DNA of 64,000 bases, taken from the NCBI GenBank assembly GCA_963971425.1, contig OZ020517.1, positions 6,140,501 through 6,204,500 of the forward strand. The letters run 5' to 3'. Below are positions 1 through 64,000 of this stretch, one piece after another (the stretch's first letter is position 1; every line of letters starts with the position of its first letter). A program made the translations under genes and the position numbers. Below the pieces are notes generated by a model. It did no database searches. It had not been told where the DNA came from and was given only the letters and a program-made list of their open reading frames with translations. This stretch comes from Bryoerythrophyllum caledonicum. Its lineage: Eukaryota; Streptophyta; Bryopsida; Pottiales; Pottiaceae.

Positions 1-698
1 AAGATGGGAAGAGCACCTCAGCTTTGTCAACTCCTGCAACCCTTAGACCAAAGACAACCTAGCGGTCATCCTTCCATCTGCCCAGAAAAACTATAAAGTT
101 ATATAGTTTTGAAGTTCAATTGGGGAAAGCGGGCAAGTCGGGCACCTCTAGAAACTTCCTAAGACACTCTATTCAATGAGAGATTTCTAATGCTCGCAAG
201 TAATATAACCTCCCTTCATTTCGTCAATTTTTTTATTGTCATTCGTTTAAAATAGCATATTTACTCAAGCCAAACGTTTTTACACATTGTTGGTATGGAG
301 ATGATGGTTGTTGTTCCCCGTGGGTCATAGCTCATGAATGTAATTTACTAGGAGAACCAATGATGACATCAGGAAAATCCCAGACCCTTGCATTAATTTG
401 AAATATATACATTCTTTATATGAAAAGAATCATATACAACTTGCATATGATGATTATACACAACGTGTAAAAAATCTAAGTGCAAACGATATCATCTTCA
501 TACCTCTCAAAATTCATATCATAAAATTGCAATATGAAATTTATATGTTTTGACTTTTTATACAAATTTTATATAAAACTAATATGATTGTGATAGATTT
601 AAAAACTTATGTATATTTTATATAGAAATTGTATGAAAAACAACCATTGACGTGGCTGATCATCCAAAAAAGTCATCTGAGGAGCCAAAATTTGGCTG
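1..698. other. AT-rich sequence, no gene seen
   Basis: No supported reading frame, RNA gene or element boundary is visible. The sequence is AT-rich with short imperfect palindromes around ATATGAAA-type words. Similar wording recurs near 23 kb and 24.6 kb, so parts may be old MITE remnants. Confidence 0.5.
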
Positions 699-710
699 CT
701 TTGTCGTTTA

Positions 711-950
711 AGCACGAATGCATACGCCCAAGCACGAATGCATATGCCCAAGCACGAATGCACACGCCCAAGCACGAATGCACACGCCCAAGCACGAATG
801 CACACGCCCAAGCACGAATGCATACGCCCAAGCACGAATGCATACGCCCAAGCACGAATGCATATGCCCAAGCACGAATGCATACGCCCAAGCACGAATG
901 CATACGCCCAAGCACGAATGCATACGCCCAAACACAAATGCATACGCTCA
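711..950. repeat. 20-bp minisatellite, about 12 copies
   Basis: A 20-bp unit reading roughly CACGAATGCATACGCCCAAG is repeated head to tail about twelve times. Variation is mostly TAC/CAC/TAT inside the unit, and the last copies are more diverged. The unit length is not a multiple of three, so open frames on both strands are by-products of the repeat. Confidence 0.95.
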
Positions 951-1108
951 AGCACAAATACATAGACCCTTGCTATTCCAATAAGCGCTCCATGGAAAAA
1001 TGCCTCCATTACTGAAATTACGTTTCCTTCATTGGATGGCTATATGATAAGCGTGCATGTGCAATGTAGAAGGCCATAGATTTTTTAACCAGTGGAATTC
1101 TAAAATGT

Positions 1109-1300
1109 TTGATATCCTTTCATGTGGAATGTAGAAGGATAAGCCTTCATGTGGAATGTATAAAGCTAAGCCTTTATGTGGAATGTGAAAGGCTAGGCCT
1201 TCATGTGGAATGTAGAAGGTTAAGCCTTCATATAGAATGTAGAAGGCTAAACCTTTGTGTGGAACGGAAGAGGCTAAGCCTTAATGTGGAATGTGAAAGG
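1109..1300. repeat. 27-bp tandem repeat, about 7 copies
   Basis: Units of about 27 bp begin CCTTCATGTGGAATGTAG and end near GGCTAAG. The sequence just left (about 1055-1113) and just right (about 1290-1340) of the array is itself similar, both sides reading GTAGAAGG/GTGAAAGG, CATAGATTT and then ATGTTTGATG. The array probably grew inside a duplicated segment. Confidence 0.9.
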
Positions 1301-1402
1301 TCATAGATTTATAATTAATGGTATTCTAACATGTTTGATGAAATGCATATACCGTAAACAATATAAATATCTCTAAATATATGTACAAAGGTAGAAGCTA
1401 TT

Positions 1403-1493
1403 GGTTAATTAATTACAATTCTCATCATAAGGTTTGTGGTTTCTGTATGGTTAATTAATTACAATTCTCATCATAAGGTTTGTGGTTTCTGTA
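1403..1493. repeat. direct duplication of about 45 bp
   Basis: Two almost perfect back-to-back copies of a 45-46 bp segment, beginning GGTTAATTAATTACAATTCT and ending GGTTTGTGGTTTCTG. Confidence 0.9.
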
Positions 1494-1525
1494 AGGTTCA
1501 TAGCTGGAGAGGTCAAAGAAGGGAA

Positions 1526-1650
1526 ACTGCAGAGACAATAATGAATGTATACTGCAGAGACAATAATGAATGTATACTGCAGAGACAATAATGAATGTAT
1601 ACTGCAGAGACAATAATGAATGTATACTGCAGAGACAATAATGAATGTAT
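1526..1650. repeat. 25-bp tandem repeat, 5 copies
   Basis: Five practically identical copies of ACTGCAGAGACAATAATGAA followed by TGTAT. The near-perfect identity implies recent expansion compared with the 20-bp and 27-bp arrays next to it. Confidence 0.95.
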
Positions 1651-2165
1651 AGTAGGTGCCATGTGATGTAGCAATTCTCTCTCCAATGTCTTAGTATAAA
1701 AATACATAATCTTGATTCAATAATTTCCTTGTACTCACATGCATTATAGAATTAGATTTTTAGATTGGTACTGCAATACATCATATGCTTTGCATGATGT
1801 GGTTTAACATTTCCAATGTAAGCATGTTTTAAGTGAATCAACTAACTCTTGTACCTTCATCAATTGTCCTCATGTTAGCACTTCCTTTTTTCCATAAATC
1901 ATTGCCAAATCATTAACTAGTAATTAAGCAGTCTTTTATAATTATATTAGTACATGGTTTCTAATAGATTTATTCTTTGAGCATACGGAGTCCACCTAGA
2001 TGTAGGCATTTTAGAGGCACTCATGCAGAAGTGATTGAAAATTGCCACAAAAATCAAATAGATATGGGTTGCCATATTCTATATGTATTATTTGTTGGTT
2101 TTGGATTACAGGTTGATTGTCAGAGTTGTCACCATATCTCAAATTGATGTAGCCTACTCATATCA
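1651..2165. other. no gene seen
   Basis: AT-rich sequence leading into the broken dioxygenase gene. It may hold upstream exons or the promoter of that gene, but I cannot support any exon here. Confidence 0.35.
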
Positions 2166-3429
2166 ATGTCCAAAATGCAGCCAGTTCATGTCTTTGCAAA
2201 AGAATGTGAGCTTTGTAAAACAAAGCACATTGATGATGCTTCTTTTGCCGCTCATGAGAATGGTAAGAGACATAAAAAAAATTTGAAGTTGACAACATCC
2301 TCAACTGAAGCTGTCGGGCAAAATGCAAGTCAATCATTTTTTCACAATCACAGTAAGTGCTAGATACCTTTGAAGTATAATTATTGGCTCTCAACTTATT
2401 CAACTTTGAGTAGCGTCATGTCAACCTATAATTTGTCATCTAAATAAATTTGTCCATGTAGATAAGGGCGAAGTTACCACAACGGAAATTCAATTAAGGG
2501 GACCTGTAATCAATGGCCATGTGTCACCTTGTGAAGAACATAGGGATACAATGAACCCACTTGAACTATCATCAGTTCAAGGGGATGTATATGAAGACGC
2601 ACTTTTCATGTCAAGCGGTAGATCCGGGATTGCTTACTTTATTACCCAAGGAATATCTCTACCTCTTCAGATCCAAAAAATGATCCATTGTAAGTATAAT
2701 CCAAAAATGACCCATAATCTAGACATTACAGGATATGAAGAAATTGTGAATTCCTCTCTTTTATTAGACGGTGAAACCATTATTGGAATTCTATGTCATG
2801 ATTACTTTCCAAGCGAGAGATGCGTGGATTTTTTCAAAAGACTACATCACCTCTACGAAGATGGGGGGATAGTACCACGTGGCCATGCGTATGCAGGTGG
2901 AAACATGATCATGTGTGGATGGCATCATGATAAAGTTCTGAATAAACCACGCATGTAAGTTTATAAATGTATTTGTCCATAAGTTTTTATATTTAAAAAG
3001 CTTAACAATTTAAACACCAAAATTCTTATTGAAATTATTAATTAGGCTAATTATAAACTATTTGCAGTTATGCCCGATCCAAACAGAAGGAGAAATTGAA
3101 GAAATATGACGCTATTGGACTTCATGAAAAAAACGGAGAGTTTTGCGACCAAGTCATGGAATATATGATCAAGGACTTTGAGTATTGGGTAAATTCTTTG
3201 GAGAACATGAGATGTCCTTCCATTCCTCCAAATTGAGGTAGAACTGGTTCAACTCCATTCACTACGATGGCGATATCCAAGAATTACTATGCAAACGCAC
3301 ATTGTGACCCAAATGATTCTCAAATGGCATATATCATGGGGTTTCTGAATGGTAAGAATTTAATTATTGCTATGTGACTAATATTGGATATTCATAAAAT
3401 AAATAAAATAACTATTTTTATTTGTTGAT

Positions 3430-3665
3430 TGTAAATTTGTGAATTTTTAGATTTAGGACTTAAGGATTTGTGGGTTTGTGTGTTTTAGGGTTTCTTGATT
3501 TTATTGTTTGTGGGATTTTGGCTTTGTGGATTTTAGTGTTTGGGGTTTTGGGTTTGTAGGTTTTGGTTCTTAGGGTTTGGAAATTTGTGAATTTGTGGAT
3601 TTTAGGATTTTAGGGTATGCATTGTGCAAGCTTGTGAGTTTGTAAAATTGTAGATTTTAGGGTTT
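3430..3665. repeat. degenerate telomere-like T/G-rich tract in an intron
   Basis: The plus strand is a run of T/G-rich words (TTTAGGG, TTTGTGGG, TTTTGGG), including several exact TTTAGGG heptamers, the plant telomere unit. It sits in the third intron of the broken dioxygenase. It is too degenerate to be a true telomere and is best called interstitial telomere-like or simple sequence. Confidence 0.6.
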
Positions 3666-3667
3666 GT

Positions 3668-3803
3668 GGGTGTCAGAATAAAATCAATTAGAAGTTACCA
3701 AACCTCCACTAAAAACTAAGGTGACTTTATCCTCTACTAATTTCGTACTATCTCCATCAACTGGCGCTAGATTTGGCTATAAATTATAGGAGGGATGAGT
3801 GTA
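3668..3803 (-). mobile_element. truncated MITE, same family as the element at 41809-42378
   Basis: The right end reads TATAGGAGGGATGAGTG followed by TA, matching the right end of the 41.8-kb MITE (TATAGGAGGGATGACTG, TA). The interior around GAAGTTACCAA and CTCTACTAA matches the reverse complement of 41885-41930. The left terminal repeat is missing. It is inserted in an intron of the broken dioxygenase. Confidence 0.55.
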
Positions 3804-4140
3804 GTTGTTATTTGCAAAAATTAATTGATTTATAGTTGTTGATATTGTTTAACAACAGAAGGTGGTGATTTGAACAAAGGAGCAAGAACGGGGGGTGAAT
3901 TCATCCTCCATGATTATGATATTATGTCAAACCCCGGAATGGGTCCATCATCATGCTAGATACTTTAAAGATTCGACACGGCACATTGCCAAACAAAAGG
4001 ATTTACACAAATGGGATGTTCCCTAGTGACTAAAGACTTGGTTCTGAGACAATGCAAAAAGCACATGGACAAGTTGCAGAGGTTAAGTGATACTATCTCA
4101 AATAAGAAGGCTAGATTTAGATATGATGCTCTACTGGTTT

Positions 4141-4735
4141 AGGGTAATAAATATAACAACATATTTTTTTACTACACATATTTTACAAGTTTTATGAGTC
4201 TATGTTTTACCTTTAATTGGATTATTGCACACCAAAATTCACAATGAATGGTAGGGTTTAGTATAGAAAAAATAAATTTTGTAATACCTATTGGTACAAA
4301 AAGTTGTCATTTACTTATAAATGTTGTTCCATTTTGAACCCCTAAATTTTCTTCACTAGATCACACCAAACTTACTTCAAAACTGTTGGTTACATTGCAA
4401 TAAGTAAAGAAGGAAACAAAAATGTTAGCTGTAATTTCTAACCTTAGGGTCTAAATATACCTATTAACTCACATGATCCCAAAAGTTCATTAAATTTGAT
4501 GGCATGGATAGAAAGATTAAAGTTTTTGAAGTTGGAAAAACACTTCATTTGTTCCATGCGTTAAGTGGATAGATAGGCTTAACTTCACTTTGTAACAATT
4601 TAGTGTACTGCTAAGGGTCAAATTCATTACCATCATGTCAATTACTACCATCATTTTATCTAAAGGTACTTTACAATTACTTGATGCTATTGCAATGAGT
4701 AAGGAAAGAAAAAAAAAAAGGTTGAATTTTTTTTC
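4141..4735. other. AT-rich interval with dispersed-repeat fragments, no gene
   Basis: Around 4338 an AACCCCTAAA terminus followed by TCACACCAAA resembles the left end of the long-TIR MITE family seen at 27666. Around 4550-4650 there is a copy of a dispersed motif (CATTACCATCATGTCAA) that recurs near 22.2, 26.4 and 28.2 kb. No coding frame is supported. Confidence 0.45.
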
Positions 4736-4736
4736 A

Positions 4737-5554
4737 TTAACCCCTAAAGGACCAAGGCATTTCCCCCTCAAAATCACTCCAAAACAACCATTTTCATTGC
4801 ATTCAACACAAAATGATACTAAAATTTTAATCTAAAAATTCAACCATAGGATCTTGTACTAGAGTTGTATGAGAGTGTGTCGTGAAAATTTTGGTAAGTT
4901 TTATTGCACATGTTGAAAGATACTAGCCTTTGAAGTGAGACATAAACTCTTTTTGAGGTCATACTAAACACCTTCTACAAACTCTGACCATCATCTATGG
5001 CAACTTTTTGCACTATGGGCCGTGAATTTATTTTTTTAACTTGAAAAAAATCATATTAGGCACAAGTGCACCAAATTTTAGAAGTAGAAAAGGTGTAGAA
5101 GATGTCCTAAAAAATCCTGCAATGCAACTATGTGTTGAGAATCAACAATACACTTTATATTTTGCATATACCATATCCTTCTCAAATTTTTGAAATTCAA
5201 AAATCCGTACGGTTGATGCAAAGAACTCCATTCCTTCTTCAAGAGAGTTTTATTTTTATTTTTAAATGGACAAAAACTCGAATTTCTATCGAATTTAGAA
5301 GTTATTAAAGTTTAGCAACAGTATTTGTGATATGTCACACCAAACTGCTGCACTATTTGTATGTGTAAGTGAAAATAAATTGTAACTTTTGAACCGTAAG
5401 CCAGAATTCTACGAAATTTGTGTCTACGCAAAGCTAATAAAAAGTTGCCCATTTTTTGAAAAATCTCAGAAAATAATGCCTAGAATTGAGAACGTGGTAC
5501 CTTATCCAAACTCAAAATGTCCCCCGAGGGGACTTTGGTCCTTTAGGGGTTAAA
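4737..5554. mobile_element. long-TIR MITE-like element, AACCCCTAAAGGACCAA termini
   Basis: The left end TTAACCCCTAAAGGACCAA (from 4737) is matched in inverted orientation by TTGGTCCTTTAGGGGTTAA at 5535-5553. The interior is AT-rich and non-coding. A diverged half copy of its right portion lies at about 54096-54400, recognisable by TAACTCCTAAAGG, CCCTCGAGGGACATTTT and AGTGTGACAT. The total length of about 0.8 kb is like the relative at 27666-28481. Confidence 0.65.
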
Positions 5555-5555
5555 T

Positions 5556-6052
5556 GAAGTAAATGGAGTTTGACTTCATTTAATTGGTGTCTAAATGTTT
5601 CTTTACCCAAGCTCAAAGTTTATTGCCATCATGTCAAGCAGGAACTGGACTTTTTGTAAACAATTTTGTAGAGGTAGAGTTGGCGGGTAGCATTTTGGAA
5701 AAACTGAATCACAAAATATATTAATCCATGTTGGACCTAGTGTTTAATTTTTATTTTCTATTTTTTGGATTTGTGTTTTGAAAGTTAGTACAACGTAAAG
5801 TCAAAGCGAATGACACCTATCAACATCGAGACACTCATTGATCAACGTCAGCCGCTACTGTAAATTTGACTAACCCTAACACTTGTAGCGAGGAGAAGAG
5901 AAGGGGTACAGTCCAGTGAAAAACACTTCATCTGAGTAAATTCGCAGGGAAAAATTGCACGAGAGAATATCGGGATGAAAGGGAGCGAACTGGAATTCCG
6001 AGGCGTGGCTTCTGAGGTGTTGAGGTCCTAGCACCTAGGTCGACGCCTAGAA
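5556..6052. other. no gene seen; left flank of the large MULE
   Basis: Contains another fragment of the CATCATGTCAAG dispersed motif near 5630 and then unique-looking sequence up to the transposon flank. No supported coding frame. Confidence 0.4.
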
Positions 6053-6064
6053 TCCTCAATATGG
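6053..6064. repeat. left target-site duplication of the MULE (candidate)
   Basis: TCCTCAATATGG lies immediately outside the left terminal repeat. TCCTCAGTATGG lies in direct orientation outside the right one at 20298-20309, giving 11 of 12 identical. MULEs usually duplicate 8-11 bp, so the core duplication is probably the central nine or so bases with one later substitution. Confidence 0.6.
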
Positions 6065-6069
6065 ACGAA

Positions 6070-6173
6070 GCTATCTTGCGTGCGGTGAGGTGTGAGCGGT
6101 GAGCGGTGAGGCATGAGCAGTGAGCGTTGCGACGTGAGCGGTGAAACATGAGCGATGAGCGGTGAGCGGTGAG
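6070..6173. repeat. left terminal inverted repeat built of GTGAGCG units
   Basis: Starts GCTATCTTGCG and continues as imperfect 7-bp GTGAGCG/GAGCGGT units to about 6173, followed by ATTAGTAACTTTTT. The first 53 bases align without gaps to the right end. The inner part (6123-6173) has extra, more diverged heptamers. Confidence 0.85.
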
Positions 6174-6180
6174 AAAAAAA

Positions 6181-6866
6181 TTAGTAACTTTTTTCTGGAA
6201 TTTGTCACTTTTTCCATATATGAAAGTAACTTTTTAACAGTACGGAAGTAATTTTTTTACTCTACAATAGTAATCAGAGTACAGGAGCAGAAATCTATGT
6301 TACCAAACATAACCTGAAATAAGGATTCCAAGACGGCCTTATGACCGATGAAACAACACTACAATATCAGGTTAATATTCGTGGACCTGGAACAGGGTAC
6401 ACGGTCCTATAAGAAGTGTTTCTGGTTTAGGGCTGAACGACGGTCCGAGACGACCATAAACTACCCGGGGGATAATGTCGGTTTAGGAGGAAGAATAAGG
6501 TGCAGGGTTCGATTCCTGTCTGTAAAATCTTGACCTTCACGAGATAGCCGATAGTAGGCAATCGCAGGATCGACATCAATCCCGGTGTAAAAAATTAGTA
6601 AAAAAAAAATTGAAGAGAGGAAAAAAAAGTGAGGAAAAAAAACTCCTGGAAAAAAAATGAGAAACAAGTGACAAGGAGAAAAACAAAGTAAAAAAAAAAT
6701 AAAAAAAATGTGAAGATAGAAAAAGTGAGAAAAGAGAGTGACAAAAAAACACTTAGCGATTCAAGAATAGATCAAGTTTTTGTCAATATAGCGGTGGCCC
6801 TGTAGTCTCACCATCTCTTACATATTATAGAAAATTGGTACAAGGGTTACTTCGTGAAATCAAAGA
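6181..6866. other. 3' side of the transposase gene; purine-rich, no gene
   Basis: Subterminal sequence of the MULE. Around 6600-6740 the plus strand is almost pure A/G (poly-A runs interrupted by GAGAAA). No coding frame is supported. GGGTTCGATTCC at about 6507 resembles a tRNA T-loop, but no cloverleaf can be built around it. Confidence 0.5.
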
Positions 6867-9800
6867 CTAGGTGCAGCCCTCTTTCTGAAGCAAGACTTCG
6901 AGAACACGCTTAATCTCGTTGAAGCTAAGACTAGGGGCGTGCATAAAAACATCCACCTCTGGATCTAGCTCACAAACAATGGTAAAGATAAAATAAAGGT
7001 GTTTGCAGTAACACCACTGAGGACGTTTGCCAAGAGACTTGCTCGACATGTCTTTGAAAGACAGGCAGTCACAACTAGGAAATTGACTGATAGAAAGCAT
7101 GTAGTTAGAAACCTTCGTAATGGATTTGGACTCGAACGAGAGAATGCAGCCAAAGCCGGGGTACGGGAGCATTAGAAGGTTTAGGACTTTTCCAAGAACG
7201 GAAAGCGCAGATGCGCAGCTGTTCCGATGACTCGTGGTTGGGGCCTTCGAATTCCGACGGATGTTCTTGCCAAATCTACGCTTCGGATGCTCATCGGAGT
7301 TCACCGGAGTTGGAACAGATTTCCAGTCAAACAATGCACCATCCTGAGAGAACAACTTCCGGGGAGAGAGCATGACGCGCTCGGCAAGTCGAAAACCGGC
7401 ATTTCCAAAACGAAGAATCTCGGCCTTCGTAAGGGACGTGCCAGCTTTCACCGGCCAAACGTCAGGGACCGCTGGCTTAGAAACAACCCAATCCCTCTTC
7501 GATCCCATCACACAACGATTGATGTCATCGTTACAAAAGAAAAATGCCATCTTCTCAAGCCTCGTCTTCTGATAGTTCTTCATCATGCCATTGTAGGTCG
7601 GTGCGGTAGTACTCTTGTTGTTCTGAACGATTCGAGCAGTACACTTCTTCTTCGTACCAGCCTGTTGAGCAAAACAAGCTTTTGCTGATGTCCTTGGCAG
7701 CCTCGCAATATGCCATTTGCTTTCGTCACAAGCAGTCTCCAACACACCCACAATATGGGTTACACGTGTTGAAGTTTCTGTTCGAGGAAGGCTGGCGGGA
7801 TTGGCTGGTGCATCCCCAACTGTTGCATACACACACTCGTCAGCAGTGAGGTCAATGGATATTCGTGAAGACGCCCTTGTCGCGACCCTGGGACGTGAAA
7901 CGCTGATTTTCTCTGGACGATGAGAATCGAACTTAGATCCAGGAGGAAGGTCTGGCTTCCGTTTCAGGGACAAGAAGACTTCCTCCCCTTCCAAATGCGG
8001 AAAGCGAGTGCAAAACTCGGCCGCTCCAGGCATATTACAGAAAGCCTCATGAAGTGCCTTGGAGTTCTCCGAACGCTGAGCAATGCGTTGAGCAACACGA
8101 AGTCGAAGCTCTTCCTTCCCAGGCCCTTGCCCTCCACGCTCTCCTTTAGAGAATTGATAACAAGCCACGACTTGCATGAACGCTCGAACCATGTCATCAA
8201 CAGTCGCAACGTATAAATCATTACCGCACTTTCCGGACTGCTGCAACCACTTATTGTGGACAGTCTCCACTAAATTGCAAGATGGCATTTAAGCTAATTC
8301 TGAATTTGAGAGTTCCTGCAGACCTCAATGAAAGAGTTGTTTGATTAATGAACTTGTTGAAGAAGAAGCATTACATTGGGATTGCGACCAATCTACTACA
8401 GCAAGACGGCAAATCTAGACAATGCACTACAAAGTACAAATATAAATCAAGGTTTGCCATATAGAAAAGGAAGAATCTGTAAGGCCACGAAAAAGAAAGA
8501 GGTCCAACGAGAGGAAGGAGTGCCGGCAGCGGCACACCCATTTTCCAAGATCAAAAACACAAGCCCGCTTGATCAAAAAATTGAAAACTGGAAACTGAAG
8601 GTTTAGGAGATATTGGAAGTCTGTTAAAAACTACACTGGTGAATTAAAATATTCGACAAAAGAAGACACAAAAGACTGAGCAATAGTTGGGATGGACTCC
8701 AGACTGATTCAGTGGACATGCCCATCTGGTGTGCCGTTGACGACACACCAGTGGTGGGCTCACAAAATGCGGTCAAATCGCATACATACGAGTGTCTTTC
8801 TGGAAGGTCGGTCGGCATGAACCCCATCACAGGTGTAATAGTAACAGGAAGTAGGTATGCCTTTAATGGCATATCCCTAGCAAGTGGTACAAAACTCACC
8901 TTAAAGGTCTACGAAGCGAGGGGTCTCCCGTTGACGGCACACCCTCTAAGCAAACAAGATCCAGACTGCCGTTACATTGGTACCGACAAATGTCTATAAT
9001 GGGATATTTTTTTAGAGAAAACATTCAGAAATTAGATAGACATGTGGCGTGAATGAAGAAAAAACATACCGATACCATAAACCCGCCCCATTGACGATAT
9101 CGAAAATGCCAGAAGGCTAGCCATAAATCAAGTCGTACGGCACCAGCATCAGATGTTGCGCCAGACGATAACCACCACGCTTTGATCGCCAAGTACTTTG
9201 CTTCGGCTTCCTCCATTGTCTTTGCATCCTTGTAGAGCTTGCAAAGCTGACGATGTTGCTCTTGAAGGTCGGCTCTAATGTCAGCCTTAGTGTGCTTTTC
9301 AAGGGATTGAGTCCAGTGAAATAGGCACGTTCTCTCCCGATTGTCCATCGGTACTGACGCATCACCGCTCCCGTAAAGAATGCGGACCGCATTCCAGTTG
9401 GCCTGTGCGCTATCAGTCATGAATCCCTTGAATGAAACTGTCGAAACATCGTGTCGTGCAACAACTACATTCAAGTTCTTCCAAAATACTAGCTGAGCAT
9501 TAACATCCTCGGATTGCATGTCACAGATGGCAATCGTCATCACACGGCAGTAGGTTGAATCGTACACATGACAACCCATAGTGGTCCATCCCTTTACTCG
9601 TTTGACATGGTCAAACATGATCCAGGAATCTTCAAGGTCTCCTCCAGGTTGCATTCGCTTCACTAGATCAACGCCGCTGCCAGGACCAACTTTTGCCATC
9701 TTAAACACAAACACCTTGTCCGAATCAACGCCTTGCCCAGGAAATCTATTCTCCTGAACAAAAGCCCAGTTGCTTGATCCTCGAAGTTTAGTGATGCTAT

Positions 9801-11172
9801 CCATTACACCAAAGCGTCTTAAGTATCTAAAAGTTGTAACCTCGTTTCGGATGCTGGGAGATGTCATCTGCTTAAATTTCTCCAAGACCGGCACTAGTTC
9901 CTCTAAAACTAGTGGCTTCTATGAAACTCCCTCTGGACACAGCAGGAGCTCACCGAGAAACTCCTTACTTGCTTCCAAAATAATGGCAGAGTTTGTGGCA
10001 GTTGGGGTCCGCTCCACTTGCTCAGAAATGAGGGTCTTCAGCTTCGAGGATGAATCTCGATAGTTGCCTAATTTAACAGGATGCTCATGTGTCCCGATAT
10101 GGACACATAAGCGGGACATGGTGTCCTTTCCCAGCACATAGTAAATTTTGGCTGGGCAGGTTCTTAAGCAGGTAGGCCGAACTCGTCAAAGTTTACACAC
10201 AACTGTAGATCCAGTAGGAGAATCCCCGCCGACACCAAAAACTGATGAAGAGGTGCCCTCCCATTCGGTCTCATTCACGTTTGACACTCTTTTCTTCCGC
10301 TCCAAGAAATCGCATTGAGAATTGAGACATTGCAAATGTCCCAAACATGAAGATGTTCTGAAGGTAAGGTTAGAATCATTCGCAATGTGAGTGGTCATGG
10401 TTCTTGTCCAACTATGACCGTCATGCTTCTTATCCATACCCAGGAGCGACCCAGCCTGTGATGACGAAATTCCTATCCCAATAGGTGGAAGCTCAAAAAC
10501 GATGTCTCCATTGAACGATGCTGGAAGGAATTCAACCTTCTCAACTCTAATGGAATGAAAATCTATCTTAGCTAAAGCAGATTTAGACCGAGATCGAGAC
10601 CAAAGATTTCGAAGACAGTCAATTGTACTAGACACAGGAAGATGATAAGGCATCGGAGGAAGAGAGGAAGACGCAGCTACTGGCGGAGGCATGGCTGGAA
10701 GTGACGGTTTCTTCTCGGATTCCGAAGGACTTAATCCTAGACTATCACTGTCGGAGTCATCGCTAAGGATGTGAATGATGTTTTCTTCTGGTTCTAATTT
10801 CACCTTATGCAGCAAAGGAGTCACCTGTGATGCTGTGGTAGACAACTTTGGTGTTAAGGATATTGAAGGACAGTCGACTGGACTATCCGTCGCTCCATAC
10901 ACTCAGTATTTCCCACACCGCAATAACCAGACTGATGCACTGTTTCGAATACATGAAAACTGAGCGACAGTGTGTGTGAGCTCTCCTGTGCTCTCATCAA
11001 ATTCTTCTTTTTCAACATGCAAGCATCCCTCATTGATATGGAAACGCTGACTTAATTGAAGGGTACTAACACTCGCCATTCCCTCTGTATCAGTGGAGAA
11101 ATAGATCGGGACACCTCCACTATCTCCGCGGATTACGACGGATCCCGCCACATGATCCGGCAAGGAAGCCAT
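6867..11172 (-). pseudogene. MULE transposase with SWIM zinc finger, four in-frame stops
   Basis: Two exons on the minus strand: 11172-9070 and 8315-6867. The intron 9069-8316 has GTATGT and CAG borders, phase 0. Read through, it has 1183 codons. The order is: an acidic, Ser/Pro-rich N-terminus; a zinc-ribbon-like part near 10320-10190 (SCLGHLQCLNSQC, then WEG); and the MULE DDE-type core with WIMFD at about 9612, FMTDSAQANW at about 9414 and CLFHW near 9320. The second exon begins with a VETVHNKWLQQSG motif often seen in such transposases. It ends with a SWIM finger (CDC at about 7070, CKH at about 7000), typical of MURA-like proteins. Stops: TGA 10905-10903, TGA 10185-10183, TAG 9918-9916 and TAA 8291-8289, all in one frame and with no frameshift. 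Its role would be cutting and joining at the terminal repeats. It diverges from the ParB-methyltransferase gene. Confidence 0.85.
8518..8539. repeat. GTGCCGGCAGCGGCAC hairpin copy in the transposase intron
   Basis: An inverted repeat with arms GTGCCG and CGGCAC and loop GCAG, the same sequence as the array at 14989-15755. Two more degenerate copies in the same intron are at 8727-8750 (TGGTGTGCCG, loop TTGA) and 8921-8944 (loop TTGA). Confidence 0.8.
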
Positions 11173-12547
11173 TCTAATCTGTGAACAAAGCTACGAAAGA
11201 GAAAAACTACGACGGAACAAGGGGTGCCTCTTGTACTGGCAGCAAGGTCGCACATTCACATCCGAGAGTGTTCAGAGTAATTGAAGGTGTTCAGATGGAC
11301 CGGGATATGTGCCAATTAATCTGTACCGCCGAAAGTATTTAACAAAAATAGATGGTGGAGATGGAAATTCGAGAAATATTGAGTACATAATGAGAACAGG
11401 AATCAAAGAGAAGGCTCGAAATCTGTTTGAGGACAATTTAAATCACTGGACCTGAGTACAATGAACAATAACAAATAGAATTAACGTAGGAGTGGTACAA
11501 TGGATTTATGCCAGAGGATCGTGAAAAGGATATGACGATCTCGCCTAGAATATGGTGGCAGTCAGAGAGTGAGCATTTGGCGGTTTGGCCGCATTTTGGC
11601 CAAGTGAATTCAAATCATTACTGCAATGGTGGCTTCATGTATAAATGCTGAAAGTAGCCGGCTCAAGTAGTCCGGCACAAATTATTGAACAACATTAACT
11701 AATCTAGTTCTTGACGGATGAAATCCTGAGGGTTTTTAGGGTCACTCTAATCAGACCAAGCTTACTTCTTTTCAAGACAGGCGCTATATATGTATCCAAT
11801 ACTCTTGATGTTGAGAGGTTAGACTTTGCCGATAGGATTCTTGATGTTATGAAAAGACGAAAGCAGAAGCTCTACTTTAGTGATCGTAGAACATTGATGA
11901 GAAGTAGAGAAATGAGAGGCATTGCTATGGGGAAGTCCAGTGAGTCCTTCCCTGAAACTTCCAAGAGATTAGAGTTTGATGAGGTTCAGAGAAGAGAGGA
12001 TAGGCAGAATAGTGCTCCACTAGCTGGAATTCCAGAATGTTATGATGGAAGCCGTCGATTCCAGGAGGAAACCAATGATCAAGCAGATGGTGAAATGAGT
12101 GAGGGGACCCAAGTAGAACCTAAGGGGAGGAATTTGACATTTACCTCTGGTACTGGAGTGAAAAGAACTTATTTGCGATGGGAGTGCAATTAGGATTTGT
12201 TGAATTGATGTTCTAAGTAGGGACGCTGCTTCTAATGTCGTATTCACTCATTACTTTATGCGGTTGTCTTAGGGTTCATTACGGTTCCGTGGGAGCACAT
12301 TTGCCTTTGCGCGTGACGAGGGGAATGTTACTCACTGACCTAATATCTATAATGATCAGAAAGTCTCCGATCTTGGAGTGGACCCGCAGAACCTGACGTA
12401 GACTTGGTGCATTGTTCGTTTGCAGGCGGCCGTGACGAGAGTGAAGGAGATTGTGTGAAGCGAGTGAGCGATCCTGGTCGTCCAAAGGAAAAGTTGGAAG
12501 AGCACTTGGGAGTTTGCGAGAAGCGCGTCTGCGGTGGACAGTCGATC
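11173..12547. promoter_or_regulatory. 1.4-kb region between the divergent transposase and ParB-methyltransferase genes
   Basis: The two start codons (11172 minus, 12548 plus) face away from each other, so this interval must hold both promoters or a shared one. I see no decisive TATA box. A 160-codon open frame at 11711-12193 (plus) encodes a charged peptide (DRILDVMKRRKQKL, then acidic stretches) that I do not recognise. It could be a 5' exon, a remnant of another gene or chance. Confidence 0.4.
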
Positions 12548-15500
12548 ATGGACGGTGGCGAAGCAAGTTCGGCACGTCGCTCTACAGGTTTGTGTTTGCT
12601 TGCTGATAAATTTAACTTCTTTCCTTCTGGGTTCCTCATTATTCTTCGCAGTTTCATCTGCCATGCTTTTTGGGGTTTAGGGGGGTAAGAAAATACCGCA
12701 TTTGCTTTCGATTTCTCGTATTTCGGTTGAAGGTGTTTTGGGTTCGTTTCAGTTTGTCAAGGTTTAGGGTTTGATAGCCATATTGGGTTATCCCTCGATG
12801 TATATCCATCCAAGATATGCTGTCAATGTAGACAGGGTCTGAAGGGTGGGTGTGCCGGCGGCGGCATACATACTTCCGTGATATTTCATTTGACGGATCA
12901 CGGGCAGAGGTTGATTGTGTAAGTTACGGCATAGTCTAGGAACCCTCTGTCAATGTCGACAGTCTTCGTGGACAGGTTGAGACATACGCGAACCAAGTCA
13001 ATAACGTGGTCTCGATGTAGTGAATTTTCGACGATCTTACCCCGCTCCCTCTAACTCTGCAGAGCTATTAGGTAGGACTTAATCACCCCTATTATATAAT
13101 GAAGCACCATCATTCGTTACAGTCTATACTCTGAAAGACCCAGAACTCGGGTTGCATTTGATTGGAGGTCGGTTTATAAAGCGCCATGTGAATATCTATA
13201 GTATAACTCTATAACAACGTATCCTTTGTTTTTTAAGTCGTTCACAAGGTGACAAGCACTGTCACGTTCCATGAGATGCATATTGAACTTATGATCTCGC
13301 AGTCCATACTATGTTTTAGAGAGATATTCAGGAGGTGGTCGTTAGGATTTTATGTTTATTTTCCATTACCAGGATTTGGGAGCAAAATCTGAGATTATCC
13401 TTCCAATCCTTTTAATTTATTTATCTGTCCTTGTAGAAATTGAGAGCCAGTCGGAGGTTTCAGTTCGAGGAGACAAAGCTGACACTGAAATGGAGACTCA
13501 GAACTCCTTAAACTCTGACTTGCAGCCATCTGGTAAGTTGTTGATATGCAGTCAAGTTCTCATTGTCATGTGATTTAACACTAACAATTATTTATTGGCA
13601 GCGTGTGCACCTGATGAGAATTTGAATGATGATGGGGCGGAAAGCGAAGATGTCAAAGTTTCCAGACCTGTACGGACTTCTACGGAGCCACTGTCAGCTG
13701 CAGATTTGGAGAAGCAGATGGACGAGCTTGTTCTGAAGGAGATAGTCAACACGACCGCTCTTCTGGATGGGTTACGATTTCAGCCTAAGGAGAAATCAAA
13801 GCTAAACATCCCATTATGCCGGATGATTGGACTACCAATCGTTCGACCACACTTGAAGAACGATGTCATGGGTCTGGGATCACACTTTCTCAAGAACGGT
13901 TACATGGAGGGCTCTGGTGTGTTCTATGTAGCTGCTAAAAACCACGAGGGTAAGACTGTAGATGTTTCTGACGAGGTCCTCAAGGATTGGAGTCGGGCGT
14001 GGATCTCTGCTAACGAAGCTTTCGAGTTGAGGCTGAATGCCGATCCAAACTTGAGAGTTTTTTCAGGAAAAATGTTCCATGTTTGGGATGGCAATCATCG
14101 GCTGCAGGCTTGGCTTCCAATAATTAACCGGGACCATGGTGAAGACCCATGTTGGCATTATTCGGTGGAGTCTATACTGCACAACGTGAATGGATATGTT
14201 CCAGTCCTTCTCTCCGCACTGCATCAAGTAAACTGGTAAGAATCCTTGCTAATATTGATCATCACATGACTTAAACATGTAGACTGTCCTAATGAATGCT
14301 TTAAATCTGTGTTCAGGCGAAACCAGAAGTCATTCGTGACGACAAATCTGGTTCACAAGCTATACCAAATTCAGGGTATGGCGGGACAACCACTGAACTA
14401 TTTTGAGAAACTTGTCTCAAAAGCGGAAATCAATGCAGCTGAAGCCAAGCAGAACTCTGTCAAGCGGACGTGGTACACGCTGACCTTGAAGTCATTGAAC
14501 TCAGTTCTTTATCAGGTCAGCCTTCGGCCCATCTACTAATCCTGATACTCTTAAGGAATTATAGGGTGTGCCGCTGCCGGCACACTCCTAACACCCACAC
14601 CTGAGCCTTTTCATATGTTTTTTAGTGACATTTAGTCATAGAGCCTAGGCTTCAATGAAGAAGGCTTTGGAATTCCTGCAGCAGCACTCCATGGCACAGT
14701 GGTGCTACGTCTTTCAATTTCTCTGAGGTCGTATGCTTGTGGCTCCTTTCCCATAGTGTTGCCATAGATTGTTAATTGTTTGGATAATTTTGGTTTAGTT
14801 GCGCGAACTCAGGGGTGTGCGCGGGGGTGTGCTTACAAATGCATACCTTAAGAGCGCAGAGCTTCTTCATAAAAGCATGGCTCTTTGGGGTTTTACAGTT
14901 CAGGCAAAATTCTTGAGCACACACCTGAGAATTGAATCGGTTTAGAAGATCAAATTAGCCTCTTCGTTTGGCCTCTTCATTTCGGCAAGGGGTGTGCCGG
15001 CAGCGGCACACCTCCACAGCGCCTTCAACACATCATTGGCATGGCGCTGTGGAGGTGTGCCGCTGCCGGCACACCACCTGCGCAGTCACTGGAATAATGC
15101 TTCAGTAACAATAATGATTTCATTAGCCTCCAAAGGTGCCTCCAGCGAGTGTGAAGGGGGTGTGCCGGCAGCGGCACACCTCTACAGCGCCTCATATTTT
15201 GTCTAAGCATGGCGCTATGGGGGTTTGCCGCTGGCGGCACAACCCCTTCGCACTTGGCGAAGCCATGGTTGGGATGCTGAATAGATTATTTTTCTGGCCG
15301 ATAATCACCTCAGCCGGGTGCTCAGGGGGTGTGCCGGCAGCGGCACACCTCCACAGTGCCATGCTGCACTCTCTTAGTATGGGGCTGTGGAGGTGTGCCG
15401 TTGCCGGCATACCCCTTGAGCACCCATCTGAGCCAGTGCTCGGAGGCTGAAATGATTTGTGTCTCGCTGAGAATTACCTCAGTAGGGTGCTCAGGGGGTG

Positions 15501-18500
15501 TGCCGGCAGCGGCACACCTCCACAGTGCCATGCTGCACTCTCTTAGCATGGCGATGTGGAGGTGTGCCGCTGCCGGCACACCCCCTGAGCACCGAGCTAA
15601 GCCATTGCTAGGAGGTTGAATAGATTATTCTCTCTCGCTGTGCATTATCTCCGCTGGGTGTTCAGGGGGTGTGCCCGCAGCGGCACACCTTCACACCGCC
15701 TCGCTTCTTCGACAATGATGGCACAATGTGGGTATGCCGCTGCCGGCATACCCCCTGCTTAATTTCGTAAACTAAAAATCTGTTTTCGTTCCTCACTAAC
15801 CCATGCTGTGTCTACTTCCCCGACCAAATACTGTCCCTCTCGACTGTCCCGACTACATACTGTCCCTCTCTACTACCCCGACCCTTACTGTCCCGCTATG
15901 ACACCTTGACTCTCTCTAGCGGACCGTTTACTGTCCCGGCTAATTCTCCCTCCCTACTTTCCAGAATCCTTAATGTCCGGACCACTCTTAGTCCCGACTC
16001 CCTACTCACTACTGTCCGCACTCCATTCTCTCCCTCACCCTTAGTCTCTATCACCCTTACTCTCGCTCTACCTCACTCTTACTCGACCTTACTCACCCTC
16101 TCCCTTTCTGTCCCAGCTTCTTACTCTCCCTTACACAACTGTCCCTCTCTCCCTTCATCCTGTTTCTTATTGTCCCTTACTCTCCTTTTCTTCCAATTAC
16201 CGCTCGAACTTTTTTTTAGTATGCCACGGACTTCCATAATGTCTTATTCAGCAAATAGTCATTTACTCCAACATCAAATCTCATTCTCTCTGTCTTACTC
16301 TTTCATTTCATTTCGGTCAACGAGCATTGGCTGGAAAGAATGAGCACGGGGTGTGCCGGCAGCGGCACACCTCCATACCGACATGAGGATATATAAATGC
16401 TTCAAGCTGTGGAGGTGTGCCGCTGCCGGTGCACCCCCACCTGACACACCTCTCGCGTACTTACATTCATTCTCATATTCTTTACTCTTCCTACCTTTTA
16501 ATCTCATTCAATGTTCTTCCCTTTCAATCTCTTTCAGTGGTTGTAACGGCACCGGCATACCTAAACTTTCCTCTTTATCCAACCAAAATTTGTCTGGCTA
16601 GGGAGAGAATTAGTAATCCCTCCAGAGTCACCTGTTCTCTATAGTAGTTTGTTTTATGAGATGTCGCCAGTGACAGCCTTTACGATGACTCATGGTTGTT
16701 TAGTTTGTATGTGGTTAGGATTTCTATATCATTCATAAATTGTGCTAAACAAATTTGGTGTCATTTGAACAGCAAGAGATCGGGGAGGCGGCTGCTGTAG
16801 CGCAAAGGAAATTTGCTGAGAGATTTCCGGATCCTAATGAATGGACCTCCACTAATGCTCAAGACTTCGTGAGAAAAGCAGTTGAGAAGATGAAGTTATC
16901 AACGCTTTCAGAGCTAGGGAAGCAGCTTCTAGTTGCTGATCCCAAACACACACCAAGATTTCTCACACAAGTGAAGTTGCATTACGAAGCACATGAAGAC
17001 GACGCCGAGATGACTCAAAAGAAGCTTTGCATACTAGCGACGTCCGCCATGGACCCTGTTATGAAAGTCAAATGGCTGCAGCGTTGGAACAGAGATGGAA
17101 ATCTTCGTGAATCTCTCAGGTTTCCAAAGTCAAAGTTTCCCGACAGTGAGTTCCCTGAATGGCTTAATCGCGCTACTTGGTGGGCTCAGGTAGGGACTAT
17201 TCATATAGTTAGAGTACTTATAAATTCCAATAAGTTTTGTCATGCTTACTTCATACATTCATTTTGCAGCTCTCTAGCGAAGCGGAGCGACTCTTGGAAG
17301 GTTCGTTGCTGGATATTGGTGTGGACGTCAATTACGACCCTCAAGTCGGTGAGCCAATCTCTAGAATTTCGGACTATATTGAGGAACAACGGATTCAACT
17401 GTGGGATACTGCGTTTTTTCGGGAGTTTAACGTGGACAGGGGCATTCACAAGAATTATGATCCTGCAAATCAATGCGGATTTCCATCGGCATTGTGGCGA
17501 ACCTTGTACCGGTACTTTAAGTTCATTTTGATGCCCGCTAGAGCTGTGACACGCAATCCTCCATTCTTTGCGTCTTACCTGGATCCCAAGAGCCCATCTA
17601 CAATGATCTCTGAGGGAATTAAGAAAGATTGGGCTCCGCAGCACTGGGAGCGGTGCGGCTGGTATCTTGACTGCCCAGTTAAGAGTCCACCGCATTTTGA
17701 CATTGCACTGCGAGATAGCATTCAGCCAGAGCTCATTGGGGTGGAGACCAATGCCCAAGCGGCTGCCACAGCAACGAAATCGAAGGGTAAGGGAAAAGCT
17801 GCTTCAAAGAAGTCTCGTGGATCTTCATCGATTGACCCTGTTGTTGAGGTACTTATTCCCTCTCCTATTGCCGCGGAAGACACTGCTCCAGCTGCAGAGG
17901 GCTTTCCAGAAGTTGAAGCATCTCCAGAAATTCCAGGCTCTCCTAAACATCAGCCATCGGTGGTTAAAAGGAAAGCTTTTCATGACGCCTTTTCTCCACC
18001 GACTGTGTCAGCTTCGAAGATGGGTATTAGAGTGGAGCTTTCATCTCTCCAGGATTTGATGAATGGAGGAAAAGACCACCAGTGCATGATTCGACTCAAC
18101 GAATTCATGCTAAAGGTAAATGCTCGAATCAAGTAAACTTCTTCATTCTGATTCGCAACTCGTTGAGTTCTGCCTATTTTATGAGATTGTTTGGATCTAG
18201 GAGAAGAGCCTTTGGCAACACTCTGATTTCGCAGTCTGTGTTCTAGTTTCAGTTTCAGTTTTATTTGTTGGCTTCAGCATTGGAATGCATTTAATACCAG
18301 GGTTCACTGGAGTTTTATGGGAAATTGGTTTACTTAGTATTTTAACTCCTGAAATCCAGTTTGAAGAGTCGTATTTGCAGCAAGCAATATTTGCCTTCTT
18401 CTTCCCTCATTCCTATCTAAATCAGCTTATGTTCTTGCAGGTGTGTCCTTCCTCTTCGAACCCGGCCCGTAGCGCAACCTGTCCTCACCGAGGATTCGAT

Positions 18501-19732
18501 CTTATTCTGGGGGACATCCCTGAAGGCCTTTGTGTTCCATCAATTTCGCGGGATGCAAAAGACATTCCTTCTTGGAACGTTTATGCTGAGCCGATAGTTG
18601 AGGCCCTGTTTGAATTTGCTGATTCTTTCCTTCATGAACAGGGTTGCATTATGGTTATTATTCCCGAGTCTGTGCAGATCCGCACTGACGTCCGGTCGTA
18701 CGCTGCAACCTACGAGTTCAAGTTACTCCGCGAGTGGTGGGGAGTTAACGAGTTACCGTTGGCGTTGCCCACTGATCCATCAAAGAAGGTAAGATATCAT
18801 TTTACCAAAAGAGATGCTTCATATATATTTTCTCCTGCCACCTAATTTTGTATTTCTGCCTCATTTTTGGTTTTACAGACCCACCGATTTCGGATCCTTC
18901 TCTACGTGAGGAACGTGTTACCCTTGGAGTCCTTCACGTACATTGTAAATGCGCAGCTGTCAGAGACTGGTTGGGGAGTGGAAGAGACTGATGTCCTACT
19001 CAATCACACCGACTTCACGACCCAGAGTATGTGGGGTAATGTTCCATGGAGGGCTGTAAGGGAGAAGGGCATCATTTTTTACCAAATGCTATTCGAGGCC
19101 CTCACCAAACCTGGCGCTGTGATCTTCGATTCATTTGCTTCCACAGATATCGCTTCACCTTCTCTACTTTCACAGTAGTAGTTTTCTATTTTATTTCTGG
19201 TGTCAAAAGATCTAACTATTTCTTGTCATTCAGGAAACTCTCTTCGAGCATGTCGCGCTGCTGGTCGGCACTTCCTTGGCTTCGAATCTAATAAGGCTAT
19301 TTTTGAGGCGTTGTTGAAGCCACTTTTCATGCCGAAGCCCCCGCAATCCGGTTCCGTTCAACCCACCTCCGGGGACCTCAGCATTGATGAAGATCCCCCA
19401 ATCCGCAAGATCTCGAAGAGAAATCGATTGAGTAAGTAAGTCTGATTTTTTAGTTTTACTTCTGTAGTTTCTTCATTCTCTTAGACTAATTTGTGACCTT
19501 GCTTTCTGCTTTCAGTTTGATGGCTTTGGCAGCTTCACCGGATCGAGATTTCTTGCTCCCTTCGTATGCAGGCCAAGCTGCACACCTGATGGCAGACGTA
19601 GTCTCCCCTTTGTCTACTTCCACTTCCTCTAGTTCTAGTTTTGCTTTCAATGATTTCCTGGATCTCGAGGCCTTAGAGGACAGTGACATTTTGCTTTCAT
19701 CGTCGGATAGTTATTGTAACTCTTCTTCCTAG
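12548..19732 (+). CDS. ParB-like / beta-class amino-methyltransferase-like protein, MULE cargo
   Basis: Ten exons join with consistent phases: 12548-12587, 13437-13532, 13602-14235, 14317-14515, 16773-17189, 17270-18115, 18441-18788, 18879-19146, 19234-19435, 19516-19732. They encode about 1088 residues without an internal stop. ATG 12548 is the first ATG in the open frame. An acidic N-terminus is followed by a ParB-like domain (about residues 112-240) with the box WDGNHRLQAW near 206. Next come a helical middle, a Lys-rich stretch near 631 (KSKGKGKAASKKSRG, possible nuclear signal), and a methyltransferase domain. Motif IV lies in DLILGDIPEG near 764, and motif I plus the following strand read FASTGNSLRACRAAGRHFLGFE near 945-965. 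Motif IV before motif I is the beta-class order of N4-cytosine/N6-adenine enzymes. DIPE instead of DPPY casts doubt on activity. The exon 8 donor is AT, not GT. ParB-methyltransferase fusions are known mainly from phages and bacteria. Confidence 0.72.
12849..12870. repeat. GTGTGCCGGCGGCGGCATAC hairpin copy in intron 1
   Basis: A slightly diverged copy of the element-specific hairpin, with loop GCGG and arm end ATAC instead of ACAC. It sits inside intron 1 of the ParB-methyltransferase gene. Confidence 0.75.
14563..14588. repeat. GTGTGCCGCTGCCGGCACAC hairpin copy at the start of intron 4
   Basis: A single hairpin in the opposite loop orientation (loop CTGC), 48 bases after the exon 4 donor and about 400 bases before the array proper. 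Confidence 0.8.
14989..15755. repeat. array of five long hairpins at about 169-bp spacing (intron 4)
   Basis: Five units start at 14989, 15156, 15325, 15494 and 15665. Each is about 90 bp long. One arm reads GTGTGCCGGCAGCGGCACAC and continues CTCCACAGCGCC; after a 15-20 base loop comes the inverted copy GGCGCTGTGGAG, then GTGTGCCGCTGCCGGCACAC. Every arm is thus itself a small hairpin, so the unit is a hairpin of hairpins. Spacers of about 80 bp share CTGAGCACC and GGAGGCTGAA-like words. Arms keep complementarity but differ slightly between units. A sixth, isolated unit is at 16348-16438. Open frames through the array on both strands are artefacts of the repeat. Possible roles are protein binding sites, transcript hairpins or small-RNA source; none is shown. 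Confidence 0.92.
15780..16340. repeat. pyrimidine-rich tract with CTGTCCC motif, intron 4
   Basis: About 550 bases of the plus (transcribed sense) strand are dominated by C and T. The words ACTGTCCC, CGACTGTCCC and TTACTCTCCC recur irregularly. It lies between hairpin units five and six. No coding evidence. Confidence 0.75.
16348..16438. repeat. sixth long hairpin unit, isolated
   Basis: Same nested-hairpin layout as the array: GTGTGCCGGCAGCGGCACAC, then CTCCATACC, a loop, and an inverted arm ending CCGCTGCCGGTGCAC. It is separated from unit five by the pyrimidine-rich tract. Confidence 0.85.
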
Positions 19733-20237
19733 ATACTTTTCATGCCTTGCGTATATCTTGGCATCAAGTTTCTTTGTGACCTCCAATCTCAAAGCATTTT
19801 CCCTCATCTGATTTCTTTGTTCCATGCATTCTATAATTTCTCTTACTTTGTAGCGGTTAATGCCTATACTAGCACAATATTCTCCCAACACTATTCCTTA
19901 TGTCTCGTATAACTACTTGCCTCTCAGGTTTTGAACACTTTACGATCTATGCACCTTTGATAACACTCCGATACCCACTTCTTGAAACGGATATCTTAGG
20001 AGTTTTGCCGGGTATCAGCGTATACTCTAATTCCAATTACATTTGTTGGACTTCCCACAACGGACAACGTCTGCAGATATAGGGTTCCCTCTGACCTCTT
20101 CTTCTTGAGTCATATCTAATAATTTTTTCTATTTCTTTTCAGGTAACAGACTATTATAGAATTTGAGGACCCTTTCAATTTACTATTAGTAACTTTTTAG
20201 ACGTCCCTAAACTTCAAAGTTATTACCCCTTACCGCT
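19733..20237. other. 3' flank of the cargo gene, no gene
   Basis: Between the ParB-methyltransferase stop codon and the right terminal repeat. No supported gene. ATTAGTAACTTTTT at 20185-20198 repeats, in direct orientation, the sequence just inside the left terminal repeat (6180-6193). Confidence 0.5.
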
Positions 20238-20290
20238 CACCGCTCATGGCTCACCGCTCACCGCTCACCGCTCACGGCTCGCAAGATAGC
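20238..20290. repeat. right terminal inverted repeat of the MULE
   Basis: The reverse complement begins GCTATCTTGCG and continues with regular GTGAGCG heptamers, matching 6070-6122 without gaps. The right copy is more regular than the left, which carries several substitutions. Confidence 0.85.
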
Positions 20291-20297
20291 ATTCCCC

Positions 20298-20309
20298 TCC
20301 TCAGTATGG
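20298..20309. repeat. right target-site duplication of the MULE (candidate)
   Basis: TCCTCAGTATGG, a direct repeat of 6053-6064 with one A/G difference. The few bases between it and GCTATCTTGCG differ between the two ends, so the exact element border is uncertain by about five bases. Confidence 0.6.
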
Positions 20310-23300
20310 CATAGTGATTCTTAAACCGTTTATCACAACAATTTGAAATTGTTGGATTACAAAAGAGAATAGAGTCAATGACCTTATGTTATTCACTTGT
20401 TGTATGGTAATCTATTTTGGACATAAAGTAAAAAAGTGCTCAACTCAAAAAAATTCATCTTGGAAATATACAATCAATGGCGTAAAGATTTCTCAAAATT
20501 CCAAGGCACTTCATAGTTTATTTAACTTTATATTTTTCATATACATAACCTATATTGAAAAATAAGTATAATATTTATCCAAAATGAAAATGTAACAATG
20601 TAATAGTATGTAATGGTCATGGTTTGTGACATCTAGTCAAATGTGACAAGTTCATAAATTAGAAAGTATTCAATGAATATGAAAGTAAGAATAAAAAGTA
20701 TAAGAATCAAGATTGCATAAGAAAATATAAAATATCAATATATGATATTATGATAATACAATGTTTGAATATTCAGAAACAATATAAAATCAATATATGC
20801 ATATATTTTTTGAACAACATTTTTTATGTGACACATTTAGATTTACACACATTATGATAAAGTAGTATGTATTTTATTATTATTAATATCCAAACACTAT
20901 CATCTAAAAAATACAATGTTTTTCTAAAATATCTTTAGTATATATTCTTGGAACAATATTTATATTAGAAATCAAGAGATATAAATTTTTAATCCCAAAA
21001 TTACGATATGAATTTGAGTGGTCTATGAATGATATCATTTTGTATAAAAAATCTATACATAGTGTGTGTCACATCTGTATGCAAGTTGCAAATGATCTTT
21101 TTGTATAAGCTCAATGTGCTTTTTATGTGGAATTGAGGCTCGCGGACTTTCTTGAGGCTAAGTTGTATTACAAAGATCGAAGGGCCTATGAATGATATTG
21201 TTAATATAAATATCATATCGTTCCAAAGGGCCATAGGGTGTAGTATCTTTTGTATATAGAGGTAATATTGTTCGTATCTTATGAAAATTCTTATATGGTT
21301 ATCATATTAAAATTGTATCACTAAGTTTTGAATGCAAAGTTCTAGCATATATTATCTCAAATCTATATAAAGCAACATTTACACAAATGATATATGACCT
21401 AGAGTTTTAAAATACTATGTAGATTCTCTAGAGCTATAAAAGTAGAAAAGTAAAAGAACTGTGAACCTACAAACACTTCACCCAACCACAACAACCTCAG
21501 CCAAACTCCACTACTAGTCTACTCCCTCCTCTACTCCAATATTTGTTGATGACCAGATTTAGGTATCTGACCACTGAGGATTCAAACTCGATTCGGCCCC
21601 ATTGCCAAGAATACAATCTGCAACTCTCGTTGATCGATTGCTTGTGTTCCCTTAAAATGCGCATCCGGCGTAAGTGAAAAAGAATGTTACATCACAAAAA
21701 AGGGACGACCAAGAGCTAGATCCATGCGTAGGAGGAAACATCGAGGCTAAGGCCAAACTGGTTGGCTCCCTGGGATCACATGTTCATTAAGTGATAGACA
21801 CAATGTCAGACTTGATAGAGTTGTCCATTAAGAAATAATTGGATAGTTATTTAGTTGTTTGGTTAGGATGATATCTTAAAGCAAAAATTTGATGCATCTA
21901 TTATTGGTAATTTTGTACATAATCCCTGAAAAGCACTATCACAATTTCTCACCAAATAAACTTCAAAACTATAAGTATGGAAGGAAACAAAAATCTTTAC
22001 TTCCATTTTTGATTGTAGGATCTCAATTAAGACGTATGGAATTATTTAAATACTCCCAAAATTTTATAAGTTTTGACCGCACGGATTACAAGACTATAAT
22101 AATTAAAGTAAAGAAAATAGTTCACTTTTTTTTCCACATTACATAAATTTACATGGACTTTGACTTTACTTGGTGTAAAATTATTGCACCACACAAGGTC
22201 TAGATGCATCACCATCATGCCAAGCATGATCTTAGTTCCTTGTACACCAATGTTTAAAGGTCAAGAAGGGCTGTAGCGTATTCTAATCAATTGTGCAAGG
22301 ACTAAAGGTTCAAAATTTTTCACTTCTAGTATTATTATTTTTGTGAACTTAATATGTATTACAATGATAATTCAAATGGTTACAACACATACTATAGTGG
22401 AAAAAGTGAAAGTAAAAGTAAACGAATAAGAAGATTTCTAAGTTCTTGTGAAAATAAGAAGTTTACTTGTACCTTGCATCACAATGTGTGCCAATGTGTG
22501 AAAATGTTTGAGTTGGGTTGATATGATATTTTGCACTAAAGATAACAAGAATTTTACTAAAAACGAAAGCATATTTCACTAAGTTAAAAATAATTTTGAC
22601 CAAAGACAAAATCTATGTTTGCAAATTATATCAAATAAAATAAGGACCTCATAAGCTTCATTTGATTTTTTACATAAGTCCAAAAATTGAGGATTGCTCA
22701 AATGTTGTTTTGGACTCTTATCTCTGAATTTGGTCAAGAAACTAATTAAATAGTTGTTTGGAAATTGTGAAATGATGAGAAAAAAAACTAGTTAGACAAT
22801 CATTTATTCTTTGCATTGTTTTCACACTTAAAAAGAAAGAATGTTATTAGTAGTACAAATATATCAAAGGCTCCAAAATACATAATAACATGTTATAGTT
22901 ACATACTTATGCAAATAGTGTACTTATATATGATTTCTAAATAATTCGCATATTGATAGCGTATACAGAATATTCTATATAAATTTCATATCAATTTTGT
23001 ATTAAAAATATCTTGTATGCACAACATATCAATTTTGACTTATACAAATGCAATACAAAATTGGTATGCATACTATATTGTATTTTAAAAGATATATTTT
23101 AAATCTTAAGTTTTTGCCATATCAAATATCTGTAAGTCATGGATTACATCAAAAGTTTACAAATTTTATACAAAGTTTATATTCAAAGCTAGAATGTATG
23201 AATTTTTTATGGCATTTTTATGATATGAATTTGAGAGTTATCGAGATGATATCGTTTGCTGACAGATATCACACAGTTTGTTGATAACCATTGCATGCAT

Positions 23301-24379
23301 GTTGTATGTGATTTTTTAAATATAAAGAATGTATATTTTTTATATGGGAATGAGGGTCAAGGATTTTCCTAATGTACCATTGGAAAGCTAAATCGTGCAC
23401 TTTTTGGTGGTGGGTAGCAATGAAGGAAAGTTCTTGGCAACCTTCATCGTTCTTACTTGAAAATGCATAGAAATTAAGGTTTCATTTTTTTTTGAATTTT
23501 TTTTGTTGATAGAATAATGCATGATACTTCTATTTACCATTTGGATTTTAGATCCAAAAATATTTTTCTATTTATAAAATAAACTTACTTTCTCAAGAAT
23601 ATGGCTACTTTCTATATCCCTCCTCATTGCAAGTTTTTTTCCTTATCCTAAAGACCTCCATTACTTATGATTTTTTGTGTGCAATGACCTAACACAAGGT
23701 AGAACATATATCCATAAATTTTATGCAATGTGTAATGGAAAAGTATGCAAGTATCTTGAGTCAAAGTATGCTCATTGATGACCCTGTTCGAGAAGGGAAG
23801 AAAAAACCACACTGCACTTTTCAAATGTATCTTACAATCCTTATGGTCAAAGTTTATGAAATTTTTTGACTGTCACCTTGTAATAGTTATGTTAAAGATC
23901 CTACAGCTGAAAGTAGTAAAATTTTGTTTCAATCACTCTTGCAACTGTGCATCATTGAGAGGTAGTTTGGTAATGTTTTTGGTGTGAAATTGTCAAGGAA
24001 TTTTAGGGTTAATTGTGATCTTATCGCTAAAACTGGAAATAAAAAGTTTTGTTTTCTTCATACTCAATACACTAAATTCAATAATTTTGGAATGTTTTTG
24101 GTATGAAGTTATCACAACCATTTAGGGATTAAGTAGAGAATCCTCAATAATATGATGTTTCATTTGAAAGAATGTCTACACAAAATCATTCTTGAAGCTA
24201 CTTGCCTGCTCAGAAATCATTTATTTACTAAAAGTTATTTTGTATGTGGAGAAGGACAAGTATATGGGGAGCACTTGGGTGTCCAAGTCTAAGCACTGAT
24301 GGATGGTGTAATCAGTAGTTGGTTCTGTGGCATGGGGATGACATGGGCTCGAATCTATGCTGTTACAAATGATCTGCAG
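20310..24379. other. 4-kb AT-rich stretch with MITE debris, no gene
   Basis: No supported coding exon. About 20970-21250 resembles a short element whose end (ATCATATCGTTCCAAAGGGC, about 21205-21230) is found inverted at about 24675-24705. About 21910-22140 starts with ATCCCTGAAAAGC and TTCTCACC and resembles the long-TIR MITE family. Minor frames in here have no family signature. Confidence 0.45.
22145..22330 (+). repeat. dispersed repeat copy (CTTGGTGTAAAATTATTGCACCA family)
   Basis: A segment running through TTGACTTTACTTGGTGTAAA, CATCACCATCATGCCAAG, TGTACACCAAT and GGGCTGTAGCGTATTC. It recurs at 26360-26560 in the same orientation and at about 28060-28260 in reverse. It probably marks the interior of the long-TIR MITE family. 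Confidence 0.7.
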
Positions 24380-24383
24380 ATGG

Positions 24384-24440
24384 CTGGTGGGACCGAATAC
24401 AGTGGGGGGGACCGAATTTGGTTGTGGGACCGAATACTTC
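24384..24440. repeat. three GGGACCGAATA units
   Basis: GGGACCGAATA, GGGACCGAATT and GGGACCGAATA occur within 50 bases, with a GGGGGG run between the first two. A short local repeat, function unknown. Confidence 0.6.
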
Positions 24441-25421
24441 CGTTTCTGCTTGTTCCATTTCATTCGTTGAAACCAATCTTTTGCAATTTCATTGATTTTA
24501 ATCGTGCCTTCAAAAATTTCATATCAGATTTCTATAAAATTATTTTCATATGGATTTGAGATATCATTTGTTAAAATCTTGCATTGAAACTTTGTGATAC
24601 ATATTTTATATAAAAACAATATAATTTTTTTTCAAAAGATGCAAACAATATCATTTTGACGCACATAAAATAGCATATCCAAGGGCCCCTTGGAACGATA
24701 TGATTTTCATATGCAAAAGATATCATTCAAAGACCCTCGGATTTTTGTGATGATGTCCTCTGCTTGCTCGAAGGATAAATAACTCAAGTGTTGGATAAGA
24801 CTCACTCAAGCCTAGATGACCACTTGTAATCATCAACTCTGTCACTTCGTCATTCATTTACACCTATGTACAATACTTTGATAGAGAGCTATATATAATG
24901 TTGTTACTTCAGCACCTTAATCCTAAAAGAATATCATATTTTATACAATATACAAACTTACAATAATATTCTATTTTCACTACTGCGTAAAATTCTTAGG
25001 GCAAATTCAGTAACTATAAGTAGATGGATACATGGTCTCAGAGTAATTTCCTTGTCTCATTGAATAAAATATACACTTCAATAAGTCAAGATAAAACAAA
25101 AAAAATCTTTACTATTCCAATTCAGAAATGACAAGCCCTACATTTTTGAAAGGCCGTCATGCATCACATGCGTTATAGTTTGATAAGGGGTGAGGATAAG
25201 TTTATTTCAAATATATTTATAAAAACAATACATTGAACAGTAAGAGATAATAACCTCTCATTGAGGGCAACGCCCTATAGCATAGGAATACGATTATTGA
25301 GGAAAAAATGGATTATCCACCCGAGCCCCCAGAGGCCGAAGAATGTTGGTGCTATGTACTCATACCTCTACTGCTGCTACTCAACTTCCCACTCACTCGG
25401 ATCTATTATCTGATGCATTCT
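24441..25421. other. AT-rich, no gene
   Basis: Contains the inverted partner (about 24675-24705) of the MITE-like end near 21.2 kb. No supported coding frame. Confidence 0.4.
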
Positions 25422-25640
25422 TTACCTTCTCTGCAAGACGCGGCACAAGCATGACTGCTCTTTGCACGTGCGATCTGCCAATATACCTGCACATAAAGCC
25501 AAACCAATGAAGTCATAAGGAAAGATACCATGAGTGTTGTCCTCTTTCTTAGCCCCATCAATAATCAATTGAAAGAGAAAAAGACGGCTAAGATTCACAT
25601 TACACAACCTCTCCTTCATTCTCAAAGGTGTCTACAACCA
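25422..25640 (-). pseudogene. possible retroelement gag-like fragment
   Basis: An open frame of 67 codons on the minus strand contains NTHGIFPYDFIGLALC. This is loosely like the inactive gag/integrase-linked segments of plant retroelements. There is no second conserved motif and no neighbour of the same type, so this may be chance. Confidence 0.15.
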
Positions 25641-26359
25641 ATTCTAATTTCACTTTAGAGACCACCAAGCTCTTCCAACATGACCACTCCTTTCTTCTCA
25701 AAAGAAGCTAAAACTACTTCCATCTCAGATTTAGAGATCACTAAGCTCTTCTAATTCTAGCTAAGAGACCACCAAGCTCTCCTAATGATCTGATAACTAT
25801 TTAGAGTGAAGAACAAGTAGAATAATAAATCAAAAGAAGGGATTTCTTTATTCAAATTTTGATTCACCCCCTTTTTGTTGATGTCTAATTATCAGTTTCT
25901 CTTGACATTTATAAATAGGATCTCCTTCTCATTCTTTGTTTTCCGTTTTAGTTGTTGGCAATTGGGGCTACATTAGATGTTATTATAGTAATTACATAAT
26001 TAGAAAACAACATGGTTAATTACTTCTTGTATGTGCTTCCTAGTTTTCATTATTAGCTCTATTAATTTTGACAAAGATACTTGCTCAAATCCCCTCATTT
26101 ATGGAAGAGACTATGTTTAAAAGGGAATTGTTGATGACTAAGGTTCAAAACTGTAGTCTTTTAGAAGCTAAAATCTTCTTTAATGCATCAACGTGATTTA
26201 TATTCTGGTTTCAACCAAAATTGAACTAGTAGTCACAATGTAAGTTAGTTTCGGATTGATAAAATCTACATTTGGATTTGATTTCCATGGATGTAAGCAA
26301 ACTAGATAGGCCATATTTAAGTAGAAAAAGGGGTTCATTTACTTCCTTGCATTGACTCA
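25641..26359. other. no gene; short CAAGCTCT repeats at the left end
   Basis: At about 25655-25790 the phrase GAGA(C/T)CAC(C/T)AAGCTCT occurs three times about 50-75 bases apart. The rest is AT-rich with no supported coding frame. Confidence 0.45.
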
Positions 26360-26560
26360 GTGGATCAATAGACTTTGATTTCACTTGGTGTCAAACATTA
26401 GCACTACACAACGTCTAAATTCATTACCATTGTGTAAAGCATGATATTAATTACTCAATGTACACCAATTTTTAGAGGTAGGAAAGGGTTGTAGCATATT
26501 CAAAGAACTGTGCAAGGAGTGGAGGTTCAAAAAGTGCCAATTCACATTTTATTCTTTGGT
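26360..26560 (+). repeat. dispersed repeat copy, same family as 22145-22330
   Basis: Shares TTCACTTGGTGTCAAA, TCATTACCATTGTG, GTACACCAAT and GGGTTGTAGCATATTC in the same order as the 22-kb copy. Confidence 0.7.
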
Positions 26561-26939
26561 GAACTTGATAAGTTTTAGAATGAGAATCCAAACAGTCAAT
26601 ATGTAGGTTTCTACCACATCATGTAGTAGAAAAAACAAAAAGTTAAAAATATTGAAATCTCTAAATTATGTGTGGAAAAAAAGAAGTTTGTTTGTTACCT
26701 TGCCCGACAATGTATGACAATGTTTGACTTGGGATAAATTCAACTTTTCCACTACAAAGAAGAATTTCTTTTGCATGTACCTCTTGCCTTGATGCATCTT
26801 TCTACAAAATTTCAAGAAATGTAAATATAAATTGCAACCATGGAAACGTGCCCGAGATTTGCAAAAGCACCATCGGGACTTCTATCATTTAGGGGTTAAA
26901 ATAGTAGAAAGTAATTTAGATTAGTCTCACACATGTCAT

Positions 26940-27245
26940 AGCATCTCCATTAGGGCCCGCCGCCCGGGAAAAAATGCTCGGGTTGAAGAGTTCCCGGCAG
27001 ATGCCCTTCCCACCGTGCTAGCAAGCTCGCCAAACCGCTCCAGGTCCTTGCTCAATGTTGGTGCACTCGAGAAACAATTGCAATTGCTGGCGGGGGCTCC
27101 AAGTCGCTCAACTGGGGCCCTGAGTGCTCTATTTGGGGGCCCTAAGTGACTGAATTGGGACCCGAAGCGCTTTACTTCGGGCCCCCAAGTGACTCAATTG
27201 GGGCCTCAAGTGCTCTACTTGGAGGCCCCAAGTCTACGGCTTCGG
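26940..27245. repeat. GC-rich patch with tandem AAGTGCTCTA/TTGGGGCCC units
   Basis: Starts GCATCTCCATTAGGGCCCGCC, then from about 27085 carries five to six degenerate units of about 30 bp alternating GGGGCCC, (A/T)AGTG(A/C)CT and CAATTGGG. Base composition differs sharply from the AT-rich surroundings, suggesting a transposed segment. No gene. Confidence 0.6.
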
Positions 27246-27665
27246 GGACGTTGGATCTTTACACAACCTAAACCGTTGTTCACCTCAATGCTACAGAAGT
27301 TCACCGACTTTTGTAGTGCACTTATGTTTTCACAACCATTTCACACAAGAATTCATTTTGTAAGAGTTCATATCTCCATACAATCTTCAGAGCTATCTCC
27401 GTGTTTGAGTCTCCATACTAAACAACCCATTTTTGTCAAGATTGAAGGGGATCCATATTGTCTTTTTTTTAATGTACACATTGGAAGTTGCACTCTCCCC
27501 ATTTGCCTCAACATGTACAAATAAGTAAATAAAAATAAATTCATCCTAAAATACACCCCTGAAATCCCTCCATGCGTGCCCAAAGATGTTTAAAAAAAAT
27601 TAAATGGTAAGGAATAAGTAAAGGGGGAATCTTATTATTAAGAATAAGAGAGTAGAGATATCATG
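27246..27665. other. no gene seen
   Basis: A 111-codon open frame at 27189-27524 crosses the GC-rich repeat and has no recognisable motif; I do not regard it as a gene. Confidence 0.4.
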
Positions 27666-28481
27666 AACCCCTAAATTTCCTAGACAACTTCACACCAAGA
27701 ACACTTCAAACATGTTGATGCTAGTGTAAAAGGTGGAGACGAAAAGAAAACTTATATTTTTAGTTTCAGCCGTAGGATCTTGATCAAAATGTGAGATTTT
27801 CCATACTTGCAAGTAATATCATTTCTCTTCATATTGTCAAAAATAAATTCTTGTCTTTAGTGGAAAATTACACATGAACCGAGGTCAAATGATATAAACA
27901 TTGTTACACATTGTGGGGCAAGGTACCAAAAAACTTATGATTTTCCTCATAAAACTTAGAGATCTTAATAAAAAAAAATTCCCCCCACAACATCTTGTGG
28001 TGTAAACCTTCTTATTGACCATTTGGATTATCAATCTAAAACATGTATAGATCACAAAAAAATAAAAGTGACTCGGCAATTTTTGAGCCTCCACACCTTG
28101 CACAGTTGTTTTGAATATGCTTCACCCCGTTTCTACCTCTAAAAATTGATGTATAAGGAACTAACATGGTGCTTAACACAATGGTAATGGATTCAGACCT
28201 TATGTAGTGCAAAAATTTGACACCAAGAGAAGTCATAGTTGCTGATCCACTCAATGCACGGAAGAAAATGAACCATTTGCTTGACTTCAAACACTAGAAT
28301 CTTTCAATCCATGCGATCAAAGTTTGTAAATTTTGTGAGTATGTCACTAAATAAGTCTACATTGAGATCCTACGGTCGAAAAGAAAAGAAAAAGTTATAG
28401 TTTCCTTCTTTATTCATTGCACTAGAATCCAACAAGTTTGAAGTGTTTTTGGTGTGAAACTGTCACAGTACCTTAGGGGTT
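27666..28481. mobile_element. long-TIR MITE, AACCCCTAAA termini
   Basis: The left end (AACCCCTAAATTTCC, TTCACACCAAGAACACTTCAAA, then CCGTAGGATCT) is repeated inverted at the right end (GTAGGATCTC on the inverted strand, TTTGAAGTGTTTTTGGTGTGAA, TTAGGGGTT). The inverted arms extend for more than 100 bases. The interior 28060-28260 is the dispersed repeat of 22.2 and 26.4 kb, in reverse. About 0.8 kb, no coding capacity. Further half copies appear near 4338, 21920, 24110, 40737 and 41505. Confidence 0.7.
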
Positions 28482-28989
28482 AAACGAAACACAATTAAAG
28501 CACCTAACTCTTCCACAATAATTTAGTGATTGTTTTTCCAAAACCGGTCAATTCAGCTCTTGTTTCTTTTCAACCATTCAACTTCCAACGGACAGTGTGA
28601 AACCACTCACCAGTGGAATGAAAATGTTATGCTTGGAACTCAATCTTCATAACCGATAAAAATTAAAAACGAAAAGAACAAAACTCAAAAATGAAAAAAC
28701 TAACGAGCCACCAAACTTCAACATGTTGCTTCCCCAACCTTTGACCAGAATCTTGACAGGTTTACTAGCGCATGGCTGCCACAGTATCACTTGGGATATC
28801 ATATTGATATCAACCACAAAATACATCCGTCGCGAGCCTGCAACGTCTAGTGCGTCAATGCCAGAGTAGAAGAATGTTAAAGTGTGGTAGTTGTAGATAC
28901 CAAGAGGGGTATTGCTCCACCAATGGATTAGTGGTGGGGGCTAGCTTACGAAGTATAAGTGGTGGGGTGGTGTGGTGTAAATTTGGCGG
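28482..28989. other. no gene seen
   Basis: No supported reading frame or element boundary. Confidence 0.35.
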
Positions 28990-29059
28990 CCTAAGCATTG
29001 AATGCATGGATGAATGCATGCATATGCATGAAACCGTCACATGTTCGTCCGTTGGACCC

Positions 29060-29390
29060 GCCTCTTGCAGGACCTCCCAGGCCAAGCTTGCATTCTGTAC
29101 TGTCTAGCTTTGGACGCAGGCTTTGCATTGAAGACTGTCTAGCTTTCCGCGCGAGCTTGCATCCAACACTATCTAGGCTTTCGGCGTGAGCTTTCCGGCC
29201 GAGCTTGCATCCGGCACTCTGCACCTTTCGGCGTGAGCTTGCAATCAACACTCTCCACCTTCCACGCGAGCTTGCATCAGCACTCTCCAAGTTTCCGTGC
29301 GAGCTTACATTCTTGCATTGTCGAGATACCGACGCGAGCTTGTTCTCCAGCTTCTCACGTGATCTAGCTCACCAGCTTGCTCATCCTTGG
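29060..29390. repeat. GC-richer degenerate tandem repeat (GCGAGCTTGCATC)
   Basis: About eight degenerate units of 30-40 bp share CG(C/T)GAGCTTGCAT and (A/C)ACTCTCCA(C/A). Two long overlapping frames, one per strand, follow the repeat and are not considered coding. Confidence 0.7.
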
Positions 29391-30439
29391 TAGGCGATGA
29401 CACACCACATCTTAAATACTCATGTTCGACCTTTGTAGAAGACATTTTTTCTATTAAAGAATGCGCCTCGTTCAGATCCTCCAGCAATTTAAGGTCCTGC
29501 AATCCAAGCCATTATTCACCAATACTAATGACCTCGAAAATTTTCTGAACATGAAGTTTGATGTTTTTTTCGTGATCTGAGAGTTGCTTTAATAAACATG
29601 CCAGTTCTTTTGCAGGTGAACGGTGAGGAGGCAGGAGCGTGTTCAGGGATCCTCGCCTCCGTAGAAGTACAAGCATTTGATTGGACAAGTGCACCAACTT
29701 CAGGGTCCCATCACTACGTGCTAAAACGTGAAGCTTTTCGGAGGAGCAAAGTTCGTCATTTTGAAGACGCTACTTGACAGTTACTAGGCTCCAGTGTTAA
29801 ATGCAGAGGAACCAAAGATAAAGGTAACAGGCTAGAACTTTCTTGTGTTCATCAGCTTGGTGTATTCAATACACTTGCTTGCGTTGGCATTGATATATCC
29901 CTCTTTTGAATCATAAAATGACTATTTCTTCACTCTTGATGGGTATTAGATGTGGTGGTCTCTGAACTAGAATCCTTATTGAGTATGGGAGTGCTTGGCA
30001 TTGGGCTTTAGATCTAGTTTTAGCCGCCTTTGAGGATGATGGAGATGCCATGTTGTATTTTAGCCGAGTGTTTTTCCTCTTTGAAATGATTTGAGATACT
30101 TATTTAGGGCTGCTTTTAATTACCAAAATGCATGGTTGTATATCCAATTATGTTCACGTCTTTCCTTGTTCGTATAAGTCAAGTTCTTTGAACCATATAA
30201 AAGGCTAACCACAAATCTATAGGTGGATCTGGTCTGTTCCGATCTGCAGATTTTTGCTTGGACTGTGAATGGGTTAGTTAGGATGGTTTCATCAATGTCA
30301 AACATGTGCATGTTTGGAAGTTTGATAATTTTTGTGCCAACGTTCTCTACATTGCAACCTAGTCGGAGCTGGCATGTAACAGAATACTGCATTCATTACT
30401 TACGAGATATAATAAATTTTGATCTTTCTCACCTTCTGA
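29391..30439. other. no confident gene; possible minus-strand coiled-coil exons
   Basis: Minus-strand frames at 29697-29512 and 29502-29305 contain leucine/lysine-rich stretches (LLKQLSDHEKNIKLHVQKI and LQDLKLLEDLNEAHSLIEK) of the kind found in coiled coils. They lie next to the plus-strand kinesin-like remnant but on the opposite strand. I cannot assign them. Confidence 0.2.
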
Positions 30440-31470
30440 TTTGCTTGCAGTGGTGGGGCAGCAACAGGATTTGCATTAGCAGCTCGTTTGAGCAACCTCG
30501 AAACAAAGGTATGTGATAAACATCACTTGGATTTACATCAGATGGGTCTAGATAGAGAGTTGAAGATGCAAAAAACGATAGACTGTGCTTGGTTATCATT
30601 TACGCCGCCATTGAAAGAAGTGCTTCTATTTGGTTTGTAGCATTGTGGAGCGTCACTTACATGTTGTGGATTGTCTTTAGACGGGAAAGAAAGATCAAGC
30701 ATGTGAATGGGGCATTGAAGAGAGTTATGGAGGCCATCGCCAACGGAGACTCATACATTCCACACCGTGACAGGAAGCTCACTATGCTCCTAGAGGTGAG
30801 ATTCATTCATTCAAGTATCATTCATTCATTCGTATTTGAGGATGGATGTTTTGTTTGTATGAGCAAAGTTGGGGTGATTATTGTTGATGTGCAACTTTCT
30901 TTTTGAAGTAGAATGTGTCGTGGCTTCCTTGTATTATAGATATGGAGAGAATCTTCTTTATTTAATTGTTGTTGAGGATTTTGTTTTGATCTATTACATT
31001 TCTTGCGTGTAGTGCCTCGTTTGTTTACCCCTCAAATAGCTTCCTTTTATGAGGGTTGCTATAGGGGCAAGGAAAAGTGCGTCAACATCATCAAGGGCAC
31101 TTCAGCCACAGAGTTGGAGAAAGAAGACGATGGCAATGTAAGTCTCCAACAATCTTTACAGTTTAAGAGTTTCAAACAACACAAGAGTGTTTCACCCCTG
31201 GACTGGCATTGATGCAGCTGCAGGTGATTAAGGTGATATTGGGGGACAACATCGGTGCAAAGCCTTGCCTAGGACCATCCAAGGGCCTGTTGGAAGAGGA
31301 GAAAGGTGGCTTTCAAGGTAAAGTTCCTCTTCAATCCCAATGGTCTCACATGATGTGAATCCATTAGCCTCATTTTGATTTTTCTTCCAACTCTTTTGGT
31401 GCAGGTGGATGCATCCTTAAGAAGCAACGCTGGGATGTTACCCAATCGGTGGTGTTGCAAGATTCGTGAT
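30440..31470 (+). pseudogene. kinesin motor-domain remnant (kinesin-10-like)
   Basis: The clearest exon, about 30681-30795, encodes ALKRVMEAIANGDS followed by IPHRDRKLTMLLE. This matches the switch II-distal part of the kinesin motor; the usual form there is (V/I)PFRDSKLTxLLQ, so HRDRK is a diverged version. The wording ALKRVxEAIANGDS reminds me of plant kinesin-10 (PAKRP2-like) from memory. It is followed by a GTGAGA donor. A second block at about 31012-31140 (EKCVNIIKGT, then a GTAAGT donor) would fit the end of the motor domain, and a third at 31217-31316 fits poorly. P-loop and switch I are absent upstream. It is best seen as a captured or decayed gene fragment. Confidence 0.5.
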
Positions 31471-32643
31471 GAAGATGTATGGCGACATAAGCTGAGTGGA
31501 GCATGTTGAGCATGCTCTGAAGTCTGCCATCCAAGTTGTCTAGGTAAATGATCTATTCTAAAGCCGCGGAAACGTTTTCAATTCTTGGAATTTTATGCGG
31601 TGTGAGCTTTTTCATGGCTCCTGATGCGGTTCCTGGATATGAGAGGCCACTAGAGTTCACTTCAACATGGGCCGTGGTGTAGATTATAAGTTGTTTTGTG
31701 GTCATCTCCCTCATCTTTGAGCGCCTCATGTATTGGCTCGGCTAGGTTAGTTGTGAAGATTAAAGCGCAAATCTTCTCTTATGTGTATTTTTGTCACTTC
31801 AGTGTGCCTTGGATTGCGGCTCTTCAACAGATTCGGATGCGGTGTTGGTGTAACTAATTGAACTTGTAAGCTTCAACTTTGTTCAGCTCTGAACATGTAA
31901 GCTTAAGCATGTTGTATGTTTGTTTTGATGAGCTTTTAGGTTCAGGCTCATGTGGCTGTGGGGATTTTACTTCTTGTCTATTGTTATGGTTGCTTGAGTT
32001 AGGATCGTGCACTAGAGATAGCTAAGACATTTTTGTCTTTTCTTGCAAAGAAATATGTGATTCAACTTGAGGTGAGAGTTTGGATTATGGAATTTAGGTT
32101 GCTGATGAAGTTTGTGAATTGCTAACGAAGGTCATGATTATACATGCATGTGATTGCGTTTTTCAAGTGTGAGTTGATTTTGGTCGCACACCATTCACAG
32201 AGATTGCTTCAGCTGACTCCTATATCTTGCGCAGTGCAAGTGCAAGTCCGCGAAGGCGTCTTACGAGCTGAATTGCCGATCCACTTGGGTGAGTTGAAAT
32301 TCTCGATTGAATTCCTCAATTGGTTTTGATTGAATTCCTCATATCATGTAATCAGTCCCTAATGTATAACTTGTCTTCATATGAAGTTCTAGGCTCCTTT
32401 ACATATGCTCTTATGTTCTTGGTTCTGATGTACAACTTGTTGCCTACGATTATACATCTAGGTTTTTGTTTATGTCTTAAGTTTCTAGCACACATCTTCT
32501 TGACTACATTTAGCACTTGTATTTTCAGTTTACACGTAGTGTACATTGGACATCATTTCCTGACATACATGTGTGTCAAGAGTTGGATGTATTTATATTT
32601 GGAGGTTCTCATGGTGTTGAGGCTTGGATATGAAATGTGAGCT
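31471..32643. other. no gene seen
   Basis: Low-complexity T-rich sequence. The 106-codon frame at 32320-32640 is hydrophobic because of the T-rich composition and has no family signature. Confidence 0.4.
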
Positions 32644-32644
32644 T

Positions 32645-32756
32645 TATCATGGGTCTGTCAAGTTGTGTTATTCATGGGTTTGTCAAGATGTATTATTCAT
32701 GGGTGTGTCAAGATGTATCATTCATGGGTGTGTCAAGATGTATCATTCTTGGGTGT
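32645..32756. repeat. 27-28 bp tandem repeat, 4 copies
   Basis: Units read TCATGGGTGTGTCAAGATGT followed by ATCAT; the later copies are nearly identical. Confidence 0.9.
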
Positions 32757-32954
32757 ATTTAGATTTGGATGTATAGTATTTGTTCTAGTCCCCATCTATT
32801 CCATCCCATTATCTTTAAGTGATTGTTTTGCAAGGAAATTTGTAACAAGAAATTTAAACAATGTGTGCAAATTTCACATTCAAGGAATGCAATGTTTACA
32901 GAACTAGTTTGATCCCACACTTCATTCAATCACAAACTTAAGTCAAACTTGCTA

Positions 32955-33165
32955 TAAGGTTTTTATGGGGGAACCACCCAAGTTGGCCTTCCATGGTACT
33001 GTTCATGGAGGGCCGCTTAAGTTGGCCTCCCATGGTACTGTTCATGGAGGCCCGCTTAAGCTGGCCTCCGAGGGTACTATTCATGGAGGGCGGCTTAAGC
33101 TAGCCTTCCATTGGCTTTGTTCATGGGGGGCGGCTTAAGCTGGCCTCCCATGGTACCAATCATAG
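32955..33165. repeat. about 48-bp tandem repeat, 4-5 copies
   Basis: Units contain GGCGGCTTAAGCTGGCCTCC and ATGGTACTGTTCATGGAGG. The copies are imperfect and the repeat is GC-richer than its surroundings. Confidence 0.9.
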
Positions 33166-33797
33166 ATTCCAGATTGAGTGGGTTCCAATGATACATTATA
33201 CAGTGAGGTGTTCTGAAGTTGGTCTTCCATGGAAGTTTATGGGACCAACTTTACTTGCCTTCTTATGTTTTTATCTTTTAAAGGGGTGCTCCCATCTTAT
33301 TTTTCCTTTGTATTTTGTGTATGTGTTTTTTATTCTTTTAGGTCTTTCTGGAAACAATTGGGACATTTTCCACATCAAAATCTTGAGTTTGTGTACTTTG
33401 GCTAGTGTTTATATCGATGAATTGTGATATCGTAGAGATGGCTGTTGTGATATTTTGAGTAAGCAATGATGAGAAGTTCTTTGTGATTGTAAATGTCTTT
33501 ACCTATAAATGCATAAAAATTGAAAAATAATCCAAGTTTTTAATATTTTTCTTTTTATTATTAGAATAAGGCATAATAATTTGATACACCGATTTGAATT
33601 TGGATCCAATCTCGTTTATTCTATTTATATGTTAAATTATTTTCCTAAGTATTGCTTTAGTTTCTATATTCCTAGTCATTGGAAGTCCATTTTAAAATTT
33701 AATTATGGTAATTCTACATGTTTGTATATTGTATCTTTTTAATTTATAACTATTTTGTTTATTTATTCAGGAATCCAATATCGTCATCTTGTAAGGC
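33166..33797. other. upstream of the second ParB-methyltransferase-like gene
   Basis: AT-rich, no coding frame with a signature. It would contain the promoter of the gene starting at 33798; ATTTATTCAG just before 33771 could also be a splice acceptor, in which case a further 5' exon exists. Confidence 0.35.
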
Positions 33798-36700
33798 ATG
33801 GCTTCCACAACAATGGTGTATAAGCGGAAGTCAAACCTAGGCTTCTCCACTGCGGAATGGAAATCACATGGATGGTGGATTAAGGGTGAGAGAGGTAGTG
33901 GGGCACCTTTAATGGAAAGCGCTAAACTATTTATTGGTAAAGAGCCTATTGGCGTTATCCCAAACACGGCTTTGGAATTCAACGCTGGTGTTATTTTGTC
34001 TATCTCTATTGGAGTGAGCGGGCAGCGACATTTTTTTGTTATCATTCGATCAGTTGCTAATGGGAAGACTACTTGTACGTATACTCTGCAGTGCGAGAAT
34101 ATATTGAGGCCTGTTGAAAGAGCCTCAAAAGCTGAGGATGTTATCAAGGAGTTGCAGTAGGTTGCGCAATGGTGGAATGTTGTACCAACAGAGAAGAAAC
34201 GGCGACAAATTATGTCTTTGCGTGGAAGTGCGACATTACCTGAATCGCACCATGGAGTAGAGGAACAATTTGCAGCTGCTAGAGTTTCCATGCAACGGAA
34301 CTTTCCACAACTTTCAAATTTGTGAGTGTCTTTTGATATTTGAATTTTTTTTCTGATGAAAATTTATTTGGTTTTAACTAAAATTAGTAAAATAATGATT
34401 TATGTAATTATATTAGAAATTACTGTACCATTTTTGGAGATTTATTCATAGTTACATAAGTATATATGATTTTGATATATTTGTAGTATTTGATTGTTCT
34501 CATTTGAATAATCTAATGATTCCATTGAATATTGATATGATGTTTTAAATTTGTTAAATCATGTATGATATAGTTTTATTGATATAACAAATGATTTTCA
34601 CATTTTAATATCTTGTGAATATTGTAGACAACAACCTGGATCAAGTAGTGGACATCAGTATAATCTACCCGTCCAAAATGCTGAAGAAGATGATGGAGAG
34701 GCGTACAAAGTCCATGTTGTTGCACTTCAGAAAGAGAAACGTTCGAAGACATACACAGGGTTGCCTAGCGATCGAGATGGTCGTTTGGATTCGAATCCCG
34801 GAATCCCCACACCGTATGTTGGATCGCTTCGAGAGGCATTGGAGAGTGGAGATCCGGACTATGTGTTTGTTCGAAAACCCAAACGCCAACGCCAAACTTC
34901 TTCAACTGAACCAGCTGTACAAAAGAACCCTGAGGTACAAAAACAATGATGTTTTTGATGATATTAGAATTATCGTTTTTGCTTGAGTGCCTAAGTTTTG
35001 AAAACAAAGAATGTCCATTGGTATATTATAATATTTTAGTTTAAAAGGAATTGAGGATTAAGTATATTTATTATATGTATAATAAAATGTATTGATTCCA
35101 TGCTACTAGTGTTATATTTTTTGATATTTAATTAGGAATTCACTAAACAATTTTGATTGATGTATGTTACTTTGATGTTTTAATGTACAAAGGAGTCTTT
35201 GGAAGTATAGCATGTAATCGTTGGAAAGATTTAATTGAAAAAAAGTTATCATTAGGAAATCTTTACATGTTTTTTCCATTGAGTATTGTAGAAATGTATG
35301 GTTTGTGCAAAAGATTCAAATGAATAAAAATAACATACAGTACTTATTGGTTGAATGAAACTTATGTATATTTTACAATGATAGTGACATGACATGATGA
35401 TTTAAAAATTGAATGAATTTTTTTTTCCGTGGTGTTATGGTTTGGAATTTGGTATATTTGTGGTCTATTTTTATAGCACTCTTGGCAGATTAGTGAAATC
35501 GGGTTCTAGCACTTTGTCTATAATAAACGGCACCAATTGTAATTGGTTTTGGGATTTATGAATTTTGATGTCTTTCGAATTTGTTTTTGGGATTAGGTTC
35601 CAAACACAATTTTATTATGTTATTTGCTTGTATACCAACTTGTAGAGGAAATTTTTTGATGTAGCATATTCAGTTAAAGTGTAACATGAGCAGTATTCAA
35701 AAACCACCAATTCAGAGTTAGAATCTTTGTGAACCAAATTTTAATTATTTGAAAATAGAAACGATGAAATTGTAGGTAATCAATTAGAGTTTAAATAAAA
35801 ACATAAATCATGTAAATCTTCAAATTTTATGTAGAAATGAAGAGGTATTGCTGATATCTGGCCGGACAATGTGCAAAAATGTTCGAGAAGCTATATGAAA
35901 ATTCTTGATATGCATCAGAACTTAGAAGTAAGATTTAAAGTTATAGAGTTTTTAATGTAATAAAAATCATATCATATATATATAAATAATCTCAATGTTT
36001 ATAGATATTATTTGTAAGAGTTTTTGAGTTGCCAAGGAAATTATTCCAACATTCCTATTACAAGTAGAAATATTTTTATTTCACCATCTTGGTGTTGAAA
36101 ATAGTTTGATATTCACAAAGATGATACTATGGCACAATTCTATTGAAAATTTCAAAGTCATACATAAATTGACATTGTAGAATAATGACTATATTTTTAG
36201 TTTGTTCTATGTGGATCAATTATGTTGTATATAAGAAAAAATAAGTTCATAGAAATTAATGTCATTGTAAAGTAGTGAACATAAGCTCTAGTATGATTCT
36301 ATACTTCAAGTTGGTGTATTTTTTGATATGATTGTGTAAATCATTCATCTTGTTATCAATGAATTTGTAGGTGTTCTTTGGATCGAGTTTGAAACCGGAG
36401 TTGGAGAAAGGCTACATATTTGGCACAGATTATACATTTCATGTTGAAGTAGCAAAGGTATTTCGGCCGAGTTCTGCATGTACCAACCACCAAGTTTTAA
36501 ACGATGAAAATGCAAAACGGATTTATGATATGTTGCGTGGAGGCAATAGATTGCAAGCCCAGGTTGCGCCCATGATTCTTCGACCCAAATCATATAGTGG
36601 AGGTATTGGAGAACGTGTCGATTTTATAGCTCATGGCAACAGTGAGAGCTTCAACTGTTTATACGAAGCTCATGTTCAATTCTGTGGAGGTGGAGAAGAT

Positions 36701-39600
36701 GCTCGCGCAGAATTTCTGGATCGTTTCACATGGGAGCTAGTTGATGGACAACACATCCGATCGGCATGCAATGATTTAGCAATCAAGCACGTGGAAATGG
36801 GTGTTATTACGGAAGCTGAGTACGATGATCTATTTTAAAGGTGGCCTGCACACATAGTAATTTATGACGAGCCCCAATATTTCATCGAATTATCTCGTCA
36901 AGTATGCGTACATTGATTAAGACAAAAAGCATTTACAATTTTGTTATTTGGAAATATTTGAAAATCAAGTATATTGTGAAGAAAAAAGAAGTTGTGCTTG
37001 TATATGTAAAGTATTCAACTAAAATTATATGTGATAAATTTAGGAAAAACTACATCCGTTTAAACTTATATTATATAGATCAAACATGAAGCATGGATCA
37101 TAGGTAGGAGATGCGCCTATATTTGCAAATATGATCGTAAATTAATTTATAGGGATTTTGTCCGTATGTGAAGGTGAACAATGATCGGGTAGCGAGATGT
37201 CCAATTATGACGGTAGGACAATGCCTTCGAAAGATCAGGGAAACATGGATTTTCTTTGGACGAGTTGGGCCGAGTACAGCTAACGATTCACAAGCCATCA
37301 TTGACGAGCGCGCCAGATTTTACTCCACATTGCATGCGGCTACAGGCATTCCACCAAGAGAGGAACATTTCAAGCTGTTGGAGCTCAGGACAAAGTTTGA
37401 GGTTCACCTACGTTATGCTTGCATGCCAGACGATACTAATTTTCAAGCGGTGCTCCGTATGTGTGACGACTATGATGTAGGCCTAACCCGATACAGCAAA
37501 ATCAAGAACCACAAGGCTTCTTCAAAAATGGTGATCACGTGGCTTCGTCCTTTGAGATGCCTCACTGATGTATCCATACGGATCTATGCTCTGAGATGTT
37601 CTCTAGCACATGGAGAGCAATCCTTATACTTTGCAGACTTTAAAGAAGCGGCTGCAGGACGTCAGATAGGATATGCAGTCTTGAATGCATGTAGATGGAT
37701 TTTGAATGAGCAGCAACCGGGGCACTATGCATTCAAAGCCCTTATGGACGTGAATGTTGTGCGGGAATACAACATCTCTTCAGAGGAAGTGATGCTTATG
37801 TATGATGATGCGGGGACATCATTTGTGGAAAAGTGGAAGGGCCCCATATGTGAGAGCTTCAAGGAACAGAGGAAATACGAGAGCCTCATTCCAAGCAGTA
37901 TTCGAGATTTCATGCGCTACAAGTTTGAGGGAGTCAGACCAACTATACCAAAATCTGATTGGATTTTAGAAGCGGATGTGAGTTCTAACAAACGTCAAAA
38001 TTGCAGGAGTCATGTACAAGTTACGAGGTCAATATTGGATTCGAGTACAGGCACCGTTGGTGATGAATGTTTGTGGATGGTCGACTGCAACTGGGCTGTG
38101 GTAGATGGAAGCAGCATACCTCTAGCGGATGTGCCCAAAGTACTTGAGCATGTTATGAAGTGGATGCCGAAGGTGGGGCGATGGAATGTTGTTTTTATGC
38201 TTCCACCCATGGAGAATACTTCAAACCTGGTGGAGATTTTGAGCCATGTAGATGGATTTGAAGACATTGTTGTACAAGAGGGGACGTACACATTTTCTCG
38301 TCAGTCTTCAGATTCAAAGAAGGCGGTTTCATATGGAAAGCACAAACTGTACATCAGAGCCATTGGGGGATTGTTGTATGTGATGCGATATCCTAGAGAA
38401 TCAGACTGGCGTTCGAATGCGGCTCTCGAGAGCGGAGTAGAGTGGCCCACATCTTGGGTAGAACCTACAACACCATGGACACCAAGTGAGTGGAATATAC
38501 GAGCACGAAATCCAAGAACTGTGATGAGTATCATACAGAGCTCTGCCCCGCAGTATTGGATGGTGGCACTTGTTGGTCTTACACACATGGTTCCAATTCT
38601 AGTAGACCATGGGATCGAGACAATAATGGTGTTTGACGGGAAGGATGATATCCGATCACGGCTGTTGGAGTGGATGGCAACAAGAGATGAAGGCGATTCA
38701 GTTCCAAGGAGGGAGACGAGATCCGCTATGCAGGACGCATCGGTTTCAAGTCATGATATAGGGTCAAACGAGGATTTTAACAAAGATGTTGGCGGTTCTG
38801 CGAAACAGAAGGAGGTAGCATCAGAAGGGTGTTTTATGGAAGGCCATGCAATTGATGATACCAAGGACAACATAGGCTCCACATCAAAGGAGAATATTGT
38901 GTATGATGGTGGGGAAGGAGCTTGTGTTCAAGAGGCTTCTGAAGATGCTATGAGGAAGATCTATGTGCAAAGAAACTCTTTGGATGCTCACTTAGTTCAG
39001 GCTCATGGAGAACCATCTATGAAGGACATGTCGTTGACTAAAGCAACTAGGAACAATATTCAGGAAGTCGGTGATGAAGACGAAAACCATGCTCGAGCCG
39101 TTGTTGGTGAAGACGCACCGGTATCTTTTCAAGGCCATATTCAACATGGCATTCTCCTTCAGCCACAGTTTCCGGAGATGTTGAGTGCCACTGATACAAA
39201 TGTGAATATTATGGGTTCTTTGGGGGCAATGAGTGATATTCACACTTCAGAGCTTGGCAGTTCTATCAACGCGGATAAAGAATGGATTTCACGCATTAGT
39301 GAACTCAATTATGAAGAGCACGGTGATTATTATGTGGACCGATTGCAACACATGTGGATTCATGAGGACCCTTCTCGTCCCATCAATCCGCTTGACAGTG
39401 ATCGTTGGTGTACGTTTGAGGAGAAGTACTTCAAGAGGATTGAAGTTCAAGAGCTGCTGCTGCGACAAGCATCAAAGCCAACAACAATGGCAAAAGATTT
39501 TGTAGCTCAAGGCATTTTTTTGGATTCTGTACCGAGTACATCTTCCACCGGCAATATGCGTGACGACCTAGAGAGAGTGCTTGAAACTCCGCCGGAATGA
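33798..39600 (+). pseudogene. second ParB-like / methyltransferase-like gene, two in-frame stops
   Basis: Four exons fit in phase: 33798-34321, 34628-34934, 36371-36901 and 37153-39600, totalling 1270 codons. TAG at 34158-34160 and TAA at 36836-36838 interrupt it; no frameshift. Exon 1 begins MASTTMVYKRK and is unfamiliar; exon 2 is a basic/acidic linker (KPKRQRQ). Exon 3 (about residues 300-450) has VDGQHIRSACNDLA, which I read as a ParB box (DGxHRxxA), then a beta-strand-like AHIVIY. Exon 4 has a helical part. A Rossmann-like stretch follows: WMVDCNWAV near 764 in the place of motif IV, NVVFMLPP as the next strand, and ALVGLTHMVPILVDHGIETIMVFDG near 930 in the place of motif I. Order and spacing parallel the gene at 12548-19732. 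Catalytic residues are poor matches, so activity is doubtful. A low-complexity, acidic tail follows. Homology is my visual judgement. No transposase or terminal repeats were found around it. Confidence 0.45.
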
Positions 39601-41806
39601 TAGATGAAGACAAATTTATACAGATAGAGTCAATGATATGTATACATACATGTAATAGGTTATTGATTATACTTCTATATATGTATCTATGTTTTGGTTC
39701 TCATCTAAAAAGTGTTAGAGCTTTTGTATATATATACCTAAGTGTTTTACGTATTCTACAATATTTTTCATGGTTTAAGGAGTATTTCACATTAGAATTT
39801 GAAAAGGATTTTATTCTGATGTATAGTACTATATATGTACATGATATGAAGTATTAAATAAATATATGATTTTGGTAATTATATTGAAGTCTGATTCGTC
39901 TATAGAAAACTAACAAGAATATTATCTATGTAAACTTATTGTATTCACTATAGCATTATATATAATGAAGCATATATATAAATATAAATCTATATATATA
40001 TGTGTATGCCTATATATATGTATGCCTATATCTACGTAGACACTGGTATTTCTATATGCTTAAATCAATGTGTACATCTCCAAAGCTTGTTTCATTGAAA
40101 AATATCATCCTATGTATTTATGTGGTAAACTAATCTTAATGGTATATGTATATTGATTAGAAGGACGTGCATACATGTGCAAATGAATTACATAAAGACT
40201 TTTACAAACATTGCAAAGATATGTGCTTGTATATTAATTAAGTCCATTATTCATCCATTATTAAACAATATATGGAAATGACTTTATATTTCAACAAATT
40301 TCTACATGATTTTCCCCATTTTTCTTTATCCATACCTCTAGTTTCTTTTTATAGTCTAATGATTTCAAAAAGTTTTTCTTTCATGTTTTCCACATGAAGT
40401 GAAATTGAGTTGGCCTTCCAAAAAAAACGTCACATGTGCATGTGACGTTTTCACGAATACTGTGTTTGAGGTACATGATTTGATGTGAATTGGAAATTGA
40501 GGTGGACTACTTTAATATGCATAAACTGCAATCGGTGCATGTATTTTGAAATACTTTGATTAAGTGTATTTGTAGTGAATGGTGTACTCAAAGAGGCGGA
40601 TCATTAATATAGACATAAGCGGAAAATATATTCATCAAGAGTAAAAAGTTGTAGCATTTATACATCAATTGGTGCCAATACACTAATGCCATTTTCATAG
40701 TACTTGTTTTCTCAAGAAGGCTGAAACTTGGATTATTTCCTAAAGAACCAAGGCATTTTCAAGGAATCTCTACTCCATTTATTCAAAGTCCCAAGATGAA
40801 CTTTTGGAGAATGTAACCAAAGGGTCTTCTTATAAACTTGTATGAGATGATGTGGTGAGAAAATTGTAAATTTTGACCATATATATTGAAAGATAATTGC
40901 AGTCCAAGTGGGAAAATTTTCCAAAGGGACGTTGGATCCTTTACGAGTTAATAAATTAGAGTTTTCCTCATAGTGGAACCAGATGAGAAAGAGAAGGTGA
41001 GAACATAATCCCTATAGGATGAAGACTATTTTTTTGAGAAAATAACTTAAAAACATCTCTAATTGGGCCACTATACGGATACTGACTTCATTGCACTTCT
41101 AAGTGATGATAGCATCTTGTTATGTACAATTAGAAGAACACATTGGATATTTTATATAACTTTTGGTCCCAATGATAGGAATATAATTGCGTTTATAGCA
41201 AGTTTGATCATCTTTATGCACTCTTGGTGTACAAGGTCAACACCCTAAGACTTATTGACGAATTGAAATTTTTACGCTATGCATGGTTGTCACTTCTTAC
41301 CATCACAATCTATATAATACAAGGTACTTGTCCAAAAAGATGTAGGTACATTAAAGACATATCCCAAGAAAGTCTTTCAAGAAGTAGGGGTCAAAAATCA
41401 CACAAGCTACATTTTACTTGATTTTAATCTCAATTTAATATAGGATCTCAATTTAACACAGTCTTTTGAAGATATGCAGAAAGATTCAATTCATTTGCTT
41501 TTAATCCCTAAATCTATTGACTAGTTCTCACCACAAAACAATTCAAAATTGCTCAGCTATGTGCAAAGAGTGAACATGGAAAAAGAAAGTCTTATTTTCA
41601 TCTCCATCTATAAGATCTCTATATGTACTTTTGAAAGCACATACTCACAAAATTTTCATAATTTTGACCACATGGACTGAAAGATTATAGAGTTTTGAGT
41701 GAAGAATTTTATTATTCTTCTTCACCCCTTTGCAGGAACGTTGACTTTGACTTCTCTTGGTGTCAAAGTATTGCAATATAAAAGTTTGTGATGTATTTTA
41801 TACCAC
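39601..41806. other. AT-rich, no gene; MITE fragments
   Basis: 39.6-40.3 kb is rich in TATATA/ATGTAT words. A 28-bp palindrome is annotated separately. From 40737 (TCCTAAAGAACCAAGGCATTT) to about 40960 there is a fragment related to the 4737-5554 MITE; 41505-41700 resembles the end of the 27.7-kb MITE. No coding frame. Confidence 0.5.
40424..40451. repeat. 28-bp palindrome with TGACGT in each arm
   Basis: Arms AAAACGTCACATG and CATGTGACGTTTT are exactly complementary around a central TG. TGACGT is the core of plant bZIP binding sites; whether this site is regulatory is unknown, and no gene is close. Confidence 0.85.
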
Positions 41807-41808
41807 TA

Positions 41809-42378
41809 CAGTCATCCCTCCCATAAGCTATTGCCAAATCTAGCACCGGTGAGTAGAGGTGGTAAGGACTTAGTAGAGGTCAAAAGTTAGTGGTGGTTTT
41901 AGTAGAGGACTTGGTAACTTCAACACAATTTCATCTCCATCCACCCACTATCATTTCCTAAAATGGGCCTAGCATCAAGCGCCACGTCAAATGGCATGTG
42001 AAAATGTCATATGACCATGCTCACTTGAGTTGGCCCACTTGTAACCTATTCATCGGCAAGTTGGATGGTTGGAAAATTGAAAAGTCTTTAAAAACCAATC
42101 AGAACAATCTTGAAAGGAAGGTGGCAACAATGTGAGGATTGTGGCACTATTGTAATTGAATAGTGACATGTGAAGGAATAGTAGCACTCTTGAGTGATAT
42201 AGTGAAATAGTAATTGATTGGTCTCAAAAACATCAAACAACATTATCTACTAGTTTTGTGCTTCAATTCTCATACACGTCAACACTAGTTAGAACTTAGT
42301 TACAGTTATAGTTAGCTAAGGTTATAAGTTAGTGGCATTTTAACTTAGGAGAGGTATAACTTATAGGAGGGATGACTG
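41809..42378. mobile_element. 570-bp MITE with CAGTCATCCCTCC termini and TA target
   Basis: The left end CAGTCATCCCTCCCATAAG is preceded by TA (41807-41808). The right end is TATAGGAGGGATGACTG, followed by TA (42379-42380). The interior has GTAGAGG-rich repeats (AGTAGAGGTGG, TAGTAGAGGACTTGG). No coding capacity. The TA duplication and CAGT start point to the Tc1/mariner group. A truncated relative lies at 3668-3803. Confidence 0.85.
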
Positions 42379-42380
42379 TA

Positions 42381-43704
42381 CGGTGGGGTCCAAAAATAAT
42401 TCGAATTTTTGCTTATGTACGTTTCAACACCACACTGCTGCCAACTTTGGCATCCTCCTCAAGGCTGAAAATTTGTCAATTTACCATGAAATTTTTGGCA
42501 CAAGATAACTTCTATGTTAAAAAAATGTGTGCCAAATTTCAAGTCCAGATGATGAATACAAAAAAAGATATTCAAAATCTACCAAGATGTGTAGTTGTGA
42601 GCCATTCACAGCTGCCAACTTTGACATCCTCCCTAGGGCTGATTATTTTTTAATTTACCTTGAATTTTTTGGCACAACATCATCTCTATGTTTATAATAG
42701 TGTGCCTAATTCCAAGGCCTCGTGAAGAATACAAAAAAGGATTATCAAAATTGTTTCTCATAACTACATATTTTGGTAGATTTTGAAGATGGTTATTTGT
42801 ATTCATCTTCTGGCCTTGAATTTTTGCACACATGTCATCAACATGGAGATGATCTTGTTCCAATAGTTTCATGGTCAATTAACAAATTTTCCGACGTGAG
42901 GAGGGTGCCAAAGTTGGCAATAGTGAAATGGTTTCCCTAATTGCTTCTCACAACTACACATGTTGGTAGATTTTGATTTGTTTCTTTTCTTTTGTGGATC
43001 TTTTGGACTTGAAATTCAACACACGTATAATCAACATAGAGATGGTCTTATGTCCAAAATATAATGGGAAAAAATAAAAAATTGAATCCTTGGGAGGGTG
43101 TCAAAGTTGGCAGCAGTGAAATGTTTCTCACAACTATGCGTGTGTGTAGATGTCAAAAATCTTTTGATATGTAGATATTTTGGCCTTCATATTTGGCATG
43201 CATGTGATCAACATGGAGGCAGTCTCATGTCAAACATTTCATGGGAAAACACAAAAAAATTCAATCCTTGGGAGTGTGTCAAAATTGGCCAGGAGTGAAA
43301 TATTTCTCACAACTACACATGTTGCTAGATTTTGAATTAGTTTTATTTGTGTGGATCTTTTGGACTTGAAATTTTTCTAATATGTAATCAACATAGAAGT
43401 GGTCTCATGCTAAAAAGTTTATGGGCAAAATCAATTCTTTCAATCCTTGGGAGGGTGTCAAAGTTGGCAGTTGTGAAACTTTTCTTACAACTATCCCATG
43501 TTGGTAAATCTTGGATATCTTTTTCTGTATAAATCTCTTGGCCTCGAAATTTGGCGCACATGTTTTCAACATAGAATTGATCTTGTGCCAAAAACTTCAT
43601 GGTAAATTGACAATTTTTCAGCCCTCAGGAGGGCGCCAACGTTGGTAGCAATGTAGTGGATGCGTACATAAGCAAAAAATTCGAATTATTTTTGGACCCC
43701 ACTG
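42381..43704. mobile_element. 1.3-kb Tc1/mariner-like non-autonomous element with modular arms
   Basis: Ends CGGTGGGGTCCAAAAATAAT and (inverted) CAGTGGGGTCCAAAAATAAT are each followed by TCGAATTTTT and GCTTATGTACG, flanked by TA on both sides (42379-42380, 43705-43706). Inside, modules of about 170-200 bp carry GCCAA(C/A)(T/G)TTGGCA, CTCACAACTACACATG, a TTTTGG(C/A)CTTGAAATT word and CATCAACATGGAGATGG. Two modules at the left run opposite to about four at the right, as in foldback elements. No transposase frame. Confidence 0.85.
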
Positions 43705-43706
43705 TA

Positions 43707-45189
43707 CAGTACAGTATACCTAATATTAATTCCATGTACACCAATTATTTGAGGGATTGAAAAAGTGAAGTGTATTTCAATGTCAGCCATGTAGAAAGGT
43801 TCAATTATTGCCAAACCCCATTTTGATTTTGAAATTATTTATTAATTTGAAAATCCAAGCTAGTGAAAGGTAAGGTTTATATTTCTCCTTCAAGTAGAAA
43901 AAATGATAGATCTCTGGTTTTTATGAAGAAATGAAATTTGTTGTGTGCAACTTGCCTTGAAAAAGACTTTGACTCATCTTGGGAACAAAGTTTTACACAA
44001 AGGAAGACTGCTTTTCAATCTGAATAAAAAATAATTACTTACTTCTATTAAAACTAATGTATAAGCGAGGGTCGTAGCAAAATGTTTTGAAGTTGCCCAA
44101 TGTACTCACCCTCAACAATACTTCTCTAAGATGGCATAATTCTTTTCCCATAGGTCCTATGAGAACATAGCTTATATTCCCATTATACAGCTCTTATCTT
44201 CTTGCATATTTGTACAAAATTTCAAAATTACAATCATAGAAACATGCCCAAGATTTGCATATGCCCACCTTTGGACTTTTGGTCTCTAGGGATAATATGA
44301 CCTTTTTTCTTTTACATCATTGATAATGTTGTGTTTACTTAAATTAGAAAGGAAGAAGAGTGCAAAATCTTCTAATCTAGCTCACTAACGTAAAGTAACA
44401 AAAGACCCTTTTTCATGGTGGTTGGAAATCGTCACTTCTCTTGGTGCAAAATTCTTGCACCAGGGAAAGCCTTTTTTTGGTAAAATCTTGAAGGAAGGTT
44501 TGTTGGGTACATATATTCAAACTCACTCATTTTCTTAAGTGACTTTGGAAACTGCCCAAACACCTTGCCTTCAAAGAAAATTAGCTTTGGGTATCATAGT
44601 CTCTTCATCAAATGTTGGAATTTGTTTTGTATATTCTCTTATGGGAGTCTGAAACTCCCACTTGGTTGCCCCTACCAAAAAAATTAGCTATAATTGTGAT
44701 TTTTAGTTTAGATAACCGGCAAAGTAGTTAGTATTATGTAGAAGTAGGTTGTATAATATTAGTGAAAGTAGGTGAATGCTTAAGTAATTAATTAGTGTTA
44801 TAGTGGTGATAAAACGTGGCCTTAAAACCACCAAGTTTATGCCCTAAAAAACCTAAGAAGAATGCTCGGGAAGGATCTCCGGAAAAAAGGATCCCAATCA
44901 CCACTTGGACTAAATTAACTAGTCAAAGCTTTCCTTAGAGGGATAGATTATTTGTAGTTTCTTTTTCATTGTTTAGGTCCCTATTTCTTTTGGTTAGGTA
45001 TTGTTGAAAACTTAAATTCTTATTTGGAAAGATAAGAGTTTAATATTATATATGAAAGAAAATGAAAAAGAAAAAAAGAAAAAGAAATAATAAGGGCTCA
45101 TAACCGGGACAAAGAGGGTATCAACCGGGTACCAACCCCGGACAAAGAGGGTACCAACCGGGTACAACCAAGAACAGCCGAGCACAAAC
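43707..45189. other. no gene; dispersed-repeat fragments
   Basis: 43720-43800 and 44400-44480 carry words of the dispersed repeat (TGTACACCAATTATT; TCACTTCTCTTGGTGCAAAA). No supported coding frame. Confidence 0.45.
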
Positions 45190-45670
45190 AGCGAGGGAGA
45201 ATGTACACGAGCTGCCAAGCACACGAGGGAGAGCTGCTGAGGAAAACGAATACAAGCACACAAGGAGAGCTGCCGAGGAAGAACGAGCAGCCAAACATAC
45301 GAGGGAGAGCGGCTGAGAAGAACGAGCAGCCAAGCACGAGCTGCCGGAGGGAGAACGAACACGAACACACAAGCAACGGAACACACGAGGGAGAGTTGCC
45401 GAGGAGCACGAGCAGTGGAGCACACGAGGGAGAGCTGTTGAAGAGAACAAACACAAGCACACGAGGGAGAACTGCTAAGGAGAACTAACACGAGCACACG
45501 AGGAAGAGCTGCGGAGAAAATATGAGCAGCCAAACAAAACCAGCAAGGAAGAACAAGCAGCCAAGCACAAGCTTCCGGGGGGAGAACGAACTCAAGCACA
45601 CGAGGGAGAGCAACCGGAGGGAGAACGAACACGAATACACAAGCACAAACACACAAGGGAGAAGCCTAGA
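45190..45670. repeat. purine-rich degenerate repeat (ACACGAGGGAGAGCTGCCGAGG)
   Basis: Units of variable length combine CACACGAGGGAGAGC, TGCCGAGGA and GAACGAACACGAGCAC about ten times, ending in a GAAGAAGAAG run. Long frames on both strands are created by the repeat and show repetitive, biologically implausible composition. Confidence 0.8.
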
Positions 45671-46500
45671 AGTAAGAAGAAGAAGAGGAGAAGGAAGAAG
45701 AAGAAGAAGAAGGAGGGTGGAAAAAGAGTTGAAACCTCCTAGGGTTTGGAAGTTGCAAACTAATGGTGGAGGAGGTTTTAGACATAACAAGGTGGAGATT
45801 ACTAGGCGTAGAGGCGGTGCAAGGAGATTCGCAACCACGGCGAGATGATTCAAAGACTAAACCACACTTTCAAGGAAGTTGCGGGTGTAACAAGGAGGTG
45901 GCAAGAGTTGTGAACAAGGTGATTCTTGCCAATTGATGGATTTTTCTTGTTTGTACAACTTTCTCGTTTGTTAGATCTCTTCTCATTTTCCTTTCCCTGG
46001 GGCGAATTCCGATTGCCTTCTTTCCGGTCTAGGAAAAAGTCTCCCGGTAGACTCTACTTAGACCTCATACATCCTAGATCTTGAATTCTTGTTACATGTG
46101 CGTCTACCTTTTTGTCCCATCATTTGTTTTCTATTATCCTAGCCTCGTGGCAAGTCTACCTTTATGTTTTCCCTATTCTTTCCCCTTTCTTAGATCTTGC
46201 CTAAATTTTCCATCTTTTTTCCGGTCTCTCCGGTCACCTGGGAAACCCCCTTAACAAATTCTTGTTCTCCTAAGTCATCTCTTTTGCTTGTAGTGGTCAA
46301 TTGTGATGTTGTTTCGTTAGTTGTGTTACTAGATACGTGAGATGCCTACATCCAAGTTAATCTAGAAAAGTGTTCCGGAGAAAGTACATCGGTTGCCCGG
46401 AATACTTGTATTTTCCGGGCCGGACCGGAAATTGTGATAAGTTGGTAGGGTGATTGGTGGAAGTACAGGTACATCGCGGAGTTAGTCCATTCCGGACAAT
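45671..46500. other. upstream part of the LTR-type element, no gene
   Basis: If the 46.5-51.7 kb element is an LTR retrotransposon, its leader or the remains of its 5' LTR should be here. I could not find a second copy of the 51-kb LTR in this stretch, so the 5' LTR is missing or too diverged. Confidence 0.35.
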
Positions 46501-47524
46501 ATGACTCCACCGGAGACATTGAAGCTTTCCAAAATTGATCATAACAAGTCAGAGGGGATGGAGCAAGGAGGAGAATTGGAAGAAGACCTCACTCAGATGG
46601 GTTGCATGGAATTATACAAGAAACCGTGGATCTTCCAGAAGGGTTTTGAGGCTGCCAAGTTGTTACCTCGTGGGACACTTCGGGAGTCGAGCGGGCTAAT
46701 TCCCGGTCATGGACCACAGAAGTATGGCGTGAGGTGTATTCCTTTCAACAAGAGGAGGGATGGACACCCGGGGTCAATCGGGAGATAAGCACTTATCAAA
46801 TTCCGACGACATATGAGAGTGCTACAGGAGTGATCAATTCACAATCAACTGGTTGAGGAGGGTGGTTGAGTTTTTAAATACAATCTTCCACTCCAACCAA
46901 TGTGAAAGAATCACAGCACGGTTGGCTACCACTCCCATACATGCATTCTTCGAGGATGCCTTCCCGGACTGGGAGCTTTTTTTGGAAGAAGCAATTTTGC
47001 CACAGCTTCGGGCAATTCAACAAGGTGGATGTTCCAAGACCTTCTTGACTCCATACCTCATGCACTTGTATGAGTATTATGACTATCTGGAATTGGAAGA
47101 GAAGAGAGTTTAGAGGCAAGGGATGGTTCCCAAGACCATGCTCCCCGTGCCTTTATCCAACATACTGAGCTACAGTTGGCATTACCGGCAAACACACGGG
47201 AGACATCATCATCTCAGTCACTCTTGAACGAGGGTAGTTCATCCCGGTCTCACTAGGAAAAACCACCACCACCACCTTGGCCATCCAAGAATCTTACACT
47301 GGTGGAAAACATAGCCAAGTTCTCTCAGGATGTGACTCAAGATATCAAACGGATGGAGATGGAGCTTCTGGAGGCAAGGAGTCTTTAGAGAGCTCTCCAG
47401 AAGGTGTTTGAAGTAAAAGACAATAGAGACATTTTAACTGCAGCCCAGGAGGACCGGAAACAATTGACCAAGGTGAAAAAGGATCTCTGGACATCCCACA
47501 AGGAGCACCTTGACACGAAGATCA

Positions 47525-49902
47525 CACTATAAGAAACCCGTGTTTTTTGTTATGTCGTTAATCATGTCAGCGTGTTTTTTTGATGTCTTGGAGCTAGCCA
47601 GTAATGTCCCCGTGAACGTGAGGATGTCCACGCGTCAATAATGAACAGTGGAGGTGGGAGGGTCCCGAAACGCGCGTACGAAATAGGAGACGCGACGATG
47701 TCTCCAACAACGCGCCCGTCTCCGAGGACGTCATCGAGGACATCTTGGGTGACGCAAAACTGCCACGCTCGCAGCGGACAAGCGTTTCACCTGGGGTAAG
47801 AATGTCGAAGTTACTGTTGTGAAAGGTAGAAAACAGCCCACGTTAAAAAAAACAACGAAATGGGCAGCGGTCTGCAAGAGGAGAAAAAAAAGGCACGAGC
47901 CTTTTAAAACTAGATTTTTTTTTTAAAAATAAAAAAAATAAAGTATATAAAATTGAAGAATATTCTGATTATATTTATTAACTTTGATCCTCTGAAATTT
48001 TTGATTTGTCCACTTCGTATCAAAATGGTTTTCAAAATAAAACTTAATTTTAAATATTAAAAATACAAAATATTAATTAATATTATAATAATATTTTATA
48101 AAAACTGATTATTCTGTAATTAAAGCGGACATATTAAATTCAGTACTGTATATTTAAATATTAAATAATATTTATTAATTAATATAATATTAAAAAACCA
48201 CTTTTCTACCAAAACCCGAATTATAAGGAATTTAGGGTGATTTTGTAAAGTCCTTGGTGGCTTACCCATGTGGATATATTATATATTTTGTAGTTTACAG
48301 CACTTCATCTACATGGCAAACACAATTCCATGTCGGACAAGGTGACACGTCATTCTGTGTATAGGTCCACGTCACTTGAGACATCCAATTGAAGATGTCT
48401 CGAGTAACGTCTACATGTCTTTGAGGACATCCCACAGAGACGTCTCTGAAAACATCAGCAGTGTTTGGCAAAACATTGACATGTCCTGGAAAACATCGAC
48501 ATGTCCTGGAAAACATCATCGTGTCTTGCAAAACATAACCATCAAGTTGGATGAATTTCGTCAAGTTCATTGGATGAATAGAGGCGGCGAGGGTTAGCTG
48601 CTCCAGCCATAGTTAGGTCATGAGGCGGCTAGGGTTAGCTGCTGCAGCCATAGTTAGGTCATGAGACCTTTAAGTAGAATTTGAGGTTGCACAAAGCTCA
48701 CTTTGGCCTTCATTTCTCCAAGTAGTTAGAGTTTAGAATGTAGAGGTTGGAGTTTTAGAGTGTAGACTGAGTTTACAAGTTAGAATGTTAGAGTTTAGAG
48801 TGTAGAGGTTAGAGTTTTGAGTGTAGAGGTAAGAGTTTAGAGTGTAGAGGTAAGAGTTTAGAGTGTAGAGGTTAGAGTTTTGAGTGTAGAGGTAAGAGTT
48901 TAGAGTGTAGAGGTTAGAGGTGCAGTGTTGGACATGCAATGTGCTGTGAGCGACATATAGACGTGACCATGTTGTAGAAGACATATGCCGCAGCACTTAG
49001 GAAACGCAGGGACGTCTTTTGAAACATCCCCGTGTCTATGGAGACATATTTTAAATTGCGTGTATATCATATTACCACATTTGCAAGTAGGCCAGTAAGC
49101 ATGAATTTGGATGAATGTACATGTTACATGTAAGATGAGGTATTCATGTCTTGTACTCATGTCTTGTACAACATACTCATGTCTTGTACAACGTATGCAT
49201 GTCTTGTACAACATCTCTCAATGTCCCTCCAAAACACCATCACATACGCAGCGTCAGCAATACCATGCATCAGGGGATGTCACGTCAGACACGCATAAGT
49301 TCTTTGAGACGTCTGCGATGACACCCTCATTGCCGACGACCATGGGTCGGCAACGTATTGGAGACGCGATCATGTCCATCGCCACGTCCTCTAGGGCATG
49401 GCGATGTTCAACGAAATCAGCATCAAAATCCAGGTAGCGTTGACGTAGACGTCGAGCAGGACATCTCCACGTCAACCCGGGACGTCTTAAAAAACACAGC
49501 CATGTTACCAATGACGTCCCCGCAAACACGAATCTGAAAAAAAAACCTCGCAAATCTCTGCTGACGTGGCCTGCCACGTCACTCTTTCCCGGGTCCAGGT
49601 CAGACGCCACGTCAGATTCCACGTCACCATTGGATTGGATGAAATTCCCGGCCGTGTGGCAGTGCCCGTCATCGTGCCGCTTAGGTGTCGTCTACGTAGC
49701 ACCCAGTTGGCACCATTTCCAGCCTCCCAAAATCTCCGAAAATCGTCCGTGTCGCAGGGATGTCCTCGCGTTTTTGGTGATGTCCCCACGCGTTGTAGCA
49801 TGTTACACGCGTTGGTACGTCAGAGGGATGTAAATTCGGATGTCTACATGTCTCCTATGACATGATTCAGGACGTGACAAAAAACACGGGTTTCTTATAG
49901 TG
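47525..49902. mobile_element. non-autonomous CACTA (En/Spm-like) transposon, TSD TCA
   Basis: Perfect 26-bp terminal inverted repeats start CACTATAAGAAACCCGTG. The target duplication TCA is at 47522-47524 and 49903-49905. Removing the element with one TCA rejoins the interrupted gag-like frame. Subterminal regions at both sides are dense in ACGTC/GACGT and ATGTCC/GACATC words in both orientations, as expected of CACTA transposase-binding motifs. The interior is AT-rich and carries minisatellites at about 48465-48530, 48590-48665, 48725-48925 and 49140-49215. No transposase is encoded. Confidence 0.92.
48590..48925. repeat. minisatellites inside the CACTA element
   Basis: A 40-bp segment with GAGGCGGC(G/T)AGGGTTAGCTG is duplicated at 48590-48665. 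From 48725 a 12-24 bp unit (TTAGAGTGTAGAGG, GTTTTGAGTGTAGAGGTAAGA) is repeated about ten times. Confidence 0.9.
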
Positions 49903-50510
49903 TCAAGGAACAAGAGACTATGGTCGCACTAACCAAACTACTTGCTGGACATACAAGTGCTGCCATACCAATACAAGACTGGAGCGCAACCCGGAAGAAG
50001 AGAAGGTTTGTCTAACCAGTTCTCTTTCTTAAGAAGATTATGATCCACCCACTCAATGTCCAATGAGTAGAGCGGATTCTCCATCTTCCAAGGAGTAGGG
50101 TGTGAAAGTCTATAAGAGGCAACGAGGTCTCCTGGTCAAACCTCCCGGGAAGAAACCGGTTGATCTTTCTTTCTCACAAACAGATTCTTTTAGTTGAGTC
50201 TCCGGTAGCTATGCTTGTTGATCCGGTAGAGACTTCTCATGTATGAGTGGATACTCCCAATATACCAGTAGATACTCCCAATCCACCGGTAGACCTCCCG
50301 GTTGAGACTTCCAACCTTCCGATGGAATCTCTTGACTATGTACCCATAGATACTCTCAATCTTCTAGTCAATCCTCCCATGGATCAACCGAAAGATAATT
50401 CTACTCTTTCATATGAGTCTTTCGGTTGAGCCTATGTTATATGTTATATGTTATTGTGGATTTATCCAATCTGTTGATAGGATGTTGCTAGGTGCGATAG
50501 TTTAAGGATA

Positions 50511-51735
50511 GGGTGTAAGTAGTGATGTCGATGGGGCTCCATTGTGCACCTGGTCACTACCATTTGAGTGATTTTTCTGGTTACCTACTTTTTTAAGAAA
50601 ATGTTTTACTGGTCTCAAACCGGAAGTCTTCCAACTTACCGGTTTAACCGGTAATTCGCCAGTGACTAGGCAACCCTGAATTCCAGGATGTAGATGCCAT
50701 TTCCCCCCTTTTGAGGATCTAGTTATGGGAGATAGTTAGTGATATTTGTGTACTTAAGGAGCCTTGAGCTCTTAGTTTAAGTACTCTTCTCTTTGTTGCT
50801 TTGCTTGTGTCTTGCCTTCATTGCTTGTATCTAAAGTCATTGTTGAACTTGTATCAGTAGAGAGGGAAGAAGTTGAGTCCTCCTAGTGGGTCTTTTCTAG
50901 GATGTGCAAGATTGTGGCTTGTTGAATGTTATGTGGTTGAATGTGAGCTAAGGGTTCCAAAGGGAGTAGGTTATCTAGGCTAGATGGTGGAGTAAGATCC
51001 GGGATCTACTTCAAATCCTAGCCTGGTTGGACCGGATAGAGTTGCTTACTAGATTGGATCCGAGAAGCCCACTGCCTTTTATGATAGCATCCCTTAAGTG
51101 AGAAGTGTTTGGATTGGTGGGGAAGAGGGGTGACATTCCCCTTCTTGGTACACCAAGAGAGATCCCAGCTAAGCCTAAATCTGGAGTATTTCCGATTTTC
51201 TATCCTTATAGTGGATGAGATCCCTTGATCCCCGTGGAAGGTTGTCTTGCTTATGTGAGTTACTTAGCATTAGACTGTTGTAATTCTTGTATCTTCCTTA
51301 TTTGATTCATTGGGTGTGGTTGTAGTTGGAACCTGACTTTGCATGACCGGTTTACCAGGACTATTTTCTAGTAGATTGTGAAGGCCCGGAAACTAACTGC
51401 AACCTTCTAACTCTTTCATGGTGGAAAGATAGGTTGTGGATATTGTAGCCTCGGGGCTGTAAGACCGGAGGGTAATGGCTTTCCGGGCACTGTAAAAACT
51501 TATCGAAAAATTACTCTGACGCTTAACAGAGTTTAAACAAAATAATTGTGGTTACTTGTTACCGGTCACTGAGGTACCGGAGAAGTCATCCACCGGGATG
51601 TGATGAGGTATTAAGTGTGAATTATCCTTAGATTGACACACAATAAAAAAATCTTGGAAACGATATGGTTAGGTGGGCTTGCTTAAGGTTAATTTCTGGT
51701 AAACTATGAGAATTACAAACTACTAGACTACGACA
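50511..51735 (+). repeat. long terminal-repeat-like sequence, copy 1
   Basis: Matches the reverse complement of 62629-64000 along its length: GTCGATGGGGCTCCATTG, CTGGTCACTACCATTTGAGTG, GGTGGGCTTGCTTAAGGTTA and the end AGACTACGACA. The 3' end in CA and the abrupt loss of similarity at both 51735 and 62629 support an LTR border. The left border is approximate; TGTAAGTAGTG at 50511 is the likeliest. Confidence 0.65.
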
Positions 51736-54095
51736 ACTCCTACAAAGCTTTTTGTTCTTGCTTAAAATATTAAGAAAAATTGTTGAAAGGACACCACAAG
51801 AAGTTGTGGAAGTTCTCAAAAGCCCCATTGATGGACATTTGTCTTTTAGGAGATATATCAAAAGAAATCAAGGACAAGATATTATGCTTTCTTATTTACC
51901 ACCAATGTTTTGCATTAGTGGTAATAGCAATCAATCTTGTGCAAGCTAAAGCTTTTCCATAGTACCCAAGTTCCCAAAGAGCCAATATTCATAATTTGAT
52001 TTATAGTATTATGATGGCTCTCTCATATTTTATGAGATTGAAATAAAAGTAAGTCATGATCCATATTTGCGTAAAAGTATTGAAATATCAAAGACCCTAG
52101 TTGATGTTCAACCAGTTGAACAAAGTACAAGAAGAGAAGTAGGCAAAATGAAGTGCAAAAGGCTAACCAACCGTTATTAATCCTATAGTTCCTAAGAGGC
52201 AGAAATGCGGTCTCTGAATGTGTTAAATCTCAATTTGCATAAATTTTGTAAGGAATTAAGTTGTGAAATTTAATGATAGATTTGCGCACAGACTACAAGA
52301 ATACTTTGTAAAAATCATATCACAATTTGGAGTTATGGAGCTCATGGAAAAAGCTAGAAATACATCGCAAAATACATCAAATAGAGTGAAATACAATGGA
52401 TATTTACAAAATGCCCTGCCACATACTATGTTGTATTTTCTTATTCATGTAGAATGATTTTGGTCTTAAACCTTGATTGAAATTTGTCTTTAAGAGGCTC
52501 TTCACCGATTTGTGGTTGTTGATATCTCTCAATGCATACAACACTTCCATTTTGGTTCTTAGTGCTCCAAGAGGATCCCTGAGGTTTTGTAGTGATGTAC
52601 CCTACGTAGTGGTCACTTTTGTACATGATTAATTCACAATGGAAGATGTTCAAAAAATTTGGAAAATTCAAGAGATTTGTCTAGGTGATATCCATGTAAT
52701 GCCTAGGTGGTACCCATGTAATACCTAGATAATACCCATCGTGTTCAAACGATTGTGATTTGAAGTAAATACCTTCGTGGGTAGGTGACAAAAGTGACCA
52801 CTGCATATGGTGATCCTCATGGTTTTTGGACGAGATGAAGGGTGTAGGACATTGTAGCTTTCTTGCCTTGGTTTGATGTGGTGGATAGAGATGCATCATG
52901 CTGGTCTAGTTGAGGCAGAATTATCTCTACTAAGTTATAATCTAAATTGATTTATTACTAGACCCATCCAACTTTATGGTGTTTTTGGTGAGAGATAGTT
53001 AAAAAATAATTAGGGGTCAAAGGATCAGGTTTTCATGAATGAGCATTTTGAGAATTCGAGCAAGTTCCTATGATATTAATTTTTAGTGCGACCTACTAAG
53101 ATTTTACTAACATAGGAAGGGGATGAAAGAATTTGTGCATGTGACTTAATTTGTACATTAGATGTTTGAAGAAAATCAAGTTACATAAAGTAGCCTTTGA
53201 TGCTACACTCCTCTATTAACTTTTGATTTTGTATACAAAAAATAATTGTCATAATTTCATGACATTGTGCCAAAGGACATTTCTAGGGTGCAAAGATTTC
53301 ACTCTAAGAGGAGTCAGAGTACTTCGGTGTTACCTACAAATTGAACATTTATTCTTCCACATTAATAGACACAATGGTTTCTTCAAAATGTGCTTTAATT
53401 CATTCTTGTTTCCTCATCCACAAATTACAATAATTTTTATGTTTATTGTGTGCATTATCAATTTTGGAAAAACAAAGATTATAAAGGATAAAATATATTG
53501 TTAGAGATATATTCTTTCTTTACTGCAAGATTATTTAGAATGTGCACCCATAATTAGATTTTTAGGTACGTCTCTTGATGTGGATTATGATTGTAAAAAA
53601 CTACAACTTTGCATTTATGCAAAACCTTCATTTAGCAAACAAAACAAGTGTGTTGACCTTATAAAACCAAGGTGGAAGGAAACTGTATACCTTGCTACTG
53701 ATGCTGCAACACTTCACTCTATAGTTTCAAATATTGATAAATTATCCTAGTATCATTTATCATTATCCTACCATAACGACAAAAACTATTATTTTTGAAT
53801 GACTTATATTGACACTAGAAATGGTAGTAATGAATTGGTTATATTCACAAAGTCACGGTCCTTTGGAGATTTTTATGAAACACATTCACTCCAACACATT
53901 CGTAAGCAAATAGTTCACATAGTAATATTGAATCAATATATTAGTCAATGTTGGTCTCACAAAATTCCTACAGATTTTGATCTAACTTCAAGTCAGAGAT
54001 GATAAGTATGTGGTTGAAATCCAAGACCTTGGAGCTCCAACTTAAATATAGCATGCATATACAACTTACACCAAAGGCTTTTTCAAGCCCCAGTC
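51736..54095. other. AT-rich, no gene
   Basis: No supported gene. A short three-copy repeat (CCTAGGTG(A/G)TA(T/C)CCATGTAAT) lies at 52681-52740. The remainder shows no element borders I can support. Confidence 0.4.
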
Positions 54096-54400
54096 CCTTT
54101 TAACTCCTAAAGGCCCAACGTCCCCTCGAGGGACATTTTAACTTTGAATAAGGTCCCACAATCTCAAATTTAGGCATGAATTCTGAGATTTTTTTTATTG
54201 AATGACAACTTTTTAATAGCTTTCTCTAGACATAAAAATTTAGGCATGAATTCGGAGATTTTATTATTCAATGGCAACTTTTTAATAGCTTTCTGTCGAC
54301 ATAATTTTTGTAGAAACTCGACTCACATTTCAAAAGTTCCAACTTTTTTGAGTAACATATACAAATAGATTATAGTGCAACGGTTTAGTGTGACATAAAA
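54096..54400. mobile_element. half copy of the 4737-5554 MITE
   Basis: TAACTCCTAAAGGCCC, CCTCGAGGGACATTTT, AAGGTCCCAC, TAGGCATGAATTCTGAGATT, AACTTTTTAATAGCTTTCT and TTTAGTGTGACAT follow in the same order as in the reverse complement of 5320-5555. A 60-bp stretch inside (TTAGGCATGAATTC onward) is tandemly duplicated. It ends where the LINE inverted repeat begins. Confidence 0.65.
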
Positions 54401-54535
54401 GAAGAAGAAGAACGCCGGTTCCCGAAGGGGCCGGCGTGAATAAAGTGTCTGTTCGTTCCACCACTAAGATCATGCCCACTAGACAAGGAATTAGTAGTAT
54501 GGAACTACTTCCCCCTCTCGAGAGTAGACACTACG
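54400..54535 (+). repeat. left inverted repeat of the LINE, with hairpin
   Basis: Runs from GAAGAAGAAGAACGCC through GGCGTGAATAAAGTGT and TATGGAACTACTTCCCCCTC to CTCGAGAGTAG. It aligns to the reverse complement of 61930-62060. The first 25 bases fold into a hairpin with loop GAA. Confidence 0.75.
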
Positions 54536-54699
54536 TAACAAGTAACCAAAGTACCCAAGTAACCAAGGCACACAAGTAATCATCCATATCCAAAAAATAT
54601 CAAAGGAAAAGGGGAGAGGCAGAGAAGGAGAGAAGAGGAAAAAGAGGAGGGGAACACAAGGGGGGGAGTGTCTTTTCAAAGCGGGAGGTTTTTGGAGTT

Positions 54700-55790
54700 T
54701 TAAAGACAAGTAAGTAATGGGTAATGCTATGGAGGGTTTTGTGTGTTGGGGAGGGCTTGATTGTTTCCAATTTTGCATTTGTGTAGCATGATGGACATAG
54801 CATGTTGAATGGCAATGGTGTTAATGTTATTGAAATGGTGTGAGATTGTTTCGATGGGAATTTTAAAGGTATCTTCAAGGATTTTTATAGATGGGATAAA
54901 GGTGGTGGCACGAGCGCCGGCTGTGATTACAATAAGGGGGTCCACTTTCCATCCCAGGGCTATGATGTCATCAATCAGGGGTTGGTATTTATTCATTTTG
55001 TTTTCAATTGTTTCTGGAGAGAATCTATCATTATGATATGTGAATTCAATGAATTGAATGGTATAGTCTTGGTTAATGTGGTTGGGTGCGGGGTCATTGT
55101 ATGGTAGGCCTCAAACGCAAAGTATGTCTGGTTTGAGTCTAGCATTGCAATGACAACGTTGAGTTACACATGTACATGGGAGTAGCCAGGGGGGACCGTA
55201 TTTTTTTGTGGATTGTTATTAAAGGTGCCGGCATTCATGAGGATAAAGCATTGTGATTTTTTATGGGAGGTAATTAGTTTTTGAATTTCCCATACCTCTT
55301 TGTTATGTCTTTTGACAATCAAGGAGTGTATGTGATGGTTTTGGCATTTAAGTAGAACATGGAGCCATGTGTCGGGGTCCGTGGAAGTCCATATGGGGCA
55401 TGTTATAGATGGGAATCTTTCTATTCCAAAGAAGAGTTGTTTTTGGGCGTTTTCCATACATTGAACGGTACGGAATTTGATGAGGCATGTTATTTGTGAG
55501 TCGGAGATGATGAGATTCTTCTAGAAATTTGTAGAGAGTTCATTGTTTATTTTGTTGTTGCCAATCCATTTTTCTATATTAGGGAAGTTTTCTGCAATTG
55601 TGTCAAGGTTGTTATAGAGGTCTTGTTTCTTGAGATATTTGTTCAAGAATCTAACCGGGCCTTTATTGGAGGTATCTTCTTTAGAAGGCCAATCTTCTTT
55701 TTGGAAGTAATATGGGATAGCATGTGCATGTTCGTATGAGTCTTTGGTATTTTTATGCGATTTTTTGCGGCCCTCTTTTGCAAGTTTATC
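54700..55790 (-). pseudogene. LINE C-terminal region with zinc knuckle and RHN motif
   Basis: The frame 55457-55164 contains CPIW, then H at about plus 11 and C at plus 16, followed by RHNKEV. This Cys/His cluster plus RHN is typical of the C-terminus of many non-LTR retrotransposons. Fragments further left (54996-54727) continue in other frames, showing frameshifts. Confidence 0.55.
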
Positions 55791-55793
55791 TGC

Positions 55794-56345
55794 TTATTTG
55801 TTTCCATCGATATTGGCATGGGCTCTAACTTTGTAAAGGATTGTCATTTGTGTTTGGTTTGGTAGCATTTGGACCATTGACATTAAAATAGTTTGATCGG
55901 GGTGGCTATTGTGGTGGGTAGGATGTGTTATTTCGGTGTTTAGTAGATAAAGTGCATTAATACGGTCAGTGAATATGTGTGCCGATTCATTGTTGTATTT
56001 TGTTGTGATGATTTGTAGTGTTTTGTGTATGGCCATAAGTTCTGGTCTAAGGATGTTTTGTAGTCCATGGAGTCTTTTGGCTAATTTAATTTCTTTGATA
56101 GGATTATATATGCCATAGCTAGCTTTTTCTTTGGGCCGGTTTCCCGAGCTAATTTGTTCTGGCGGTTTGAAAGAGCCATCAGTATAGTAGCTATATGCCG
56201 GGTTAAATTTTGGTAGGGTTGCGGTTTGGTAGTTTGAGAGGGATGGAGGTAATACTAGGTAGTCTAATGTATTATTGATGTAGTTTAGTTTTGACCATTT
56301 TTTGCTTCGGTTTATGGGGGTTTGTATAGTTGGTGATGGGGCCAT
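55794..56345 (-). pseudogene. LINE RNase H domain
   Basis: YYTDGSFKPPE gives the first catalytic Asp, LRPELMAIHKTL the Glu and AHIFTDRINAL the second Asp of type I RNase H. The frame ends at TAA (55794-55796) in GNK-stop-ADKLAKEG, just where the last conserved Asp would follow, and stays open in the same frame beyond the stop. The domain would remove the RNA strand during copying. Confidence 0.75.
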
Positions 56346-56591
56346 TTTTGTGTAAAGGCGGTGTATGTTTAGAGTATTTGCTACGGATGTGAGTTCGGCA
56401 AGTTGTTCTAGGGTGCCAAGGGTTTGATTTTGGTGGTGGACACATATTATTTGTAGTGTGGATGATTCAGTCCTGGGCTTTTTTAACTCAAGTGGGATAG
56501 TGGGTTCTTTGTATGGAAGTGAGTCTGCTTCAAATAGTACAATGATATGGGAGTCTGTAAATGGGTTTGAGTGTTGATTAAAGTTTTGGTA

Positions 56592-57755
56592 TCAATTTTT
56601 GTCCGGTGTGATAATAAGTATAGATGTGTGATGTGGGTCAATTTTGGCAGCAAGGCGGGCCCAATGTAGTGCTTGTCGAGTTTCTTCTTCATTGTGAGGG
56701 TGAGCTATATTATTACCGACCCATTTATAGTCAAAGGCCTTTCCCATGAAACCAAATATTTTATCTCTTTCAAAGGGTGAATAGAATTTTTTTAGTTTGG
56801 TGGAACATGTGACGGGGGAAGAGAAGTATGATTGTTCGATGTTAAAGGTTGAAATTAATGAGTCTAGAATGAGTGTGGGTATTGTGTATTGTGCACTTTT
56901 GAGGGGATTATTTTTTGGAATGCGGTATTTATATCTTTGGTATAGCCCAATTAGTTTGGTTTCAAATGGTTGGGTTGTTGGTTCGATGTTTGCAGGGGTT
57001 TGTAGTTTCATATTGTATTGGTTCCATAGCCATTGGGGTCTAGTAGTAGAAATAGTGTGTAAATGTCGGCCATTTTCTTCATATAGGTGGGCTTGATTTC
57101 TTTCTATTTTAATTGTGTTTGAGAGTGTGAGAATATCATTTTTGAAATTACATTCCGTTGTATAGATGTTTAGGAGTGGAATGATTATAGGTGGAGTTCC
57201 GGATCTTGAATCTTGTAGTTGTTCTTGGGGATGGTGAGCTTGATTGATTTCCAAGTAGAATTTATTTTTAATTTTTTGATAGTATTGTTTTAAATTTGCA
57301 GTGTTATATTTGGAAGTATAATGGTGGTGTCTTGGAAAGAGGTTTCTTTGAGGAAGCCATTTGTTGAATGTGTTGTTGTTGTGTTGCCATTGGCATAAAT
57401 ATCTTGTAGAGGTATTTTGTATATTGTTGGTACCTAGATGTTGTATATGTTCATGGCGTATGATGTTATTAATAGGATATATGGTGGGATTTTTGGTGAT
57501 GTATGTTGGAGGATGGAGGTGGTGTGGGTGTAAGGGGTTGGGAGGGTGGATTGGTGGTGGGGTAGTTCTTGGGAGGGTGTTGTTGATGGTGATGAATGGG
57601 TATTGGAGTATGTGAGAGTATGGGTGTATGTTGCAAGGGATAGCGCATGTGGTGGGGCATGTTGGATGGCAAAAAAGTTGTTTGGCAACATTTAGGGCAC
57701 TCTTGATTAGTTTGGATGGGGTGAAGTGGAAGTTTTTGAAGTCCTCATTATTCAT
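56592..57755 (-). pseudogene. LINE linker region between reverse transcriptase and RNase H
   Basis: An open frame of 387 codons, rich in His, Pro, Asn and Thr. The last 60 residues (FGFMGKAFDYKWVGNNIAHP through ALHWARLAAK to TSILIITP) resemble, from memory, a PCIF1/methyltransferase-like segment found in LINEs of algae and other eukaryotes, with the catalytic NPPF replaced by AHPH. That assignment is weak; the position inside the LINE is firm. Confidence 0.45.
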
Positions 57756-57987
57756 GATGTGTGTGCCGTTTGATAAAATAATTTGTTTTAATTCAAAAAT
57801 ATTTTTTGAGTGGAGTTTTTGTTAAAGTTTTGGGAGAGTTGGGCGTTGAGCGTGTTGTGGTTTCGTGTTTCTTGGCGCCAAGATATTTCTAATGATGTTG
57901 GGTCAAAGAGGAAATTTGGAAGTGTACTCTTGAGGTGAATTTTAGCTATGTGTTTTAATAAGAAAAATGTGCGAGTTATTGGTGATC

Positions 57988-59640
57988 TTATACGATCCGT
58001 TTAATTCTAGATATATTTTCGGCACCACCATATCGAGCAAGTATATATTGGGTTAATCTGTTATATAATTTTCCGAGCCTACCTTTGTCATTTAGGGCAT
58101 TTTGTAATTGTTCCCCTATACATCGGAGATAGGCATTGTCGAGGGAGAAAGCTTCAAGTCCAAATAGGATATGTGGGAGTTGGGTTATTGCGTTTGACAC
58201 GCATTTTGGCATACCACATATGGTTTTTTGTATGGCTATAATCTTTTGATCTAGTTTTTTGATAGCTTGCATAGAGTATGGTACCGCGTAGAAGCTGTAT
58301 GCTACACCTGGGCGTATTACGGTGTCAACCATTTTAATTTTTTGTTTCATAGTGGCCGGACAGGTTGTTAATTCTTTACATTGTTTAATCAGTTTTGTGG
58401 TCGTAGTATGAATTTGGATTTTCCATTTTAGAGAGGGAACAAGATTTGTGCCTAAGTATACATATGATTCATTTTGGTGTAGTATGGGGATTGGTTGACC
58501 ACGGTAGTTGATGTTAGAAGCTTGCATTAGGGCTTTAAATGTAGTTGGATTCATTTTGGATTTATTTGGACATCCAGTGGCAGCGCATTTTGGGACACCT
58601 ATGTCCATCTCAATCCATTTACAATATCTATCTATTTTATCAATTTGTATTTGTAGTGATTTTATCTAATTAGTTATGGTAGCAAGATCATCGGCGTAGG
58701 CGGCGGAGTTTATGGTGATTTGTGATGTACCAAAAGTGTATCCATTATTGCCTCTCTCTAGCCATCTAAGTAGTGGTTCTAAGAATATAATGAATAGGTA
58801 TGGACTAAAGGTATCTCCTTGTATAGTTCTTCTATAAATGGGGATAGGCTTAGTCTTTCCAAAGTGCTCTCCGGCAAGTAAGTAGATGATTGGGAGTAGA
58901 TGTTTCCAATTAGTATAGTTGCATCTTTTGGGTACCCTATATCAGTCATTATTGCTAATAATCAAGCGTGGTCTATAGAGCCAAAGGCGTTTTTGAAGTC
59001 AACATATAACACATATATGTCTTGATTTGTGAATCGTGCATCTTCTAGTGCAGCTATTATGGTTTGTATTTGTCTAGAGGTACTTCTCTCTGCTGTAAAT
59101 CCTTCTTGACTATTGTGTAGGATTTTAAATTTTTCACCGTATGAGGATAGTATTGAGGTAAGTGTACTGGTATAAAGTTTATATATTGTGTTGGGTAATG
59201 CAATTGGTCTATGATTTGATAATATTGAAGGATCTCCTTTTTTGTATAGTAAAATTGTTGTACTTGTTTTCCATGAGGCTGGTATTTGTTTTTGTTTATA
59301 GCAGTGAGAAAATAATAGAAATAGTAAATTATGAAATCTTGGGGGCATGTTTTTGAGTATTGAATTTGGTACACGGTCTGGCCCTGGGGCTTTGTTATTT
59401 CCGAGGTTGCGGAGACATGTGTCGTACATGGCTTTGTTGAAGTATATATGCAGTGGAATTTCAGGTTTGCCTCTTTTGTTTAAGGTAAATCCATCCAAAT
59501 CATGCCATGGATATTGGCGTACTGCACATGTCCAATTGCTTGGGTGTTGTGGTTGATAATTACATGTTGGTACTATGGGTCTATTGTTTTTTGTTTGTTG
59601 GTTGAATATTTCATTTGCAATGTCTTCGGGACTAGTTAGA
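57988..59640 (-). pseudogene. LINE reverse transcriptase
   Basis: Frames 59498-58962 and 58608-57988 belong together with the stretch between them. Conserved blocks in order are NNKAPGPDRVPNSILK, SNHRPIALPNTIYKL, QEGFTAERSTSRQI, YVLYVDFKNAFGSIDHA, IQGDTFSPYLF, the YADD catalytic box at 58698-58687 and the thumb-side YLGTNL. TGA at 58964-58962 and TAG at 58668-58666 interrupt one otherwise continuous frame. It would copy the element RNA at the nicked target. Confidence 0.85.
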
Positions 59641-60190
59641 ATGTTATTGTATTGGTCAATGATACAGTCTAGTGGTGGAGATTCGGATTTTTTAAATACT
59701 TTTCTGTTTATTTCTTAGGGTTGGCTTCGTATAATTGTTTGTATTCTGAGATGGCTTTTTTAATATTGTCTTGGGAGTGTTTTGTGATTACTTTTTGGGC
59801 TTGTATTTTGGCATTTTTTGCAATTAGTGCAATGTTTTTTATCCATGTATCATGAGGTGGTCCTGGGGAGGTGGGGCAGGGATTTGGATATGGTGCAGAG
59901 TTAGTTATTTGTTACATATGGGATGATTACGCCATTGTGGGTTATTTTGGACGATTCTAATAGTTTTATGTATTATATGGTAAGTATCTAGGTGTTGTTT
60001 CCATATTTTAGAAAGTTTGCGGGGTAGGTAGCCGCCTTGTTGCGATGTTTAATTTGTCATTTGTGGTATTGGTTGGGCTTTACAAGTTTGTTCCAATGTA
60101 TCGGAGAAATTATTGATAAGTGTATCTAGGATGTGGCATGTTTCGTGCCATTGTGTTTGAGAGAGTTGGTTATTATTTTCAAAGATGTTT

Positions 60191-60790
60191 TTAGAGAGTC
60201 AATTTGCATGGAGTTTTCTTCAAAGAACTTTGTGTTGAAATTTCTAAGTTATTTTTTGGAATGGGGTTGAGTATGCGTTTGGTGGTGTTATTTGTGATTA
60301 TACGGGTACGACTAATTAGTATGTTATTTGGGATGTGAAGTTGTATAGGTGAATGATCCAGGTTGAGGATAATGTCTTTGTTTGTTGTGGAAGTGTATTG
60401 TGTATTATTATTTGTATTTATATAGAAGCTGTCAATTAGGCTCCAATCACTATAGTTATTGCCGCCATGTCTGGAGTATTGTATATCAATATTTATGTAG
60501 GTAAAGTTTAGATTTTCTGTGAGGTGATGCCATTGATAGTCTATGGTTTGAGGGGGGGTGTTATGATTTCCATTTCGTTGACCAATTAATACTATGTCTC
60601 TGTTGAAGACTCCACACAACATGTAAGTGTGATTGGGATTATGACTTACTTGAGATGTAATAGTGTTTTGTATGTCTATAATAAATCTAATATCTTCGGG
60701 GTGAGATGGCATATACATGTGAAAGATTAACCATGGTTGTAGTGGTTGATTGGTAATTCTAATTATTTGAAGGTAAGGAGATATGTGCAT
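60191..60790 (-). pseudogene. LINE AP-type endonuclease (C-terminal part)
   Basis: YMLCGVFNRD corresponds to the GDFN block, with the catalytic Asp replaced by Val. SDWSLIDSFYI and NLDHSPIQLHI correspond to the SDxxLID-like segment and the SDHxPI block. The N-terminal half of the domain is not in this frame. Normal role: nicking the target site. Confidence 0.65.
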
Positions 60791-61288
60791 TGGAGTAGGA
60801 ATTTTTTAATGTTGCCCGGGAAGGCGTATTTTTTGTGTAGTAGTGTAAAGAGGCCACCAGGGCCCCGTGTGTATGGTCTCCATTGTTGGATGCATCTTGT
60901 TAGTGCATGTGTGTTATTAAAGATAAGTTTATAGTCTTGAAATATGTTTTGTATGTATTTAGTAGATTTTGTGGCGGATATTTTTGTGTATTCTGTTATG
61001 GAGTGGAAACATTTTAGTGTCTCGTTGATTAGATTGTTAGGAAGGCAAATAAATTTTTGTTTTATTGTGTCGCTTGAGGGCGGTATGGTTTGGCTATGTA
61101 AAAAGCCGTATAATTCTTTATGTATTGAGTTTCCGTGGTTTATAATATTTTGATTTTCTTCAAGGAATTTTGTATATGGATGCGGGGTATGAATATGTCT
61201 TTTAGGTGGATTTTGTAAGGTTGATAGGGTTTGTAATAGTGTGCTAGTCCATGTACTTATATTTGGATTTTGTCGGTTTAAAAGATGG

Positions 61289-61810
61289 TTACATTTGTCT
61301 ATGTTTGGATGGGTGGTAATTACTAGGGCATATCAAATGTGTGTCGGTGGATGTGTATTTTGTTGTTGTATGTATTGGGCGATATTTGGGTATGTAATGT
61401 TGTGTATATAATGTAGTGTATGTGTGATTTTTAGAAGAGATGCAAATTTTTGAGCAATGTGTTTGTATTCCGGTTGTCGTTTTATCGTATTTGTTATAAA
61501 GTACATTTGGCGTTTTTCTTGTATGATGAAGGATGTATATTGGGCATTGGTCCCGGGTAGATTTCTTTAGTATATTGGGCATTGGTCCTGGGTAGGTTTC
61601 TATGTCTCCGCCTAAAAGTAGCAGTAGTTTTATATGTTTAGATTTGGTGTTGTGTTTTAGAATTCTTGTTTTTTGTGTAAATTTTTGAGGTTTTTTTATA
61701 TTACTGAGATTATGTTTATTTGAAAGTGTGTGTGTGTTTTTGATGGGGTGTGTTGTTGTCTTTGTAGTTAAAATCCTAATGCTGGCGTGGTGCCTACCAC
61801 CATAGTCCAC
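61289..61810 (-). pseudogene. LINE leader frame with 2A-like motif
   Basis: A basic, Thr-rich frame has LLLLLGGDIETYPGP at about 61627-61583. This is a clear relative of the 2A ribosome-skipping signature (DxExNPGP) known at the start of several non-LTR retrotransposons; Tyr replaces the normally invariant Asn. Right after it a 35-bp tandem duplication (61537-61606) repeats the DNA of the PGP segment in another frame. The leader shows no other domain. Confidence 0.7.
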
Positions 61811-61929
61811 CCAATTATGGTGGGGGGTCCCAAGGCCTCATTGTATGGGGACCCACAAAGCCCTTGGGAGAGATGACATGTCGGTTGTCTCCAAGACAAT
61901 CAGTGTAGGGAAGCACTTAGTGTAGAAAA

Positions 61930-62060
61930 GTGTTTACCCTCGAGAGGGGGGAGTAGTTCCATGACACTAGCCTATGTCCCGTAGCCATATGCTTAGTGAA
62001 GAGAATGAACAAACACTATATTCACGCTGGTCTCCTTCGGAGACTAGAGTTCTTCTTTCT
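61930..62060 (-). repeat. right inverted repeat of the LINE, with hairpin
   Basis: Reverse complement of the left inverted repeat. Its minus strand contains CTAGTCTCC-GAA-GGAGACCAG, a hairpin at the same place as the differently spelled hairpin of the left repeat. The segment 61790-61930 continues the 5' untranslated region of the LINE. Confidence 0.75.
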
Positions 62061-62062
62061 TT

Positions 62063-62628
62063 GTAGTTGTGTTTATGGTGAATGTAGAAATAGTTATTGT
62101 GTAATGGATATCAGGTGTTTTTGTTTATGTATTGGTGCGTGGAGTAGTGTTATTTCTTGATGTTGTGGTGTTTATTTTTTTTTATTGGCTACTTTATGTG
62201 TGGTTGTTTGTTTGAGAATGTTTTCATGTAATTTTTCGTTTTTGTGTATGTTTGTATTTTTGTATTGTTTTTTGATTGTGTTTGTTTGTTTTTTTTAATA
62301 GTTTGTGTATATGTCTGTATGTGTTTGTGTTTATGTGTAAATGTTTATGTGTATATATATTTTGTATTTTTGTGTATGTTTGTTTATCATTTTTTTGTTT
62401 ATTTGTTTGTGTATTTGTGTATATAGTTATTGGTGTATTTGTGTGTGTATGTGTTTGAGTATTGTATATATGTGTGTGTATATATATGTGTATATGTGTA
62501 TAAGTCTTTATTTTTGTATGTAATATTTGGTATTTATACTTGTTATAATAGCTGGTATAGTAGTTGGTATAGTACTTGTATTTTGTATAAAAGACATAGT
62601 CTTTAATATACGTTTGATAGAGGGTATA
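62063..62628. repeat. T/G-rich simple sequence
   Basis: From about 62220 to 62530 the plus strand is almost entirely TGTGTTTGTATG-like words, giving long hydrophobic frames on plus and Thr/His/Tyr-rich frames on minus. No gene is supported. Confidence 0.8.
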
Positions 62629-64000
62629 TGTCGTAGTCTGGTGGTACGTTATTCTCAAAATTAACCGAAATTAACCTTAAGCAAGCCCACCTTACCAGAT
62701 CGTTTCCAGGGATTTTTATCGTGCATCAAACTCTTTAAATCTTAACAACAATCCACACATAATACCTCGGCACATCCCGGAGGATGGCTTCCCCGGTACC
62801 TTAGTAACCGGTAACAAGTAATCACATGTGTTTCAGTTAAACTCTGTTCAGCGTCAGAGTAGATTTCCGGTAAATTATTACAGTGCCCGGAAAGTCACTG
62901 CCCTCCGTTCTCGCAGTCCAGAGGCCACAATATCCACAATCTAACCCTACACCTTGAAAGAGTTATAAAGGTCGCAGCCGATTTACCGGTCTTCACAATC
63001 TACCGGGAACTTGTCCCGGTAAACCGGGCACGCAAGCCCGGATTCCACCTACAACCACACCCAATGAATCAAAGCAAGAAGATACAAGACTGACAACAAG
63101 TTAGTACTAAGCAAATCATATGAGCAAAACAACCTTCCACGGGGATTGTCGGAACTCATCCACTGCAAGGGTAATAATCCCGGTATTCTCGGGACTTAGC
63201 CTTAGCCGGGATGTCTCCTGGTGTACCGAGAGAAGGGGGATGTCACCCCCTACTCTCCACCAATCCGAACATTTTCCACTTAAGGGAGGCTATCATAAAT
63301 AGCCGTGGGCTTCCCGGATCCCATCCGGTAAAACAACTCTTCCCGGTCCCACCGATGAAAAGTCTAGAGCACAAGTCCCAGACCTCACTCTACCTATCTA
63401 ATCCGGATATCCTAGTCCCTCGGGATGTCTCTACTCACACTCAATCACTTAACACACAACAAGTCACAACCTTGCACACGTAGCAAAGATACACTAGGAC
63501 GACTCAACTCTCTCCCGGTCTACTCACACAAGCTCAACAAAGACTCTAGACACAAGCAATGAAGGCAAGACACGAGGAGATCAACAAAGAAAAGAGTACA
63601 TAACATAAGAGCCCAAGGCCCTTAAGTATACAAAGGCCACTAGCTACCCTCCAAAACTAGATCCCCCAAAAGTGGAAATGGCATCTAAAGAGTGCACTAA
63701 AGTCAATAGCTACGCTCCAAAACTAGACCGCAAAAGGACGAAACGGCATCTAGGAGGTGCACTAAAGTCAATAGCTACCCTCCAAAAGTAGCTCCACTAC
63801 AGGACAAAACGACATCTAAATCCTAAAATCAAAGGTAGCCTAGTCACCGGCGGATTACCGGTAGACCGGTAAACTGGAAGACTCCCGGTCCCGGGACCGG
63901 TGAACCTTTTCCTAACAAAACTAAGTAGCCGGAGAAACCACTCAAATGGTAGTGACCGGGTGCGCAATGGGGCCCCATCGACAGCACTATTCTTATCCTA
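62629..64000 (-). repeat. long terminal-repeat-like sequence, copy 2, inverted, cut by the window end
   Basis: Reverse complement of the 50511-51735 LTR, starting at TGTCGTAGTCT (62629). The two copies differ clearly, with many substitutions and small indels, and more CCGG words survive in this copy (ACCGGTAAACCGGG, CTCCCGGT). The other end of the element lies beyond the window. Confidence 0.7.

Follow-up and report, generated by a model that had tools for sequence, protein, structure and literature searches.

A MULE-like transposon family of the moss Bryoerythrophyllum caledonicum with a divergent ParB-like/methylase-like gene and palindrome arrays

Structure of the element and its transposase

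The analysed stretch of the Bryoerythrophyllum caledonicum genome (64,000 nucleotides of contig OZ020517.1, hereafter the window) contains a transposon at positions 6063–20297, bounded by inverted ends and a 10-bp target-site duplication and carrying two divergent genes. The left terminal inverted repeat (6063–6173, plus strand) starts with GGACGAAGCTATCTTGCG and continues with 7-bp GCGGTGA-type repeats, while the right one occupies 20220–20297 on the minus strand; in this copy the inverted repeats are 57 bp long and 89% complementary (6070–6126 versus 20234–20290). The two copies of the target-site duplication, TCCTCAATAT (6053–6062) and TCCTCAGTAT (20298–20307), lie immediately beyond the ends GGACGAA/GGGGAAT and differ at one of ten positions.

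Ten further elements were retrieved from the same 437-Mb genome through their paired ends. Among these and the window copy (n = 11), the 10-bp duplication is exact in seven, has one mismatch in three and is absent in one (E47), and flanks swapped between elements always differ by at least 5 mismatches (110 pairs). The end pattern GCTATCTTGCGNNNGGTGAG, with up to two mismatches, occurs 797 + 831 times in the genome, compared with 5 + 5 times for the reversed control. An earlier note, made from the letters of this DNA alone, had described one unit with terminal repeats and near-identical flanks; the unit is borne out at 6063–20297, and neither its flanks nor its ends behave as chance matches. 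No Rfam family matched the window at the gathering threshold.

The transposase is encoded on the minus strand by a C-terminal open frame of 473 aa (6867–8288), in which a SWIM-like CxC...CxH motif is visible by eye with no Pfam match, and by a first long exon (9076–11172) whose boundaries were placed by eye. In the window this exon contains three in-frame stops; it is open over 719–776 aa in 10 of the 30 fetched transposase loci (L014 and L015 being alike). A genome search with the transposase exon gave 132 scored matches (2546 first-look candidates), and the dN/dS of the transposase between the window and other copies is 0.14–0.38. The stops in the transposase, together with an altered splice donor in the second gene, identify the window unit as an old, decayed copy of a large transposon family.

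MULEs are defined by terminal inverted repeats with a target-site duplication of 8–11 bp, according to the available part of PMC6446971, and the present element has both, with a duplication of 10 bp. For the DDE catalytic core and SWIM zinc finger of MULE transposases, candidate D...C2H and CxC...CxH motifs were seen in the transposase by eye, with no profile match. Against Pfam the transposase protein gave insignificant matches only, none of them to the MULE model, and against the PDB nothing significant. At least 138 places in the genome match the Pfam MULE model PF10551 (150 scored of 384 MULE candidates); comparing these 138 with all 132 transposase places gave no pair as close as 1.5 kb, and a second comparison over all rows agreed. 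From the 10-bp duplication, the inverted ends and the motifs seen by eye, the transposase is classed as MULE-like and set apart from the Pfam MULE model; the earlier assignment to MULEs thus holds for these three features and not for recognition by PF10551.

A third small open frame (11849–12193, plus strand) encodes 114 aa with a basic start, MKRRKQKLYFSD. It is matched, at least partly, in all ten fetched elements and in a further locus, L059, with a median dN/dS of 0.47 (52 pairs).

The second gene and its product

The second gene (12548–19732, plus strand) was drafted with 11 exons, the small seventh of which is uncertain, and encodes 1099 aa comprising a ParB-like N-terminal part, an uncharacterised middle and an N4/N6-methylase-like C-terminal part. 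The gene itself, described earlier as having ten exons, is real, with one exon more in the draft. The intron donor after exon 9 (19147–19148, plus strand) is AT in the window copy and GT in all 12 other copies compared at that position; in E53 the last exonic base of exon 9 is changed and the donor is still GT.

Transposase and second gene occur together in all ten elements fetched via paired ends, and the second gene was also found in the two diverged subfamilies sampled, with matching intron positions. Across the genome, 67 of the 132 transposase matches have one of the 193 listed second-gene matches within 20 kb, and 66 of these 67 are divergent from and upstream of the transposase (chance expectation about 0.4%). 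The dN/dS of the second gene between the window and each of ten copies is 0.08–0.12; single copy pairs go up to 0.70, or 1.42 when only the methylase part is compared, and in the ParB part these ratios are to be read with synonymous divergence close to saturation. The window-to-copy values show purifying selection on the second gene. In one intact-looking subfamily, the group of C1:9568684, the ParB-like exons of 13 copies are at least 99% identical. Its presence in ten of ten copies, its selection and its divergent linkage support the proposal that it is a standing part of the transposon family, and the search for other copies with both genes, advised in the earlier note, found both in every fetched element. 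By the same three lines of evidence, a recent one-off gene capture is ruled out.

Exon 3 (13602–14235, plus strand) encodes the ParB-like part. Its GNHR motif is conserved in 13 of 13 copies and agrees with box II of the ParB-CTPase fold, given as GxxR in the available part of PMC12704722. This part gave no significant profile match and nothing significant against the PDB. The N-terminal part may therefore be called ParB-like at the level of the motif only, a narrower form of the label first given to it.

The methylase-like part is encoded by exons 8–10 (18441–19435, plus strand). PF01555 (N6_N4_Mtase) matches the C-terminal part in all six copies scanned, with a best E of 1.9e-6. Member 1 scores 27.7 bits against a cut-off of 26.7, and the entire 1099-aa protein, at 25.6 bits, is slightly under it. 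The best PDB match of the methylase part is DpnA (E 0.0017). Canonical class-beta N4/N6 DNA methylases have a DPPY-like motif IV and motif I of the form FxGxG. Here motif IV reads D[IF]P[DE]G in 11 of the 12 copies covered and DISEG in the other, with no DPPY-like form among the 12, and motif I reads FAS in 12 of 13 copies and FSS in one, with the textbook form in none. The methylase part is under purifying selection, with a dN/dS of 0.12–0.17 between the window and other copies. Judged by sequence, the amino-methyltransferase proposed earlier is confirmed at profile level, with catalytic motifs that depart from the textbook forms.

Prokaryotic or viral relatives were sought with searches seeded from short conserved peptides; none were found in viral contigs (A1, A2 and transposase A3) or in genome contigs (A1 and A2). 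Phage tblastn with the ParB-like part gave no matches, and with the methylase part weak matches in 288 records, the lowest E among the matches listed being 0.05.

Palindrome arrays and subfamily flanks

The palindrome TGCCG-N4-CGGCA is present at 157 sites in 13 copies of the element. In the window, one site lies between the two transposase open frames (8521–8534); the second gene has one in intron 1 (12853–12866) and an array of eleven in intron 4 (14569–16367), with starts at 14569, 14995, 15058, 15163, 15226, 15332, 15396, 15501, 15565, 15735 and 16354. None occurs in the 49.8 kb of the window beyond the element, and none of the 157 falls within tblastn-detected coding stretches, as a renewed comparison with all tblastn coding hits confirmed. 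The spacer is exactly 4 at the 157 sites, and all other spacers from 0 to 20 together give a single site in the 13 copies. First-order simulations yielded a mean of at most 0.02 palindromes per copy; in the whole genome the palindrome occurs 4180 times, compared with 164 for the reversed control, and the same arms with a 5-base spacer 84 times, compared with 130 for the control. These results rule out a chance origin of the palindromes. The centre of the palindrome is pyrimidine-purine in 147 of the 157 sites.

The number and location of the sites vary between copies. E51 has three, and L059 two in the 6 kb fetched; the window group has its array in intron 4, and the sites of L060 lie upstream of exon 3. 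Spacings of 63–66 and 105–108 bp are frequent, and a TRF array covers 15155–15695; the array arose partly by tandem duplication. The spacings are also near multiples of 10.5, suggestive of near-helical phasing, which is not relied upon here because it is confounded by tandem duplication.

The palindrome core and its exact spacer are constant across the three fetched subfamilies, while the symmetric flanks differ. Palindromes flanked by GGTG..CACC number 777 in the genome and those flanked by GCAC..GTGC 146, each compared with 0 in the control. For each flank type the first 50 listed sites were grouped into clusters. Of the GGTG..CACC clusters, 5 of 11 lie within 10 kb of a listed transposase, all five in the 90–97% group; of the GCAC..GTGC clusters, 5 of 15 do so, all five in the 82–84% group. 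The link between flank type and subfamily rests on these ten clusters, since the other 16 of 26 have no listed transposase nearby. The family thus has subfamily-specific motif arrays in noncoding DNA, as described for VANC.

Known systems and a possible self-recognition mechanism

A transposon-borne protein with ParB and methylase domains is not new, since the pair has been reported from algae, green and red ones among them, with the suggestion that such proteins bind the element that encodes them and modify it (PMC12477816). In the present family a ParB-like part (at motif level) and a methylase part are likewise joined in one protein encoded opposite the transposase inside the element. According to the available part of the algal account, the Ectocarpus protein has the same reported domain pair, is also encoded opposite the transposase and has 1104 aa (1099 aa here). 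Its element is a 21.5-kb Sola1, whereas the moss element has a 10-bp duplication and MULE-like ends, and the two are likened by domain description. That part of the account mentions no binding site, whereas a candidate palindrome is present here, and in the literature on ParB, methylases and transposons, as far as the available texts extend, no palindrome array was found reported for such elements.

The Arabidopsis VANC proteins are anti-silencing proteins of VANDAL elements (PMC5735166; PMC10398659), and their short motifs are arrayed in noncoding VANDAL DNA, including introns, and differ between families, as set out in the available part of PMC5735166. Both systems are multi-gene and Mutator-type, with noncoding or intronic, partly tandem motif arrays that differ between families. 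The VANC21 motif, as described there, is a 9-mer in one orientation, whereas a 22-bp dyad is found here. In a Pfam scan the second protein matched N6_N4_Mtase alone, with no Pfam sign of kinship to VANC. A clustered palindromic site and a ParB-like GxxR motif also recall bacterial ParB/parS. Bacterial parS differs from the present palindrome in sequence and length, and the moss protein, unlike bacterial ParB, gives no profile match and belongs to a eukaryotic transposon.

Other mobile DNA offers partial parallels, as far as the available parts of the sources describe them. Phage ParB-CTPase-fold proteins are fused to N6_N4_Mtase (PMC12704722), so that this domain pair is reported from other mobile DNA too; tblastn gave no phage match to the ParB-like part of the moss protein and weak ones to its methylase part. 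In maize MuDR (mudrA, mudrB; PMC6446971), also a Mutator element, a second gene likewise accompanies the transposase; mudrB is apparently needed for integration, and no palindrome array is described there. TET/JBP dioxygenases in fungal transposons and SET methyltransferases in HarbingerS and MuDR families of Phytophthora (PMC12730594) are likewise epigenetic enzymes carried by the element, although the enzymes differ and no ParB-like part is mentioned.

Together, the gene and the palindrome arrays suggest an element that marks its own DNA in the host, or shields it. We give an even chance to the reading that this MULE-like multi-gene family has its own self-recognition system, in which the second protein binds the arrays and perhaps counters silencing. 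The protein would bind TGCCG-N4-CGGCA as a dimer, and its ParB-like region would aid loading, so that it gathers on copies of its own subfamily. Less certainly, and by analogy with VANC, the bound protein may keep these copies expressed or movable by countering host silencing, either by depositing N4/N6 methylation on the element or by covering the DNA as a methylase fold that has lost its methylating activity; the latter is entertained because the catalytic motifs are altered. A more tentative proposal, to which we lean less than to self-recognition itself, is that the ParB-like/methylase-fold protein and the parS-like arrays, co-evolving so that every subfamily would recognise itself alone, form an anti-silencing or self-marking system that evolved independently of VANC, with the palindrome as the first candidate site for ParB-methylase transposon proteins.

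The most serious alternative, possible though on balance unlikely, is that a working N4/N6 methylase marks the element's own sites and that silencing or anti-silencing follows from the mark. The PF01555 matches in all six copies, the low dN/dS of the methylase part and the suggestion already made for the algal proteins with the same domain pair (PMC12477816, available part) are consistent with it, whereas motifs IV and I, non-canonical in all copies covered, speak against it. Slightly less likely, it is the transposase, or a DNA-binding protein of the host, that targets the palindromes, and the second protein does other work, such as protecting or processing transposition intermediates. Flank type varies together with the transposase subfamily as it does with the second gene, and a host factor or either of the element's other two proteins, transposase and small third protein, might bind the palindromes instead of the second protein. 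Transposase binding sites are normally at or near element ends, whereas the window sites (8521–16367) are internal, more than 2 kb from either end, and the ends have their own GCGGTGA repeats.

It is improbable that the arrays are only debris of tandem duplication, their palindrome a chance one that spread with the element: the recurrent spacings and the TRF array do reveal local duplication, but three subfamilies share an identical core and spacer with differing symmetric flanks at differing locations. A role of the palindromes as intronic RNA hairpins, in both genes, is highly improbable. The arms could fold around a 4-base loop, and the second gene's intron 4 and the stretch separating the two transposase frames together hold 117 of the 157 sites; however, sense-strand arm mispairs between second-gene exons in the window group include 30 G-T and 27 A-C (345 paired, 68 other), a near-equality expected of double-stranded DNA sites and not of RNA stems, on which the hairpin reading was rejected, and the fixed core sequence and pyrimidine-purine centre also speak against it. 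Ordinary capture, a single acquisition of a host or bacterial gene by a plant transposon, has equally little probability: the domain pair is known in phages (PMC12704722, available part), but the gene is shared by all fetched copies and two diverged subfamilies with matching introns and is under selection; capture may lie at its ancient origin.

In the available accounts, ParB-methylase transposon proteins have so far been predictions, with a suggested binding and modification of their own element. The self-recognition reading gains from the present family a concrete candidate target, the 22-bp palindrome, a natural specificity series of flank types and many copies, which make the suggestion of self-binding directly testable. 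If true, it would mean that DNA transposons evolved sequence-specific self-recognition against silencing on more than one occasion, using unrelated proteins.

Element boundaries, superfamily and transposase

The transposon occupies positions 6063–20297 of the window and ends in inverted repeats within a 10-bp flanking duplication: the sequences directly outside it are TCCTCAATAT (left) and TCCTCAGTAT (right), with one mismatch in 10 bp, and its outermost seven bases are GGACGAA (left) and GGGGAAT (right). The duplication geometry recurs in ten further elements of the same genome picked by paired end sequences, being exact in seven, with one mismatch in two and lost in one (E47). Across the 437-Mb genome, the end pattern, allowing up to two mismatches, gave 797 + 831 matches versus 5 + 5 for the reversed control, and is the mark of a large family. 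The earlier note had called the element a MULE; its inverted ends and 10-bp duplication are indeed MULE-like, but the Pfam MULE model, which matches 138 places in the genome, was found within 1.5 kb of none of the 132 transposase places, and assignment to this superfamily is provisional.

The transposase, on the minus strand, comprises a first long exon (about 11172–9076, boundaries set by eye) and an open frame of 473 aa (6867–8288) that contains a SWIM-like cysteine/histidine motif. Three in-frame stops interrupt the first exon in the window copy; at fetched transposase loci, this exon is an open frame of 719–776 aa in 10 of 30 and shorter in the remaining 20. The donor after exon 9 of the second gene reads AT in the window copy, whereas each of the 12 other copies read at this site has GT. 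With these stops and this altered donor, the window copy is a decayed family member, and some of its relatives look intact. Between the two genes lies a third small, basic open frame with the conserved start MKRRKQKLYFSDR (11849–12193, plus strand), matched at least partly in all ten fetched elements and in the diverged locus L059, with a median dN/dS of 0.47 (52 pairs).

Elsewhere in the window, the minus strand of 55797–59714 is retroelement-like, with matches to RVT_1 (E 3.1e-8) and, slightly short of its cut-off, to RNase H (E 3e-5); the open frame between them matches PCIF1_WW (E 1e-9), the family to which a cap adenosine methylase belongs. It would be unusual for a retroelement to carry such a domain. 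An 815-aa open frame at 37153–39600 (plus strand) gave no Pfam hit with E of 0.01 or less.

The second gene

The second gene, divergent from the transposase (12548–19732, plus strand), has a draft model of 11 exons and 1099 aa, in which the small seventh exon is uncertain. Its proposed status as standing cargo was borne out: all ten further elements carry it beside the transposase, as do L059 and L060, two loci of diverged subfamilies reached from transposase matches 82% and 85% identical to that of the window and seen in part, having been fetched on the second-gene side only. Protein identity of these two loci to the window gene is 41–77% by exon. At least 67 of the 132 transposase matches have a second-gene match within 20 kb, judged by coordinates among the 193 second-gene matches listed, and in 66 of these 67 listed pairs it is divergent and upstream.

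By the Nei-Gojobori method, dN/dS of the ten others against the window copy ranges from 0.08 to 0.12 for the second gene and from 0.14 to 0.38 for the transposase; medians over all 55 pairs are 0.14 and 0.20, with single-pair maxima of 0.70 and 0.83, respectively. The methylase part alone has a median of 0.20, with one pair at 1.42, and the ParB part has a synonymous divergence of 1.2–3.4, near saturation. Along the element (6867–19732, versus E39–E57), synonymous divergence is 0.6–0.7 in the methylase part and 0.3–0.5 in the transposase, and this unevenness hints at recombination between copies. In one subfamily the ParB-like exon is 99–100% identical in 13 copies, one of them with a stop, and ten copies share the same transposase score and 757-aa open frames. 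The group of 81–82% identity (e.g., C1:9568684) includes 14 transposase matches with 757-aa open frames, many of them near-identical; judged by sequence, this subfamily was probably active recently.

The earlier note had described the product as a ParB-methyltransferase fusion. The methylase half is upheld by a Pfam N6_N4_Mtase match in all six copies scanned (best E 1.9e-6), the signal arising from the SAM-binding end, and by matches in the PDB to chains of the enzymes DpnA (E 0.0017) and CcrM (E 0.048), though with altered motifs. Active enzymes usually carry a DPPY-like motif IV and an FxGxG motif I; here motif IV is D[IF]P[DE]G in 11 of the 12 copies covered (DISEG in E47), and motif I is FAS in 12 of 13 (FSS in E47). 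Conservation of these unusual forms across diverged subfamilies argues for a function kept but changed. Because the catalytic motifs are altered, this part may or may not methylate. The ParB-like half received no significant support from any profile and is recognised by its motif only, a GNHR conserved in 13 of 13 copies. This fits Box II of the ParB-CTPase fold, given as GxxR in PMC12704722.

Palindrome arrays

The palindrome TGCCG-N4-CGGCA is present in all 13 copies compared, at 2 to 19 sites per copy and 157 in total, versus a mean of at most 0.02 per copy in first-order simulations. All other spacers from 0 to 20 together gave one site, and the runner-up inverted 5-mer at the same spacing gave ten. 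The relaxed core GCCG-N4-CGGC occurs 169 times, 157 of them with T and A outside. None of the 157 palindromes overlaps coding sequence picked up in tblastn searches with the exons used; such sequence covers about 6.2–6.6 kb of each of 11 whole elements. Of the palindromes, 87 lie between second-gene exons 4 and 5, and another 30 separate the transposase's two frames. The remainder of the window beyond the element (49.8 kb) contains none.

The genome holds 4180 sites, while the reversed pattern occurs 164 times; when the spacer is set to 5, the palindrome occurs 84 times and the control 130 times. The first 67 sites listed, all on contig C1, form seven clusters, six of which overlap or adjoin, within a few kb, independently found element parts (compared by eye); the seventh (C1:145941–156217) has most spacer sequences in common with two of the others. 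The array of another subfamily in this genome (C1:1075986–1076939) alternates in spacer sequence and has a 63/64-bp spacing, about six helical turns, with one gap of 127.

We read the palindromes as predicted protein sites on double-stranded DNA, because the core repeats as sequence beyond mere pairing and has a pyrimidine-purine centre in 147 of 157 sites. An RNA stem should favour G-U; at sense-strand arm positions 1–5 of sites between second-gene exons, with 345 positions paired, G-T mispairs (30) are about as frequent as A-C (27; 68 other), which likewise points to DNA. The outer arms are symmetric and subfamily-dependent: GGTG..CACC in the window group, GCAC..GTGC in L060 and, from just two sites, GGGG..CCCC in L059. 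Genome-wide, GGTG..CACC was counted 777 times and GCAC..GTGC 146 times, each versus 0 for its control. Among the first 50 sites listed for each of these two types, transposases from the 132 matches lie within 10 kb of 5 of 11 GGTG..CACC clusters, all five of the 90–97% group, and of 5 of 15 GCAC..GTGC clusters, all five of the 82–84% group. Thus, as far as listed, the palindrome flank tracks the subfamily.

A possible VANC-like role

The closest functional parallel to the second protein and its arrays is VANC of Arabidopsis VANDAL elements. According to PMC5735166 and PMC10398659, this transposon-encoded protein binds a short motif that is arrayed across noncoding DNA of the protein's own family and clears silencing marks, and motif and protein diverge together. 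We propose that the second protein would bind the palindrome as a dimer; one step further, the bound protein may affect its own element in the direction that VANC does.

Proteins that pair a ParB-like part with a methylase part have already been reported from transposons of algae. Within the literature searched, a ParB-methylase gene in an element whose ends are MULE-like and whose duplications are 10 bp long is new, as are the selection and linkage evidence from many copies and the palindrome arrays that differ by subfamily.
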